IMG/VR virus record: IMGVR_UViG_3300008111_001299 | Location: 1 to 42,055 of that record | Reading direction: 5' to 3' (one strand) | DNA: 42,055 nt | From: a virus | Shown: piece by piece, positions 1 to 42,055 of the stretch | Numbering within the stretch: the stretch's first letter is position 1 | How the letters are laid out: the number at the start of each line of letters is the position of its first letter | Position numbers and translations under genes: made by a program | Notes under the pieces: model-generated | Databases searched by the model: none | What the model was told of the DNA's origin: nothing | What the model saw: the letters and a program-made list of their open reading frames with translations, nothing else

Positions 1-1440
1 TACGGTCCTTGGTATCGTGCCCCTACATTTACATTTAACGGTGGAACCAATATGGCCTACAACCCAGAGTTTGGTCCTTACAATAACATAGCCGCACAGG
101 GTTGGACCATCAGTCCAGCATTAGGTGCTTGTCAAGGTGCATGGGGTGGATCAAATCCCTGTATCGCCAACAGTTCAGGAACACCTGGTACAAGTACAAC
201 AGGCTTAGTTGCTAACCAAAACGGTGGAGGCCCCGACACCAACGGTGGTACGACTAGCGGTACTGCTGGCGGCTATAACTCAACAATGACTACATCAAGT
301 CCTACAGGTGCTCCTGCAACTCCAACTCCTAGTTATCAAAATATTAGCACCTCTAGTACCAACGTTTATATTACCAACATCTATCCAACTAGTCTTAATA
401 GTCCTGCAGGTGAAGGCGCAGAAAATGCCTTTGACGGTAACCCTAATACCAAGTACCTTAACTTTGACAAATACAATGCCGGGGTTACTATCAAATTAAG
501 TTCTGGTAGAGTTGTCAAGGGTTTTACATTAACAACTGCTAACGATTTTCCTGGCAGAGACCCAACTAGTTACAAACTCTACGGCAGTAACAATGGTACT
601 ACTTGGACATTGCTCAGTGAAGGTGCTCTTAATTTAAGTAATGATCGATTTACTACCAGTTCTGAAATAACTGTAGCCAATACCAATGCCTATGTCTATT
701 ACTACATCTTCTTTCCTACTACCAAGGCAGGAGATGGCTGTGGACAAGATTGTAATTCAATGCAGATTGGAGAGATTACATTTATCTATGATGCTAATAA
801 CCCAACAACATCCTCGGACGCAGGCAGCGGAAGTGTATCTAACCCCGGCAGTTTTTGCTGTGGTGGAACTAATGCACCGTTTAACGCTAACACACAATTT
901 ACTAATAGAGTGACAGCATTCAGTATCAGACCTTTACAAGATACTGTGGTCATTATAACACAGATAGGCAACAATAACTCTGCTACCGTACAGCAAAGCG
1001 GAACTCGTCACAACTATAGCGAAATCTATGTCAGTGGCAATAATAATACTACTAATACTACTCAAACTAGTACCAATATTTCTGCCACAAACTACATTGA
1101 ACTTGATGTTATAGGAAGTTCTAATACTGTAAATCTAACACAACAAAGTACAGGTGGTACCAAAGGAATATTAGCCACGGTTAATGATTCTAATAATTCA
1201 CTGACTGTAAATCAATCTGGTTCTGGTAATCACTATGCTGAAATTTCAGTTGGTGGTGGATCAAAGACTGTAAATCTCACACAGAGTGGTAGTGCTGCGC
1301 ATATGGCTAACATTTCGATCACAGGTGGAGCGACTGCGATCACTGCTACTCAGAGTGGTAGCACACAACAATATTATTCTATTACTCATAACTGCGCCCA
1401 AGTATCTTGTTCTGCGATTACGGTAACTCAAGGTCAATAA
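1..1440 (+). CDS. 5'-truncated adhesin-like protein: discoidin-like domain plus curlin-type repeats
   Basis: The frame is open from base 1, so the gene starts upstream; 479 residues are visible and the first internal Met is at base 52. The first ~115 residues are Gly/Asn/Ser/Thr-rich linker. Residues ~120-264 resemble an F5/8-type C (discoidin, carbohydrate-binding) domain, with an ENAFDGNPNTKY motif and a TSYKLYGSNNGTTW strand. Residues ~319-479 carry repeated N-x5-Q-x-G/S units (NNSATVQQSG, SNTVNLTQQS, NNSLTVNQSG, SKTVNLTQSG), as in curlin/CsgA beta-solenoids. I infer a secreted or virion-attached binding protein. No transmembrane segment is visible. The domain calls rest on motif appearance only. 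Confidence 0.75.
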   Translation, partial: YGPWYRAPTFTFNGGTNMAYNPEFGPYNNIAAQGWTISPALGACQGAWGGSNPCIANSSGTPGTSTTGLVANQNGGGPDTNGGTTSGTAGGYNSTMTTSSPTGAPATPTPSYQNISTSSTNVYITNIYPTSLNSPAGEGAENAFDGNPNTKYLNFDKYNAGVTIKLSSGRVVKGFTLTTANDFPGRDPTSYKLYGSNNGTTWTLLSEGALNLSNDRFTTSSEITVANTNAYVYYYIFFPTTKAGDGCGQDCNSMQIGEITFIYDANNPTTSSDAGSGSVSNPGSFCCGGTNAPFNANTQFTNRVTAFSIRPLQDTVVIITQIGNNNSATVQQSGTRHNYSEIYVSGNNNTTNTTQTSTNISATNYIELDVIGSSNTVNLTQQSTGGTKGILATVNDSNNSLTVNQSGSGNHYAEISVGGGSKTVNLTQSGSAAHMANISITGGATAITATQSGSTQQYYSITHNCAQVSCSAITVTQGQ

Positions 1441-1448
1441 ATATATAA

Positions 1449-1745
1449 GTGAAATTATTAATATCAATCCTTTTTCTAATCCCAATATACAGTTGGGCTC
1501 AGGAGCCTGTTGTAGTCGAAAAAAAGATAGTGTGTAATTGGGTCAGTGTAATCTTAGAAACACTAAAAGAAACATACAAAGAAGAACCTGTTTGGGTCGG
1601 AATTGATAAAGATCGCAGCAGATACAGTCTTTTTGTTAATCCTAAAAATGGACAATTTACGTTAGTACAATTCAACAATGAAATAGCCTGCATACTAGGT
1701 GCAGGAGAATCTAGTTTTAATTTACCCACAAAGCCAACTCTTTAA
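1449..1745 (+). CDS. small exported protein of unknown function
   Basis: This is a 98-residue product with a GTG start, 8 bp after the preceding stop. The N-terminus is a clear signal peptide (MKLLISILFLIPIYSWA, likely cut before QEP). The mature part has two Cys residues (CNW near residue 29 and ACILG near 80) that could form one disulfide, and mixed strand-like segments. An AATAAATA box at 1436-1443 lies directly upstream and may be a late-type promoter. I do not recognise the family. Its position between an adhesin and a membrane-bound cyclase suggests an envelope-associated role, which is inference. Confidence 0.65.
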   Translation: MKLLISILFLIPIYSWAQEPVVVEKKIVCNWVSVILETLKETYKEEPVWVGIDKDRSRYSLFVNPKNGQFTLVQFNNEIACILGAGESSFNLPTKPTL

Positions 1746-1770
1746 CCGGGCTTTTTCCGGTAAATAGTTG

Positions 1771-3813
1771 ATGTTAAAAAAAATCCTCTTAAGTCCTTGG
1801 ACTGCACTAATAACACTAATTTTAGTTGTAGGTATACGAGCAGTAGATCCTACTTTTATAGAATCAGTTAGACTGCGTTATTTTGATACACTAATAACAA
1901 ATAAAGCACCTACTGAAAATAATATCATCACAGTAAACATAGACGAAAATGCCTTAGACAAATATGGTCAATGGCCTTTTAATCGAGATATCTATGCGCA
2001 ACTAATCGAAGACCTACACAAGCGCAATGCTGGACTAGTTGTATTCAATGTGCTGATGCCAGAAAAGGATAGACAAGGCGGAGATAGTTCTTTAGCCGCT
2101 ACCTTAAACAAATATCCTGTGATATTACCCAACATGCCTGCGGATCGTATGAAGAACATACCTCGAAAACCAGGTACGGCTATTATGGGTCCTGAGTTTC
2201 AGGAAATGATTATTCAATATCCAGGCATCATAGCCAATATACCCGATTTAGAAAAACGTGCCGCAGGAGTAGGTATAGTTAACACACTGCCGGAAATAGA
2301 TGGTGTCAATCGCAGAATGCCATTGATAGTATCTGTAGATGGTAATGTTTATCCTAGCCTTGCTATGGAAGTTCTTAGAGTGGCAGCAGGCGACTCAACC
2401 ACACAGATTAAACTATTTGAAGGTGGCGTAGAAAAAATGCGCATACCTAAGTTTGGTCCTATTGCTACTGATCCTCTAGGTCGTGTGTGGATTGATTGGA
2501 GTCAAAAATCTAAAAGTATATCAATGACTGAACTTCCTAAAGATCTTGGAGGTGCTGTTGTTATTGTAGGTGTTGCTGCGGCAGGAATAGGAAACCCTGT
2601 GCCTTCTGCTATAGGATCAGTATGGCCTCACGAAGTACAGGCTGCTGTAATAGGTACGATGTTTAACAATGTGGTAATACAACGCCCTGACTATGCCGAC
2701 GGTGTTGAGATACTGGCTTTGGCCCTAGCAGGCATAGTATTATTATTTTTAACGAGGTGGACCTATGTTGGAATTATCAGTGGTGTTGTTATTATTGGTT
2801 CTGTCATTCCTATTTCTCAATACCTGTATTCATCTAATCTTTGGCTCTTTGACGGCACTGCGTTGGTTGCTGGGCTTGTTATTGTCATGCTTCATGCTTA
2901 TGGCGTTAAATTCATAAGCGAGTTCTTACAGAAGCAGGCCATAAAGAAACAGTTTGCTGGCTATTGCTCTAAAGAAGTTGTAGAGATGTTACAGAAAGAT
3001 CCAGACTTAATCAAACGTGGTGTGCGTAAAGATGTATCAGTTATGTTCTCTGACTTACGTGGCTTTACACCTATCGGTGAACACTACGGTGATGACGTAG
3101 GTGGACTTGGCAAGTATATGAATGGTTATATGGATGCTATCAGCAAACCTATTATGGACAACAAGGGTATGGTCATCAAGTATGTAGGTGATGCGTCAAT
3201 GCACATACATGGTGCTCCTATTGATGATCCTAACCATGCTCGCACTATTGTTCAAGTAGGACTTGAAATGTTAGACGCTGTTGACGAGTATACTAAACTA
3301 ATGGAAGCACAGGGATTACCTCCAGCCGCTATGGGTTGGGGCTGTAACACAGGTATTGGTTTTATTGGCGAGATGGGATCAACAGACCGTCACAGTTACG
3401 ACATATTAGGCGACATGGTTTCGACCGCCGCACGTTTAGAAGCACGTTGTAAGGCCTATGGGGTGTTGGCTATTATTGGTGCTGAAACCTACAACAGAAC
3501 CAAAGACGACTTCTTCTATCTAATGCTAGACAACTTACAACCTAAAGGCAAGACTGTGGCAGATTTAATTTACACAGTAATACGTCCACGTGGTGAGGAC
3601 TACACTAGAGATAAGATAGCACACGAAGTAATGCACGACTTGTATCGTCAGAAAAAGTTTGACGAAGCCGCTGCTATGTGTAAAAAACTAAAGGGTAACT
3701 TTGGGGGTCAAATGGACAAGTACTACAAGATTTGGATTGAACGCTGTGAATTCATGAAACAGCAGGATCTAGGACCTAACTGGAACGGCGAGTTCATCGC
3801 ACACGAAAAGTGA
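1771..3813 (+). CDS. CHASE2-domain class III adenylate/guanylate cyclase
   Basis: This 680-residue protein has a TM segment at ~11-24, a periplasmic CHASE2-like sensor at ~30-300, three TM helices at ~312-380, and a cytoplasmic class III cyclase domain at ~418-600. Visible catalytic residues are the metal ligands Asp428 (MFSDLRGFT) and Asp474 (KYVGDASM) and the adenine-selecting pair Lys470 and Asp544 (SYDILGD); these predict cAMP rather than cGMP. Arg555 is present, but the usual transition-state Asn (VNxAAR) is Ser551 (VSTAAR). ATG 1771 is preferred over the TTG at 1768. A short hairpin (1745-1761) sits in the gap upstream. The expected reaction is ATP to cAMP plus PPi, perhaps with reduced activity. 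Confidence 0.85.
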   Translation: MLKKILLSPWTALITLILVVGIRAVDPTFIESVRLRYFDTLITNKAPTENNIITVNIDENALDKYGQWPFNRDIYAQLIEDLHKRNAGLVVFNVLMPEKDRQGGDSSLAATLNKYPVILPNMPADRMKNIPRKPGTAIMGPEFQEMIIQYPGIIANIPDLEKRAAGVGIVNTLPEIDGVNRRMPLIVSVDGNVYPSLAMEVLRVAAGDSTTQIKLFEGGVEKMRIPKFGPIATDPLGRVWIDWSQKSKSISMTELPKDLGGAVVIVGVAAAGIGNPVPSAIGSVWPHEVQAAVIGTMFNNVVIQRPDYADGVEILALALAGIVLLFLTRWTYVGIISGVVIIGSVIPISQYLYSSNLWLFDGTALVAGLVIVMLHAYGVKFISEFLQKQAIKKQFAGYCSKEVVEMLQKDPDLIKRGVRKDVSVMFSDLRGFTPIGEHYGDDVGGLGKYMNGYMDAISKPIMDNKGMVIKYVGDASMHIHGAPIDDPNHARTIVQVGLEMLDAVDEYTKLMEAQGLPPAAMGWGCNTGIGFIGEMGSTDRHSYDILGDMVSTAARLEARCKAYGVLAIIGAETYNRTKDDFFYLMLDNLQPKGKTVADLIYTVIRPRGEDYTRDKIAHEVMHDLYRQKKFDEAAAMCKKLKGNFGGQMDKYYKIWIERCEFMKQQDLGPNWNGEFIAHEK

Positions 3814-3974
3814 TATACACACCCATAGATTGGTGGTTTGACTATACTGTATGGTTGATGCTACAATATAAATTTATGGCCCCGGCAAAAATGATCAGTG
3901 CCAACGACGACATGGAACAGTTTTTAAAATGTTTCAGTTTAAACGGAATAAAACAATTTAGTATCTGTAGATGA
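3810..3974 (+). CDS. small hypothetical protein (54 aa)
   Basis: The GTG start overlaps the cyclase stop (GTGA) and the TGA stop overlaps the next ATG (ATGA), so it is translationally coupled on both sides. That is the main argument that this short frame is real. The product is hydrophobic and aromatic at the N-terminus (IDWWFDYTVWLMLQYKF) and has two Cys near the C-terminus. I do not recognise a family. It may be a small membrane-associated phage protein. Confidence 0.55.
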   Translation: MIYTPIDWWFDYTVWLMLQYKFMAPAKMISANDDMEQFLKCFSLNGIKQFSICR

Positions 3975-4690
3975 TTCACCGTTTTATAATATTTGCTGTA
4001 CTTACAGCACTAAGCCCTTTTGTCTTAGCCAACAAGATAACAGCACAATCATGGTTAGTGTCTGATCAAGAAGGCAAAATTATTGCTTCAGAAAATATCA
4101 AAGAGATACGAAGCATAGCCAGTATAACCAAAATTATTTCCTCAATGGTAGTACTTGATGCTAATCAAGATCTAGACGAATTTATTAAACCATACACTCG
4201 TAGAGAACTCATTCAATTATCTATGGTAAGGTCAGACAATCGTGCTGCAGAAATATTGTGTAGACATTATCCGGGAGGCTATAACGAATGTATAAAGGCT
4301 ATGAATCTCAAAGCACAGAGTCTTGGATTAAAAGACACCAAGTTTGTTGATGCTACTGGGTTGGGAGTAGAAAATAAAAGTACCGCAGAAGAGTTAATAA
4401 AGATTGTCATAGAAGCCAGCAAGTATTCAGAATTAGTCCACGCCAGTAAAATGTCATCTGTAAGAATAGAATTAAAAAAGCGTTATCTTGTATTTCCTAA
4501 CACAAATCCTATAATAGGAAAAAGACACGATTTTATTATCAGCAAGACAGGTTGGATACGTGCATCTGGCGGTTGTATTGTAATGATGTTAGATACTGAT
4601 ATTGGAAGAAGGATAGTGGTAGTTTTAGGATCAAAAAACACACATACACGTATTCCAGAAGCAGAATTTATAGCACAGATTAAAGATTAA
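3971..4690 (+). CDS. D-alanyl-D-alanine endopeptidase/carboxypeptidase, peptidase S11 (PBP7-like)
   Basis: The 239-residue product has a signal peptide (MIHRFIIFAVLTALSPFVLA) and all three penicillin-binding motifs: SxxK at Ser51-Ile-Thr-Lys54, SxN at Ser88-Asp-Asn90, and KTG at 192-194 followed by WIRASGGC. Enzymes of this family cleave D-Ala-D-Ala or D-Ala-mDAP bonds in periplasmic peptidoglycan. The length fits PBP7/PbpG-like endopeptidases without the C-terminal anchor domain. In a phage it could loosen or remodel the wall for lysis or entry. It converges with the - strand holin-like cluster, overlapping its last gene by 4 bp. Confidence 0.85.
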   Translation: MIHRFIIFAVLTALSPFVLANKITAQSWLVSDQEGKIIASENIKEIRSIASITKIISSMVVLDANQDLDEFIKPYTRRELIQLSMVRSDNRAAEILCRHYPGGYNECIKAMNLKAQSLGLKDTKFVDATGLGVENKSTAEELIKIVIEASKYSELVHASKMSSVRIELKKRYLVFPNTNPIIGKRHDFIISKTGWIRASGGCIVMMLDTDIGRRIVVVLGSKNTHTRIPEAEFIAQIKD

Positions 4691-5094
4691 CCCTCACCAG
4701 AGGCCGCAGTCTTTTTATCTTCTTTTTCTTGATCATCTAGATCATCTTTGCGAGAAAAAGGTTTAGGATCTTCTTTTTTAACAGCATGTGATACTGCTTC
4801 GTTAAATTTCTGAGAGGCTTCGCTTTCTACCTTAACTTGCTCCATGACTCGATCACTTTCAATGATCTTACCACGTAGATGCAGTACAGTGTTTACTTTT
4901 TGATTTAAACGAATTAAGTCATTGTCTAGCATACGGATACGATCTATCAATGCCACTAGTGTAGTATTGGCTTCGCCTATCACTGGCTTAACTTCTTTGG
5001 TGGCCCATTCCCATACATATTTGATAATCCATCCCATTCCAACTGCCATAACAATTGGAAAACCATATTTGTTTACTAGTTCTACGACATCCAT
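4687..5094 (-). CDS. small membrane protein with coiled coil, holin-like
   Basis: The 135-residue product has one N-terminal TM segment (YGFPIVMAVGMGWIIKYVW), a helical/coiled-coil middle (~45-95) and a very polar tail rich in Lys, Asp and Glu. The layout (short N-terminus, a GFP-type TM start, then an amphipathic coil) resembles BhlA/UviB-type holin-like proteins. It is paralogous to the product at 5757-6038: both have GFPI near the start and a coil ending in LxLR. It is the last gene of a - strand operon. Function is inferred from architecture only. Confidence 0.65.
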   Translation of the reverse strand: MDVVELVNKYGFPIVMAVGMGWIIKYVWEWATKEVKPVIGEANTTLVALIDRIRMLDNDLIRLNQKVNTVLHLRGKIIESDRVMEQVKVESEASQKFNEAVSHAVKKEDPKPFSRKDDLDDQEKEDKKTAASGEG

Positions 5095-5232
5095 TTATTT
5101 CTCCTTCCAGATACCCCAGGGGTCCCAGATTTTCTTTTCTTGAACTTTAGGTTCATAAAAATACCAAATTGCCACCGACACCAATACTAAAACCTCTAGC
5201 ATATAGAATACTAGAAATGCTTCGAAAAGCAT
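5095..5232 (-). CDS. small single-TM protein (45 aa)
   Basis: The ATG is at 5232 with a good AGGAGC ribosome site a few bases upstream on the - strand, and the frame ends 1 bp before the next gene's start. The N-terminal ~25 residues form one hydrophobic helix (VFYMLEVLVLVSVAIWYFY), followed by a short charged, Trp-rich tail (KIWDPWGIWKEK). No family is recognised. It sits in a run of small membrane proteins opposite an S11 endopeptidase, so a lysis or membrane role is plausible. Confidence 0.6.
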   Translation of the reverse strand: MLFEAFLVFYMLEVLVLVSVAIWYFYEPKVQEKKIWDPWGIWKEK

Positions 5233-5241
5233 AGTTCGCTC

Positions 5242-5436
5242 CTATTTTTTAAAGAAAGAAGAACCGCTACTTCTTTCTAATTTTTCTACTTTTTCTAATA
5301 ACTCTTGATTTAACTTAACCCATATTTTTCCATTGGACTTCATTTCTTCCAAAGTTAAAAACATCCACAACGCAATAAGCAACGAAACGGCAGCAAATGC
5401 ATAAATGACTAGAAGCATCCATGTTTCTACAAACAT
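5242..5436 (-). CDS. small single-TM protein (64 aa)
   Basis: It has an N-terminal TM segment (WMLLVIYAFAAVSLLIALWMF) followed by a charged helix (KVEKLERSS) and a basic tail, giving an N-out/C-in type bitopic protein. It overlaps the upstream small gene by 10 bp on the same strand. Length and topology are spanin- or holin-like, but no diagnostic motif is present and there is no lipobox Cys. Confidence 0.6.
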   Translation of the reverse strand: MFVETWMLLVIYAFAAVSLLIALWMFLTLEEMKSNGKIWVKLNQELLEKVEKLERSSGSSFFKK

Positions 5437-5573
5437 AACCCGATCACCAATCCGATAACAATTCCAAAAAAGAAAGATCTAAATAGATCACTGTCATGCC
5501 ATATAGGTTGCTTCTTTAAATACTCTTGCATCTGGGGACTAAGACTGTCCCACCAAGCCTGATATTTGCTCAC
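5427..5573 (-). CDS. small C-terminal-TM protein (48 aa)
   Basis: The GTG start at 5573 is preceded by an AAAGGAGCG ribosome site. The polar N-terminus (KYQAWWDSLSPQMQEYLKK) is followed by a C-terminal hydrophobic stretch (FFFGIVIGLVIGL). It overlaps the 3' end of the upstream gene by 35 bp and the downstream start by 10 bp, typical of compact phage operons. It is probably tail-anchored. Function is unknown. Confidence 0.5.
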   Translation of the reverse strand: MSKYQAWWDSLSPQMQEYLKKQPIWHDSDLFRSFFFGIVIGLVIGLCL

Positions 5574-5757
5574 TTTCTGTCGCTCCTTTGATAATGAATT
5601 TTTCTACATCATCTACTTTAACCAACATCTGACGGCCGTTGACATTTACAAATTTAAAATAGTCGCCTGCCTTCCAACCTAGTTTATCAGAATTAAATTC
5701 TTCGTCTAGGATAATTCCTCTAGAACTACAATCCCAACTATAATCTACATATAACAT
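5539..5757 (-). CDS. small soluble hypothetical protein (72 aa)
   Basis: The product is acidic and predicted mostly beta (MLYVDYSWDC, GWKAGDYFKFVNVNGRQMLVKVDDVEKF). It looks like a small barrel or SH3-like fold, but no family is recognised. It is the only member of this - strand operon without a TM segment. Its start overlaps the preceding gene's stop by one base, suggesting coupled translation. Confidence 0.6.
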   Translation of the reverse strand: MLYVDYSWDCSSRGIILDEEFNSDKLGWKAGDYFKFVNVNGRQMLVKVDDVEKFIIKGATESEQISGLVGQS

Positions 5758-6038
5758 TAATCTCTTCTCGCATCATTTTTACCGTCTGCTCGTGCAATGC
5801 GATCTACATCTGGGCGCAAACCAAGAGCATTAGAAACGATAGTATCAATACGGACAACATCGTGATTCATAGTTTTTACCCTATTGTCCAAGGCTACAAT
5901 TATACCTTTCATACCATTAATGCTGCCCAAAACACCCTGCAACAACAATCTAATGGTTAGGTAGACGAAATATCCGCCCGCTAATGCAACAGCAATAGGA
6001 AAACCCAAGTCGCCTATTAATTTGAAAATTTCGTTCAT
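5757..6038 (-). CDS. small membrane protein, holin-like paralogue
   Basis: The start at 6038 is chosen because an AGGAGC ribosome site precedes it at normal spacing; a longer in-frame start (6110) would run through the promoter. The 93-residue product has a TM segment (LGFPIAVALAGGYFVYLTI), then a helix with a regular heptad-like pattern (ALDNRVKTMNHDVVRID) and a charged tail. It is similar in layout and motifs to the product at 4687-5094, so the operon starts and ends with paralogues. A holin-like or membrane-scaffold role is inferred. Confidence 0.65.
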   Translation of the reverse strand: MNEIFKLIGDLGFPIAVALAGGYFVYLTIRLLLQGVLGSINGMKGIIVALDNRVKTMNHDVVRIDTIVSNALGLRPDVDRIARADGKNDARRD

Positions 6039-6054
6039 TTTTCGCTCCTGTCCG

Positions 6055-6082
6055 AATATAACTGTATTTAACTTCTTGACAA
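6055..6082 (-). promoter_or_regulatory. sigma-70-like promoter for the - strand small-protein operon
   Basis: On the - strand TTGTCA (6082-6077) and TATATT (6060-6055) are separated by 16 nt, just upstream of the ribosome site and ATG at 6038. Its -35 hexamer occupies almost the same bases as the -35 of the + strand promoter. Confidence 0.5.
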
Positions 6083-6104
6083 GATTTGGATTAGGCTGTA
6101 TAAT
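6076..6104 (+). promoter_or_regulatory. consensus sigma-70 promoter
   Basis: TTGACA (6076-6081), a 17-nt spacer and TATAAT (6099-6104) form a perfect consensus. The start site would be near 6111, about 22 nt before the phosphoesterase ATG at 6133. Confidence 0.85.
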
Positions 6105-6132
6105 ATACACATATTATCTCAAAGTGTTTACT

Positions 6133-6930
6133 ATGAAAATACAAATTGTATCCGACCTACATTTAGAATTCTGCGATATCAACATCAAAAATGTTGGGGA
6201 TACCGATGTTTTGATTCTATCAGGGGATATTCTAGTTATTGAAAAATTGATTAAACCCGAAGCAGGAAAGCCCTATATTGACTTTTTAAAACGAGTTTGC
6301 TTTCAATTTCCGCATGTTATCTACGTTGCAGGAAATCACGAATTCTATAGTTCTGGTAAGTTCTTTCAGAGCGTGGAAGACCTACGTGCTATTTGCAGTC
6401 AATTTTCTAACTTGCATTTTCTAGAAAGAGATACTGTAACTATCGATGATGTGTTATTTGTAGGTGGAACACTTTGGACTGATTGTAATCGATACGATCC
6501 GTTGACTATGTTTCATCTAGAAAGCATGATGAACGATTATCGTGCTACTAGAAACGACAAGAATGGTTATATACCTATCAAACCTAAAGATACCTGCGAA
6601 CGGCATATGTTAACTCGCGATTATATCATGCAGATTCTTGACATGAACAAGGATAAAAAATGTGTAGTAGTTACTCATCACACTCCTAGTTTTCAGAGTA
6701 TGCATCCAATGTATGCCAATGACGGATTGATGAATGGCGGTTATCATTCAGAACTCAGTGAATACATTTTAGATAGGCCACAGATCAAACTGTGGACACA
6801 TGGTCATACACATAATTCTTTTGATTACACAATTGGCGACACTAGAGTAGTGTGTAATCCACGAGGATATGAATCTAACAGTTGGAAAGAACAAACAGGA
6901 TGGGATCCTGAGAAAGTAGTAGAGGTATGA
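6133..6930 (+). CDS. calcineurin-like metallophosphoesterase
   Basis: The 265-residue product contains all five metal-ligand blocks in order: SDLHLEF (residues 7-13), a GD at ~32, GNHEF (~76-80), THH (~180) and HGHTH (~219-223). The family hydrolyses phosphomono- or diesters, and its substrates range from cyclic nucleotides to nucleic acids; nothing here fixes the substrate. ATG 6133 is used because it lies just downstream of the consensus promoter; the longer in-frame start would overlap the promoter. The stop overlaps the next gene (ATGA). A second member of the superfamily is at 24420. Confidence 0.85.
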   Translation: MKIQIVSDLHLEFCDINIKNVGDTDVLILSGDILVIEKLIKPEAGKPYIDFLKRVCFQFPHVIYVAGNHEFYSSGKFFQSVEDLRAICSQFSNLHFLERDTVTIDDVLFVGGTLWTDCNRYDPLTMFHLESMMNDYRATRNDKNGYIPIKPKDTCERHMLTRDYIMQILDMNKDKKCVVVTHHTPSFQSMHPMYANDGLMNGGYHSELSEYILDRPQIKLWTHGHTHNSFDYTIGDTRVVCNPRGYESNSWKEQTGWDPEKVVEV

Positions 6931-7412
6931 AAAAGATTTACTATGAAAAACAAGGCCGTCGATATGTTCCTGTATCAGAATACGATAACGAACTACTAGA
7001 CAGTTTTCCCAAAGGTAACCATCTTGTAATGTGCTATCCCGGCGGTGCTAGTCGTCGGTTTAATATCGACCCTGCGTATGCTCCGATGATCGCAGCCGGC
7101 CGTGTAGCAGAAGATGCTATCAGCAAAGCATTAATGGATGCCACAGAAATTCGACTGCCTAAAGAAATTCGAGAAGCACCAAAGCCTATGTCAGAAGAAC
7201 AGAAAGCAGCCTGGGAGCATCTTGTTGAAGTGTTTGGTGAAAATGCCCGACGATTAGAGTGGTCTAGTATTCGAGAATGTGCCGAAGCAGGAGTCAAGGC
7301 TATGTCTGTAGAAGCAGACAAACTCATGCAAAACGAAAGTGTGAGAAAATCCTATGAACATTTTCAATTAATGTGCGAATTGGTAAAAGAAAATGAACAA
7401 TACACTTTATAA
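6927..7412 (+). CDS. phage hypothetical protein (161 aa)
   Basis: ATGA overlap with the phosphoesterase. It has a beta-rich N-terminal half (RRYVPVSEYD, HLVMCYPGGASRRFNI) and a helical C-terminal half. No catalytic motif is visible and I do not recognise a function. It is co-transcribed with its neighbours from the 6076 promoter. Confidence 0.7.
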   Translation: MKKIYYEKQGRRYVPVSEYDNELLDSFPKGNHLVMCYPGGASRRFNIDPAYAPMIAAGRVAEDAISKALMDATEIRLPKEIREAPKPMSEEQKAAWEHLVEVFGENARRLEWSSIRECAEAGVKAMSVEADKLMQNESVRKSYEHFQLMCELVKENEQYTL

Positions 7413-7605
7413 CGTTCCAATTAGTATTAACGAAAAATCGCAGAATACTATTCAATGCTATGCCGGCGGTGTTGAGATGTTGCGTGTAGCACAAGATGGA
7501 TTCTATATTCGCGGTCAAAAAGTTCCTGTAGATGACAAAGAAGCAGAAACAGTGTATAATGCATTCAAACAGTTTTTAGTTTGGTCTGAAATGAATAGGC
7601 GATAA
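7393..7605 (+). CDS. small phage hypothetical protein (70 aa)
   Basis: It overlaps the preceding gene by 20 bp. The compact beta pattern (CYAGGVEMLRVAQDGFYIRG) is followed by a helix ending in KQFLVWSEMNRR. No known motif is seen. The tight operon position supports expression. Confidence 0.65.
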   Translation: MNNTLYNVPISINEKSQNTIQCYAGGVEMLRVAQDGFYIRGQKVPVDDKEAETVYNAFKQFLVWSEMNRR

Positions 7606-7606
7606 T

Positions 7607-8278
7607 ATGTCTTCAATACTAGAAGAAATCTTTAATAGACCGTTTGACTTTGAAGCCAAACCTATGCATCCTAATCACGGTCAGGCTGTGGAGATCTTGA
7701 TTTTTCCCTGTTGTCATAATGACGACAACGAACCTATGACATTAATTGCTCCCAGTATCAAAGAAGGTCCGTGGATCGCAGGGGGTGCTGCTCTACGATG
7801 GTATCAAAATCAACCGGTATCTGAATCGGACATCGACATTTTCTGTGCCAGCGAAGAACAGGCTAACAGGCTTATCGAACACATTAAAAGTTATGGTAGA
7901 TACAGTACAAAATATGAAAGCGACAATGCTATTACTCTTTCTTACTACTCTAAAGAACATAACAAAGAATGGACTTTACAAGTTATCAAACGGAGATACT
8001 TTCGAAGCCTAAAAGAAGTTATTGATAACTTTGATATTTCTGTGTGCCAAATTGGTACAGGAGGAAACGAATGGCTATTAGGCAATGACACTGCTCGTGA
8101 TATTCGCGAGCGTAATCTTAGAATGTATATTCCCTTACAACCAGATGCTGCCAAAAGACTAGCCAAATATTGGACCTACGGATATCGACCTGTAAAGGGT
8201 CTACTATCTGCTGTTCAAACTAATCCTGTGGCTAAAAAAATGTTCCAATCTAATGAGGATTACGAAAATGCGTTCTGA
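7607..8278 (+). CDS. nucleotidyltransferase-fold protein
   Basis: Residues 57-60 (IAGG) with AAL, followed by SDIDIF (74-79), match the GG...DxD signature of pol-beta-type nucleotidyltransferases. A later FDISVCQIG strand could supply the third carboxylate (near residue 144). The C-terminal ~40 residues are helical and basic. Substrate unknown: tRNA CCA-addition is unlikely because almost all tRNAs here already encode CCA; a protein or small-molecule NMP-transferase is possible. Its stop overlaps the next start, so translation is probably coupled. Confidence 0.65.
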   Translation: MSSILEEIFNRPFDFEAKPMHPNHGQAVEILIFPCCHNDDNEPMTLIAPSIKEGPWIAGGAALRWYQNQPVSESDIDIFCASEEQANRLIEHIKSYGRYSTKYESDNAITLSYYSKEHNKEWTLQVIKRRYFRSLKEVIDNFDISVCQIGTGGNEWLLGNDTARDIRERNLRMYIPLQPDAAKRLAKYWTYGYRPVKGLLSAVQTNPVAKKMFQSNEDYENAF

Positions 8279-8648
8279 ACAAAGTTGGAGCCTGTTAGAT
8301 CCTAGACCTGTATTGTTATATTTGCCCAAAGTAGACGAATACATTGTTTATTGGAATGGTATTGCTACTACGCATCTTATGGCTATGAATGCTGCTTTGG
8401 AATATTTTGGAATCTATCCCACTCCAGAAATGAAAACGGCTATGGAACAGAATTATAGCAAAATCTACTACTCAAACGGTTTTGATACCCGTGCATGGGA
8501 TCTCAAAGTTTGTGACAGCCCAATCTATCCTTACACCAAAAGATTACTGAAAGATCATTGTACGAAGATCATAGATGAACAGGCTAAAGATATTTCAGAA
8601 GTTTTGGGCTGGTTCGATTACGACAAGGCTCGTGTACTTGACAGTTGA
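8268..8648 (+). CDS. phage hypothetical protein (126 aa)
   Basis: ATG 8268 is preferred over ATG 8253 because GAGG sits at good spacing in front of it. The product has a hydrophobic/aromatic N-terminal half (PVLLYLPKVDEYIVYWNG) and a charged C-terminal half. No family is recognised. It overlaps the nucleotidyltransferase-like gene by 11 bp and may act with it. Confidence 0.65.
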   Translation: MRSEQSWSLLDPRPVLLYLPKVDEYIVYWNGIATTHLMAMNAALEYFGIYPTPEMKTAMEQNYSKIYYSNGFDTRAWDLKVCDSPIYPYTKRLLKDHCTKIIDEQAKDISEVLGWFDYDKARVLDS

Positions 8649-8666
8649 CTCAAATGATGTTATAAT
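8638..8666 (+). promoter_or_regulatory. consensus sigma-70 promoter
   Basis: TTGACA (8638-8643), 17 nt and TATAAT (8661-8666). The -35 lies in the end of the preceding gene. It is followed by a ribosome site (AAAGGA) and a GTG start at 8691. Confidence 0.85.
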
Positions 8667-8690
8667 AGTATAAACAAGAAAGGATGTATT

Positions 8691-8855
8691 GTGATTAGTC
8701 TAATGTTACTACTTGGTATTTTGTCAATTTTTGCTTCTGGTGTTTTGGCTCACATGTATGGGTCTAAAGGAGACACTAGAGATTTTTATATCAGCGCCAT
8801 TGGTTTTGCCAGTGGAGTATTCATTATTATTTCTACGATTGCGGCACTATCATGA
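8691..8855 (+). CDS. small two-TM membrane protein (54 aa)
   Basis: GTG start with an AAAGGA site 9 nt upstream, directly behind a consensus promoter. It has two hydrophobic segments (LMLLLGILSIFASGVLA and FASGVFIIISTIAAL) joined by a short polar loop (YGSKGDTRDF). The stop overlaps the next ATG (ATGA). Function unknown. Confidence 0.65.
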   Translation: MISLMLLLGILSIFASGVLAHMYGSKGDTRDFYISAIGFASGVFIIISTIAALS

Positions 8856-9445
8856 TCACTTTAAAAGACTTTATGGAAACTGTGGATTATCGCATCACTG
8901 AAGGTAATGCCTACGGTTGGCAATGCTTTGGTCCAAATGCGTATTCTTTAGATTCCTGGAACGGCGATCAAGATGGGCACACTGTTAACATTATTTTTGA
9001 TACTAAAGATCAAACAGTGTATCAAGCAATGGTCTATGACTATGCTCGGAATCGTGCTTACCGCATGACTAATCCTGATTTCAAAGAAGACTTTGACACA
9101 GAATGTCAAAATCGTGATATCCTAGATATGGCCTGGGAAGATGACGAAGGCAATCCTATCAAATATGTAGATTTAGAAGTAGAAGAAGATTTTATTGAAA
9201 AGGCTCGTTCTATTGTCAATGGGGAAGACTATGATACTCGAATACAAGTTCCTGTTGAGTTCACTGATGAAGAACTATTGACCTATATGAAAATGGCTCA
9301 CGATCGTGATATGACTTTTAATGCTTTTGTTGAAATGACATTGAAGGCTGCGATTGATGAAATTAAAATTAGAAAAGAATTAGACGATATTCTACCTGAG
9401 TTTCCTGTAGATAAAATCAAAAAGAAAAAGAAGGGTAAAAAGTGA
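8852..9445 (+). CDS. phage hypothetical protein (197 aa)
   Basis: An alpha/beta N-terminal part (ITEGNAYGWQCFGPNAY) is followed by an acidic middle, a helix resembling a ribbon-helix-helix/antitoxin C-terminus (ELLTYMKMAHDRDMTFNAF), and a Lys-rich end (KIKKKKKGKK) that could bind nucleic acid. DNA or RNA binding is inference. It is coupled to the genes on both sides by 4-bp overlaps. Confidence 0.65.
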   Translation: MITLKDFMETVDYRITEGNAYGWQCFGPNAYSLDSWNGDQDGHTVNIIFDTKDQTVYQAMVYDYARNRAYRMTNPDFKEDFDTECQNRDILDMAWEDDEGNPIKYVDLEVEEDFIEKARSIVNGEDYDTRIQVPVEFTDEELLTYMKMAHDRDMTFNAFVEMTLKAAIDEIKIRKELDDILPEFPVDKIKKKKKGKK

Positions 9446-9768
9446 ACGATAAACAGAAGTTTTTAGAAGATCTAAAAACTGGTGTTCGCTATGTAGTTAT
9501 CAATGACTGTTATGGCGGATTCGGTCTTAGTGATAAAGCAAAGAGTGAATATAGGCGTCTAGCAGGAATCACAGATCCTGCATGGTACGATCGTGATGTA
9601 TCTCGTGACGATCCCTATTTGGTCAAAATAGTTAAGGAGTTAGGTATGGCTGCTAACGGTGCCCACTCTAATCTTAAAATCGTAGAGATACCCGGCGATA
9701 TAGAATGGCTGGTACAAGAATACGACGGTGCCGAATGGGTGGCGGAGGCACACCGAACATGGAGTTAA
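9442..9768 (+). CDS. phage hypothetical protein (108 aa)
   Basis: GTG start overlapping the previous stop. Notable segments are VVINDCYGGFGLSDKA near residue 19 and a C-terminal block with EIPGDIEWLVQEYDGAEWV and HRTW. This looks like a conserved small phage protein that I have no function for. Its 3' end overlaps the next gene by 10 bp. Confidence 0.7.
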   Translation: MNDKQKFLEDLKTGVRYVVINDCYGGFGLSDKAKSEYRRLAGITDPAWYDRDVSRDDPYLVKIVKELGMAANGAHSNLKIVEIPGDIEWLVQEYDGAEWVAEAHRTWS

Positions 9769-9974
9769 TTAGATTTAGTTTTGGTAAAGATCGGTATCAT
9801 CAACAACTTGATATGATCGAATGGTGTGAAAAGAATATTGGGACTGGTGGATATTACAGTTTTACTAGAAATCCAGAAACTGCTAAATGGTCTATTGAAA
9901 GTATGTTTGGCAACACGCATTTCTTTTTTAATGATCCCAAAGCCGCATTGTTGTTCAGTCTAACATGGCACTAG
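9759..9974 (+). CDS. small phage protein of the C-terminal 'LxW' family (71 aa), copy 1
   Basis: Start 9759 is chosen because GGCGGAGG lies ~12 nt upstream; the longer frame begins with an unlikely Arg/Gly-rich stretch. The sequence pattern is MIEWCEKN, then an aromatic segment, then FFFNDPKAALLFSLTWH. The same order (EWC, an F-x-F strand, DAxxF, LxW end) recurs in five nearby genes. Unknown function. Confidence 0.65.
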   Translation: MELIRFSFGKDRYHQQLDMIEWCEKNIGTGGYYSFTRNPETAKWSIESMFGNTHFFFNDPKAALLFSLTWH

Positions 9975-10234
9975 GATTAGAACGAGGGTTAAGGGTTGGT
10001 AGTGTGAACGAGATTTTGGCAACAAGATCTCGTGCCACCTTTTCTCATCGTATAAACTTTGACACTATAGGATATAAATCTCTAGATCTTATGAGGGAGT
10101 GGTGCAAAGATAATTGCACTGGTCTTTGGCGATTGGAGCATGTTCACGCACTGTATTTTCAATTTGAGAATGATCGTGACGCCACAATGTTTATGTTACG
10201 TTGGGGCGGCGCTGAAGGTAACAAATTAAAATGA
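9965..10234 (+). CDS. small phage protein of the C-terminal 'LxW' family (89 aa), copy 2
   Basis: It overlaps copy 1 by 10 bp. It contains MREWCKDNC, LYFQFENDRDATMFMLRWG and a short polar tail; a later GTG at 10003 is an alternative start. It has the same motif order as its neighbours, so it is a tandem paralogue. Unknown function. Confidence 0.65.
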   Translation: MALGLERGLRVGSVNEILATRSRATFSHRINFDTIGYKSLDLMREWCKDNCTGLWRLEHVHALYFQFENDRDATMFMLRWGGAEGNKLK

Positions 10235-10620
10235 TGCCTTGGCAAAAGGAAGTATTAACTAAAATGACAAAATTTAAAGGCAGAGGCCTAACTCAGATTA
10301 CAGGGCGCAATGTAGGCAAGAGTGCCTTTTCTGCTCAGGCTTTTCAACGACTGTGGGACGACCTTCATCGCAGGCCAATAGAAGACCTTAAACTCAGCGA
10401 AGGCACAGTCTATGGAAAACGATATTATTGTGTAGAACCTGTAGGCGGCAACTGGATGGATATGGAAGTATGGTGCATGGACACGTTCGGAGGTCCCGGA
10501 GATAAGATCTGGGGCGAGGAAAAAGCACCAGAACCTTCACGTCGCTGGTATATGAATAATCGCAAGTTTTGGTTTTATGATGAACTTGATAGAATGGTAT
10601 TTGTATTAAAATGGCGTTAA
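10231..10620 (+). CDS. P-loop-like N-terminus fused to an 'LxW' family domain (129 aa), copy 3
   Basis: The N-terminus contains GRNVGKSAFS, a Walker A-like GxxxGKS, but no Walker B follows, so ATPase activity is doubtful. The C-terminal half follows the local family (MEVWCMDTFG, FWFYDELDRMVFVLKWR). The start overlaps the previous stop (ATGA). It may be a truncated P-loop relic joined to the family domain. Confidence 0.65.
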   Translation: MMPWQKEVLTKMTKFKGRGLTQITGRNVGKSAFSAQAFQRLWDDLHRRPIEDLKLSEGTVYGKRYYCVEPVGGNWMDMEVWCMDTFGGPGDKIWGEEKAPEPSRRWYMNNRKFWFYDELDRMVFVLKWR

Positions 10621-10997
10621 GAACATTAAAGCGTAAAGTTATCATTAGGGAATATGACTTCCATAAGGTAAAAGCAGATGTTGTGTCTACAGGATTTACA
10701 ACTCAGGTAGTTCTTTATGACAGAGTAGAATTCAAACCAATTAAACGTAACGATCTTGAAAAAGAAAATCTTTTAAGAGTTTTAAAACAACCAGAAAAAT
10801 CTAATCCTTTTAAGCCAACAGAAATACCTGCACTATTTCTTTTCAATGTCAAAGATTATCTCTACAATGAAAAATACATAGAGTGGAATGCTGAATACGA
10901 TGAGGATGGATACATCTGGGTTCAGGCTCGTAAAAATACTCCCAGAAGTAAATTGGGGTGGGGTGTGTTTGAAAAAGACTTTCATAGTAGGATATGA
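10611..10997 (+). CDS. phage hypothetical protein (128 aa)
   Basis: A beta-rich, basic protein (KRKVIIREYDFHKVKADVV) with a C-terminal WNAEYDEDGYIWVQARK segment. No family is recognised. It interrupts the 'LxW' array but is co-directional and overlaps neighbours on both sides. Confidence 0.65.
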   Translation: MALRTLKRKVIIREYDFHKVKADVVSTGFTTQVVLYDRVEFKPIKRNDLEKENLLRVLKQPEKSNPFKPTEIPALFLFNVKDYLYNEKYIEWNAEYDEDGYIWVQARKNTPRSKLGWGVFEKDFHSRI

Positions 10998-11254
10998 AGA
11001 ATTTAGAAAAAGAAATCATAGAAGAACTTGGCACACAGATGCAAAGCGAAATTGATAAAGAAATACTTTGGGGTATGCTAGTAGGACTGGGCTGGACTCG
11101 AGTTCTACTGCCTCGTTTTAATAGTCGTGAACATTCTATTGACGTGCTTGAATGGGTTGAAACAAATTGCAAGAATCCCCACGAACGAAAAGGCAGCGAA
11201 TTTATATTTGAAGATCCCGGCGACGCTGTGAATTTTATTTTAAAATGGAAATGA
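10994..11254 (+). CDS. small phage protein of the 'LxW' family (86 aa), copy 4
   Basis: ATGA overlap at the start. Motifs: VLEWVETNCKN, EFIFEDPGDAVNFILKWK at the C-terminus. The N-terminal ~45 residues are helical and acidic. A tandem paralogue of the products at 9759, 9965, 10231, 11526 and 11780. Confidence 0.65.
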   Translation: MKNLEKEIIEELGTQMQSEIDKEILWGMLVGLGWTRVLLPRFNSREHSIDVLEWVETNCKNPHERKGSEFIFEDPGDAVNFILKWK

Positions 11255-11529
11255 AATATAAAATCGTTGGTGATAGGATCGAAGAAATTCGTGAGGTCAC
11301 TGTTCACGAATTTACAATGGGCGATGTAGAAGATCCAGATTTATATGCTTCTCAACCTTTGTATGAGTGGCAACAAAGCGAAGCCGGACAATGGGTTATG
11401 AAAAATGCCTACGAGCAACCAGTATGGCATCGTATGGCAGACCCTATGAATTATGGCTACAAATATTGCATTCGTGCTAAATTAATGGGACCAGCATTAA
11501 CCGAATGGCTTTTGAGGTACGGTAAATGA
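11251..11529 (+). CDS. phage hypothetical protein (92 aa)
   Basis: ATG 11251 gives the ATGA overlap usual in this operon; ATG 11245 is an alternative. Motifs are VEDPDLYASQPLYEWQQSEA, QWVMKNA and a C-terminal LTEWLLRYGK. It differs from the 'LxW' family and looks like a conserved small phage protein of unknown function. Confidence 0.7.
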   Translation: MKYKIVGDRIEEIREVTVHEFTMGDVEDPDLYASQPLYEWQQSEAGQWVMKNAYEQPVWHRMADPMNYGYKYCIRAKLMGPALTEWLLRYGK

Positions 11530-11783
11530 TTGACCCAGATCCAACTCCAACTATTATGAGGGCTCAACGGGCAGAAGAACATCTCAAGGTAGACGAACGG
11601 CTTATGTCATTATTAGATACCTATCATGTCATAGTATTGAAAGATGATGATTTTTCCGAAAAACTCACATGGTGTTTGGAACACTGTCAAAACAAGTTTC
11701 GTGATCTCAGTGACCCGAGTGGTCGTGCTTGGTATTTTCAAAATGAACAAGACGCCATGATGTTTTCGATGAGATGGGCATGA
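11526..11783 (+). CDS. small phage protein of the 'LxW' family (85 aa), copy 5
   Basis: ATGA overlap at the start. A helical N-terminus is followed by LTWCLEHCQNKF and AWYFQNEQDAMMFSMRWA. The C-terminal motif order matches the tandem paralogues around it. Unknown function. Confidence 0.65.
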   Translation: MIDPDPTPTIMRAQRAEEHLKVDERLMSLLDTYHVIVLKDDDFSEKLTWCLEHCQNKFRDLSDPSGRAWYFQNEQDAMMFSMRWA

Positions 11784-12001
11784 CTAAAAAGATATTTTGG
11801 GTTACTACTGCTAATCGTAATATATTAGCAGGCCGATCTCAAGTAGGACCGAGAGGCTACGAAGTTGGCATCAACGAAACGGATATCGACCCAATTCAAG
11901 AGTGGTGTGAACAACACAACTGCGGCAAGCGTATTAGTTTTGATATGATTAAGTTTAAAAATAAGAAAGAAATTACTATGTTTCTTTTGAGATGGGGATA
12001 A
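11780..12001 (+). CDS. small phage protein of the 'LxW' family (73 aa), copy 6
   Basis: ATG 11780 (ATGA overlap) is preferred to ATG 11774. Motifs: IQEWCEQHNCGK, MIKFKNKKEITMFLLRWG at the extreme C-terminus. Last member of the array; a new promoter follows. Confidence 0.65.
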   Translation: MTKKIFWVTTANRNILAGRSQVGPRGYEVGINETDIDPIQEWCEQHNCGKRISFDMIKFKNKKEITMFLLRWG

Positions 12002-12007
12002 ATCATC

Positions 12008-12036
12008 TTGACATCTTAACTTTCAGATGTTAAAAT
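12008..12036 (+). promoter_or_regulatory. sigma-70 promoter
   Basis: TTGACA (12008-12013), 17 nt, TAAAAT (12031-12036), 33 nt before the ATG at 12069. Confidence 0.75.
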
Positions 12037-12068
12037 ACAGATATCTAATGAAGTAAAGGTTAGTTATC

Positions 12069-12524
12069 ATGCCGGTTGAACGAAAGAAACTTACAGATAA
12101 GCAAGAACGTATTTTAGTGCAATCTCAATTAATGGGATTGACTCCTCGTGATATGCAACAGATCTCAAATCGTATGATTGCTCTGCAAAAAGAAGCAGAA
12201 GAAAAGGCTGACATTTCTAAAAGGACCGAAGGCTTCAGTTGGGAAAAGATCAATGAGCGTGATTGGAAGATCACTACACCAACTGGTTACTTGCTTGAAA
12301 CTACTAAGGGCGTTCGAAATAAAAGTGGTTGGGATTATTACTGTTATGACTTTGATTTCAAAGTCACAAAACCAGGTACAAGATTTCGCCCACGATATCT
12401 TAAAAATAAGTCTGTTCGCGTGGCCTTAGATTGGAAGAAAAAACTCATGCCCGGCGAAAGCAAAGAACTATATGCTATTATTGTATGGGCTAGATTTAAT
12501 AATTTTGATAAGGATTTTTTATGA
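12069..12524 (+). CDS. phage hypothetical protein (151 aa)
   Basis: A helical, charged N-terminus (~1-55, MTxRDMQQISNRM-type) precedes a beta-rich domain (WKITTPTGYLLETTKG, YYCYDFDFKVTK). It is basic overall. No family is recognised. First gene after the 12008 promoter; the stop overlaps the next start. Confidence 0.65.
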   Translation: MPVERKKLTDKQERILVQSQLMGLTPRDMQQISNRMIALQKEAEEKADISKRTEGFSWEKINERDWKITTPTGYLLETTKGVRNKSGWDYYCYDFDFKVTKPGTRFRPRYLKNKSVRVALDWKKKLMPGESKELYAIIVWARFNNFDKDFL

Positions 12525-12925
12525 AAATAGGTTTTAGTTTTGGTCGTTGCGTCCGCGATATCGTTAAAGGCGAGATATCCATTGATGACGTAGCATTCCT
12601 TATCACAGCCACATATATCACAGATGAAGAACATCTGCGCGGTGTCATTGATCACTATATGTATGAGCCCACTTATCTTTGGGGACTTGATACGGAAAAA
12701 TGCTATGAGGTAGCACTACAACTGTGGAACACTAATCGTGTGATTCAACCTCGTGCCCAGGGTATGCAACGTCATGCTCAACCAGAAAGTTCTATCTGGG
12801 TGGATATCTTTCCTACTGATCTTAGCGGTAACGAAAGTGTCAAGAAAGCCTGGGACAGTTACAGGTTTATGCTACATATGATAGAGAATGTAGACACGGA
12901 GGCTACAGAAGTTTTTAAAGTTTAG
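12521..12925 (+). CDS. phage hypothetical protein (134 aa)
   Basis: ATGA overlap. The N-terminus FSFGRCVRDIVKGEISIDDV and a central YMYEPTYLWGLD give the look of a small helical phage protein. No motif of known function. Co-transcribed with its neighbours. Confidence 0.65.
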   Translation: MKIGFSFGRCVRDIVKGEISIDDVAFLITATYITDEEHLRGVIDHYMYEPTYLWGLDTEKCYEVALQLWNTNRVIQPRAQGMQRHAQPESSIWVDIFPTDLSGNESVKKAWDSYRFMLHMIENVDTEATEVFKV

Positions 12926-12934
12926 GAGAGCGCA

Positions 12935-13129
12935 ATGGTTAAAGAAGGATCGAGATGGTGGAGTATTAATGGAAAAGTATTCCATGTGATACAAAGAGTT
13001 GTGATTGAAGATAAAGTTTGGATACATTATATCTGCGAAAATAGTGATTATGAAACAGATAATAAAGAATTTAGTTGTTACGAAGAAAGTTTTTTAACTA
13101 GATTTACTCAGTTACCTAATGAACGCTGA
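12935..13129 (+). CDS. small phage hypothetical protein (64 aa)
   Basis: A good AGGAG site precedes the ATG. The product reads as a small beta barrel (GSRWWSINGKVFHVIQRVVI, VWIHYICEN, YEESFLTRFTQ), a pattern seen in small phage SH3-like proteins. The specific family is not certain. Confidence 0.65.
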   Translation: MVKEGSRWWSINGKVFHVIQRVVIEDKVWIHYICENSDYETDNKEFSCYEESFLTRFTQLPNER

Positions 13130-13484
13130 AATCATACTATTATTAGCATTGTTTGGTGTTAAACATTTTATCTGTGATTTCGTATTACAATTTCCCTATA
13201 TGATTTCTCAAAAGGGAATATACGGTGCAGAAGGCGGTATACATCATGCTACTATACACGGAATTTGGACTTGGCTTATTTTGTTACCCTTTTTAGGAAC
13301 AATGGCTGTTTTTCCTGCACTGTTTGATATGGCTGTACACTATCACGTAGATTGGGCAAAACAACAGTTAAACAAAGGGCTAACACCTGCAGATCGTAAG
13401 TTTTGGATTTGGTTTGGGCTAGATCAATGTCTTCATTATCTAACTTATATTGCGATAATCGGTTGGACTATAGGTGCTTTTTAA
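13119..13484 (+). CDS. DUF3307-like integral membrane protein
   Basis: The 121-residue protein has about four hydrophobic segments. The N-terminal KHFICDFVLQFPYMISQKG and a conserved HHATIHG, with later HVDWAK and DQCLHYLTYI, match the (H)FxxDFxLQ...K...H...H...D...DQxxH layout of DUF3307. The function of the family is unknown. It overlaps the previous gene by 11 bp. Confidence 0.7.
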   Translation: MNAEIILLLALFGVKHFICDFVLQFPYMISQKGIYGAEGGIHHATIHGIWTWLILLPFLGTMAVFPALFDMAVHYHVDWAKQQLNKGLTPADRKFWIWFGLDQCLHYLTYIAIIGWTIGAF

Positions 13485-13493
13485 ATAAACTGA

Positions 13494-13502
13494 TGCTATA
13501 AT
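13494..13502 (+). promoter_or_regulatory. extended -10 promoter
   Basis: TGC directly followed by TATAAT (13497-13502) makes an extended -10; no good -35 is present at 16-18 nt. It lies 39 nt before the ClpP-like GTG start. Confidence 0.5.
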
Positions 13503-13540
13503 AAACAAAAGGATAAGTAAAGCAAACAATGGAGCACCGT

Positions 13541-14104
13541 GTGAAAAAACTCGAAGATTTCATAGCCGAGGATCGGATTGATCTCAAACTGCTTGAAAAT
13601 AGCACCTGTTTTATCAACGGCGAAATTAACGAAGACAGCGTTGGACCTGCGGTAAAGTGGTTGATCTACGAAAATCTAGATATTTCAAAAGAAAAAATTC
13701 TCACACTTTATATCAATAGTACAGGCGGCGATCTTTATCAGGCTTTTGGATTAATAGACGTTATGAGGGCTAGTCCTCATGTTGTACGTTGTATCGGTAT
13801 AGGATCTATTATGAGCGCGGCATTTTTAATTTTTGCCAGCGGGGATAAAGGACAAAGATACGCGGCCAAGAATACCAGTTTTATGTGTCATCAGTTCACA
13901 GAAAATAGCGAAGGCAAGTATCACGATCTCAAAGCATCGATGAAAGAAAACGATCTCTGCAATGAAAGAATGGTAGCGATACTAAAGGATGCCACTGGAC
14001 TTGCTCCTAGTGTGATCAAAAAGAAATTATTGCCTGCGTCTGATGTCTATCTCAGTGCAGAAGAAGTAGTTGACTTGGGTGTTGCTGATCAAATTTTAGA
14101 ATGA
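13541..14104 (+). CDS. ClpP-like serine protease
   Basis: GTG 13541 is preferred because GGAG lies 6 nt upstream; ATG 13529 is an alternative adding four residues. In this 187-residue product the catalytic triad is visible: Ser92 in SIMSAAFLIFASG, His117 in SFMCHQF, and Asp168 in SDVYLSAEEVVDLGVAD. The family's INSTGGDLYQAFGL strand is also intact. ClpP-type proteases degrade unfolded or tagged proteins in the cytoplasm; phage copies may act in capsid maturation or host takeover. No AAA+ partner is seen in the window, so it would need the host's or act alone. Confidence 0.8.
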   Translation: MKKLEDFIAEDRIDLKLLENSTCFINGEINEDSVGPAVKWLIYENLDISKEKILTLYINSTGGDLYQAFGLIDVMRASPHVVRCIGIGSIMSAAFLIFASGDKGQRYAAKNTSFMCHQFTENSEGKYHDLKASMKENDLCNERMVAILKDATGLAPSVIKKKLLPASDVYLSAEEVVDLGVADQILE

Positions 14105-14111
14105 GGTGACT

Positions 14112-14351
14112 GTGAACGTAGTTACATTAGATCCAAAACTTAAAAAAGACGAAGAACGTAAAGGGTCAATGCTAGAAGTTCTAGCAGAGATACAACGGCA
14201 AGTCGAACAAGGTGAGATTAAAGAATTTGTAGCCTGCTCACTTAACGAAGACGGAGATGCACAAGTGCATGCCAGTTGTCTTGATCTAGTAGGCGGAGTT
14301 GGTCTATTTGAAGTTGGTAAGCACTTACTTATTGAATTGGACCAATCGTAG
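14112..14351 (+). CDS. small phage hypothetical protein (79 aa)
   Basis: GTG 14112 is chosen because GAGG lies 5 nt upstream; GTG 14106 is an alternative. A helical N-terminal half (MLEVLAEIQRQVEQGEIKEF) is followed by a beta half (ACSLNEDGDAQVHASCLDLV, VGLFEVGKHLLIEL). It looks like a conserved small phage protein of unknown function. A weak GCC/GGC hairpin followed by T residues (14359-14383) may end the transcript. Confidence 0.7.
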   Translation: MNVVTLDPKLKKDEERKGSMLEVLAEIQRQVEQGEIKEFVACSLNEDGDAQVHASCLDLVGGVGLFEVGKHLLIELDQS

Positions 14352-14383
14352 CAAAAAAGCCACATTATCTGGGCATTTTTTTC

Positions 14384-14412
14384 TTGACTGCTAAATAAAA
14401 AGACAATATAAT
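14384..14412 (+). promoter_or_regulatory. sigma-70 promoter (upstream of a tandem pair)
   Basis: TTGACT (14384-14389), 17 nt, TATAAT (14407-14412). No good frame follows directly; it reads into the second promoter. Confidence 0.75.
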
Positions 14413-14450
14413 ACATTCATGTTGTTGATCCACTTTTGAACAAATAGGGG

Positions 14451-14479
14451 TTGACAACAGTGAACAAAGGAACTATAAT
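14451..14479 (+). promoter_or_regulatory. consensus sigma-70 promoter (downstream of a tandem pair)
   Basis: TTGACA (14451-14456), 17 nt, TATAAT (14474-14479). The start site is expected at about 14486, where an ATG lies. Confidence 0.85.
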
Positions 14480-14485
14480 AGAAAC

Positions 14486-14626
14486 ATGAAGACAACAAAT
14501 TTACATAGACCAGTGATATCCTTAGCCAAACAGGCAGGCTTTATGCCCACCTATTGGTCATGCGAGACAATTAGTCTAGGTAATGATCGTCTAGGAAACT
14601 TGGGGTCCCGGAGGACAGTAGCGTAA
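14486..14626 (+). CDS. possible 46-aa leader peptide at the transcript start
   Basis: The ATG lies at or within 1-2 nt of the predicted transcription start, so it would be leaderless or the RNA may be non-coding. The frame ends inside the left part of an antiterminator-type stem-loop (14599-14660), as in leader-peptide attenuators. The product is not recognised. Coding status is uncertain. Confidence 0.35.
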   Translation: MKTTNLHRPVISLAKQAGFMPTYWSCETISLGNDRLGNLGSRRTVA

Positions 14627-14660
14627 ACAAATAACGCAACTCACTCAAAAGGACCCCAGG
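14599..14660 (+). promoter_or_regulatory. antiterminator-like stem competing with the terminator
   Basis: 14599-14608 (CTTGGGGTCC) pairs with 14651-14660 (GGACCCCAGG) over 10 bp with one G-U, enclosing a GCGT/ACGC hairpin. The right arm is the same strand that forms the left arm of the terminator, so the two folds exclude each other. Confidence 0.6.
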
Positions 14661-14681
14661 ATTAAAAACCCTGGGGTTTTT
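14654..14681 (+). terminator. intrinsic terminator
   Basis: CCCCAGG (14654-14660) pairs with CCTGGGG (14670-14676), with a 9-nt loop, followed by five T residues. It ends a ~195-nt RNA started at the 14451 promoter. Confidence 0.8.
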
Positions 14682-14700
14682 GTTTATGAAAAAGGAAAAG

Positions 14701-14883
14701 ATGGAAACAAAAGAAATAGATTACAGAAAGTTGAATAAGAAAATCGTCGAACAGGCTTACGTGTCTGCTTATACTTTAAGTGATGAACAGACACGCAAAC
14801 TTATTCAAGATAAGTTTGAAAGAGCCAAAACGCTCAGAGAACAGTTAAGGAAGAGCAATCTTCTTTGGCATACTGATCGATAA
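14701..14883 (+). CDS. small helical protein (60 aa)
   Basis: ATG 14701 is preferred because AAGGA lies just upstream; ATG 14686 sits directly on the terminator with no ribosome site. The product is charged and helical (KLNKKIVEQAYVSAY, DEQTRKLIQDKFERAKTL). Unknown function; possibly controlled by the upstream attenuator. Confidence 0.6.
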   Translation: METKEIDYRKLNKKIVEQAYVSAYTLSDEQTRKLIQDKFERAKTLREQLRKSNLLWHTDR

Positions 14884-14943
14884 GTTCGACAAGTGTGTAA
14901 GGGAAACGAGGTCCCAGCGACACACTATAATAAAATCGTGAAC

Positions 14944-15065
14944 GGGCGGCCTGTAGGATGAAGTTCCTTTTGTGGAATGAAAAATTACAGCGTATTAAAG
15001 CATTCTTTAAGAACAGGCAGCCTAAGTATTTTAGAGTGCTTTAATACACACTCTCATTGCCGCCT
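14944..15065 (+). ncRNA. candidate three-way-junction RNA
   Basis: The gap 14884-15074 has no convincing gene but folds well: P1 GGCGGC (14945-14950) with GCCGCC (15059-15064); P2 CTGTA (14951-14955) with TACAG (14986-14990), capped by a TTCC/GGAA hairpin; P3 GTATTAAAGCA (14992-15002) with TGCTTTAATAC (15037-15047), a perfect 11 bp. Upstream, AGTGTGT (14892-14898) pairs with ACACACT (14920-14926). Function unknown. Confidence 0.5.
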
Positions 15066-15074
15066 GAACAGCGG

Positions 15075-15103
15075 TTGACAGGCATAGCCTGAGAGTGTAT
15101 AAT
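15075..15103 (+). promoter_or_regulatory. consensus sigma-70 promoter for the tRNA array
   Basis: TTGACA (15075-15080), 17 nt, TATAAT (15098-15103). The predicted start is within a few bases of the tRNA-Tyr 5' end. Confidence 0.85.
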
Positions 15104-15111
15104 CAAGACAT

Positions 15112-15200
15112 GGACAAGTGCGCTGAATTGGTTGAAGGCAACGGACTGTAAATCCGCCACATAAGAAACGTTGTAGGTTCGAATCCTACCTTGTCCACCA
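15112..15200 (+). tRNA. tRNA-Tyr(GTA)
   Basis: Acceptor GGACAAG/CTTGTCC, anticodon loop CTGTAAA, long variable arm as expected for bacterial Tyr, T-arm GTAGG-TTCGAAT-CCTAC, A73 and encoded CCA. Confidence 0.9.
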
Positions 15201-15205
15201 TTAAG

Positions 15206-15356
15206 AAATAGCATTGTCGGGTATCGTTTGTGGACGCACAGACTCATGAGGAATAGGGCCATCTTACTCCTCTGATAAAACCGAGGGCAATGGCTTATGA
15301 GGAGCATCGAACTCCACTCAGAAATACGCTTCATCCCATAGGGTGTAATGTTATTT
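15206..15356 (+). ncRNA. structured inter-tRNA RNA element
   Basis: The 162-nt gap between tRNA-Tyr and tRNA-Asp has no convincing gene. Its ends pair (15206-15217 with 15345-15356, 12 bp with three wobbles). Inside, GCCAT/ATGGC encloses CCTC/GAGG near 15258-15298. It could be a processing structure or a small RNA. Function unknown. Confidence 0.45.
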
Positions 15357-15362
15357 TTTAAT

Positions 15363-15437
15363 GGTCCCATAGTATAGCGGTAAGTATAGCGGCTTGTCAC
15401 GCCGTCGGCAGGGGTTCGATTCCCCTTGGGACCGCCA
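15363..15437 (+). tRNA. tRNA-Asp(GTC)
   Basis: Acceptor GGTCCCA/TGGGACC, anticodon stem GCGGC/GCCGT with loop TTGTCAC, G73 and encoded CCA. Confidence 0.95.
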
Positions 15438-15445
15438 AATAAATA
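15438..15445 (+). promoter_or_regulatory. T4-late-like box AATAAATA
   Basis: AATAAATA lies directly after the tRNA-Asp CCA and 7 nt before the methyltransferase ATG, one mismatch from the T4 late consensus TATAAATA. Confidence 0.4.
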
Positions 15446-15452
15446 TTTTTAT

Positions 15453-16127
15453 ATGTTAGAATATAAAGAACTAAAAGAATACATTTTAAATCGTCCGATC
15501 ATAAGTCTTATTACAGATGTTGATGTTAACTATCTAATTAATGAAGTGAATAAGTTAAATCCTAATTCATTAATTGTAGAAACAGGAACATTTATAGGAG
15601 GTACTACAAGACGGATGGCATTGGCCAGACCCGATGTTACAATTTATACCATTGACACAAATGAGTATAATTCAATTGAACATTGTTTATGGTATGATCA
15701 TATTAAAAAAATTCTAAATTTAGATTGGTTAGATCACACATATTTTAACGATTTGCAAAATATCTACTTAGAAGATTTGCCAAATGTCAAAAGAATAGTT
15801 AAAAAATCTGTCGAGTTCGTTAGCGATAAAAAAATAGATTTACTATTTCTTGATGCTGATCACACAGATGAATATGTTTTATTGGAATTGAAAAATTTTT
15901 GGGATCAAATAAATTACAATGGCATTGTGATGGGAGACGATGTCAACCATCAAGACGTATATAATGCTATTAGAAAATTTAGTTTTGAAAAAGATTTAGA
16001 ATATACCATATACAATAAGTTGTATAAAATGCAAAAGCATAACGAAAATAAAATTGAAAGACATAATGAAATAGGTACTCACCGATTAAAATATCTTTCA
16101 GAGTTTATACCATTAATAAGTAAGTGA
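15453..16127 (+). CDS. class I SAM-dependent methyltransferase (Methyltransf_24-like)
   Basis: The ATG at 15453 avoids running into tRNA-Asp. The 224-residue product has motif I VETGTFIGGTT (~residue 45), an acidic strand end YTIDTNEYN (~70), and IDLLFLDADHTDEY (~137) followed by GIVMGDDVNH, the layout of small-molecule/sugar O-methyltransferases with a metal-binding DxD-like site. The substrate is not evident. It lies between tRNA-Asp and tRNA-Asn. No ribosome site is visible. Confidence 0.8.
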   Translation: MLEYKELKEYILNRPIISLITDVDVNYLINEVNKLNPNSLIVETGTFIGGTTRRMALARPDVTIYTIDTNEYNSIEHCLWYDHIKKILNLDWLDHTYFNDLQNIYLEDLPNVKRIVKKSVEFVSDKKIDLLFLDADHTDEYVLLELKNFWDQINYNGIVMGDDVNHQDVYNAIRKFSFEKDLEYTIYNKLYKMQKHNENKIERHNEIGTHRLKYLSEFIPLISK

Positions 16128-16135
16128 AGTTTTGT

Positions 16136-16210
16136 TCCAGAGTAGCACAGCGGTAGTGCAGTTGACTGTTAATCAATTGGTCGTAGGTTCGATCCCTGCC
16201 TCTGGAGCCA
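16136..16210 (+). tRNA. tRNA-Asn(GTT)
   Basis: Acceptor TCCAGAG/CTCTGGA, anticodon stem TTGA/TCAA with loop CTGTTAA, G73, encoded CCA. Confidence 0.95.
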
Positions 16211-16217
16211 GTTTTAT

Positions 16218-16295
16218 CGGAGTATAGCGCAGCCTGGCTAGCGCATCTGCTTTGGGAGCAGAGGGTCGTAGGTTCGAATCCTACTACTCCGACCA
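16218..16295 (+). tRNA. tRNA-Pro(TGG)
   Basis: Acceptor CGGAGTA/TACTCCG, anticodon stem TCTGC/GCAGA with loop TTTGGGA, C1-G72 typical of Pro, A73, encoded CCA. Confidence 0.95.
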
Positions 16296-16302
16296 GTTTT
16301 AT

Positions 16303-16379
16303 GGCTCAGTAGTTCAGTCCGGCAGAACGTTGGTCTCCAAAACCAAATGTCGGTGGTTCAAATCCATCCTGGGTCGCCA
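16303..16379 (+). tRNA. tRNA-Trp(CCA)
   Basis: Acceptor GGCTCAG/CTGGGTC (two wobbles), anticodon stem TTGGT/ACCAA with loop CTCCAAA, G73, encoded CCA. Confidence 0.9.
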
Positions 16380-16387
16380 AGTTGTAT

Positions 16388-16462
16388 GCACCGTTCGTCT
16401 ATCGGTTAGGACACTCGCCTTTCACGCAAGTAAGAGGGGTTCGATTCCCCTACGGTGTACCA
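16388..16462 (+). tRNA. tRNA-Glu(TTC)
   Basis: Acceptor GCACCGT/ACGGTGT, anticodon loop CTTTCAC, T-arm AGGGG-TTCGATT-CCCCT, A73, encoded CCA. Confidence 0.95.
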
Positions 16463-16479
16463 AATACTTTAATAAGTAC

Positions 16480-17136
16480 ATGATGAATAATAGTTTTGTA
16501 GGACATGTTGATCTGTTTCCTATTCCTGTAGGCAAATACAGAAGATCAGATCATGAACAAATCAAACAAAGTTTCATCAAAATATTTGAATCTTATCCCA
16601 AAGATAAGATTTACACAGACGGTGAAGATCTAATACACTTTTTCAATGACGGTGATTTTGATCCTAGACAACATCAAGGATTAGAAAATCTCATGGATTG
16701 GGTATTAGATTGTGTGTCTGATTACGCAGGAAATTTTCTAGGTATTAAAGATCGAAAATTCATAGATCTTAATACTTGGATTAACAGTAACAAAGGTGGT
16801 ACACAAGATCCTCATGTACATAACAACAGTTTCTTAAGTGCCACGTATTATGTACAGTTGAACAACTCACACTCGGGACTAAACTTCTATAATCCAAGAG
16901 GATCGGCCAGTCTTAGAAGAGCCACTATAGATATAGAACCTGATTTTCAAACAAATTATACTTCTCCTTACGTACCTCTTATGGTAGAGCAAGGTGATTT
17001 ATTGATATGGCCTAGTGAAATGATGCACGGATATGTCCAACCTTCGGTAGATGTACCTCGCATTACTATGAGCATGAATTTTCTACCCGAAATCGTTAAT
17101 AGCAAATTATACGGTTTCAAAATTAGTAAGTTATAA
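16480..17136 (+). CDS. Fe(II)/2-oxoglutarate oxygenase (phage 2OG-FeII_Oxy_5-like)
   Basis: The frame stays open back through three tRNAs; ATG 16480 (or 16483) is the first start outside them. The 218-residue product has HVHNNSFLSATYYVQL (~residue 112) with the proximal iron ligands, LNFYNPRGS, and the distal MMHGYVQPSV (His ~184) followed by VPRITMSMNF, where Arg would bind 2OG. This matches the phage-borne family that includes TIGR02466-type proteins. The family probably hydroxylates a small molecule or protein residue; the substrate is unknown. It is bracketed by tRNAs. Confidence 0.75.
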   Translation: MMNNSFVGHVDLFPIPVGKYRRSDHEQIKQSFIKIFESYPKDKIYTDGEDLIHFFNDGDFDPRQHQGLENLMDWVLDCVSDYAGNFLGIKDRKFIDLNTWINSNKGGTQDPHVHNNSFLSATYYVQLNNSHSGLNFYNPRGSASLRRATIDIEPDFQTNYTSPYVPLMVEQGDLLIWPSEMMHGYVQPSVDVPRITMSMNFLPEIVNSKLYGFKISKL

Positions 17137-17137
17137 T

Positions 17138-17215
17138 GTGTCGGTGGCAGAGAGGCCCAATGCAAGAGTCTGCAAAACTCTAAAGCCGTCGGTTCGAATC
17201 CGACCCGGCACTCCA
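17138..17215 (+). tRNA. tRNA-Cys(GCA)
   Basis: Acceptor GTGTCGG/CCGGCAC, anticodon stem AGAGT/ACTCT with loop CTGCAAA, T73 (U, a Cys determinant), encoded CCA. It starts 1 nt after the oxygenase stop. Confidence 0.95.
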
Positions 17216-17217
17216 AT

Positions 17218-17293
17218 GCGGGATTAGTTCATTTGGTAGAACGATACCTTGCCAAGGTATAGGTGACCGGTTCGAGCCCGGTATCCCGCTCCA
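17218..17293 (+). tRNA. tRNA-Gly(GCC)
   Basis: Acceptor GCGGGAT/ATCCCGC, anticodon stem ATACC/GGTAT with loop TTGCCAA, T73, encoded CCA. Confidence 0.95.
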
Positions 17294-17297
17294 GTAT

Positions 17298-17375
17298 GCC
17301 CCTCTAGCCCAATTGGTATGAGGCGTTTCTCTCAAAAGGAAAATCGTCCCGGTTCGAGTCCGGGGAGGGGTACCA
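17298..17375 (+). tRNA. tRNA with CAA anticodon (Leu) on a short-variable-loop body
   Basis: Acceptor GCCCCTC/GAGGGGT, anticodon stem TTTCT/GGAAA with loop CTCAAAA giving CAA, T-arm CCCGG/CCGGG, A73, CCA. The variable loop is only ~5 nt (ATCGT), whereas bacterial tRNA-Leu normally has a long arm. The decoding identity is therefore odd. Confidence 0.75.
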
Positions 17376-17383
17376 AATTTCAT

Positions 17384-17473
17384 GGAAGTGTGGCAGAGTC
17401 CGGTTTAATGCACCTGTCTTGAAAACAGACGATCCGAAAGGGTCCGTGAGTTCGAATCTCACCGCTTCCACCA
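17384..17473 (+). tRNA. tRNA-Ser(TGA)
   Basis: Acceptor GGAAGTG/CGCTTCC, anticodon stem CTGTC/GACAG-like with loop TTGAAAA-region giving TGA, long variable arm (GATCC...GGGTC), encoded CCA. Confidence 0.9.
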
Positions 17474-17487
17474 TATAAGGAGTGATC

Positions 17488-17685
17488 ATGGAAATTTCTA
17501 TCGTAACTAATTACGGTTGGAGAGATAATATGCAGGTAGTAGAAAAGAAAACTACCTATGATTATCCTAAAGGTAACGATGTTGTTACAGTTGAGCGTCG
17601 AACATACGAAGTTACTTTGTACGGTTCAGCCGGACAATTAAAAACTTCTAGTTCAAAAGGTAACAGTATAGATCAAATGATATAA
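17488..17685 (+). CDS. small hypothetical protein (65 aa)
   Basis: AAGGAG at normal spacing sets the start at 17488 rather than GTG 17482. Beta-rich and basic (MEISIVTNYGWRDNMQVVEK, TVERRTYEVTLYG). It sits between tRNA-Ser and tRNA-Ile. Unknown function. Confidence 0.65.
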   Translation: MEISIVTNYGWRDNMQVVEKKTTYDYPKGNDVVTVERRTYEVTLYGSAGQLKTSSSKGNSIDQMI

Positions 17686-17686
17686 C

Positions 17687-17770
17687 GCCGGTTTGGCCGA
17701 GAGGTTTAGGCACCGTCTTGATAAGGCGGCTCGAAAGAGGACGTAGGTTCGATTCCTACAGCCGGCACCA
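17687..17770 (+). tRNA. tRNA with GAT anticodon (Ile) on a Leu-like type II body
   Basis: Acceptor GCCGGTT/AGCCGGC, D-arm GGCCGAGAGGTTTAGGC as in Leu/Ser tRNAs, anticodon stem CCGTC/GGCGG with loop TTGATAA giving GAT, variable arm CTC-GAAA-GAG, T-arm GTAGG/CCTAC, A73, CCA. The body suggests Leu and the anticodon says Ile. Confidence 0.8.
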
Positions 17771-17792
17771 ATTTTTAAAAAGGAGATCTGTC

Positions 17793-17831
17793 ATGAACAG
17801 TGACAAGAGTGATAAGATGTCGGGGGTATAA
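17793..17831 (+). other. 12-codon mini-ORF with ribosome site ahead of tRNA-Lys
   Basis: An AAGGAG site sits 9 nt before an ATG; 12 codons follow and the stop lies inside tRNA-Lys. It may be a chance frame or a decoy. Low confidence. Confidence 0.2.
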
Positions 17832-17895
17832 CTTAACGGCAAAGTAGTAGGCTTTTAACCTATTAATCAGAGTTCGATTCTCTGTGCCCCTACCA
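17822..17895 (+). tRNA. tRNA-Lys(TTT)
   Basis: Acceptor GGGGGTA/TGCCCCT, anticodon stem TAGGC/ACCTA-type with loop TTTTAA-region giving TTT, T-arm CAGAG-TTCGATT-CTCTG, A73, CCA. Confidence 0.9.
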
Positions 17896-17982
17896 TATAA
17901 AAACACACTTAACTCTAAACGTAGTTGGAGTACGAGGAAAGGCCACCTTCTAGGAAAACGGCATAAGTGTGTTTCTATATGG
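17893..17982 (+). repeat. 19-bp inverted repeat joining tRNA-Lys and tRNA-Met
   Basis: 17893-17911 and 17964-17982 are inverted copies with one mismatch; the core AAACACACTTA/TAAGTGTGTTT is perfect. The left arm starts in the CCA of tRNA-Lys and the right arm ends in the first bases of tRNA-Met. The 52-nt interior has an ACTC/GAGT hairpin. Possibly an RNase III-type processing stem. Confidence 0.6.
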
Positions 17983-18055
17983 TAATGTAGCATAATGGTA
18001 GTGCAACACCTTCATACGGTGCCCAGTGAAAGTTCAACTCTTTCCATTACCACCA
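17981..18055 (+). tRNA. tRNA with CAT anticodon (Met, or lysidine-Ile)
   Basis: Acceptor GGTAATG/CATTACC, anticodon stem CACC/GGTG with loop TTCATAC, A73, CCA. Elongator, initiator or Ile2 identity cannot be settled here. Confidence 0.9.
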
Positions 18056-18061
18056 TAATGA

Positions 18062-18135
18062 TCCCGGGTAGTGTAGTGGTAACACAACAGACTTTGACTC
18101 TGCTATTATAGGTTCGATTCCTATCCCGGGTGCCA
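18062..18135 (+). tRNA. tRNA-Gln(TTG)
   Basis: Acceptor TCCCGGG/CCCGGGT with an unpaired U1-U72 (a weak first pair is typical of Gln), anticodon stem CAGA/TCTG with loop CTTTGAC, G73, CCA. Confidence 0.9.
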
Positions 18136-18140
18136 ACAAT

Positions 18141-18214
18141 GGTGTTAGTAGTGTAGTGGTTGCACAACTGTCTGTGAAACAGTTAGACAGGGTTCGATTC
18201 CCGCTTTCACCCCA
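18141..18214 (+). tRNA. tRNA-His(GTG), irregular
   Basis: The anticodon arm ACTGT/ACAGT with loop CTGTGAA is good, and the 3' end is C-CCA-like. However, the acceptor has two internal U-U mismatches and the T-stem (CAGGG/CCCGC) pairs at only three positions. It may be a decayed or unusual tRNA-His. Confidence 0.65.
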
Positions 18215-18219
18215 AACAT

Positions 18220-18295
18220 GCCAACTTAGCAAATGTGGTCATTGCGGCCGCCTGAAGAGCGGTGGAACTTGGTTCGATCCCAAGAGTTGGCACCA
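18220..18295 (+). tRNA. tRNA-Phe(GAA)
   Basis: Acceptor GCCAACT/AGTTGGC, anticodon stem GCCGC/GCGGT with loop CTGAAGA, A73, CCA. Confidence 0.9.
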
Positions 18296-18300
18296 TATAT

Positions 18301-18377
18301 CGGTCCTTAACTCAGTTGGATAGAGTGCCTGTCTTCGAAACAGGAAGTCGTGGGTTCGAATCCTGCAGGACCGGCCA
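18301..18377 (+). tRNA. tRNA-Arg(TCG)
   Basis: Acceptor CGGTCCT/AGGACCG, anticodon stem CCTGT/ACAGG with loop CTTCGAA, G73, CCA. Confidence 0.9.
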
Positions 18378-18392
18378 TTTTAGGAGAATGTT

Positions 18393-18584
18393 ATGAAATC
18401 AACATTGTTTAAAAATAAACTCAATAACGAGCGTTTTGTCTGTGACGATATCCGGCTGACTGAGAACATCGACGGTGTTGAATACATTATTGTACATAGA
18501 CCTAACGAGCATCGACATTTTAAAATGCGTAAAGATGTTTTAGAAAAAATCAAAGTAACTGATAGCAAAAATAAAACTCTATAA
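18393..18584 (+). CDS. small hypothetical protein (63 aa)
   Basis: AGGAG precedes the ATG. The product is basic and beta-rich (NNERFVCDDIRLTENIDG, VEYIIVHRPNEHRHFKM). A late-type box overlaps its stop codon. Unknown function. Confidence 0.65.
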   Translation: MKSTLFKNKLNNERFVCDDIRLTENIDGVEYIIVHRPNEHRHFKMRKDVLEKIKVTDSKNKTL

Positions 18585-18587
18585 ATA
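18580..18587 (+). promoter_or_regulatory. T4-late-like promoter TATAAATA
   Basis: A perfect TATAAATA, 21 nt before the oxygenase ATG at 18609, leaving room for the AAGGA ribosome site in the leader. Confidence 0.6.
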
Positions 18588-18608
18588 TGTTACTTTAAGG
18601 AAACGCAC

Positions 18609-19664
18609 ATGAAGATAAGCAAAATACCAGGCCTAGGGCGTTTTGGTGTATATATTGACGATGTCGATCTAAACAACATTTCGGATGAAGAATGGGCAGA
18701 GATTGGTAAGATACATTTAGAATCTCTAGTAACAATAATTAGAAACACAGATGTTACTCCATACAATTATTATAGATTAATAATGAAATGGGGTCCTAGT
18801 CGCTGGAATCGTCCTATTGCTTTTTATAAGAAATATGGAAAGCCGTTAAAAGAATTAGTAATGAACAAAGAACTAGACGATGAAGATCAACTAGTTTTTG
18901 ATAATGGTCGCAGATGGCAATTTGACAAACGTTGTCCAGGCATGGTTTGTGTAACACCTAAAAAGAATACTCGAGGACAAAGTATGGGTATTTTTGGAGA
19001 CGGCGAACTACTATGGCACAGCAACGAATGCGGTGATGTAGCGTTTACTCCCGGGGTAGCATTACTAGGTTATGAAAACGTAGATCAAACTGCCACAGGT
19101 TTTTGCACAAGTCCAGATTGGTACGAAAAGCAATCAGAAAGTTTTCGCAGTGAACTAGATGAAATGATCATTATTCATAACTATCGTCCAATGGCTATGA
19201 GCCCGATCGTTATTGAAGATCAAGAAAAGTTTTATAAAAACAATATGGCTCCTGAAAACGATATGAAGGTGCCGTTGATTATACAAAGCCCGGGCGGTAT
19301 CAAAGGTGTACACTTAGGTATTAATACCTTTGATAAAATTGAAGGCATGAGTGTAGAAGATAGTAAAAAAATCTTTGATAAAATTCGCAGAGAAATGATA
19401 GTACCAGAATACTGTTACGATCATTGGTACGGCGGCCGAGACATCTGTTTGTTCGATAATAGTATTACCTTGCATAACAGATCCATTCATGAAAGTATTG
19501 GTATCGCTCCTGAAAGACTAGGACTGCGCATTCAATATGATTTTGATAATCTCACTGGCGAATTTTACGAGCCTTTCTATCAAGAAGAGTTCAATGACCT
19601 TAAGAAAGAAAGATTGAATATTCTAGACAAGGCCATGGAAGGTATGCTAATTAAGACTGATTGA
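18609..19664 (+). CDS. TauD/TfdA-like Fe(II)/2OG dioxygenase
   Basis: The 351-residue product has LLWHSNECGDVAFTPG (His137, then Asn139/Glu140), the typical GVALLGYENV strand, and near the C-terminus ICLFDNSITLHNRS followed by RLGLRIQYDF, as in TauD. The usual HxD pair reads H-S-N-E, so Glu140 or Asn139 must be the second ligand if it binds iron (clavaminate synthase uses Glu). Family members hydroxylate small acids or amino-acid derivatives; the substrate here is unknown. AAGGA lies before the ATG. The stop overlaps the next start. Confidence 0.75.
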   Translation: MKISKIPGLGRFGVYIDDVDLNNISDEEWAEIGKIHLESLVTIIRNTDVTPYNYYRLIMKWGPSRWNRPIAFYKKYGKPLKELVMNKELDDEDQLVFDNGRRWQFDKRCPGMVCVTPKKNTRGQSMGIFGDGELLWHSNECGDVAFTPGVALLGYENVDQTATGFCTSPDWYEKQSESFRSELDEMIIIHNYRPMAMSPIVIEDQEKFYKNNMAPENDMKVPLIIQSPGGIKGVHLGINTFDKIEGMSVEDSKKIFDKIRREMIVPEYCYDHWYGGRDICLFDNSITLHNRSIHESIGIAPERLGLRIQYDFDNLTGEFYEPFYQEEFNDLKKERLNILDKAMEGMLIKTD

Positions 19665-20290
19665 TGTCATATAAAGTTGTTGAATATTCACCCAAACTAG
19701 ACCTTACGGAATTCTATAAAGAGAATCAACGTCGAGGTCTAGAAAACAATGCTAGTCAACAGGCCATGTTTGATTGCTTTCGCAACGAACCACACTGGAA
19801 CGGTTGGCTAGTAGAGTATAACAACAGATTCATCGGAGGTGTTTGTATACACAGTTTCGATGATGTTATGGGTCCTAATAGTTACAGAATTTATGCTAGG
19901 TCCTGCTTTCATACAGAACTTAGCATGAAGCCAACAGGTTATGTAAAAAGTCATTATACTAATCTACAAAATGTAGGATTACAATTATTCACTCCTGTTT
20001 CTATAGAATGGGCAGGCATAGATAAAAAATTCTACGGCAGCAGTAATTCAAGAGATGTTGGTTCTGCACAAGTAGTAGATAAAGTTTGGTTTCCAAGATT
20101 AGCAGAAAGAGGAATCTTTACAAGAATTACCGAAGTATTTTACAGAGGTCATTATCAAAATATCTGGGAATTAAATGTCCAAGAATATTTGAGACAGATA
20201 AAAACAGTGCCGCATTGGGATTGCGAATTCCCCAGTGTGGATCTTAGAAAAGAAATGCCTCTGCCGACGGAGCGGTGCCAGGCCTTCTAA
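19664..20290 (+). CDS. GNAT-like acetyltransferase-fold protein overlapping a tRNA
   Basis: ATG 19664 overlaps the oxygenase stop (TGATG). The 208-residue product has WNGWLVEYNNRFIGGVCIHS (~residue 45) and RIYARSCF, reminiscent of the central strands of GNAT acetyltransferases, and a second half with YGSSNSRDVGSAQVVDKVW. This is a fold-level guess. The last 34 nt lie inside tRNA-Arg(TCT), and the TAA stop is in the tRNA's anticodon loop. Confidence 0.6.
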   Translation: MSYKVVEYSPKLDLTEFYKENQRRGLENNASQQAMFDCFRNEPHWNGWLVEYNNRFIGGVCIHSFDDVMGPNSYRIYARSCFHTELSMKPTGYVKSHYTNLQNVGLQLFTPVSIEWAGIDKKFYGSSNSRDVGSAQVVDKVWFPRLAERGIFTRITEVFYRGHYQNIWELNVQEYLRQIKTVPHWDCEFPSVDLRKEMPLPTERCQAF

Positions 20291-20328
20291 GCCAGGTTAT
20301 GGGAGTTCGAATCTCTCCAGAGGCGCCA
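20257..20328 (+). tRNA. tRNA-Arg(TCT)
   Basis: Acceptor GCCTCTG/CAGAGGC, anticodon loop CTTCTAA giving TCT, T-arm GGGAG-TTCGAAT-CTCTC, G73, CCA. The anticodon stem (CAGGC/GCCAG) has an A-A mismatch and the D-arm is short and non-canonical. It overlaps the end of the preceding CDS. Confidence 0.75.
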
Positions 20329-20335
20329 AAAATAG

Positions 20336-20364
20336 TTGACAAGTAGACAAATAGATCATATAAT
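20336..20364 (+). promoter_or_regulatory. consensus sigma-70 promoter
   Basis: TTGACA (20336-20341), 17 nt, TATAAT (20359-20364); start site ~20 nt before tRNA-Leu(TAG). Confidence 0.85.
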
Positions 20365-20390
20365 ATAGATTGTTCATTAGAAATACATTT

Positions 20391-20473
20391 GCCCCGATGG
20401 TGGAATGGTAGACACGCTGGTCTTAGAAGCCAGTGCCTAGTGCGTGAGAGTTCGAGTCTCTCTTGGGGCACCA
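20391..20473 (+). tRNA. tRNA-Leu(TAG)
   Basis: Acceptor GCCCCGA/TTGGGGC, anticodon stem CTGGT/GCCAG with loop CTTAGAA, long variable arm, A73, CCA. Confidence 0.95.
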
Positions 20474-20478
20474 AATAT

Positions 20479-20562
20479 GCGAGTGTGGTGGAATGGTATA
20501 CACAGCAGACTTAAAATCTGCCAGCCTCGGCTATGCGGGTTCGACTCTCGCCACTCGCACCA
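20479..20562 (+). tRNA. tRNA-Leu(TAA)
   Basis: Acceptor GCGAGTG/CACTCGC, anticodon stem GCAGA/TCTGC with loop CTTAAAA, long variable arm (CCTCGGCTATG region), A73, CCA. Confidence 0.95.
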
Positions 20563-20568
20563 AATTAT

Positions 20569-20643
20569 GCATCGTTAGTTCAGCGGTAGAACGTCGCCCT
20601 TACAAGGCGAATGTCAGTGGTTCGACTCCATTACGATGCACCA
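20569..20643 (+). tRNA. tRNA-Val(TAC)
   Basis: Acceptor GCATCGT/ACGATGC, anticodon stem TCGCC/GGCGA with loop CTTACAA, A73, CCA. Confidence 0.95.
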
Positions 20644-20648
20644 AATAT

Positions 20649-20740
20649 GCCTCTGTAGTTTAATGGTAAAACAGCGGATTTATATCCCGTGTGCAACAGA
20701 TAATTGGCCAATGTGGGTTCGACTCCCGCCGGAGGCACCA
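20649..20740 (+). tRNA. tRNA with TAT anticodon (Ile, AUA) and a 22-nt variable region
   Basis: Acceptor GCCTCTG/CGGAGGC, anticodon stem GCGGA/CCCGT (four pairs, one A-C) with loop TTTATAT giving TAT, T-arm GTGGG/CCCGC, A73, CCA. The variable region (20691-20712 approx.) is far longer than in normal tRNA-Ile. Confidence 0.7.
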
Positions 20741-20769
20741 TTGACATACTTTAGAAAAGATTGTATAAT
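20741..20769 (+). promoter_or_regulatory. consensus sigma-70 promoter
   Basis: TTGACA (20741-20746) starts directly after the CCA of the preceding tRNA; 17 nt; TATAAT (20764-20769). It serves the small gene at 20776 and the tRNAs beyond. Confidence 0.85.
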
Positions 20770-20775
20770 AACATT

Positions 20776-20928
20776 ATGAAATTATATGAAGCAACAATAA
20801 GAACCAAAGACGGTAAAGAATTTAAAGACCGTGTAGGTGCCAATTCTGCTGAAGAAGCAAGAATGCTATTACAGCAACGGCACGGCCCTAGGGCTGTTCC
20901 ATATGTTCCTCATATGATTCCAAGTTAA
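20776..20928 (+). CDS. small phage protein (50 aa)
   Basis: The ATG lies ~6 nt after a consensus -10, so the mRNA is nearly leaderless. The product reads as a compact conserved small protein (MKLYEATIRTKDGKEFKDRV, AEEARMLLQQRHGPRAVPYV). It ends 1 nt before tRNA-Ser(GCT). Unknown function. Confidence 0.7.
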   Translation: MKLYEATIRTKDGKEFKDRVGANSAEEARMLLQQRHGPRAVPYVPHMIPS

Positions 20929-20929
20929 C

Positions 20930-21019
20930 GGAGAGTGGGCAGGATGGTAATGCAGCGGATTGCTAATCCGTAGATCGTAGTAATATGGTCAGTGGGTTCG
21001 ACTCCCACACTCTCCACCA
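20930..21019 (+). tRNA. tRNA-Ser(GCT)
   Basis: Acceptor GGAGAGT/ACTCTCC, anticodon stem GCGGA/TCCGT with loop TTGCTAA, long variable arm, T-arm GTGGG/CCCAC, A73, CCA. Confidence 0.95.
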
Positions 21020-21039
21020 TTTTTATAAAAGGAAAAAAA

Positions 21040-21210
21040 ATGAAACCAGGTCCAAACTATAAAATGACCAAGCAGTCCAAAAGATTTTTAGCCACTATTG
21101 TTGATCCTCATAAAAGGGCATCTTTCAAAGCAGGCAGTATTCAGGCAGAACTAGCAGCCTTGGTACAGCCTAGAAGAGAAAAAAATCGTAGAGAAACAAC
21201 CACAGAATAA
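21040..21210 (+). CDS. small basic protein (56 aa)
   Basis: AAAGGA precedes ATG 21040; a longer frame would start inside tRNA-Ser. The product is strongly basic (KMTKQSKRFLATIVDPHKRA, QPRREKNRRE), fitting a nucleic-acid-binding role, which is inference. Confidence 0.65.
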   Translation: MKPGPNYKMTKQSKRFLATIVDPHKRASFKAGSIQAELAALVQPRREKNRRETTTE

Positions 21211-21220
21211 GTAATTTATT

Positions 21221-21294
21221 GGGGGATTAGTTAAATGGGATAACAACGGCTTTGCAAGCCGTGATTAACAGTTCGATTCTGTTATCCTCCACCA
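21221..21294 (+). tRNA. tRNA-Ala(TGC)
   Basis: Acceptor GGGGGAT/ATCCTCC (one G-U at the third pair, as Ala often has), anticodon stem CGGC/GCCG with loop TTTGCAA, A73, CCA. Confidence 0.95.
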
Positions 21295-21299
21295 GATTT

Positions 21300-21373
21300 G
21301 CCGCTTTAGTTAAATGGTATAACAGTTGCCTTGTAAGCATCAATCGTTGGTTCGATTCCATCAAGCGGCACCA
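21300..21373 (+). tRNA. tRNA-Thr(TGT)
   Basis: Acceptor GCCGCTT/AAGCGGC, anticodon stem GTTGC/GCATC (one U-U mismatch) with loop CTTGTAA, A73, CCA. Confidence 0.9.
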
Positions 21374-21389
21374 AGATAACCAAAATGTC

Positions 21390-21417
21390 TTGACAAAGAC
21401 AAAAAAGAGTGTATAAT
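21390..21417 (+). promoter_or_regulatory. sigma-70 promoter for the structured leader and following operon
   Basis: TTGACA (21390-21395), 16 nt, TATAAT (21412-21417) with TG just ahead of the -10. The start is expected at about 21424, at the foot of a strong hairpin. Confidence 0.8.
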
Positions 21418-21424
21418 AAGTTTT

Positions 21425-21696
21425 GTTGTGTAGCAATACACAACCGGCGAGGTAGAAGGTAGATGAGGATAGACACAGGTTTAGGCTCCAAGCCTACTCC
21501 AAACTACAATCCAACTGAACATTGGAACGTGTTTATGTGATCCGACCCCAAAGACTGTCATTTGTTAATCGGAAATATATAGACCTCTGTGTATTGTATT
21601 TTGCACATTGTCAACGAAGACTACAACTCTTCATTGTATATTGTCCGGTCTATTACTTGACCTTTTACCAAACCGTTTTTATAAAGAGAGACACAA
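21425..21696 (+). ncRNA. ~270-nt structured 5' leader RNA
   Basis: No convincing gene lies between the promoter and ATG 21697. The RNA would begin with GTTGTGTA/TACACAAC (21425-21444) closed by a GCAA tetraloop, followed by TAGGCT/AGCCTA (21482-21496) and TCCAA/TTGGA (21510-21526). This may be a stabilising 5' structure or a regulatory leader. A 74-codon frame across part of it is judged spurious. Confidence 0.5.
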
Positions 21697-22269
21697 ATGA
21701 ATATTACATTACGCAAGGCAAACGCTGTTCAAAACAGCATCAATGATGCAGTTAAAAACATCAAAGTTGAGTTGAACATAGAACTCAACGAGTTTCAAAA
21801 CATCGAGGAAATTATCAGCAAGGCTAATAATGACCTTGTAAACAATGATGGTCGTAGGCAGGCTCTTACCATGGCTCTATATAATATCCGAGCCCTTGTA
21901 GGTACAGCCAATGCCTCTAGCGGTATTGATACTGCACTGGCCAAGGCAGCATTCATTGACAAGCGTATTGGTCAACTAGAAGAATTAGCCAAGGCTACAG
22001 AAATGACTTCTTTGGAAGTTATTAAAGGTAAGATCGAAAAGATCAAAAATGACAAAGGTGAAAACCGTCGTAGCCTATATGGTTACGGAGACACGGTAAC
22101 AACATCCGTTCTTGGTAAAGAACAGATTGCTCAGGCTAAGGCAGAAATTCTTAATCTGAAAAAGCAAAAACAAAAACTCAACGACGAAATTCTTGAGTTG
22201 AATATCAAAACTGAGATTCCTCTCAGCGATGATGTAGTTAAGACACTACAAGCAGAAGGACTGCTGTAA
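21697..22269 (+). CDS. coiled-coil phage protein (190 aa)
   Basis: The product is mainly helical: an N-terminal part (MNITLRKANAVQNSINDAV), a central helix pair with LAKAAFIDKRIGQLEELAKA, a loop with RRSLYGYGDTV, and a Lys/Glu/Leu-rich coiled coil (QAKAEILNLKKQKQKLNDEI). I do not recognise a function. GAGAG lies before the ATG. It is encoded between a structured leader and a large structured RNA, on the same predicted transcript. Confidence 0.75.
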   Translation: MNITLRKANAVQNSINDAVKNIKVELNIELNEFQNIEEIISKANNDLVNNDGRRQALTMALYNIRALVGTANASSGIDTALAKAAFIDKRIGQLEELAKATEMTSLEVIKGKIEKIKNDKGENRRSLYGYGDTVTTSVLGKEQIAQAKAEILNLKKQKQKLNDEILELNIKTEIPLSDDVVKTLQAEGLL

Positions 22270-22551
22270 CAGACCCCGGGGTCCCTTCCTCGTTATTAAA
22301 GGGGGTGATTGGCTTCACCAAAACGCCAGGGCGCACACGATCGCTGCCCCAAGGCCCTCTTTAGGGGCGACTTGAGAAATCGTGGAGGCAGAAGCAGAAC
22401 TGACTCTGTAAACGTAAATTCTGATCGACAGGGTAGACAACTCAGTCTAGGGCGGAACAGGGGACCGTGGCTAGACACTATATTAAAGTACATTGAACGA
22501 ACCGAGTATTCTGGTAGCAAACACATAAGTGGTCAGTGTACTTCAATATAG
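22270..22551 (+). ncRNA. large structured RNA, 5' domain (GOLLD/ROOL-like candidate)
   Basis: About 290 nt without a plausible gene. Visible pairings: GGTCCC (22280-22285) with GGGACC (22461-22466) closes the domain; GGTGA/TCACC hairpin near 22304-22319; CACGAT (22336-22341) with ATCGTG (22379-22384) crossed by CTGCC (22344-22348) with GGCAG (22387-22391), a possible pseudoknot; ACTGA-CTCTGT (22399-22409) with ACAGGG and TCAGT (22428-22446). A 15-nt-arm hairpin (22478-22492 with 22537-22551, one mismatch) follows. Class assignment is speculative. Confidence 0.55.
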
Positions 22552-22559
22552 AATTTATC

Positions 22560-22634
22560 GCAGAGTGGAGAAGGTGGTATCTCGGCAGGCTCATAACCTG
22601 TAGGTCGGCGGTTCGACTCCGTCCTCTGCAACCA
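22560..22634 (+). tRNA. tRNA with CAT anticodon (Met), embedded between structured RNA domains
   Basis: Acceptor GCAGAGT-type with CTCTGC, anticodon stem GCAGG/CCTGT with loop CTCATAA, T-arm GGCGG-TTCGACT-CCGTC, A73, CCA. Second CAT tRNA of the window; one may be the initiator or a lysidine-Ile tRNA. Confidence 0.9.
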
Positions 22635-22636
22635 AG

Positions 22637-22875
22637 TTATTGATAGTAGTACAAGATCCGATCAACGATCGAAAGACAATACCGAGCGGGTGGAACTGCA
22701 GAGTTGGTGCATCGTAGGTGCATTGTTGGCTGCAATACGATCAACGGCCTTTTACAGGGTAAAGAGATTGAGCAGTAACGGATTCCATGTTAGGCTGGAC
22801 TATAGAAGCAGGTGCTGTAATGCCTGGGTGGCCTTGGGTATCGTCCCAAACCAAGACTTCAGTATTACTATCAAT
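22637..22875 (+). ncRNA. large structured RNA, 3' domain
   Basis: The 248-nt gap between tRNA-Met and tRNA-Arg(CCT) has no convincing gene. ATTGATAGTAGTAC near its start pairs with GTATTACTATCAAT near its end (14 bp with one G-U). Inside are ATCGTA/TACGAT near 22711-22741 and TTGGG/CCCAA near 22834-22849. Probably the continuation of the preceding RNA. Confidence 0.5.
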
Positions 22876-22882
22876 ATTCTAA

Positions 22883-22957
22883 CTCGCTGTAGTTCAATGG
22901 ATAGAACAGTTCTCTCCTAAAGAACAAATTCAGGTTCGATTCCTGATAGCGAGGCCA
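22883..22957 (+). tRNA. tRNA-Arg(CCT)
   Basis: Acceptor CTCGCTG/TAGCGAG, anticodon stem GTTCT/AGAAC with loop CTCCTAA, T-arm TCAGG/CCTGA, G73, CCA. Confidence 0.95.
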
Positions 22958-22974
22958 TGAGTAAATAGTTTTAT

Positions 22975-23048
22975 GCGGGATTAGTTTAATGGTAAAACAG
23001 CAGATTTCCAATCTTCGGTCAAGAGTTCGATTCTCTTATCCCGCTCCA
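22975..23048 (+). tRNA. tRNA-Gly(TCC)
   Basis: Acceptor GCGGGAT/ATCCCGC (same as tRNA-Gly(GCC)), anticodon stem GCAGA/TCTTC with loop TTTCCAA, T73, CCA. Last tRNA of the array. Confidence 0.9.
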
Positions 23049-23055
23049 AATAATT

Positions 23056-23631
23056 ATGCTAGTTATCGATCAAAATAAAACCTTTCGTAAATTTGATTTT
23101 AGTTCTGTGATTTCTGAAGAAGATAATCAAGAAGCCTGCAGAATAGTAAAGAGCATAATAGCAGATGGTAATTATTTTACCAATTCACCTAAGTATCAAA
23201 CTAAAGAAAATATATTTGCTCGTCCTGAACCAGTTTGGTTAAAATACAGGATGAGTTTTTTATTTTCTGTATTCATGTATCTGGGTCGAGAAGTTAAAGT
23301 AGGTAACATGATGGCCTGGTCGTTTATGACTAATCTCGAGGGTGCAGAAAATCGAGAAACACTATGGCACCATCATTGGCATCCTACTAAACCAGAAGCC
23401 AAAATGTTCAGTGGAATTTGGTATCTACATATTCCTGATGATGTTAAAGATCGAGATTACTGCGGAACAGAAATGGCTCCAAATGGGTTAGATCACGAAG
23501 ATAGATTTTTTGTAAAACCTAGCAATCATTCATGGTTGCTTTATCCCTCGGATAAATGGCATCGACCCGGTATTGTACAAAGTAATCAATATAGATTTAT
23601 ATTAGCCGCAGACATAGAATACTTCGATTGA
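23056..23631 (+). CDS. Fe(II)/2OG oxygenase-like protein
   Basis: The 191-residue product has TLWHHHWHPTKPEAKMFSGI (~residues 95-115) with candidate proximal iron ligands, a WYLHIPDD strand, and the distal WHRPGIVQSN...YRFILAADIEY (His and Arg) at the C-terminus. It resembles phage 2OG-Fe(II) oxygenases that start the beta-helix with HxH/HxD. It starts 8 bp after the last tRNA without a clear ribosome site. The substrate is unknown. Confidence 0.65.
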   Translation: MLVIDQNKTFRKFDFSSVISEEDNQEACRIVKSIIADGNYFTNSPKYQTKENIFARPEPVWLKYRMSFLFSVFMYLGREVKVGNMMAWSFMTNLEGAENRETLWHHHWHPTKPEAKMFSGIWYLHIPDDVKDRDYCGTEMAPNGLDHEDRFFVKPSNHSWLLYPSDKWHRPGIVQSNQYRFILAADIEYFD

Positions 23632-23656
23632 CATCAGAGCAGTTTGGTGCTATAAT
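23628..23656 (+). promoter_or_regulatory. consensus sigma-70 promoter
   Basis: TTGACA (23628-23633), overlapping the preceding stop, 17 nt, TATAAT (23651-23656), then AAGGAG and ATG 23677. Confidence 0.85.
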
Positions 23657-23676
23657 ATAACTTTAAGGAGTGAGAT

Positions 23677-24216
23677 ATGGCACCGTGGATTCAAAACGTA
23701 GCACTTAGCGACATCCGTAAAGGGTTTCATATCGATGCGGGCATCAACTCTATGCTGATCCAAATTTGCGATCCGCCAGGAGATTTTCCTACTCCAAAAT
23801 ATCAATTCAAAGAAGTTCATCAGTTTCAGTTTTTGGACGTTGAAGAAAAGGATCATGTTTTGGACGAGGCAATGCGTTGTAGTCAAGAACAGGCTAACGA
23901 ACTTGTACGTCTGTTACAACGTGCATTTGAAAATCGCATGAATGTTGTTGTTCATTGTCATGCAGGTGTGTGTCGCAGCGGGGCAGTCTGCGAAATTGGT
24001 GTTATGCTAGGCTTCCGTGATACTGAAGCATTCCGTAGTCCTAATCTACTGGTCAAGCACCGTATGATGCGAGCCTTGGGTTGGACCTACGACGAGCAGG
24101 AACCACATTCTATTAATGGGAAACCTTTGACAGAAGATTGGACTAACGACAACGAAAAGATTTTTACACTGGCTGCAGAGCGTAGAGCACACAGAGAAAG
24201 AGAAGGTGATATATGA
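23677..24216 (+). CDS. Cys-based protein/dual-specificity phosphatase
   Basis: The signature HCHAGVCRSG at residues 93-102 is the HCx5R(S/T) loop, with nucleophile Cys94 and phosphate-binding Arg100. An upstream FLDVEEKD or CDPPGD segment could supply the general acid. The 179-residue length fits small DSP-type enzymes, which dephosphorylate phosphotyrosine/serine proteins or other phosphoesters in the cytoplasm. AAGGAG precedes the ATG. It is coupled to the next gene by an ATGA overlap. Confidence 0.8.
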   Translation: MAPWIQNVALSDIRKGFHIDAGINSMLIQICDPPGDFPTPKYQFKEVHQFQFLDVEEKDHVLDEAMRCSQEQANELVRLLQRAFENRMNVVVHCHAGVCRSGAVCEIGVMLGFRDTEAFRSPNLLVKHRMMRALGWTYDEQEPHSINGKPLTEDWTNDNEKIFTLAAERRAHREREGDI

Positions 24217-24404
24217 TACATTTGAATGTTTTTGAATTAGATAAAATTAAAAAGATCTGTGAAACTACAGGTGTAGAATATTTTGTACTAGAGCAAACAA
24301 CTAACTCTGGTATTGGTAGCATTCTTACATTAACTTATGAAACAGAAATAGCAGATTATCCTGCTAAAGTATCCGTTGAAGTAACTGGTGTAGAAAATTG
24401 GTAA
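24213..24404 (+). CDS. small hypothetical protein (63 aa)
   Basis: ATGA overlap with the phosphatase gene. Alternating helix and strands (FELDKIKKICETTGVEYFVL, SILTLTYETEIADY) give a small alpha/beta fold. Unknown function. Confidence 0.65.
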   Translation: MIHLNVFELDKIKKICETTGVEYFVLEQTTNSGIGSILTLTYETEIADYPAKVSVEVTGVENW

Positions 24405-24419
24405 AGAAAGGAGAGCACT

Positions 24420-25025
24420 ATGCCAAGCGTATTTTTAGTCAGTGACACGCACTTCGGCCACGCTGGCGTGTGCCGTTTCACTCGAAATGATGGTGTTACA
24501 AAGTTGCGTCCGTGGGACGACCCTGCCGAAATGGATGAAGCAATGATCAAGGCTTGGAACGAACGTGTCAAGCCCTCGGATAAAGTTTACCATTTAGGTG
24601 ATGTTGTTATTAACCGTAAGGCCATGGCAACATTGGGCCGTTTAAACGGGGATAAGGTATTGATCCGTGGTAACCATGATATCTTCCGTGACGACGAGTA
24701 CAGACAGTACTTTAGAGAATTACGAGCATACCATGTTATGAACGGAATGATCTTAAGCCATATTCCTGTACACTCGGAAAGTTTGGGTCGTTTTGGTGTT
24801 AACATTCACGGACATTTACACGCAAATCGTGTAAAGAAAGCCCGTGGTGTTGATGCACGTACTGGAGAGATCTTGTACAGCGATGAGATTGATACTAGAT
24901 ATCATTGCGTATGTGTGGAGCAAACACCAGACTTTGCACCTATCTTGTTTGAAGACGTTATCAAGCGTATCGAAGCAGAGGGCGGAAGTGTTGGGTTTAA
25001 GAACGGAAACGGTCCTACAATGTGA
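24420..25025 (+). CDS. calcineurin-like metallophosphoesterase
   Basis: AAAGGAGAG precedes the ATG. The 201-residue protein contains SDTHFGHAG (8-16), HLGDVV (~59), IRGNHDIF (~81), ILSHIP (~112) and NIHGHLHAN (~128), the complete di-metal site. This compact type is common in phages; substrates are unknown phosphoesters. It is the last gene of the operon started at 23628 and is followed by a strong terminator. The 6133 product is a second, more distant member. Confidence 0.85.
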   Translation: MPSVFLVSDTHFGHAGVCRFTRNDGVTKLRPWDDPAEMDEAMIKAWNERVKPSDKVYHLGDVVINRKAMATLGRLNGDKVLIRGNHDIFRDDEYRQYFRELRAYHVMNGMILSHIPVHSESLGRFGVNIHGHLHANRVKKARGVDARTGEILYSDEIDTRYHCVCVEQTPDFAPILFEDVIKRIEAEGGSVGFKNGNGPTM

Positions 25026-25042
25026 CATTATCTACGTAGTTT

Positions 25043-25070
25043 ATAGGGCTCTTCGGAGCCCTATTTTTTT
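25043..25070 (+). terminator. strong intrinsic terminator with UUCG loop
   Basis: ATAGGGCTC (25043-25051), loop TTCG, GAGCCCTAT (25056-25064), then a run of T. Nine perfect base pairs. It separates the early-type region from the tail-fibre gene. Confidence 0.9.
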
Positions 25071-25116
25071 GGCTGGACTAAATATATGAGTTAGGAATGA
25101 TTCCAGGAGTTACGTT

Positions 25117-26583
25117 ATGCCATTACAGCTTCGCAGAGGCAACACCGCTGAAGTTAACAGTATTACGCCCTTAGTAGGCGAAATAGTCTATGACACCCAA
25201 TTAAAAAGAGTCACTGTTGGTGACGGTTCCACTGCTGGTGGTATAGCCATTGCTGGCGTGTCTTTGAATGAAGCCAAAGATGCAGCAGCATCTTCCTTGT
25301 TAGCAGGAACACATAAAAATATTTCTTTTGCTTATAACAGCACAACAAAGGTTCTAAGTGCCACTGTTGATATTCTTACACACGAAACAATAGTTGCAGA
25401 CGCCATCGATGTTTCTGCTGTAAAAGACGGATCTACAATAATATTAGATGTAGCCAACGCTACCCTTTATGCAGATGTAACAGGAAACGTAACCGGCAAT
25501 ATTAACGGTGTTGTAACAGGCACTGCTGGTTCTAGTCTTATCGGCAATGTTACTGGTAATACCACAGGATATCATACAGGCGATGTTAAGGGTTCTGTAT
25601 TTGCAGATGACTCAACAGTATTAGTAGATGGCGTATCTGGAAAACTATTTGGAGATCTAACTGGTAATGTTACTGGCAATTTAACAGGTAATGTTACTGG
25701 TAATTTAACAGGTAATGCAGATTCAGCAACTGTTTCTGCAACCATTGATATTACAAATACTAACGGATTGGCAACTGTTTACTATCCAACATTTGTACAA
25801 GATAGAACAACCGGCCAGATTCTTCGTGGGGATGTAGATCTGTCATATAGAACAGATACTAACACATTAACTTCTCCAAATTTTGCAGGAAACCTAGTTG
25901 GTAATGTTACAGGCGATGTAACCGGTAATACCACAGGATATCATACAGGCGATGTTAAAGGTTCAATATTCGCAGATGATTCTACTGTACTAGTCAATTC
26001 TGTAGCAGGATTATTGAACGGTTCTGCTATTTCCGATATTACCACACCACGTGTTACTATTAATAGAAACAGCGATACTGGAGTTTCTATTCTTATGAAT
26101 GCCTTAACTAGTGCCGGTGATACTGCATCGGGTGCTGAGTTCCGTGTTTCAAGAGGCAGTCTAGCATCTCCTACTAATTCTTCAGCAGGAGATCCTGTAT
26201 ATCTGTTAACAGGTAAAGTTTGGAAAACTGATATCTCCGACTATGCATTATCATCTGCTATAGTTGCAACAGTTGGTAGTGATCCTTTAGTATCAATGGC
26301 AAACTATGTCAGTGGTGAATTACAATTTTATGCCACAGACGGTACTAGAGATGTATTCGATACTGCATTTTCAATGACTTTCAACGGGGACGGATTATTA
26401 TCTGCCCCAACTGTTGAAGCGAGAACTGCATTCCAATTACCGGTATATGCTAATGACACTGCTAGAAGCACAGCCATTCCAACACCAGCAGCAGGTATGA
26501 TGATATTCATGCAATCGGGAACTAGCCCTATGGCTACTAATGTAGCACAAGTATACGACGGTTTTAACTGGGCGAACCTATAA
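25117..26583 (+). CDS. tail fibre/adhesin-like structural protein with GNVTG repeats
   Basis: The N-terminal ~45 residues (LQLRRGNTAEVN, VGEIVYDTQLKRVTVGDGS) match the common phage tail-fibre/major-tropism-determinant N-terminal motif. Residues ~125-305 contain repeated (L/V)xGNVTGN units and two copies of a segment including NTTGYHTGDVKGS and FADDSTVLV, typical of fibrous beta-helical tail proteins. The C-terminus has PTPAAGMMIF...YDGFNWANL, a receptor-end motif seen in phage structural proteins. AGGAG precedes the ATG. Probably binds the host surface. It overlaps the convergent next gene by 6 bp. Confidence 0.8.
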   Translation: MPLQLRRGNTAEVNSITPLVGEIVYDTQLKRVTVGDGSTAGGIAIAGVSLNEAKDAAASSLLAGTHKNISFAYNSTTKVLSATVDILTHETIVADAIDVSAVKDGSTIILDVANATLYADVTGNVTGNINGVVTGTAGSSLIGNVTGNTTGYHTGDVKGSVFADDSTVLVDGVSGKLFGDLTGNVTGNLTGNVTGNLTGNADSATVSATIDITNTNGLATVYYPTFVQDRTTGQILRGDVDLSYRTDTNTLTSPNFAGNLVGNVTGDVTGNTTGYHTGDVKGSIFADDSTVLVNSVAGLLNGSAISDITTPRVTINRNSDTGVSILMNALTSAGDTASGAEFRVSRGSLASPTNSSAGDPVYLLTGKVWKTDISDYALSSAIVATVGSDPLVSMANYVSGELQFYATDGTRDVFDTAFSMTFNGDGLLSAPTVEARTAFQLPVYANDTARSTAIPTPAAGMMIFMQSGTSPMATNVAQVYDGFNWANL

Positions 26584-27072
26584 GCACTCAGAAATCTGTA
26601 ACATAATTCTAGGGGAATAACTTATATTGGCAGCACCGTGTAAATCGGTAGCATAGTCAAATTGATATAAGTCCCCTAGTTTGTAGTCCTTAATCATCTC
26701 CCCTTTATAGATAAACACATGTCCGGGCTCATAGTCCATGAGTGGCATCCAGTATCTTTTAACATCAGAAGTATGAGTGAACGGATCAGAGTGCATGGGC
26801 ATGTATTGTCCAGGCATTAATTTTGTAATCCACCAACTGGCCTTACCTTGACTCCAACTAGGTTGAATATCTATTTCTAGATCATCTTTTTCGTAGATCG
26901 TCCACAGCGGCTTTGAAAAATCGTAACCTGCTTCTTGGGCTAGTTGATATTGCTCTCTTTCAAAGTAATTTAAAAGATCTCCAAGATCAGGTCTTGGTTT
27001 TCCAGGCCGTTGATTAACCAATTCAACCCAACGCGGATCTACCCAATCTTTGTAATTTCCTATTAGATTCAT
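26578..27072 (-). CDS. 2OG-oxygenase-like (aspartyl/asparaginyl hydroxylase-type) protein
   Basis: The 164-residue product has MPGQYMPMHSDPF (~residues 87-99; HxD-type His-Ser-Asp), a DYEPGHVFIYKGE strand, and LHGAANISYSPRIMLQIS with distal His and Arg. This is the cupin-like core of Fe(II)/2OG hydroxylases. It follows the 27074 gene with a 1-bp gap, so the two probably share a transcript. The substrate is unknown. Confidence 0.7.
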   Translation of the reverse strand: MNLIGNYKDWVDPRWVELVNQRPGKPRPDLGDLLNYFEREQYQLAQEAGYDFSKPLWTIYEKDDLEIDIQPSWSQGKASWWITKLMPGQYMPMHSDPFTHTSDVKRYWMPLMDYEPGHVFIYKGEMIKDYKLGDLYQFDYATDLHGAANISYSPRIMLQISECL

Positions 27073-27073
27073 T

Positions 27074-27889
27074 TTAATAACTGTCTACTTGATCTATACC
27101 TAGTTTCTTTCTAAAGTTTTCAGTGAACACACAGTCTATCCTAACTCCGTATTCTTGTTCTCTAGAAAATTCTCCACCGTGCCAGTCTTGGTCATTCCAA
27201 AAACTAGCATGGCCATTCATATAACATTTATTTTCCGACTCTGAATCTCTAACATAAAATCCACGCTTAGTCCTAGAGCGCATGTGAATGAATTCATTTT
27301 TGTGAGGAGTATATTGATCGTTATTGAATATTCCGTTCTTAGCATCTAGGTCACGATGTTCAAAAGCAACTCCATTGTGATCACACAAAAATATAATCAC
27401 CCTTCCTATCTGTGAAATAACATCTGTGTCTATAAGATTCTTAATCCATGCAACTAACCCGGGAAAATATTTAGATTCTTCGGTTTGATTTTTTTCAGAA
27501 TTTCTAGTATCCCAATTTCCTTCTTCCCAAAGAAAATAATATATGTAAGGATCATTTGCTCCCATAGTTGCTTTGAGATATCTAGTAAAAATATTTCTCT
27601 GTTTATAGTCTTTGAAGTTATTAGGAAATATTTCTTTACCTGCAACCTTAATAGGATCATTATCTGGGAGTGCCTGATATTCGTCAAATGCCTTATGTAT
27701 AGGTTTCCAATCAATAATGTAACTAGCATCTGCCCATCTAAATCCAGGAGCCATCCAAGTTCCTTCTTTGGCATACTCTCTAGCCAAAGCCATACCTTTG
27801 GATATTTCAGGGTGTAGATTTTTGAATCCTTCTATGTCTAAGTAAGGATCGAGATTGATATAGGGCTGACCGCCAATTCCTTTGATCAT
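27074..27889 (-). CDS. 2OG-oxygenase-like protein (271 aa)
   Basis: The C-terminal half contains FEHRDLDAKNG (HxD at ~178-180), followed by a beta block and WHGGEFSREQEYGVRIDCVF (distal His ~239, Arg ~251). The N-terminal half (~1-150) is more helical and not recognised. The start lies 5 nt after a perfect TATAAATA box on the - strand, so the mRNA may be leaderless. Confidence 0.65.
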   Translation of the reverse strand: MIKGIGGQPYINLDPYLDIEGFKNLHPEISKGMALAREYAKEGTWMAPGFRWADASYIIDWKPIHKAFDEYQALPDNDPIKVAGKEIFPNNFKDYKQRNIFTRYLKATMGANDPYIYYFLWEEGNWDTRNSEKNQTEESKYFPGLVAWIKNLIDTDVISQIGRVIIFLCDHNGVAFEHRDLDAKNGIFNNDQYTPHKNEFIHMRSRTKRGFYVRDSESENKCYMNGHASFWNDQDWHGGEFSREQEYGVRIDCVFTENFRKKLGIDQVDSY

Positions 27890-27894
27890 GAAAA

Positions 27895-27902
27895 TATTTA
27901 TA
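27895..27902 (-). promoter_or_regulatory. T4-late-like promoter TATAAATA
   Basis: A perfect TATAAATA on the - strand, 5 nt before the ATG at 27889, inside a 26-bp divergent gap. Confidence 0.65.
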
Positions 27903-27913
27903 GTTAAATATCT
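27903..27913 (+). promoter_or_regulatory. late-type promoter motif GTTAAATATCT
   Basis: GTTAAATATCT lies 2 nt before ATG 27916. The same 11-mer occurs on the - strand (31394-31384) just before the ATG at 31379, so it is probably a variant late promoter rather than chance. Confidence 0.4.
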
Positions 27914-27915
27914 CC

Positions 27916-28620
27916 ATGAACACTGAGTTTGAATACTACTATAATAATGTTCCGGACAAGGGACTCTGCAGAAACAATTTGATTTATACTAGCCTAATCA
28001 GCCACGATAAAAAAACATTTTGTCAATGGTATTACAATGATCAAGGATATCATGGCGGAAAAAATCAAGTAGTAGATCCTAGTCTAATGGAATCAAAATG
28101 GCTACGTGAAGTGAAATTTATTAAACTTATAAGTGAACACTATCCAGAACATGTTCCTGAAATTCTAGACATAGATTATATTAACAGAAAAATCTTTCTA
28201 AAAATCGACGGGCCCGATATGTGGGAATTAGCAGGTTGCCAAGGTAAAGACTATACTAGCGTTCTTCCTAATTGGGAAGAACAGATGCTAGACATTATTC
28301 AAAGTTATCAATCGCTAGGCATTTATAAAATGTCCATGCATCCTAGCAGTTATTTTATCATTGACGGAAAAATGAAAGGTATAAATTATTTTTTCTGTTA
28401 TACTGACGAAGATGAAGAAATATCTATGAGTAGTCTAATGAGTCATATCAGTAAAGATCGTCAAAAAACTCTACAACCTATATTTGACTCTTTGAAAATT
28501 AATCCCGATGAGCCAACTGCTTTTTGGAAAATACAGATGCTGACCTTTGAAACGTTTAAAACAAACTTCTTAGACAGCACTATGGAAAAGGCTAAACTGA
28601 TTTATCAACGGCCTGTTTAA
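27916..28620 (+). CDS. kinase-like-fold protein, copy 1
   Basis: The 234-residue product has REVKFIKLISEHYPEHVPEI and DIDYINRKIFLKIDG, like the N-lobe to hinge of aminoglycoside/RIO-type small kinases, then MHPSSYFIIDGKMKGINYFF, where a kinase would have HxD/N and DFG-type Asp. Here the second position is Asn (INYFF), so it may be a pseudokinase. It is paralogous to the product at 30699-31379. Its end overlaps the convergent SDR-like gene by 29-30 bp. Confidence 0.5.
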   Translation: MNTEFEYYYNNVPDKGLCRNNLIYTSLISHDKKTFCQWYYNDQGYHGGKNQVVDPSLMESKWLREVKFIKLISEHYPEHVPEILDIDYINRKIFLKIDGPDMWELAGCQGKDYTSVLPNWEEQMLDIIQSYQSLGIYKMSMHPSSYFIIDGKMKGINYFFCYTDEDEEISMSSLMSHISKDRQKTLQPIFDSLKINPDEPTAFWKIQMLTFETFKTNFLDSTMEKAKLIYQRPV

Positions 28621-29221
28621 TTCTGTCAACTAATTGATCCAACTGCGGTTTAGTTTTCATCTTAGTTGATATTTGATCATAGAGTAAATCTGTAATCTTA
28701 AAATTAAATCTTACATTATTGAAACTGGGATTCCGTATCCAAAAATCCACAGTGTCAACTACTTCGTCAAAAGATATAGTATAGTCACATTTAAGATTAT
28801 TAGGATCGTCTATGTCTACAATGTTGCCTTCTAGGCAGGAAAGATCGAGATGCAGTATTTTTGTTTTGCTATTTTTGTCTAGAGAAATTAAATGACAAAC
28901 TTCTGCTAGATCTTTTTTATTTTTTCCATAATCTGTAGGTATTAGATCATTAAAGAATCCGCCTTGTGATCCTGATACCACTAACATCTTTACTTGATTA
29001 TTTAGATGCTTAACTAATTCTATTTGTCTACGATCTGCATAAGCATTACTAATAAACAGATCACAATTTTCTGCTGCGGCAATCACAGAGTCAATGGATG
29101 TCTTAATATCCGTTCCTTGGCTTCTACTAAATCCTATTACTGTATTGTTAGGATCCTTGACAAAATGATCATAAAGTTTTTTGCCTAGACCTTTAGTATG
29201 ACCTGTTATAACTATTTTCAT
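28592..29221 (-). CDS. short-chain dehydrogenase/reductase-like protein, copy 1
   Basis: ATG 29221 (TGATG overlap with the upstream stop) is preferred to the preceding TTG. The 209-residue product begins KIVITGHTKGLGKKL, the TGxxxGLG dinucleotide motif, has FISNAYADRR where SDRs have NNAG, and YGKNKKDL as the YxxxK catalytic pair. It probably binds NAD(P)H and reduces a sugar-nucleotide or similar carbonyl. Paralogue at 30229. Confidence 0.7.
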   Translation of the reverse strand: MKIVITGHTKGLGKKLYDHFVKDPNNTVIGFSRSQGTDIKTSIDSVIAAAENCDLFISNAYADRRQIELVKHLNNQVKMLVVSGSQGGFFNDLIPTDYGKNKKDLAEVCHLISLDKNSKTKILHLDLSCLEGNIVDIDDPNNLKCDYTISFDEVVDTVDFWIRNPSFNNVRFNFKITDLLYDQISTKMKTKPQLDQLVDRIKQAVDKSV

Positions 29222-29391
29222 CAAACTAAATTCTTTTTTACAAAATCTAAAAATCCGCTAGGCATTTTTGTATCCACAATTTGTTTGACTTCTTCAATCT
29301 CATAAAGATCCTTTAGAATCTTATACATAGCAGCATTGGCCTGCTGTAACTCCATGAACTTTTTTAAGAAGAACTCGTCTTTGTTATCCAT
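29221..29391 (-). CDS. small helical protein (56 aa)
   Basis: ATG 29391 has an AGAGGA ribosome site 7-8 nt upstream; an earlier in-frame ATG (29412) would lie inside the preceding gene. The product is one or two helices (FFLKKFMELQQANAAMYKIL, VDTKMPSGFLDFVKK). Unknown function; it is coupled to the SDR-like gene. Confidence 0.55.
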   Translation of the reverse strand: MDNKDEFFLKKFMELQQANAAMYKILKDLYEIEEVKQIVDTKMPSGFLDFVKKNLV

Positions 29392-29392
29392 A

Positions 29393-30232
29393 TCAATATC
29401 CTCTGCTATCATCTCTTTTTAAATTACTTAGACAGAAAATGATAGCAAATTTTTCGCCTTCGGTTATTTCCTTGCTTTCGTGTATCAGTGACCAGTCTAA
29501 ATCTAAATCTTCAGTGTGGTTCCAAACAGACATTCTACCTTTTTTAGGTTTGATAGAAACATCGATGTGCGGAAAGTATGTTTCACCGCCAACAAAATCA
29601 TCATTAAGATAAACCAGTGCTACTGCATCTCTAGTTCCTGCTTTTTGATAATAATCTAATTTTCTTGGATCGTATGGCCAATCATGATGTGGAGTCATGT
29701 AATGACCTTTTTGATAGTACAATATGTCTGCCGACTCTATGAGATAGTAAGGTCTACCTAACGCATCGGATGCGGCAGTTGAAATAGTATCATAATCTTG
29801 ATAGGTAAAATCGTTAAGTATCCTTCTGTGGATATTGCGATCGTTGGCCTGACCATATGTATCTCTAGAACAATCTGACCTATGGTCTCCCATGGTAATA
29901 TACTTTCCAGGATAATCTAGGCTAAGACTACGCTTGATTAGATCATCACAATATTCATCGGATAGAACATTATCATAGATACTTACTCTTGGATAATCAT
30001 GAAGAATAACTTCTTTAAACTTAGGCGACTGTTCTTTAATTTGATCATAACTAAAATTAATTACATTAAGATCAAAGATCGAATTGTCAATGACTTCAAA
30101 TTCTACACGTTGACCTTCTAACAAACAACCTTGTCTGTAATTGAACACCGGAATTTCCGTACCATTATCGGAAGAGATGAGGCCATAAGATTTCGAGTTG
30201 TTAAACCATTTAACTGTTCCAGTTTCCATCAT
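29393..30232 (-). CDS. cold-shock-like domain fused to a prolyl-4-hydroxylase-type 2OG dioxygenase
   Basis: Residues 3-60 resemble a cold-shock domain: TGTVKWFNNSKSYGLISSDN, then LLEGQRVEFEV and LNVINF; the RNP2 VFVH motif is degenerate (IPVFNY). Residues ~75-270 form a P4H-type oxygenase with YYQKGHYMTPHHDW (iron ligands His182, Asp184), GTRDAVALVYLNDDFVGGE, distal His251 (LIHESKE) and 2OG-binding Lys261 (EGEKFAIIF). The two parts are in one uninterrupted frame. A nucleic-acid- or ribosome-targeted hydroxylase is a possible reading. ATGA overlap with the upstream SDR-like gene. Confidence 0.75.
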   Translation of the reverse strand: MMETGTVKWFNNSKSYGLISSDNGTEIPVFNYRQGCLLEGQRVEFEVIDNSIFDLNVINFSYDQIKEQSPKFKEVILHDYPRVSIYDNVLSDEYCDDLIKRSLSLDYPGKYITMGDHRSDCSRDTYGQANDRNIHRRILNDFTYQDYDTISTAASDALGRPYYLIESADILYYQKGHYMTPHHDWPYDPRKLDYYQKAGTRDAVALVYLNDDFVGGETYFPHIDVSIKPKKGRMSVWNHTEDLDLDWSLIHESKEITEGEKFAIIFCLSNLKRDDSRGY

Positions 30233-30702
30233 TTAGTCCTGTATGAAAATGCTATAATGTCAGTATTTAGTAACCAAAATTTAATAGAATCGTAGATCAG
30301 CCTGCTGTCTTTATATACTTTACCTGTGAGATTTATGATCAGCAAATCGCTGACTTTTTTCTCTAATGCCTGTTTCATAAAATAGTCATCTAATTCTTTT
30401 TTGTTCTGACTGTATTCTACCATAGTAGAATCTGGATATCTTGCAGCCACAGTTCCCATCACTACTATTTTATTATTAGTATTGATTAAATTTTCTAAAA
30501 TCTTTTTTTGGACACCGTTGGCATAGGCATTTAAAATCACTAGACTGTTTTCTTCTATCTGTGAAATTATTTTTGCATGATCTTTTTCTATGTCGTAACC
30601 GTTGGTTCTATCAAACCCAGAAACATCGTATCCGTCTTTGATAAAGTAATCGGCGATATGTTTTCCAAGACCTCTGGATTTACCTATGACATAAACTTTC
30701 AT
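30229..30702 (-). CDS. short-chain dehydrogenase-like protein, copy 2 (short)
   Basis: The 157-residue product has YVIGKSRGLGKHIADYF (a Rossmann start with GxxxGLG), VILNAYANG in place of NNAG, and EYSQNKKELDDY as YxxxK-like. It is shorter than the 28592 copy at the C-terminus. It is coupled to the kinase-like gene upstream and the fusion gene downstream by ATGA overlaps. Confidence 0.65.
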   Translation of the reverse strand: MKVYVIGKSRGLGKHIADYFIKDGYDVSGFDRTNGYDIEKDHAKIISQIEENSLVILNAYANGVQKKILENLINTNNKIVVMGTVAARYPDSTMVEYSQNKKELDDYFMKQALEKKVSDLLIINLTGKVYKDSRLIYDSIKFWLLNTDIIAFSYRTK

Positions 30703-31379
30703 TTGTTAAAAATTAAATCGTGTATAAATTTTAAATTTTTATCGCCCCACGATACATGCTCTTGTAATCCTCTTTTAAACATGATTTCTAGATTGTAATA
30801 GTCTCCGACTAACGGCCCAGTTTCGTCTAATCTAAATTTTGCTGATTCGTGTATAATAGCGTCCATATATTTTCTATGGATAAGAGGATGTTCTATAGGA
30901 ACACAACCATACCAATCTATGGCTTTTAACTGACCCTGATCAGTGACATAATGACAATGACTGTACATAGTTAATTTATAATAGCCTTCATTGATCTGAT
31001 CTAGCATCACATCTTTTAATTGTTCGAGCCAATCTAGCGGCCAGTTACTGTCAGTATAGACAATATGATTACAACTGTTTCCATACCATTTTATAAAGAT
31101 TCTTTTGTTGACATAATCAATTTCTAAAACTTCAGGAGCATAATCTTTGCCAGCAAAATGCTCTAAGTTTTTTATATCGTTATTAAAAAACCAATTTATA
31201 ACTTCTTGATCATAGAGAGGTCGTTCGCCCATGGATTGGTGATACGAAGTATGCAAATTATAATTTGCACAGAATACAGTGCCTTCGGGATTTATCAAAG
31301 GTTCATAGGTAGTTTGTGCCATACCTAGTTTACCCGTTTCACTGAATTTATGGTAGTGATTCCAATTAGAGATATTCAT
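30699..31379 (-). CDS. kinase-like-fold protein, copy 2
   Basis: The 226-residue product has YAPEVLEIDYVNKRIFIKWY (matching the first copy's PEILDIDYINRKIF) and MYSHCHYVTDQGQLKAIDWY, where His and Asp (AIDW) sit at the positions expected for an atypical kinase's catalytic and metal-binding residues. This copy keeps Asp where copy 1 has Asn. It is the first gene of the - strand operon ending at 28592. The substrate is unknown. Confidence 0.55.
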   Translation of the reverse strand: MNISNWNHYHKFSETGKLGMAQTTYEPLINPEGTVFCANYNLHTSYHQSMGERPLYDQEVINWFFNNDIKNLEHFAGKDYAPEVLEIDYVNKRIFIKWYGNSCNHIVYTDSNWPLDWLEQLKDVMLDQINEGYYKLTMYSHCHYVTDQGQLKAIDWYGCVPIEHPLIHRKYMDAIIHESAKFRLDETGPLVGDYYNLEIMFKRGLQEHVSWGDKNLKFIHDLIFNK

Positions 31380-31396
31380 TTGTAGATATTTAACGT

Positions 31397-31404
31397 AATA
31401 AATA
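31397..31404 (+). promoter_or_regulatory. late-like box AATAAATA
   Basis: AATAAATA lies 14 nt before ATG 31419, with a further TAAAAATA directly at the ATG, in a 39-bp divergent gap. Confidence 0.4.
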
Positions 31405-31418
31405 TTCTACTAAAAATA

Positions 31419-32384
31419 ATGTCTACTCAATTTCAACCCTCTACATTATGTTGGTACAACGATAACGGTATCAATTTACCAATGATTTCTGATCATGCTA
31501 GAAATCAATTCTATCAACGTATACTATCCAAATCAGTAAAGAATAAAACATGTATCGATGTTGGATTTGGAACTGGTTTATTATCTCTAATGGCTTTAGA
31601 ACAGGGTGCTGAAAAGATAATTGCTTTTGAAACAAACGCCGAGCGATATCATCTAGGTTTAGATATTATTGAAAAGTTAAAACTTAAAAATCTAATTGAC
31701 CTAAGAAATGAACGATATTGTTCAACATATTTCAAAGATCAAAATTGTGTGATAATACAGGAAATCGTTGGACACAATTTATGGAATGAGGGTCTAAGAT
31801 TTATTATAGATAAAGATCAAGTTTTAGTTCCTGGAGACTTCTATTGCGAATACTATTGCTGTCCTATTGATGAAAATATCTATCAACAGTTTATAAGCCT
31901 TCATGCAGACCCAAGTAAAATAAATCTAGGAATTAATTTAAACAATTTTAATTTTTTAAAATTAATTTATGAATATCAAATAAAAGAGCAAAATGTAATA
32001 AATTTAAATGACGAGAAATTTATCAAAGACATTTACAAAGATCTATTATCTAAAGGCAGTTTAATTGGAAAGTATTGCGTACTTACTAATCAGAAAAAAT
32101 TGTTGATCAACGAAGCGACAGTAGAATATAATTTAGACTGTGATCAGGTAGGATATATTGATGTTCCTTTAACTATAAATTTGAAATTTGATTATTCAAT
32201 AATATTAGCCAAATATTTTATAGGACACAATGAAGATCTGCTAGTTATATCTCCCAGTGAAGATAATCCAACTTCTCACTGGGCAGTGCCCAATCCTGTT
32301 TGCGTAATATCTGATTTAGAAAACAGTTTTATAGCCAGAACTTATCTAGATGACGGTTCTGTAAGAGTGTATCCTAAGAAATGA
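31419..32384 (+). CDS. PRMT-like class I methyltransferase
   Basis: The 321-residue product has motif I CIDVGFGTGLLSLMALEQGA (residues 45-64) and an acidic residue after the next strand (FE, 71), followed by IIQEIVGHNLWNEG, where Glu114 and Glu123 are nine residues apart, the spacing of the double-E loop that binds substrate arginine in PRMTs. The C-terminal half is beta-rich, like the PRMT barrel. I infer protein arginine (or similar guanidino) methylation; the THW-loop His is not obvious. Its 3' end overlaps the convergent gene by 43 bp. Confidence 0.65.
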   Translation: MSTQFQPSTLCWYNDNGINLPMISDHARNQFYQRILSKSVKNKTCIDVGFGTGLLSLMALEQGAEKIIAFETNAERYHLGLDIIEKLKLKNLIDLRNERYCSTYFKDQNCVIIQEIVGHNLWNEGLRFIIDKDQVLVPGDFYCEYYCCPIDENIYQQFISLHADPSKINLGINLNNFNFLKLIYEYQIKEQNVINLNDEKFIKDIYKDLLSKGSLIGKYCVLTNQKKLLINEATVEYNLDCDQVGYIDVPLTINLKFDYSIILAKYFIGHNEDLLVISPSEDNPTSHWAVPNPVCVISDLENSFIARTYLDDGSVRVYPKK

Positions 32385-32980
32385 AAAATGTAATTTGGCC
32401 TGTTGCTATTATTGATCAACGAATGTAGTTCTTTAGTAGTAGGCCACTTTACTACTGTGTGCTTAGATACATTTTCATATTTGTTATCACCAACTATAAA
32501 AATCTGATCTTGTACAGGATCATCTATGAATACCATGTATCTGACTAGATTTTTCTTTTCTAATTCAATCCAAGTTTTTTCTTGATCAAATTCGTCTTTG
32601 TGAAAAGGTATAGTTGAGTATGCATCAACTCTGCTAATCCAACATTCCTGAACTGAGTGTCCAACAAGACTTTCAAACTTATCTACTATGGATTTTGAAA
32701 AATGATTCTCAGAATTATATTGTTCAAGATTTGGATAAAAATTTTGAAAGGTTATTTTTGTAAAATCAAGTCCCTGATCAAAATAGTTCTTTACCATTTC
32801 AGCAAACGGTGTTCTACTAAATTCAAATGGTAATAGTCCTTTATCGATAATCTCTTGATAAGTTCGTAACTCTGTTTTTTCTGTATCAATAGTTTGGTCT
32901 ACATGACGTATTGAACCTGTCTTTGAGTCTAGGCTCTGAATAATGTCATCCCAATTTATAATACCAACTGTGGTTATCAT
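32342..32980 (-). CDS. 2OG-oxygenase-like protein (212 aa)
   Basis: ATG 32980 lies 4 nt after a perfect - strand TATAAATA; an earlier in-frame ATG (33001) would lie upstream of that box. The product has STIPFHKDEF (HxD) near residue 125, VRYMVFIDDPVQDQIFIVGD and a distal NYIFHFLGYTL. A double-stranded beta-helix hydroxylase is likely; the 2OG-binding residue is not clear. It ends antisense within the PRMT-like gene. Confidence 0.55.
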   Translation of the reverse strand: MITTVGIINWDDIIQSLDSKTGSIRHVDQTIDTEKTELRTYQEIIDKGLLPFEFSRTPFAEMVKNYFDQGLDFTKITFQNFYPNLEQYNSENHFSKSIVDKFESLVGHSVQECWISRVDAYSTIPFHKDEFDQEKTWIELEKKNLVRYMVFIDDPVQDQIFIVGDNKYENVSKHTVVKWPTTKELHSLINNSNRPNYIFHFLGYTLTEPSSR

Positions 32981-32984
32981 AAAG

Positions 32985-32992
32985 TATTTATA
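32985..32992 (-). promoter_or_regulatory. T4-late-like promoter TATAAATA
   Basis: A perfect box on the - strand, 4 nt before the ATG at 32980. Confidence 0.65.
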
Positions 32993-33008
32993 GTGGTACA
33001 TTATAGCC

Positions 33009-33016
33009 TATAAATA
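33009..33016 (+). promoter_or_regulatory. T4-late-like promoter TATAAATA
   Basis: A perfect box on the + strand; the A of an in-frame ATG at 33016 is its last base, so translation more likely begins at ATG 33025 or 33028. Confidence 0.65.
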
Positions 33017-33024
33017 TGATACTT

Positions 33025-34206
33025 ATGATGCTGTTCCAAAAAAAACTTTCTCCAACGATTGAACATTTCAATCAAACATCTCCGTTAGAACAATGGTCGG
33101 CTGAGTTGAAAGAAGACTACTGTTTCTACTACAATTGGATCGATCAATTATATGATTTTCGGTTTGATAATTTTTTAACCGATACGCATATTAATTTTTT
33201 AAGGCAAAATCCTAATATCAAAATTGTTTACGATTTTAACGGAGAACCGATAGTTGAAAATATTTTATTGGATATATTAGAAACTGCACAGCAATGGGAA
33301 CTTAATGATGATCAAATTATTTTGATTGTTAGTAATATTTTACAAACAAATTTTGTCAATGAAAGACTAAAAGAAATTCGTAGTGTAAGAACTTATGAAT
33401 GGAATTACGATATTAAAACTACGTTGATCTCCCAGCCTGCAAATGATATTGAAAAGAAAAAATTCAGCACCACTTGTAGATTACACAGGCCCTGGAGATC
33501 TTATATAATTTGCAGATTAAAAGAACGACATCTCATAGATAATTTTCATTTTTCCTTTATGGGCTGTGAAAATAATATGACTGTTGCATTAGACAAAGTT
33601 ATATCTGAAAACAAAGATATCAGTATTACTCTAGCCGAAGGCGACTGGAGTATTATTGCCAAACACGATAAAATTAAAAAAGACCTTACGAATATCTGCG
33701 GAATGTTATTAACAGCAGACATGAACAACTTTATTGATCAATGTCCACATTATATAGAAAAAGAAAGATTCAAGACCGATGTTGAAACTCCCCAAGAAAT
33801 ATTTCATTCAGATTTTCATCTTGTGATAGAAAATGGTTTTTTTGATTTAAACGAATCTGCATATACTGTTCGATCATTTGAGATGGGGGAGAAGACATGG
33901 AAGGCTATTATAGCATCGAAACCTTTCTTAGTTTACTCAGATCCGGGTTATTTGCATTCTCTAAAAAAACTAGGTTTCAAAACCTTTGATACTTGGATAG
34001 ATGAATCATACGATAACGAAACAGATCCTAAATCTAGAGCAGAAATGATCATAGATCAAATTGAAAAAATTAATAACCTAAGCATAGAAGAATATACTAA
34101 CCTATTGCTAAACTGTAAGAGCATAACTGAACATAATTTTTCAATTTATTTTAATCTAAAGTCTAAACAACAAAACTTTACAGACATAAATTTTAATAAA
34201 ATATGA
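33025..34206 (+). CDS. glycosyltransferase-like protein
   Basis: The 393-residue product ends with a diagnostic block, GEKTWKAIIASKPFLVYSDP, then YLHSLKKLGFKTFDTWIDES, as in viral and bacterial fucosyl/hexosyltransferase-type proteins where Glu-Lys binds the nucleotide sugar. The N-terminal ~270 residues are not recognised in detail. No membrane segment is evident. It heads a three-gene + strand operon (33025-36172) with two 4-bp overlaps. It would transfer a sugar to a phage or host acceptor. Confidence 0.65.
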   Translation: MMLFQKKLSPTIEHFNQTSPLEQWSAELKEDYCFYYNWIDQLYDFRFDNFLTDTHINFLRQNPNIKIVYDFNGEPIVENILLDILETAQQWELNDDQIILIVSNILQTNFVNERLKEIRSVRTYEWNYDIKTTLISQPANDIEKKKFSTTCRLHRPWRSYIICRLKERHLIDNFHFSFMGCENNMTVALDKVISENKDISITLAEGDWSIIAKHDKIKKDLTNICGMLLTADMNNFIDQCPHYIEKERFKTDVETPQEIFHSDFHLVIENGFFDLNESAYTVRSFEMGEKTWKAIIASKPFLVYSDPGYLHSLKKLGFKTFDTWIDESYDNETDPKSRAEMIIDQIEKINNLSIEEYTNLLLNCKSITEHNFSIYFNLKSKQQNFTDINFNKI

Positions 34207-34943
34207 TATCCACTTCTTTAGATTTCTATAATGAAAACAAACACATACCGTATAAATTGCCGGCTCCTCCTGACGAGAATCTAAATGATTATCAGTTATG
34301 TGATTGGCTTTTGAATCGTAGTGATTTTTCTTGGTTAGAACTAGATGTACAATTCGATGTTAATAAATGGCAGGAAGAAATACTCAGTTGTAAGGATTTT
34401 TTAGTGCCGCACAGAGACAGTGAAAGTTCTGGATGGGAAAGTGCCTGTATACACGGAATAGATATTCAATCCACAGGAGCATGGACTAGATACGGATATA
34501 AGAACGAAGATGATGTTCCCTACCATTGGACTGAACTTGCAGATCAATGTCCAAATATAAAAAAGTTTTGGTCAGAGTTTCCTTATGACAGTTACAGACG
34601 TATAAGGATCATGGCTGTGAAACCCGGAGGTTGCATAAATCCTCATAGCGATATGCCTGGCAAATTACCTGGAGAGGAAAACTTTGATGCATTAAAATTT
34701 GGTGTGCCTATAAATGTAGCAGTAATACATCCTAAAGAATGCTACATGAGTTTAAAGGGTCACGGAGTTGTTCCTTTTAAAGAGGGCAAGGCTTTTTTAA
34801 TTAATATTAGAAATTATCATAGTGTAATAAATTTCTCCGACGAGATTAGATATCATATTATTGCACACGGAAAACTTCAAAATAAAACTGACAAATTTGT
34901 AAAGTTAATATCGGATAGTTTTAGAAAACAATTTGTAAAATGA
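34203..34943 (+). CDS. aspartyl/asparaginyl beta-hydroxylase-like 2OG oxygenase
   Basis: The 246-residue product has MAVKPGGCINPHSDMPG (His-Ser-Asp iron ligands near 149-151), VPINVAVIHPKECYMSLKGH, the PFKEGKAFLINIRNYHSVIN block with distal His ~210, and EIRYHIIAHG (Arg for 2OG). The motif order matches Asp/Asn hydroxylases (Asp_Arg_Hydrox-type). ATGA overlaps at both ends tie it to the glycosyltransferase-like and 34940 products. Confidence 0.75.
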   Translation: MISTSLDFYNENKHIPYKLPAPPDENLNDYQLCDWLLNRSDFSWLELDVQFDVNKWQEEILSCKDFLVPHRDSESSGWESACIHGIDIQSTGAWTRYGYKNEDDVPYHWTELADQCPNIKKFWSEFPYDSYRRIRIMAVKPGGCINPHSDMPGKLPGEENFDALKFGVPINVAVIHPKECYMSLKGHGVVPFKEGKAFLINIRNYHSVINFSDEIRYHIIAHGKLQNKTDKFVKLISDSFRKQFVK

Positions 34944-36172
34944 ATGTAATTAAATTCGGCCAGTATAAAAAAAGAAAAATAGTATTTTGTTTTTTAGATA
35001 CACTGCATCTCTGTCAGGATAATTTTACTAAAGAAATAATTAAAAATCAATCCGATTATGTGATATCTAGTTTAATCAGCAAAAGATTCAATGTGTATCA
35101 AGGTCAAGACGAAGATCAATTATTAGGTTCCGCAGCAGAAGATGGATATGAATGTGCTGTGATGTTTAGCACTGGCACTGAATTTATTAATGGAAACATA
35201 TTCTTTAAAAAAACCAAAGAATTAGTAAACACAGATTTTTTCATTTGCGGCCATGTGTTAGATCGTAAAGATGCCTATTACGAATTACATCAACAATGTT
35301 ATATTATAAATCTCAAAATCTATGAAAAGTTAGGTAGACCTTTAATTGGCAAACACACGTGGAATTCTCCGCATCAACAAATAGAACCAAAAAGAAGTCT
35401 AGAAAATTTTCATGATGAATACACTCCCAAATATGTAATGCCGGGCACAGATCTAAAAGACTATCAACATAAGTGTCATGGATGGAACATTTTAAAAACA
35501 GCATTTGAAAATCAATTGCAGGTATTAGTTTTTGATGAAGAATTTAGATCAGGTAAGACACATCACTATCCGGAGTCTCGAAAAGATTTCTATAAAAATT
35601 TAAGATGGATTTATTACAGAGAAAACGAATGTCTATATAATTTTGTTCACACTGCAAATTCAGAGTTTAAAAGAAGATTAACAGGTCAGTATGAACAGAT
35701 AGTGATTCCGGCCAGTGGTACTTTATATCTAAACCTGATAGACAAAGGTGACGTGATAATCTATGATTATAATCAAAAATCTTTAGACTATTGGCAAGAA
35801 CACCTGCCTCGTAAAGAGAATGTTAATTATAATTTTGTAAAAACGGATCTGCTGATAGATAATAATTTGATAGATCAAATACAGGATAATAAATCAACAT
35901 TAATTAATCTATCTAATATATTTGCCTATGAGGGTACCGCTGCATTTAAACCCTTGTTTTATAGATTACACAAAGAAAATCAATTAATAGAAAGTCTACA
36001 AAAAAAGATTCCAGATATTTTTATAATATTTTCAATACGATCCGTTACTGGTTTTTTAGAATTACCTCTTACTGGAAATTCGTCTCTTATCAAAACTACA
36101 GATATAGAAAAACTAAAAAGGCCTACTTGGCATCATAATGACGATTGGTTAATCAAACCTTTACAATACTAA
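34940..36172 (+). CDS. large uncharacterised protein, possible transferase with a Rossmann-like C-terminal half
   Basis: The 410-residue product has HVLDRKDAYYELHQQCYIIN and LKIYEKLGRPLIG (~105-135), segments reminiscent of sugar-modifying phage proteins. A second half (~250-390) has DKGDVIIYDYNQKSLDYWQE and NFVKTDLLIDN, with the strand/acidic pattern of SAM- or nucleotide-binding folds. No decisive catalytic motif is seen. It is co-transcribed with a glycosyltransferase-like and a hydroxylase gene. Function unknown. Confidence 0.55.
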   Translation: MNVIKFGQYKKRKIVFCFLDTLHLCQDNFTKEIIKNQSDYVISSLISKRFNVYQGQDEDQLLGSAAEDGYECAVMFSTGTEFINGNIFFKKTKELVNTDFFICGHVLDRKDAYYELHQQCYIINLKIYEKLGRPLIGKHTWNSPHQQIEPKRSLENFHDEYTPKYVMPGTDLKDYQHKCHGWNILKTAFENQLQVLVFDEEFRSGKTHHYPESRKDFYKNLRWIYYRENECLYNFVHTANSEFKRRLTGQYEQIVIPASGTLYLNLIDKGDVIIYDYNQKSLDYWQEHLPRKENVNYNFVKTDLLIDNNLIDQIQDNKSTLINLSNIFAYEGTAAFKPLFYRLHKENQLIESLQKKIPDIFIIFSIRSVTGFLELPLTGNSSLIKTTDIEKLKRPTWHHNDDWLIKPLQY

Positions 36173-36848
36173 AATCATCAACAAATTTATTTTGGATTTC
36201 TTCTAGAATAGAATTTTCTATGTCAAACCATATTTGTTTTTGATCTGTTTTAAAATTATTAATCAGAGATTTTTTACAAGCATGATTTAGCCAAGGACTT
36301 ACTTGATCGTCAAAGATAAATCTAAATTTTTCTTTGCGGTTTCCTGTATAATTCATTTGTACTCGTACAGGGTCAACTAATATATTTTTAGGTAATAGTT
36401 TTCTCACAACAAGTTGTATACGAGGAATTGAACCGAAGTTGGCTGCTACATGTCGACATCCAGCATTCATTTCATACCATTCGCCGTCTACTTCTGTGGG
36501 AAACATCTGTTGATTTTCTAAATTGATAAGATAGGAATATTGTCCTTGCAGATTTAAGTGATATCGATCATCTATATCTGAATGACTATGATAGCAAGTT
36601 CCTGGCTTAAGAACAATTAATCTTGCTTCGCCTATAGGTTTTGGTAACGAATCTAATATGTCCTCAAATACCGTATTGCGAAAATTGTCTTTAATTTTCC
36701 AAAAATCATAGAAAAAATCGCCCGACGGTTCGTTGAGTTCAGTTTTTATTTTATCATCGCCACTGTTTATAATAGAACTAACATATTGGTCATTACATAT
36801 GGACAATATTTTTTCTTTAGAAACTGCGATGGATATAGGGTTCATCAT
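36153..36848 (-). CDS. 2OG-oxygenase-like (aspartyl/asparaginyl hydroxylase-type) protein
   Basis: The 231-residue product has LIVLKPGTCYHSHSDIDD (HSD iron ligands near 88-92) and NAGCRHVAANFGSIPRIQLV (distal His ~131 and Arg ~142). Beyond ~155 a C-terminal extension carries no known motif. The start lies 5 nt after a perfect - strand TATAAATA. Its 3' end overlaps the convergent gene by 20 bp. Confidence 0.7.
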   Translation of the reverse strand: MMNPISIAVSKEKILSICNDQYVSSIINSGDDKIKTELNEPSGDFFYDFWKIKDNFRNTVFEDILDSLPKPIGEARLIVLKPGTCYHSHSDIDDRYHLNLQGQYSYLINLENQQMFPTEVDGEWYEMNAGCRHVAANFGSIPRIQLVVRKLLPKNILVDPVRVQMNYTGNRKEKFRFIFDDQVSPWLNHACKKSLINNFKTDQKQIWFDIENSILEEIQNKFVDDFSIVKV

Positions 36849-36853
36849 TAAAT

Positions 36854-36861
36854 TATTTATA
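36854..36861 (-). promoter_or_regulatory. T4-late-like promoter TATAAATA
   Basis: A perfect box on the - strand, 5 nt before the ATG at 36848, in a 42-bp divergent gap. Confidence 0.65.
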
Positions 36862-36890
36862 GGGTCTATTAGTATGTTAAATAAAAATCA

Positions 36891-38165
36891 ATGTCTATCA
36901 ATAATTCAAAAACTTTCTGCATGCACCCGTTTACTGGTCTTGCAACTAGAGAAGATGGTGCGATCAAAATCTGCTGTCGAAGCCTTCCTATAGGTTGGAT
37001 ACAAGAAAACAGTTTAGAACAAGTTTGGAATAATGACAAAATGCAGCAGGTTCGTAAACAAGTTTTATGTGGTGAGAGACCAGAGGTTTGCAAACCGTGT
37101 TTCGACTTAGAAGATCAAGGAGTTGAAAGCCTTCGTCAGCGACATATTAATGGCGTTATTCCCGAAGCAAGGATTAATCTGTATCCAAATGCGCTGGATC
37201 AACTTCGAGAAGATTATACCATGCCTTTTGAATTTCCTACTATGGAAATTAAGATCAATAATCTTTGTAATCTTAAATGCAGAATGTGCAATCCTTTAGA
37301 CAGCACCAGTTGGCAGGATTGGGATCAAGTGAAACCATTCTATGAAAAAGAAAATAATTACCTAGTTCCTACTATATCAAAATTAGTTAGAAAGCCCGGC
37401 CAATACATAGGCCCGTTTGAAGATACAAATCACTGGTGGGAAAATTTTGAACAACTACTTCCTCATTTCCGTAGAGTAGAATTTGCCGGCGGGGAACCTT
37501 TGATGGATCCTTATCATTATCGTATTTTAGATATGTTAAAACCTTACGGAAAAAACATAGAAATAAAATATGCTACTAATGGCACTGTATTAGGAATCAA
37601 AGGAGGTAGAACCATTCACGACTACTGGCCTTACTTTAAATCTGTAGCGGTCAATGTCAGCATAGACGGTATACATGATGTTTATAATTACATTCGCACT
37701 AACAGCAATTTTGATGATGTAGAAAAGAACATAAAAGAAATACAAAGTATTCCCAATGTAAGCAGAGTAGTTGGTGCGTTTACTGCTCAGGCTGCTAATA
37801 TTTTACAGATCTCCGAGTGCATTGATTATTTTTTAAATCACATGGACATTGTTTTTTACAGTCACAGAGTTAGTTACCCCAATTGTTTATCAGCACAGGT
37901 TCTACCCCAAGAGTTAAAACAGTTGGCTATAGAAAGATTACGGAATGTTGAAAGTAAATTATGGACGTTTGATAAAATCAATCAAAGTAGCCTACTTGAA
38001 AAAGTCACTCGACAGCAGATCAAAGACAATATAAATTATCTACAAGCCAAAGATCAACATCATTTATGGAATGATTTTTTAGAATTCAATAGAAAATTAG
38101 ATGAAACTAGAAATCAGAAACTATTAGATGTGATTCCAGAATTTAAAGAATACGTTAACGATTAA
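36891..38165 (+). CDS. twitch-domain radical SAM protein
   Basis: An N-terminal Cys-rich auxiliary-cluster region (FCMHPFTGLATREDGAIKIC, Cys10, Cys28/29; VCKPCFDLE, Cys67 and Cys70) precedes the radical SAM CxxxCxxC at Cys126, Cys130 and Cys133 (NNLCNLKCRMCN), then VEFAGGEPLMDP (the GGE motif) and YATNGT. The auxiliary 'twitch' cluster placed before the core is unusual but recurs in phage proteins. It would cleave SAM to a 5'-deoxyadenosyl radical for peptide or sugar modification. First gene of a three-gene radical SAM operon. Confidence 0.85.
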   Translation: MSINNSKTFCMHPFTGLATREDGAIKICCRSLPIGWIQENSLEQVWNNDKMQQVRKQVLCGERPEVCKPCFDLEDQGVESLRQRHINGVIPEARINLYPNALDQLREDYTMPFEFPTMEIKINNLCNLKCRMCNPLDSTSWQDWDQVKPFYEKENNYLVPTISKLVRKPGQYIGPFEDTNHWWENFEQLLPHFRRVEFAGGEPLMDPYHYRILDMLKPYGKNIEIKYATNGTVLGIKGGRTIHDYWPYFKSVAVNVSIDGIHDVYNYIRTNSNFDDVEKNIKEIQSIPNVSRVVGAFTAQAANILQISECIDYFLNHMDIVFYSHRVSYPNCLSAQVLPQELKQLAIERLRNVESKLWTFDKINQSSLLEKVTRQQIKDNINYLQAKDQHHLWNDFLEFNRKLDETRNQKLLDVIPEFKEYVND

Positions 38166-38167
38166 AA

Positions 38168-39064
38168 ATGTTTAAAGTTACTAGTGTATGGCCTCATCAA
38201 GATCAATTAAAAGTTGAATGGAACCTGGGTAAACGATGTAATTACGATTGCAGTTATTGTCCTGCCAGTGTGCATGATAACTTTAGTCCGCACACCGACA
38301 TTAACATTTTAGAAAAAACTGTAGATCGTTTATGTGAACTAGATAAACCTTTGCGTATTAGCCTAACCGGCGGTGAGCCCTGCGTACACCCGGACATAGA
38401 AAGTTTATTAGAATACTTTAAAAGAAAAAATATCTACTGGGTCAATATAACAACCAACGGCACAAGAGGATATCAATGGTATTTACAGCACGAAATGTTT
38501 TTTAACCATTTAGTTTTTAGTCTACATTTTGAACAAGATTGGACACGTATAGTCGATACTATATTAAAATATTACGATAGCACACAGCAAGATTTCTTTG
38601 TAAATGTAATGGCACATAACAATAAGATGGATCATGTCAGAAATGTTGTTAAAGCATTTAGCGACATAGGAATCAAATATGCTGTTCGTAGAATCCGTTG
38701 GACGGAAGGGGATCATAATGTATTTGACGACCTTCGATATGATGGAAAAGATCTACAATGGATCTTGGAACAGGACGCTACAGCGAAACCTAATTGCAGA
38801 ATAGACAATGAAACGATTATTCATGCTAATGATGTAATAAAAAAACATATGAATCAATTTAAAGGCTGGACATGTAATGCTGGTCTCGAAAGCCTCATGA
38901 TCAATTGGGATGGAGAAGTGCATCGTGCAACTTGTAGAGTTGGTGGTAGCCTAGGCAACATATACCAAGGTACATTTACTGAGCAATTACAACCTATAAG
39001 TTGTACTAGAGATTGGTGTACCTGTGCAGCAGATATTCCTTTAACAAAGATTAAAAATGATTAA
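38168..39064 (+). CDS. radical SAM protein with C-terminal Cys cluster
   Basis: CxxxCxxC at Cys24, Cys28 and Cys31 (KRCNYDCSYCPAS), SLTGGEPCVHPD (GGE-type) and TTNGT. The C-terminus has WTCNAGLESLMINWDGEVHR, TCRVGG and CTRDWCTCAAD, giving at least five Cys for an auxiliary SPASM/twitch-like cluster. The 298-residue length is short for SPASM proteins. Paralogous to the next two radical SAM products. 8-bp overlap with the next gene. Confidence 0.85.
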   Translation: MFKVTSVWPHQDQLKVEWNLGKRCNYDCSYCPASVHDNFSPHTDINILEKTVDRLCELDKPLRISLTGGEPCVHPDIESLLEYFKRKNIYWVNITTNGTRGYQWYLQHEMFFNHLVFSLHFEQDWTRIVDTILKYYDSTQQDFFVNVMAHNNKMDHVRNVVKAFSDIGIKYAVRRIRWTEGDHNVFDDLRYDGKDLQWILEQDATAKPNCRIDNETIIHANDVIKKHMNQFKGWTCNAGLESLMINWDGEVHRATCRVGGSLGNIYQGTFTEQLQPISCTRDWCTCAADIPLTKIKND

Positions 39065-40148
39065 AGTGGATGCTGTTAGACTTGTAAAACCAGAGCCCAT
39101 GATGATTACTTGGGATGTTGGTCGCAGATGTAATTACGACTGTAGTTACTGTGAAATATCTCGACATGATAATATCAGTAAGTTTCACAGCATTGACGAG
39201 TATTTAAAAACATTTGGATTTATAAAGCAGTGGACCAACACTTATAATAGTAACAGAAAAGAAAAAGTATCTACAAATATAAATTTCACAGGCGGTGAAC
39301 CTACACTTAACCCCGCTCTTTGGGAATTGGCTGACGCAATTAAAACAGACTCCGACGACTTTAATCTAAGTTTGACCACTAACGGTGCGTGGAATAGAAA
39401 ATATACAGACAGACTGTTAAAAAGATTCAATGGAGTTACGGTCAGTTATCACACAGAAGGTCACACTAATTTAAAAAAACAGGTAATAGAAAACATATTA
39501 GAATTATCAAAGACTGATATGCGTTTACAGGTAAATCTAATGATGCATGTAGATCATTGGAATGAATGTTTAGAAGTTTTTGATGTGTTAAAATCTAATA
39601 ACGTACTGGTAAAACCTAGACCAATCGGCGACGGTAACATAGAACGCACAGGATGGTTTATAGATTCAGACGGATCAAATAGAAGAACCAGTCATCAATA
39701 TACTGCTGATCAACAACTATGGTTTTCAACTATAGCAGGTCACAACATTTCTGTATGCGAAAACAAAACAGAAGGCACGGGTCTAGGAAGAGGGTGCTGC
39801 GGCGGTCGTTGTATGGAAGGTAAGATAAACAATCAATGGCAGGAAATTAAAATTATCGATACTAATTTTAAAAACTGGAACTGTATGGTCGATTGGTTTT
39901 TCCTGCACATAGATCAACATACAGGTTTAGTCTATCATCATCAAACCTGCCAGGCTCTTCACGAAAATAAAAGAGGAGCCTTAGGTAATCTTATAGATTC
40001 AGATATTTTAATAAAAGATCTAGAACAAAGAATGCTCAATAAAACAGCGATTGTCTGTCCTAATAATAGATGTGGTTGCGGAATGTGTATTCCAAAGTCT
40101 AAAGACGGTGTTGTTTTTAAAGAACTCTGGGACAGCGTAGTTAACTAA
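39057..40148 (+). CDS. radical SAM protein with Cys-rich C-terminus
   Basis: CxxxCxxC at Cys25, Cys29 and Cys32 (RRCNYDCSYCEIS), INFTGGEPTLNP and LTTNGAW. The C-terminal third has many Cys (RGCCGGRCMEG, NWNCMVDWF, TCQALH, VCPNNRCGCGMC), enough for one or two extra iron-sulfur clusters. 363 residues. It converges with and slightly overlaps (8 bp) the - strand radical SAM gene. Confidence 0.85.
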   Translation: MIKVDAVRLVKPEPMMITWDVGRRCNYDCSYCEISRHDNISKFHSIDEYLKTFGFIKQWTNTYNSNRKEKVSTNINFTGGEPTLNPALWELADAIKTDSDDFNLSLTTNGAWNRKYTDRLLKRFNGVTVSYHTEGHTNLKKQVIENILELSKTDMRLQVNLMMHVDHWNECLEVFDVLKSNNVLVKPRPIGDGNIERTGWFIDSDGSNRRTSHQYTADQQLWFSTIAGHNISVCENKTEGTGLGRGCCGGRCMEGKINNQWQEIKIIDTNFKNWNCMVDWFFLHIDQHTGLVYHHQTCQALHENKRGALGNLIDSDILIKDLEQRMLNKTAIVCPNNRCGCGMCIPKSKDGVVFKELWDSVVN

Positions 40149-41136
40149 CCTTGTGCTTTGCTAAGGTCACTTCTCCGTTACATAAACACTGTAATTGTTT
40201 ACATATAACTGGTTTAATTTCCGGTGAAAAATTCTGCACAAAGTCTTGATCAAAAATATTAAAATAATAATCTAGTCCGTACAACTTCTGATTACAGTTT
40301 ACAGTAATATCACCATTAAATAAAACCTTTATATCATTTACGCCAACGGTGCATTCCCAACCAGAGAAATAATTTAATTTGTTTAATCTTATCCAAGAAT
40401 CCGAAGGCAATTCAAAAACTTCACCGTCTTCGAATGTTACCCAATATCTGTTGATAGTTCCTCTAAAAAATTCTTCTACTTCCTTAAAGTCAGGAACTCT
40501 TTTCTTTGCTGATTGCAAATAGTCCTTCTGCTCGGATGGATAACTGGTAACTCCGTCGATATGTATAGCCTTAAGAATAATAGGCCAATTATATTTGCTT
40601 TCTGACTGAAACTTTTCAACGATGCTTCGACATTTGTCAAAGTTCTTTGGATCCATGAGTACGTTAGCAACTACCATATGCTTATGAGAAAACAAATAAT
40701 CGGCTACTTCTATAATATGATTAGGATCACAGAATTCATTATGAACCGATATCTCAATATGATCAAACAGTTTAGCATACTTTTCCCACCAATGTACTTT
40801 TCTAAATCCATTAGTAGCCATATGAACAATAATTCTATCCTGATACTTGTTTTTAAAATGGGTTAAAAACTCAGGCAAATGTTTCCATAAGGTAGTTTCG
40901 CCACCTAACAAATACAACTGTATAACATCTTTGTTATTTTTTAGGTAATAATCGAATAGGTGAGTAAAATTATTTTTTAATAATTCTACGTTCTCTCCCG
41001 CGGGCCAGGGAATATCACCTTCGTGAGAACCAGGAAAACAATAATTACAACTGTAATTACAGGTATTTCCTATTGCCCATTCTACTCTGATCTTTTTAGG
41101 ATCATGATTGTTTTCAATTTTAATAATCTTTTTCAT
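40141..41136 (-). CDS. radical SAM protein with SPASM-like C-terminus
   Basis: CxxxCxxC at Cys26, Cys30 and Cys33 (NTCNYSCNYCFPGSHEG), LYLLGGETTLWKHLPEF and HMATNGFRK. The C-terminus has WECTVGVNDIKVLFNGDITV, NCNQKLYG and VICKQLQCLCNGEV, resembling the 38168 product. The 331-residue protein is translated in coupling with the broken upstream radical SAM gene (4-bp overlap). The substrate is unknown. Confidence 0.85.
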   Translation of the reverse strand: MKKIIKIENNHDPKKIRVEWAIGNTCNYSCNYCFPGSHEGDIPWPAGENVELLKNNFTHLFDYYLKNNKDVIQLYLLGGETTLWKHLPEFLTHFKNKYQDRIIVHMATNGFRKVHWWEKYAKLFDHIEISVHNEFCDPNHIIEVADYLFSHKHMVVANVLMDPKNFDKCRSIVEKFQSESKYNWPIILKAIHIDGVTSYPSEQKDYLQSAKKRVPDFKEVEEFFRGTINRYWVTFEDGEVFELPSDSWIRLNKLNYFSGWECTVGVNDIKVLFNGDITVNCNQKLYGLDYYFNIFDQDFVQNFSPEIKPVICKQLQCLCNGEVTLAKHKVS

Positions 41137-42055
41137 TCTACCAGTGTACTTAGTTCTGGGAAATACTCTTTGAAATTAGTCTTTCTAAGTGTATCCAATT
41201 TTTCTATATATTCTTTAAACGCTGGCAATAAATGCGTATGATCCTCTGCGTCCATGAAGTCTAATACTGCCTGCCAACGTTTCCACCCATAAGGATTTTG
41301 TTTCCAGAAGTCTTCGTCTTGGCGATAGTTTTCATGCAACCAATTAGCCAACTCCTCAAACTTACGTCTTACTTCTGCTTTGTCTTCTAGAGGTAAACAA
41401 CGTATACTCAAGAATGTAGGAATGTACAATAAGTGCATATTAACAATGCCTCCACCTGCTTGTATTCCCCCAGTGACATTTTCAAAGTTTATTTTTTAGA
41501 ATCTGTATAGCAGTAGCGATACTGACTTCTATGTTGCTAGGAGTGTTATCTAATATATGAAGATTTTTTTCTATCTTCGCCCAATCGCTAGGATATCTTA
41601 TGTAGTAATTTCTTTCTCCCACTGCGTCAATACTAAAACCTACTTTAACTTTTTTAAATTTTTTCCATAGATCTATAATTGAATCATCTACTAATAAACC
41701 GTTAGTGTTATATCTAATTAATATTTTGTCAGCATATCCTTGGCGTATAATTTCTTCTAAGAATGTTTTATGTTCTTTGATCAGTAAAGGTTCACCGCCT
41801 GCAAAATAAACCTGTTTGAGATTAGGAATCTGTGCATACATTTCTTTCCAGAATTCTGGATTTTCATGCCAATAATTGTCAAAAGTTTTTTGATCCCATT
41901 GCATCTGGTCTTTGATTGCATCATGCTTGAACAAAGGAAATATCTTTTTATGATCTTGAACCCATAGACTACTGTCATGCGGACTACACATTACACATTT
42001 CAAGTTACAGGTGTGGCCAAGTCTCAAATCCAAATAGACCAATTTATCAGGTACT
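41133..42055 (-). pseudogene. radical SAM (twitch-type) gene, frameshifted and cut by the window end
   Basis: The 5' part (42055-41482, open past the window edge) encodes the radical SAM core: GHTCNLKCVMCSPHDSS, VYFAGGEPLL and RYNTNG. It ends at TGA just after ILKNKL. The C-terminal part continues in the +1 frame (KINFENVTGGIQAG...), giving YIPTFLSIRCLPLEDK and ending at 41133. The switch lies at a run of six A on the - strand (41497-41492); removing one A restores a single frame. It may be a real mutation, an assembly or sequencing error, or programmed frameshifting. The upstream N-terminal region is not in the window. Confidence 0.75.

Follow-up and report, generated by a model that had tools for sequence, protein, structure and literature searches.

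Does the gene-free sequence on either side of a tRNA-Met gene in this phage tRNA array belong to one large RNA or to several smaller ones? We analyzed 42,055 nt of DNA (the window) from the IMG/VR virus contig IMGVR_UViG_3300008111_001299, which has a + strand array of 28 tRNA genes that extends from 15.1 to 23.05 kb. The region under study is the gap from a 190-aa ORF (ORF190) to the tRNA-Arg gene at 22883, and it is split by the tRNA-Met gene. The first-pass annotation had placed a CAT tRNA between two gene-free blocks, which agrees with the tRNA-Met called there, and had proposed that the blocks and the tRNA form a single structured RNA of about 600 nt. The elements that we distinguish are, from 5' to 3', a promoter, module A, ORF190, module B, module T, tRNA-Met, module C, and tRNA-Arg (Table 1). 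Elsewhere in the window, we noted a phage-encoded protein with CHASE2 and adenylate/guanylate cyclase domains (1768-3813) and an apparent cluster of radical-SAM-like proteins (36891-42042), of which 38168-39064 matches Pfam Radical_SAM and the remainder were assigned by visual inspection for CxxxCxxC-type motifs.

Independent occurrence of the modules in related phages

A search with ORF190 identified 80 IMG/VR loci, which we infer to come largely from freshwater samples on just two indications, the contig lineage and the occurrence of GOLLD, which is a lake RNA. Comparison of their non-coding blocks by blastn revealed three independent histories: A is nearly always present, and B and C have each been gained and lost. 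There are 54 distinct loci that contain ORF190, tRNA-Met, and a following tRNA; B is present without C in 33 of these, C without B in 3, both in 4, and neither in 14. In relatives that lack B and its tail, the stop codon of the ORF lies ~6-8 nt from tRNA-Met, and in relatives that lack C, its slot either shrinks to a few nucleotides or is filled differently, in some cases by a 75-aa RpoZ-like gene. Because B and C occur together in only 4 of the 54 arrangements and singly in 36, the proposal of a single RNA with an embedded tRNA-Met is refuted; B, T, and C occur independently of one another. That proposal drew on the contiguity of the gene-free blocks around the tRNA, and the GOLLD RNA of some relatives does enclose a tRNA, but B and C assort independently and fold separately, no pairing between them is needed or found, and neither matches Rfam, so that a GOLLD/ROOL-like RNA of ~600 nt has almost no chance of being the correct description. 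Comparative sequence analysis indicates that A, B, T, and C are separate structured RNA genes that alternate with tRNA genes in a phage tRNA operon and are reshuffled among relatives.

The blocks are gene-free, as had been suggested: no reading frame in B or C is conserved across relatives, which have other frames, most of them shorter, where the window has ORFs of 80 and 76 aa.

Known RNA families did not account for the modules. With Rfam models at the gathering score, the whole window returned only tRNAs and two antisense-tRNA artefacts (labeled Plastid-ycf2 and Plastid-psbl-rps4), and tmRNA was found in the window neither by ARAGORN nor by Rfam. Relaxing the threshold to E ≤ 1 for 20500-24000 again gave only tRNAs and antisense-tRNA artefacts; the GOLLD, ROOL, HEARO, OLE, RNase P, and tmRNA models, which had been named as a check on the first-pass annotation, did not match the blocks. 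At E ≤ 0.5, five relatives yielded tRNAs and antisense-tRNA artefacts, plus GOLLD elsewhere in one of them. The same kind of search detected full-length GOLLD (RF02032) in the tRNA arrays of eight relatives at 177-229 bits, which serves as a positive control and bears out, for phages related to this one, the remark that GOLLD occurs beside or around tRNAs. The suggestion that structured RNA, possibly of a new class, lies among these phage tRNA genes thus holds, and membership of GOLLD or ROOL does not.

BLAST of the region against 50,697 phage records returned tRNA matches only, and queries with A, with ORF190, or with a member of the B family had no match in the same records, a search that divergent members could escape. 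Exact core patterns of A and B were likewise absent from 84,980 prokaryote genomes, where again divergent members could escape. Within these searches, A, B, and C were seen only in uncultured phages. We conclude that A, B, T, and C represent previously undescribed RNA families, although RNAs of phage tRNA operons as such are already known.

Table 1. Features of the studied region and GOLLD RNAs in related loci (L, relatives)
Feature	Coordinates	Strand	Description
Sigma-70 promoter of A	21390..21417	+	TTGACA, 16 nt, TATAAT; 12/12 matches
RNA module A	21420..~21687	+	~260 nt; 5' hairpin, long closing stem, several covarying hairpins
ORF190	21697..22269	+	Conserved 190-aa, mainly helical protein, between A and B
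RNA module B	22272..22479	+	207-nt family; four consecutive H-type pseudoknots, P7, 3' hairpins P10 and P11
B pseudoknot I	22277..22304	+	P1 22277-22281/22288-22292 crossed with P2 22282-22287/22299-22304
B pseudoknot II	22305..22328	+	P3 22305-22307/22316-22318 crossed with P4 22310-22313/22325-22328
B pseudoknot III	22329..22384	+	P5 22329-22332/22346-22349 crossed with P6 22336-22341/22379-22384
B P7	22350-22358/22364-22374	+	Inside pseudoknot III, between P5 and P6 strands
B pseudoknot IV	22386..22423	+	P8 22386-22391/22400-22405 crossed with P9 22395-22399/22419-22423
B near-invariant 3' part	22431..22476	+	P10 22431-22434/22440-22443, P11 22445-22450/22471-22476
B P11 inner stem	22453-22455/22465-22467	+	Covarying
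T module	22478..22551	+	~19-bp closing stem 22478-22496/22533-22551 around 36-nt interior
tRNA-Met (CAT)	22559..22634	+	Ordinary tRNA gene between modules, no part of the RNAs
RNA module C	22635..22876	+	~245 nt; closing stem 22638-22652/22862-22876, internal branched hairpins, conserved core TCCATGTTAGGCTGGACTA
GOLLD in relatives	L069:3570-4027, L077:4188-4649, L061:1982-2447, L076:828-1290		
GOLLD in relatives	L028:4496-4961, L023:2541-3005, L046:14-400, L033:23-401		

Structures of modules A, B, C, and T

Folding energy was only mildly unusual for B (z -2.99), C (z -1.34), and the whole 613 nt (z -1.21), and so the case for better-than-chance structure is carried by covariation. Minimum free energy folds of single sequences were misleading and were set aside: they give the pair 22280-22285/22461-22466, which the first-pass annotation had read as closing a domain, but homologues put those bases in P1/P2 and the P11 hairpin of B. 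In A, B, and C, compensatory changes exceeded those in column-shuffle and slide controls. Covariation beyond phylogeny was assessed with a home-made tree-based null, which gave 10 significant pairs for B, 5 for A, and none for C. By these measures, covariation clearly supports the structures of A and B, and the support for C is good but comes from few sequences.

Members of the B family were collected from viral contigs with a degenerate pattern derived from the 3' core, which matched at least 120 stretches in at least 95 distinct contexts; nearly all members are ~200-209 nt long. A covariance model of B has one match in the window (146.5 bits, with an identical sequence, L003, in the training set) and recovers four members on which it was not trained (L103, L112, L120, and L127) at 64-98 bits. 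In the nested helices, 85% of alignment cells are paired, compared with 35-47% when the structure is slid, and the covariation score is 0.429, compared with 0.163 after shuffling and at most 0.103 after sliding. Eight of the 10 column pairs that were significant in the tree-based test lie inside the structure.

The four pseudoknot-forming helices cross the nested helices and were not used in building the covariance model. In a cross-sequence shuffle test they scored z 6.1 (P1), 4.4 (P3), 12.1 (P6), and 9.9 (P9), and five negative-control loop pairs scored -1.2 to 3.1; this test leaves phylogeny in, and the negative controls are its sole guard. P3 is the weakest of the four, because its z is only 4.4. 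Among their partners, P4 reached z 12.6, and P2 has changes on both sides at all six pairs, with 93% of cells paired. A candidate pseudoknot had been put forward in which CACGAT/ATCGTG (22336-22341/22379-22384) is crossed by CTGCC/GGCAG. The former pairing is P6 of pseudoknot III; the latter is peculiar to this sequence, and its bases fall in P5 and P8. Among the pairs listed in the first-pass annotation, P6, the closing pair of C, and the T hairpin are confirmed, and 22280-22285/22461-22466 and CTGCC/GGCAG are not. The core of B, GAGUAACAGCUC, presumably resembles the GTPase-centre hairpin of 23S rRNA and the tRNA D-arm, a likeness that we judge coincidental.

B is mobile within tRNA arrays. 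Among the matches listed, 39 of the 95 contexts have B directly 3' of a tRNA, in many cases with A or ORF190 absent, and the tRNAs directly before it are of at least 11 kinds (Thr, Asn, Leu, Glu, Ile, Trp, Arg, Val, Tyr, Gly, and Met). Wherever B is directly downstream of a tRNA or an ORF, it starts a few nucleotides past its end. All 791 of the tRNAs located within 2.5 kb of B in these contexts are on the same strand as B. Some arrays contain two divergent copies (L151:7422-7629 and 7724-7916; L174:5018-5220 and 2925-3117; L120:9627-9842 and 9032-9221).

Module A, a conserved RNA with its own promoter just upstream, was absent from the first-pass annotation, whose coordinates begin downstream of it. 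The promoter is conserved before A in most relatives, and a few have a tRNA directly before A instead. In an alignment of 51 sequences, 96.4% of cells in 62 consensus pairs are paired, 27 pairs have changed on both sides (shuffle maximum 13), and all five of the pairs that were significant in the tree-based test lie inside the structure. The gene immediately 3' of A is ORF190 or resembles rpoZ, and an ORF follows A in the relatives examined. ORF190 has no Pfam or PHROG match, and its predicted structure (pLDDT 80) has no convincing relative in the PDB. A profile search found weak, distant relatives in two isolated phages, CcrColossus (gp272) and Vp_R1 (VPR_086). We sought B in the records of both phages and found no match in either; an obligate partnership between ORF190 and B is thereby excluded. 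Separately, small proteins resembling RNA polymerase omega/Rpb6 are encoded between A and ORF190 in L008, L032, L071, and L079, and in the C slot of the tRNA array in others (including L006:2900-3150 and L013:6996-7246).

C usually comes after tRNA-Met. An exact pattern of its core matched 21 stretches, and an HMM extends the family to about 19 variants. The closing pair that had been noticed at approximately 22637-22650/22862-22875 is real, as a 15 bp stem at 22638-22652/22862-22876 that is 93% complementary and is kept in distant relatives with entirely different sequences (L084, L162, L175, and L082/L124). The proportion of paired cells is 90.3% (31-41% when slid), and 40 pairs have changes on both sides, compared with a shuffle maximum of 21; with 17 usable sequences, no single pair was significant in the tree-based test. 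One family found in the C slot (cluster 2) was rejected as an RNA, as it encodes an RpoZ-like protein.

T belongs to a numerous set of modules, each with a closing stem of 16-20 bp. The pairing of 22478-22492 with 22537-22551 in the first-pass annotation is confirmed as part of its slightly longer closing hairpin (shuffle z -4.5). In relatives, the T slot holds other stem-closed elements, mostly of 73-172 nt, with unrelated conserved interiors and sometimes in tandem, and similar elements are also found alone between tRNAs. A mechanical search returned 350 stem-closed segments of many families in 1007 tRNA gaps; as some of these segments are coding sequence, the true number of RNA families is not exact. 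Modules that we term T2-type are stem-closed and end in a tRNA T-arm with an acceptor-like strand immediately after it (after B in L007, L162, L186, and L276; also in L021, family 7). Further long-stem elements are present in the window between tRNA-Tyr and tRNA-Asp (15197-15365) and between tRNA-Lys and tRNA-Met (17891-17984), and each stem begins within the CCA end of the preceding tRNA and extends to the opening bases of the tRNA that follows. Another non-coding family, of ~234 nt, occupies tRNA gaps (usually between Thr and Gln) and contains the T-arm-like sequence GGGTTCRACTCCC (L005:222-453, L028:76-309, L061:2796-3028, L069:1629-1861, and L080:2126-2332). Other gap families between tRNAs that looked non-coding proved to be small-protein genes and were set aside.

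Possible biogenesis and action of the module RNAs

The reading that we consider probable is that this phage tRNA operon contains A, B, T, and C as independent RNA genes whose products are excised as stable, trans-acting RNAs. The operon, modules included, would be transcribed as one RNA; tRNA-processing enzymes (RNase P and the enzymes of tRNA 3' processing) would cut the transcript at the tRNA ends; and RNase III, judging by stem length, would probably cut the long stems of the modules. Such processing fits the arrangement because the ends of the modules abut tRNA ends or long stems. The small stable RNAs that are released would then act in trans during infection, a mode of action that is favored because B is mobile, its core is invariant, and it is strictly co-directional with the tRNAs. 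Since the modules are consistently found in a tRNA context and sister modules carry tRNA-like T-arms, our first guess is that the targets lie in translation or tRNA metabolism, but we hold this tentatively and think it more likely wrong than right. By analogy with GOLLD and ROOL, the modules may assemble into RNA particles. A broader proposal, possible but on balance doubtful, is that, in a large group of uncultured freshwater phages, the tRNA arrays serve as shuffling libraries for over 10 families of small structured RNAs, among them A, B, C, and many stem-closed T modules, forming an RNA takeover kit that is processed like tRNA and rRNA and in which B is a new type of pseudoknot-chain RNA with a molecular activity of its own.

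A long stem is able to stop exonucleases or to recruit RNase III, and the modules might accordingly act only in cis, with A as a 5' leader that regulates ORF190 or rpoZ and with B, T, and C as spacers that steer or protect the processing of tRNA precursors. The position of A before an ORF in the relatives examined and the adjacency of B and T to tRNA ends, where they could stabilize the 3' ends of mRNA or tRNA precursors, are what this account would predict. We nevertheless regard it as unlikely, as B occurs at many positions in the arrays, where ORFs as well as 11 kinds of tRNA precede it, and its 3' core is near-invariant; four pseudoknots far exceed what a spacer needs; and 14 of the 54 loci manage with neither B nor C. 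The modules could also be decoys or antidotes against host nucleases that cut tRNAs in defense, since they travel with phage tRNAs and some sister modules have tRNA T-arms, but no anticodon-like loop was recognized in A, B, or C, which makes this quite improbable. The long terminal inverted repeats of C and the T modules, which are found in tandem and at several positions, would suit mobile DNA cassettes in which the repeats are recombination sites and the RNA fold is incidental. Against this, B has no terminal inverted repeats, the internal helices covary as RNA and the signal is lost when structures are slid, and no recombinase was noticed beside the modules (without a dedicated search); we consider the cassette explanation very improbable. 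We therefore retain excision of independent, trans-acting RNAs as the preferred explanation.

Comparison with known phage RNAs

The locus is a real finding whose anatomy has been corrected: it contains several new families of phage tRNA-operon RNAs, one of which has an unusual chain of pseudoknots. tmRNA also contains a series of pseudoknots, but no tRNA-like domain was seen in B. GOLLD is, like the modules, a phage RNA of tRNA arrays and occurs in the same arrays in relatives, where it overlaps a tRNA gene that lies in its 5' part. It is nevertheless an RNA separate from B, with which it coexists in L061 and L076, and it has no match in the window; in some GOLLD members the tRNA is inside one continuous RNA, whereas the two sides of tRNA-Met in the region studied here occur independently. 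ROOL, a large RNA, resembles B in being pseudoknotted, encoded by phages, and located near tRNA islands (PMC12286853), but B is much smaller and has no match to the Rfam ROOL model. Recent work has shown that GOLLD and ROOL assemble into RNA-only nanocages, for which a function is still lacking (PMC12286853).

Since the work on T4, small RNAs without an assigned job have been familiar components of phage tRNA operons. The many conserved RNA families that are interleaved with tRNAs and move like cassettes in a widespread group of uncultured phages make the question comparative and testable, and the common positions, common long stems, and T-arm-bearing modules yield concrete predictions about RNA biogenesis. 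For structure determination, B stands out as a clear choice, because it packs four successive pseudoknots and a near-invariant 3' core into 207 nt.

In concept, the modules come nearest to rnaC (139 nt) and rnaD (119 nt), the species 1 and 2 small stable RNAs located at the end of the T4 tRNA cluster; like them, the modules lie in a phage tRNA operon and are co-directional with its tRNAs. RNase III is reportedly needed for the T4 species 1 RNA. A T-arm-like hairpin is present near the 3' end of rnaC, as in the T2-type modules, and beyond this 17-nt T-arm word we found no sequence homology to rnaC or rnaD. The T4 RNAs are small and stable, and their role is unknown (PMC3014915, PMC9697503). B and C differ from them in being larger, B in having four pseudoknots, and the arrays described here in that many families share them.

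Follow-up and report, generated by a model that had tools for sequence, protein, structure and literature searches.

The locus raises a simple question: why would a phage carry a cold-shock domain (CSD) and a prolyl-hydroxylase-type (P4H) oxygenase in one protein, and to what would such an enzyme be directed? The window, that is, the whole stretch of DNA analyzed here, is a 42-kb IMG/VR virus record, and the gene (positions 29393 to 30232, minus strand) is an uninterrupted open reading frame of 279 amino acids with an ATG start. A preliminary description had read both domains in a single frame, and the ORF, together with matches in Pfam, NCBIfam, and PDB, bears this out. The CSD occupies residues 1 to 61 (30050 to 30232, minus strand). 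Pfam PF00313 matches residues 4 to 50 (2.1e-8, 34.3 bits versus a cut-off of 27), the NCBIfam CspE and CspD models match with 2.5e-9 and 6.8e-8, and a PDB sequence search recovers solved CspB structures with 1e-6, so that the N-terminal domain does belong with the cold-shock families. The oxygenase domain covers about residues 74 to 271 (29420 to 30013, minus strand). PF13640 (2OG-FeII_Oxy_3) matches residues 170 to 265 (1.6e-9, 39.1 bits, cut-off 27), and the best PDB sequence matches are the Bacillus P4H entries 3itq and 5hv0, aligned to residues 63 to 263 with 7e-12. Both domains thus score above their gathering thresholds, and the other fused members that were scanned likewise have a CSD above the PF00313 cut-off. 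An AlphaFold model built from an alignment of 25 sequences (pLDDT 82, pTM 0.83) contains a complete five-stranded barrel at residues 2 to 59, followed by the oxygenase domain.

The fusion is not restricted to this genome. The first search returned copies with 100% and 96% identity and two with 73%, and alignment-based searches added relatives with 31 to 45% identity. In total, about 42 other viral contigs encode 27 distinct CSD-P4H fusion proteins, 31 to 100% identical to the window protein over the best segment, which rules out an assembly artefact or a chance ORF. A query with only the oxygenase part recovered two more fusions. A T4-type gp23 capsid gene was present in three of the eight phage records tested, including one on a contig of 364 kb, and the remaining records may be incomplete. 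Based on these capsid genes and on that contig, the carriers can be assigned to large T4-like phages, and they are uncultured phages of lakes and seas. The preliminary description knew of no phage enzyme with this architecture, and we found none either: not one of 50,697 phage records matched over 80% of the fusion protein, and no paper on a CSD-P4H fusion turned up in a literature search that covers few subscription papers. Homologs of the whole fusion were also absent from the best 80 genome-scan matches listed, which is weak evidence, as ordinary cold-shock proteins filled these, and from 297 cellular genomes of one phylum, searched without a positive control.

The catalytic part has the intact active site of a P4H-type enzyme. 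The iron-binding HxD motif (His182 and Asp184, 29681 to 29689), the distal iron ligand His251 (29480 to 29482), and the Lys261 that anchors 2-oxoglutarate (2OG) in P4H-type enzymes (29450 to 29452), all on the minus strand, had been correctly numbered as an intact set, and all are invariant in the 25 aligned sequences. In the model, the double-stranded beta-helix fold is closest to P4H, and VIA-align gives Z scores of 17.9 to 3gze, an algal P4H, and 17.7 to 5hv0. The Bacillus anthracis P4H (3itq, 5hv0, 5v7y) is the best match by sequence and by Foldseek and shares the fold and the HxD...H...K active site, but it is bacterial, lacks a CSD, and has only about 22 to 25% identity to the phage enzyme. 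The closest annotated phage domains of the P4H type are the oxygenases of Erwinia phages Y3 (rank 1 in BFVD) and Yoloswag and of Salmonella phage Sen-NF, with 26 to 38% identity. These differ from the fusion in lacking a CSD and in having other neighbors, such as an asparagine synthase in Y3 and Sen-NF. The stand-alone oxygenases of Y3 and Sen-NF near the asparagine synthase gene are those of loci L143 and L145.

The face with which the CSD would bind its ligand is where it departs most from the family. In cold-shock proteins, RNP2 and a loop aromatic stack on bases. We aligned 25 P4H-fused, 6 peroxidase-fused, and 148 stand-alone CSDs in Bacillus subtilis CspB numbering, with the established CspB sequence and residue roles as the reference. 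K7, W8, and K13 are kept in all 25 P4H-fused domains, an invariance partly built into the search, as the DNA patterns used KW[FY]N[ND][SA]K; position 15 is aromatic in 24 of them and position 17 in 20. The window protein keeps the half of the face with the pattern KW..N..K..YG, and its RNP1 region reads KSYGLI versus the canonical K-G-F-G-F-I, while RNP2 is replaced by EIPVFNY and the loop aromatic is deleted. Across the aligned set, His29 of RNP2 is found in 1/25 P4H-fused versus 145/148 stand-alone domains, with an acidic residue there in 17 of the 25; an aromatic or His at position 30 is found in 1/25 versus 144/148, with Lys or Arg in 19 of the fused set; and the Phe38 loop position is a gap in all P4H-fused domains (aromatic or His in 0/25 versus 145/148). 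The fused domains are also more acidic, with a mean net charge of -4.3 versus -0.9. Both of the additional fusions lack RNP2 as well, and that of locus L291 has a Thr at position 7. Compared with bacterial CspA, CspB, and CspE, the phage domain therefore has in common the five-stranded fold, the PF00313 match, and the KWFN...K.YG.I pattern, but it differs in that the RNP2 His/Phe and Phe38 are replaced or deleted, in its acidity, and in being fused to an enzyme. Because RNP2 is replaced and the Phe38 loop is deleted, ordinary RNA or DNA binding cannot be assumed from such a sequence. That the fusion is directed to RNA, DNA, or ribosomes, as first proposed, may hold in view of the half of the nucleic acid-binding face that is kept, but the missing RNP2 and loop aromatic and the acidity make it less likely.

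The variant domain is nevertheless maintained as a protein by purifying selection, as the dN/dS of the CSD is about 0.02 to 0.2 in close pairs. Values so far below 1 and the complete barrel in the model rule out degenerate debris. In addition to a fused CSD of the variant type, the genome of phage G006 (163 kb) codes for a canonical cold-shock protein that stands alone (L285:1655-1858), which implies that the variant is specialized and not merely this phage's version of the family; a peroxiredoxin-like ORF lies near that stand-alone gene. Between loci L159/L165 and L170/L171, dS is 0.2 to 0.4 in the CSD and about 1.3 in the P4H domain. This is only a hint of a sharp recombination limited to the CSD, because identity along the gene drops gradually.

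A second set of phages codes for the same variant CSD on another enzyme. In these sister phages, the hydroxylase lacks a CSD, and a CSD-glutathione peroxidase gene lies just upstream of it (two genes upstream in L178), so that the domain holds the equivalent place in an equivalent cassette but on a peroxidase. Examples are L187:2402-3109, L178:6342-7073, L188:7276-8001, and L192:7258-7980. We found seven distinct proteins of this kind on at least 16 contigs, with Pfam GSHPx matches of 2e-29 and 1.4e-33 in addition to the CSD and with invariant Cys106, Gln140, Trp204, and Asn205. None of the loci compared contained both CSD-P4H and CSD-glutathione peroxidase, and around the hydroxylase of L293, 47% identical to the family, neither a CSD nor a CSD-peroxidase was found within 4 kb, which counts against the explanation that we prefer below. 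The peroxidase state is scattered over the hydroxylase tree, with three changes in the best tree and low support, and a single clade for the peroxidase CSDs is not rejected (p 0.54). The presence of the CSD on this neighboring enzyme too suggests a general, portable recruiting tag.

The hydroxylase also appears to have a partner. A protein of 63 amino acids, c5 (29221 to 29412, minus strand), is encoded in an ORF that shares 20 nt with the 3' end of the fusion gene. Its HMM finds a c5 of about 60 amino acids in 24 of the 27 loci, and two of the three loci without it lie on contigs that stop shortly downstream of the hydroxylase gene. In L291, c5 is joined to the C terminus of CSD-P4H (7e-19) in a triple fusion (L291:3746-4774), and by the Rosetta-stone argument c5 likely acts together with the hydroxylase. 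We found no convincing Pfam or PHROG match for it. A precursor role for c5, as a peptide whose C-terminal proline would be conserved, was unsupported, as this proline is missing in the clade where c5 lies next to the hydroxylase or is fused to it.

At its other end, the start of the fusion gene is overlapped by a gene for a short-chain dehydrogenase (SDR)-like protein (30229 to 30702, minus strand; adh_short 5.7e-6, just below the gathering score). Two regulatory readings of this region were discarded. Nothing supports a cspA-like 5' leader or a thermosensor in the CSD region, as the gene is one of a series of overlapping genes and tRNAs are all that Rfam detects in the window. The repeated upstream peptide VQTIYDHWKT, considered as a common promoter, is the end of the preceding gene read out of frame. 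The tRNA genes are 27 in number, on the plus strand between positions 15112 and 23045, with other genes between them.

The explanation that we prefer, although we hold it tentatively and at a little under an even chance, is that of a protein hydroxylase, probably prolyl, recruited by a swappable modified CSD inside a phage modification cassette. In cells infected by a large T4-like phage, the Fe(II)/2-oxoglutarate enzyme would hydroxylate a protein side chain, probably a proline. The N-terminal domain, a phage-specific variant, would serve as a recruiting or docking module that binds its ligand through the retained W8/K13/Y15/F17 half, the ligand being a protein partner or else a short single-stranded stretch of nucleic acid within an RNA-protein complex. 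Binding would bring the enzyme close to its substrate. This module is portable, since sister phages carry it on the adjacent glutathione peroxidase and encode the hydroxylase without it, and c5 would probably be a subunit or cofactor of the hydroxylase's complex.

The first alternative narrows the idea of the preliminary description to proteins and specifies both ligand and substrate: in the manner of cold-shock proteins, the CSD would bind mRNA or rRNA, and the P4H domain would hydroxylate EF-Tu or a ribosomal protein, retuning translation during infection. Foldseek places 5v7y, a P4H that modifies EF-Tu, at rank 1 for the model of the fusion protein; the Pseudomonas P4H-EF-Tu complex 4iw3 also matches in VIA-align (Z 13.6), and bacterial P4Hs acting on EF-Tu have been reported (PMC6437050). 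The retained half of the nucleic acid-binding face would fit as well. Set against this are the acidic domains without RNP2 and loop aromatic, the presence of the CSD on a peroxidase in the sister phages, and an identity to the EF-Tu hydroxylases (22 to 25%) that carries no information on the substrate. We therefore consider this full scenario unlikely. A translation protein may nevertheless be hydroxylated, translation factors being one candidate, given that EF-Tu is modified by the closest relative with a solved structure.

The surroundings of the gene offer a second alternative. The fusion is embedded in a recurrent cassette, with several radical SAM genes in most loci, a kinase-fold protein, SDR/epimerases, and further oxygenase-like genes. 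In the window, the radical SAM block spans 36891 to 41136, with three genes on the plus strand (36891-38165, 38168-39064, and 39057-40148) and one on the minus strand (40141-41136); the first matches Radical_SAM (1.1e-9) and SPASM (2.1e-7), and the others were assigned through gene cluster c0. The predicted kinase-fold protein c3 (30699 to 31379, minus strand; AlphaFold pLDDT 89) is encoded in the neighborhood of the P4H gene in nearly all loci whose flanks are long enough, as seen by gene-order clustering, and its structure resembles the O-antigen kinase WbdD (best Foldseek match, 1e-5) and class III lanthipeptide kinases. On the same strand are a second SDR-like protein of cluster c8 (28592 to 29224; weak adh_short match, 0.034) and the conserved cassette protein c1 (32342 to 33001), 30% identical to a neighbor of the fusion gene in L132. 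These genes, with a methyltransferase-like one, could make a modified peptide, a sugar, or a surface glycan, the CSD being a scaffold contact. The recurrence of a similar gene set in the loci compared and the resemblances of c3 fit such a role, as does the precedent of a marine T4-like genome described as having 12 radical SAM genes (PMC5332604). Nevertheless, we identified neither a precursor peptide nor a ligase or transporter, and c5 lacks a conserved proline in the clade in which it lies beside the hydroxylase or is joined to it, so that we regard this pathway as rather improbable in this specific form. As a counterpoint to the protein hydroxylase that we prefer, a cassette this rich in radical SAM, SDR/epimerase, and kinase-fold genes is also compatible with a pathway for a small molecule, a peptide, or a glycan.

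Other genes of the window may be recorded here. The products of 30699-31379 and 27916-28620 are related (27% identical), with no Pfam or convincing PHROG match. Further 2OG/Fe(II) oxygenases are encoded at 16432-17136, 18609-19664, and 34203-34943 (2OG-FeII_Oxy_5, TauD-like, and Asp/Asn-hydroxylase-like). The gene at 1768-3813 codes for a protein of 681 amino acids in which we recognized by eye a putative CHASE2-type sensor and an adenylate cyclase domain, an unusual content for a phage.

A third alternative is that the CSD is a mere N-terminal fusion partner, aiding expression or folding and having no ligand of its own. Its presence on unrelated enzymes (P4H and glutathione peroxidase) in the same place of the locus would be expected, and so would the loss of RNP2. 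However, the ligand positions W8, K13, and F/Y15 are conserved despite deep divergence (in part a bias of the search), and the start of the window gene overlaps the upstream gene, which means that the transcription unit does not begin with the CSD; we judge this reading improbable. Finally, a CSD-guided hydroxylase of nucleic acid bases of the AlkB/TET type, in line with the base hydroxylation suggested at the outset, is very hard to sustain, for despite the CSD-type fold and AlkB entries among the structural matches (Z 12.8), the P4H entries reach Z 17 to 18, the oxygenase part matches P4Hs among the solved structures by sequence, and 2OG is anchored by the invariant Lys261 and not by the Arg of those enzymes.

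Little is known of prolyl hydroxylation in bacteria, and to our knowledge it has not been established as a tool of phages for host takeover. Here, a widespread family of uncultured phages combines an intact hydroxylase active site with a built-in portable module and a candidate partner protein. These features allow concrete tests of the ligand of the variant CSD and of which protein, from host or phage, is hydroxylated. A portable CSD tag on phage hydroxylases and peroxidases appears to be undescribed so far. In its broadest form, which we put forward as doubtful, the re-engineered CSD of this T4-like phage family would be a portable address tag that steers oxidative enzymes, hydroxylase or peroxidase, to one shared RNA- or protein-based target, such as translation complexes, with a dedicated small partner, and it would represent a new type of phage-directed post-translational modification.

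Follow-up and report, generated by a model that had tools for sequence, protein, structure and literature searches.

The locus raises the question of why a virus would carry a run of radical SAM (rSAM) genes, and on what the encoded enzymes would act. The window analysed here is the whole stretch of 42,055 nt in the IMG/VR record IMGVR_UViG_3300008111_001299. A profile search of the whole window with PF04055 (cut-off 29.5 bits) gave matches above the cut-off in five genes, rS1 to rS4 over the spans listed below and rS5 over 42054–41482 (−), and all five also carry the CxxxCxxC core motif of the radical SAM superfamily. Thus the five rSAM genes described in a sequence-only reading of this DNA are real; they do not make up the whole cluster, however, since near-identical contigs hold nine rSAM genes and the cluster runs past the end of the window. 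The features of the window are as follows.

25117–26583 (+): host-recognition-type protein with an Mtd_N domain (PF18454, 38.9 bits, above cut-off) and GN-x-TG repeats; putative substrate
26578–27072 (−): 2OG oxygenase-like protein at the island's left edge (PF05118, 18.5 bits, below cut-off)
27074–27889 (−): conserved island protein, 2OG oxygenase by eye only; homologues in 41/80 loci
27916–28620 (+): weakly kinase-like conserved protein, paralogue of the 30699 product; homologues in 32/80 loci
28592–29224 (−): SDR-like protein, weak (PF00106, E 0.034, below cut-off); homologues in 25/80 loci
29393–30232 (−): 2OG oxygenase with N-terminal cold-shock domain (PF13640, 39.1 bits; PF00313, 34.3 bits; both above cut-off)
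30229–30702 (−): short SDR-like protein (PF00106, 26.4 bits; cut-off 26.6)
30699–31379 (−): weakly kinase-like conserved protein (profile A5 against protein kinases, E 0.007); in 43/80 loci
31419–32384 (+): PRMT-like methyltransferase (phmmer); only in L006 and L007
32342–33001 (−): 2OG-oxygenase-like protein, clusters with 26578 homologues; no Pfam match
33016–34206 (+): 396 aa protein, glycosyltransferase-like by eye only; only in the two closest relatives
34203–34943 (+): 2OG oxygenase, aspartyl/asparaginyl beta-hydroxylase (AspH) family (PF05118, 35.1 bits, above cut-off)
34940–36172 (+): two-domain protein, predicted fold with GT-A glycosyltransferase-like N-domain and Rossmann methyltransferase-like C-domain
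36153–36848 (−): 2OG oxygenase, AspH type (PF05118, 19.1 bits, below cut-off 22.6); in 65/80 loci
36891–38165 (+): rS1, N-terminal-twitch rSAM enzyme, 424 aa (NF033640, PF04055, SPASM PF13186)
38168–39064 (+): rS2, core rSAM enzyme with a C-terminal single auxiliary-cluster motif, 298 aa (PF04055)
39057–40148 (+): rS3, rSAM relative of rS2, accessory, 363 aa (PF04055)
40141–41136 (−): rS4, rSAM relative of rS2, 331 aa (PF04055)
41133–42055 (−): rS5, N-terminal-twitch rSAM gene, 5′ part outside the contig (PF04055, NF033640)

Both rS1 and rS5 pass the cut-off of the N_Twi_rSAM family (NF033640, 170 bits), which differs here in that two paralogues stand together in one phage island. The match of rS1 is full length (334 bits, residues 6–421), with PF04055 at 39.1 bits and a SPASM match at residues 10–70, in agreement with the earlier description of a twitch-type enzyme with auxiliary cysteines before the core. 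For rS5 (PF04055, 49.9 bits) the NF033640 match is divided into a core part (216.6 bits) and a C-terminal part (54.7 bits). Its twitch-type assignment therefore stands, but 41133–42055 is not one open gene: DNA comparison with the near-identical contig L006 showed an apparent 53 bp deletion that disrupts the frame and leaves ORF 41133–41438 as an orphaned C-terminus. An intact rS5 gene of 473 aa, including the N-terminal cysteine region, is present in G011, the record to which L006 belongs. The remaining three enzymes fall below the NF033640 cut-off. In an alignment of 35 rSAM paralogues, C24/C28/C31 of the core and C236/C256/C279/C284 are invariant, the latter four fitting one auxiliary cluster in the C-termini. 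The core motif and cysteine-rich C-termini remarked on earlier are thus genuine, whereas ‘close paralogues’ was too strong a term; BLASTP identities are 28 % over 179 aa (rS2/rS3), 21 % over 327 aa (rS2/rS4) and 22 % over 170 aa (rS3/rS4). The three appear from their sequences to be distant relatives, at about 20–33 % identity, with a common core and C-terminal auxiliary-cluster motif.

Related T4-like jumbo-phage contigs carry 7–19 rSAM genes each, intermixed with 2OG oxygenases, the GT-A/methyltransferase-like protein, StrB1-like amidinotransferases, B12-rSAM genes and aminotransferases. Across these contigs the rSAM genes, 2OG oxygenases, GT-A-fold protein and methyltransferases form one island, placed between an Mtd_N-type gene and a backbone of tRNA-like RNA and ThyX, and swapped out or missing in some relatives. 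Gene content, families, synteny and location are in this respect direct observations, as are exchangeability and purifying selection: dN/dS was 0.02–0.13 against a close relative in all ten island genes tested. The gene rS1 was found in 74 of 80 related loci and lies upstream of rS2, no more than three genes apart, in 66/66 evaluable loci. Identity of rS2 is 67–85 % across 78 loci (the two closest relatives left out); rS4-like genes occur in 61/80 loci at a median identity of 36 %, and rS3 is the best window match in 26/80. Relatives of rS2 are present on 430 viral contigs, and two scans of genome contigs from about 85,000 cellular species, using short peptide patterns only, detected none. Of the related contigs, the longest two (G001 and G002) encode a gp23-type major capsid protein; because the window itself is without the capsid region, we infer the T4-like status of its phage. 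The source would be a large aquatic virus of bacteria, a T4-like jumbo phage, and the window would include the left side of a modular island of enzymes in its host-recognition region.

The neighbouring 2OG oxygenases that had been proposed are borne out at 34203 and 29393 by the matches listed above. The product of 31419 matches PRMT7 (E 3.8e-9) and PRMT3 (E 6.7e-9) in phmmer over the SAM-binding part, with double-E and THW loops seen by eye only; the sequence supports the PRMT-like label given earlier, but the gene occurs only in the two closest relatives. Of two glycosyltransferase candidates, the 33016 product has no significant family or PDB match, but the 34940 product is supported by its predicted fold (pLDDT 88.7). 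In VIA-align its GT-A-like domain gave Z 10.0 to STIV A197 (rmsd 2.9, 142 aligned) and 9.9 to LH3 and the PBCV-1 capsid glycosyltransferase, and residues 228–382 gave Z 9.7 to EgtD. An AspH-family gene of the 34203 type lies directly upstream of the 34940 homologue on the same strand in 17/22 evaluable loci. No meaningful Pfam match was found for the 27074 product, and homologues of 34940 and 27074 had no match in cultured phages.

Taken together, the island probably decorates chemically a viral or cell-surface molecule. The best explanation, to which we give a probability of roughly 0.4, is a modular pathway that modifies its substrate in several steps, this substrate most likely being a virion or host-recognition protein. 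AspH-type 2OG oxygenases would hydroxylate the substrate; rSAM enzymes with one auxiliary cluster could functionalize unreactive C–H bonds by oxidation, epimerization, cross-linking or C-methylation; and the transferases (GT-A/methyltransferase, amidinotransferase, PRMT-like) may elaborate the product. The near-constant core (rS1, rS2, rS5 and the AspH-type gene) would install a shared modification, on which the exchangeable accessory enzymes would build variants that change adsorption or conceal the virion. The most likely substrate would be encoded by the phage itself, the neighbouring Mtd_N protein being one example; we infer the single pathway, the protein nature of its substrate, the protein concerned and the time of action. 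More speculatively, the phage-restricted rS2 family and its N-twitch partners may stand at the centre of an exchangeable hypermodification pathway, through which the phage would chemically vary its own receptor-binding or tail proteins; this, if true, would parallel the diversification of tropism determinants by genetic means.

Several observations favour this explanation. Among them are the number of rSAM genes per related contig, the constant core and the low dN/dS values. AspH-family, PRMT-like and GT-A domains are protein-modifying types; the tied best matches of the GT-A domain include collagen-lysine and viral capsid glycosyltransferases, and the AspH gene is its usual upstream neighbour. 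The left flank is the Mtd_N protein, whose gene overlaps the first island gene; in 7 of 11 loci its relatives stand at the island edge and likewise share a few bases with an island gene. However, an Mtd_N-type gene was found in only 11/80 loci, these extending no more than 10 kb on either side. The Ser/Thr/Gly-rich protein c13 at the right edge was rejected as a dedicated substrate: in almost every locus an rSAM gene of the island is 294–434 bp away, but in 74 independently fetched copies an rSAM gene lies within 3 kb in only 51 (absent in 23), and c13 is therefore backbone. Additionally, small molecules are the usual substrates of amidinotransferases, DegT/class III aminotransferases and SDR-like proteins. 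The multistep pathway put forward in the sequence-only reading fits the one-island grouping beside the Mtd_N protein, and homologues in cofactor-synthesis contexts, named there as contrary evidence, were not seen; the substrate may be a peptide, a protein or a glycan.

The fold of rS2 (model pLDDT 90) bears on the same point from both sides. The model aligns near full length with the peptide/protein-modifying enzymes SkfB (Z 16.6), anSME (16.3) and CteB (16.1), which share the auxiliary-cluster domain, yet differ in that rS2 has four invariant auxiliary cysteines, sequence identity is 15–19 % and no precursor gene was found. The best match is BlsE, a nucleoside enzyme (Z 17.7), and viperin and MoaA follow within about 2.5 Z of it; the fold is therefore silent on substrate class, and the comparison was rejected as not discriminating.

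A close rival, tentatively entertained, is that the island makes a small metabolite or glycan unit, of the guanidino- or amino-sugar/cyclitol type, which is then joined to a glycan of the cell surface or the virion. The rSAM enzymes would serve as dehydrogenases, epimerases or dehydratases, the aminotransferases would add amines, the StrB1-like enzymes would guanidinylate and the glycosyltransferase would attach the product. Beyond the window's end, the near-identical contig (L006/L087, G011) encodes two amidinotransferases (L006:15482–16534 and L087:436–1413) whose nearest solved protein is streptomycin StrB1 (1bwd; E 9e-99 and 4e-73), and the StrB1-like active-site motif GG-x-HC-x-TLD is found in 18 of 23 amidinotransferase copies. 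A DegT aminotransferase was found as well, with a class III aminotransferase in relatives, and BtrN and SpeY, twitch rSAM enzymes acting on aminocyclitols, are among the fold matches. However, amidinotransferase genes occur in only 13/54 loci of at least 15 kb and are therefore not core, AspH and PRMT-like enzymes belong to protein-modifying families, and the SDR matches in the window are weak.

It is improbable that the rSAM enzymes mature a RiPP, such as an effector secreted to act against competitors, whose short gene would lie within the island or close to it. B12-rSAM and 2OG enzymes are known from RiPP pathways, and the SPASM/twitch-type architecture and the fold matches to RiPP maturases would agree with such a role. 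However, a screen of 519 small intergenic ORFs yielded no convincing conserved precursor in 80 loci, so that the lack of one noted earlier for the window extends to related loci, and rS1–rS5 are so tightly packed that there is no room for an adjoining precursor. The small conserved ORFs rejected as precursors comprised probable antisense artefacts, one Hc1-like and one membrane protein, and a helical family of about 60 aa (29221) without a core-like variable tail. A precursor encoded at a distance or in trans is conceivable.

Somewhat less credible still is a role in evading host defence, in which the enzymes would modify the bases of phage DNA, or tRNA. The 7-deazaguanine pathways are known to include rSAM enzymes of phages (QueE), the right flank holds ThyX and a gene that is QueD-like by eye, and the 29393 2OG enzyme carries a cold-shock domain; however, ThyX is flank backbone that is likewise present in contigs where no rSAM gene is close by, NCBIfam scores for QueE-like families fall far short of the cut-off, and the patchy presence of most enzymes is unlike genome-wide base modification. 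That one or more of the genes is viperin-like, making antiviral nucleotides for superinfection exclusion, is very improbable: PADLOC pVip models match all five genes over the core region and viperin-like enzymes reach Z 15.6 among the fold matches, but the matches end at the generic rSAM core, the C-terminal four-cysteine motif suggests an auxiliary cluster, and scores of 28.5–50.3 bits against a cut-off of 180 for prokaryotic viperin (NF038283) largely refute it.

Comparable systems in other phages again point towards virion proteins, as their rSAM modules lie in structural-gene neighbourhoods. In the T4-related Campylobacter phages CP220 and CPt10, rSAM genes and an amidinotransferase form an ‘interchangeable module’ (Timms et al. 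2010, PMC2853527) swapped between relatives, with five rSAM genes in a row near baseplate genes and gp5/PAAR genes. Adjacent rSAM genes plus an amidinotransferase, with homologous parts, are likewise present here by way of G011; by profile, the CP220 amidinotransferase (E 2e-33) and c2-type rSAM (E 8e-30) are homologous, with matches also in CPt10. That module is smaller, however, and in another host group, no AspH or other island 2OG family was matched in it, and rS2 has no close orthologue there, the match covering about half of the protein at 28 %. The CP220 module also contains two genes with an NDP-sugar-transferase-like annotation, in favour of the glycan alternative. The hypervariable host recognition cluster of pelagimyophages, at the tail-fibre genes, contains glycosyltransferases and rSAM cassettes (PMC7029224), with curli-related genes elsewhere in the genome; the adjacent host-recognition gene has its counterpart in the Mtd_N gene here, but HTVC008M has one rSAM gene only. 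Six to eight rSAM genes occur in the phiKZ-like phage pPa_SNUABM_DT01 (PMC8541153), where they adjoin 2OG oxygenases near the central-spike gene, and in 332-Vera, with eight within the structural gene cluster (PMC12390700). These belong to another phage lineage, with weak rS2/rS4 profile matches (4e-8 to 4e-4) and no amidinotransferase match.

Since 2010 the label ‘highly unusual’ has been attached to phages rich in rSAM genes. The phenomenon is now seen to be widespread among jumbo phages of aquatic origin, where it has a conserved core (rS1–rS2–rS5), includes parts homologous to those of Campylobacter phages and occupies a fixed genomic position next to a host-recognition gene. A conserved enzyme of about 300 aa without detected cellular relatives, together with named candidate substrates, makes the system testable; if virion proteins are modified, it would constitute a new layer of phage–host recognition and a source of new enzymes.

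Other candidates around the island were assigned elsewhere. IscU, considered as island-specific Fe–S support, is present in 11/12 island contigs but also in G021 and G018, relatives with no or one weak rSAM match, and is therefore lineage backbone. Cluster c11 is an antisense reading of the tRNA-like RNA and not a small protein. The PP-loop and cysteine motif of c17 are QueC-like, yet a profile search gave no QueC structure. The QueD-like gene, recognized by eye, lies in the right flank.

At the right end of the window, a linear IMG/VR virus record of 42,055 bp with 28 tRNA genes, five radical SAM (rSAM) genes exceed the PF04055 cut-off. The sequence-only reading of the cluster was correct in essence, apart from two points given below (distance between paralogues, broken rS5):

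rS1, 36891-38165, plus strand: N_Twi_rSAM (NF033640, cut-off 170 bits), 334 bits
rS2, 38168-39064, plus strand: PF04055; below every curated subfamily cut-off
rS3, 39057-40148, plus strand: PF04055; below every curated subfamily cut-off
rS4, 40141-41136, minus strand: PF04055; below every curated subfamily cut-off
rS5, 42055-41133, minus strand: N_Twi_rSAM (NF033640), 216.6 bits for the in-frame part

The products of rS2, rS3 and rS4 have a core in common, yet are distant relatives (pairwise BLASTP identities of 28 % over 179 aa, 21 % over 327 aa and 22 % over 170 aa) and not the close paralogues initially proposed. Across 35 aligned sequences, the core cysteines C24, C28 and C31 are invariant, as are C236, C256, C279 and C284 close to the C-terminus; the latter four would fit one auxiliary Fe-S cluster. 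The region 41133-42055, previously taken as a single gene, is in two frames. Compared with the near-identical locus L006 (IMGVR_UViG_3300008113_000090), whose record has an intact rS5 of 473 aa, 53 bp are missing, which shifts the frame and orphans the C-terminal part as ORF 41133-41438. The absence is either a biological deletion or an assembly error.

Searching viral contigs with rS2 gave 136 relatives, and a profile search gave 430. No cellular relative of rS2 emerged from two scans seeded by short peptide patterns, in which 84,980 bacterial and archaeal species were represented by one genome apiece. Among the best 80 of the 136 (67-100 % identity), rS1-like and rS5-like genes each occur in 74 loci, the AspH-type 36153 gene in 65, rS4-like genes in 61 and rS3-like genes in 26. 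rS1 is upstream of rS2, at most three genes away, in all 66 evaluable loci. The most conserved island protein is that of rS2 (median identity 79 %, versus 63 % for rS1 and 44 % for 36153). Whole related contigs hold 7-15 rSAM genes, and the 281,658-bp contig G015 has 19 matches, one group of them near 145-158 kb and the other near 230-262 kb; the controls T4, P-SSM2 and HTVC008M have 1, 0 and 1. Two related contigs, G001 (363,943 bp) and G002 (269,730 bp), encode a T4-type gp23 capsid protein and are therefore T4-like jumbo phages. All ten island genes tested between the window and locus L007 have dN/dS values of 0.02-0.13 and are thus under purifying selection.

The rSAM genes are part of a larger enzyme island, with these companions in the window:

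26578 and 36153: AspH-like proteins (PF05118, below cut-off)
29393-30232: 2-oxoglutarate (2OG) oxygenase with a fused N-terminal cold-shock domain, both domains above the Pfam cut-off
31419: PRMT-like methyltransferase (E 3.8e-9 to PRMT7), confined to the two closest relatives
34203: 2OG oxygenase of the AspH family (PF05118, above cut-off)
Elsewhere in the island: SDR-like proteins and two weakly kinase-like proteins (profile E 0.007)

Gene 34203 is directly upstream of 34940 in 17 of 22 evaluable loci. In a predicted model of the 34940 product (pLDDT 88.7), residues 10-224 are GT-A-like, with STIV A197 (Z 10.0), human LH3 (9.9) and the PBCV-1 capsid glycosyltransferase (9.9) tied, and residues 228-382 resemble methyltransferases, among them EgtD (Z 9.7); for this model, the Z values are evidence of fold, not of substrate. 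Beyond the window, the island in a near-identical contig adds more 2OG-like genes, a DegT aminotransferase, a B12-binding rSAM protein (632 aa) and two amidinotransferases for which StrB1, from streptomycin biosynthesis, is the closest solved protein (E 9e-99 and 4e-73). Relatives additionally encode a class III aminotransferase, and a tryptophan-halogenase lies within the rSAM island at L094:14638-16248 (G002; PF04820, E 2e-83) and, by similarity, at G009:83179-84753. The 2OG/SDR part also holds a helical family of ~60 aa, marked by a conserved FMEIQxQN motif; it is represented at 29221-29412 and in about 20 fetched loci, some of which come from one contig.

The leftmost gene of the island overlaps the end of 25117-26583, which encodes a Major tropism determinant N-terminal domain (Mtd_N; PF18454, 38.9 bits, above cut-off); in 7 of 11 loci, a relative of this protein gene extends a few bases into a gene of the island. 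The right end consists of a tRNA-like RNA, c13, which is a variable protein rich in Ser, Thr and Gly, and ThyX. In loci L226 and L228 the Mtd_N relative lies shortly upstream of c13 and the surrounding 3 kb are free of rSAM genes, an arrangement resembling an empty site. The island thus constitutes a variable insert within a host-recognition region.

As a dedicated substrate, c13 was ruled out, 23 of 74 copies being without nearby rSAM genes. IscU, present in 11 of 12 island contigs, was likewise ruled out as dedicated Fe-S support, as relatives that carry few rSAM genes, or none, have it too. The phage-encoded IscU (PF01592; L096:10134-10833 in G002 and ten other island contigs) belongs to the lineage backbone and is not island-specific; an IscA-type gene adjoins it in G002, and in G005 the match is interrupted by a stop.

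The tRNA-like RNA (107-114 nt) is conserved at 82 places in the fetched loci as 36 distinct sequences (e.g. L087:4137-4247), between the last island rSAM gene and c13/ThyX and also without nearby rSAM genes. It has a 7-bp acceptor, a T-arm, an encoded ACCA, a long variable arm and an upstream TATAAT-like box. The anticodon arm is replaced by an unusual arm, with a GNRA-like tetraloop in one type and, in another, a CAUAG loop whose stem varies in step. ARAGORN made no call, and the Rfam tRNA score (25.4 bits) is below gathering (29).

Similar clusters have been recorded in other phages. The Campylobacter phages CP220 and CPt10 carry five adjacent rSAM genes plus a putative glycine amidinotransferase as an 'interchangeable module', and 11-12 rSAM genes overall, termed 'highly unusual' and given no function (Timms et al. 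2010, PMC2853527). In CP220, island profiles recognize the amidinotransferase (E 2e-33) as well as c2-type rSAM genes (down to 8e-30), and gp5 and PAAR genes are near the module in both phages. An rSAM cluster was noted in the phiKZ-like phage pPa_SNUABM_DT01 (PMC8541153), where 2OG oxygenases adjoin it and a central-spike gene is near. In 332-Vera, also phiKZ-like, it lies within the structural gene cluster (PMC12390700), and in pelagimyophages within the host recognition cluster (PMC7029224). This kind of phage module was noticed earlier and never characterized; the analysis adds its scale, its conserved core and the connections it reveals across phage lineages.

The multistep peptide, protein or glycan modification pathway suggested from the sequence is partly supported. 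The island is putatively a modular multistep modification line, and the likeliest target is a protein of the virion or one used in host recognition (probability roughly 0.4). A protein target is favoured because of the island position, the protein-modifying AspH and PRMT-like families, the AspH/GT-A pair and the rS2 fold, which resembles SkfB (Z 16.6), anSME (16.3) and CteB (16.1) over nearly the full length. Counting against it, the top rS2 fold score is that of BlsE, a nucleoside enzyme (Z 17.7). The StrB1-like amidinotransferases and the aminotransferases favour a close, somewhat less probable rival, in which a glycan or small molecule such as a guanidino/amino-sugar or cyclitol unit is built. 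RiPP maturation is improbable: a screen of small intergenic ORFs yielded no precursor-like family, in agreement with the initial failure to recognize a precursor. Nucleic-acid modification is rated slightly lower again, and a viperin-like role is very improbable, all five rSAM proteins falling far short of the viperin cut-off.

At the other end of the window, an open-ended gene (1-1440) combines an F5/8 type C domain with curlin-like repeats that score slightly under the PF07012 cut-off; the published pelagimyophages have CsgF/CsgG and lacked recognizable CsgA/CsgB (PMC7029224). It is followed by a phage CHASE2-domain adenylate/guanylate cyclase (1768-3813), with a 78 % identical gene in the 364-kb relative G001, and a Peptidase S11 gene of the D-alanyl-D-alanine carboxypeptidase family (3971-4690).
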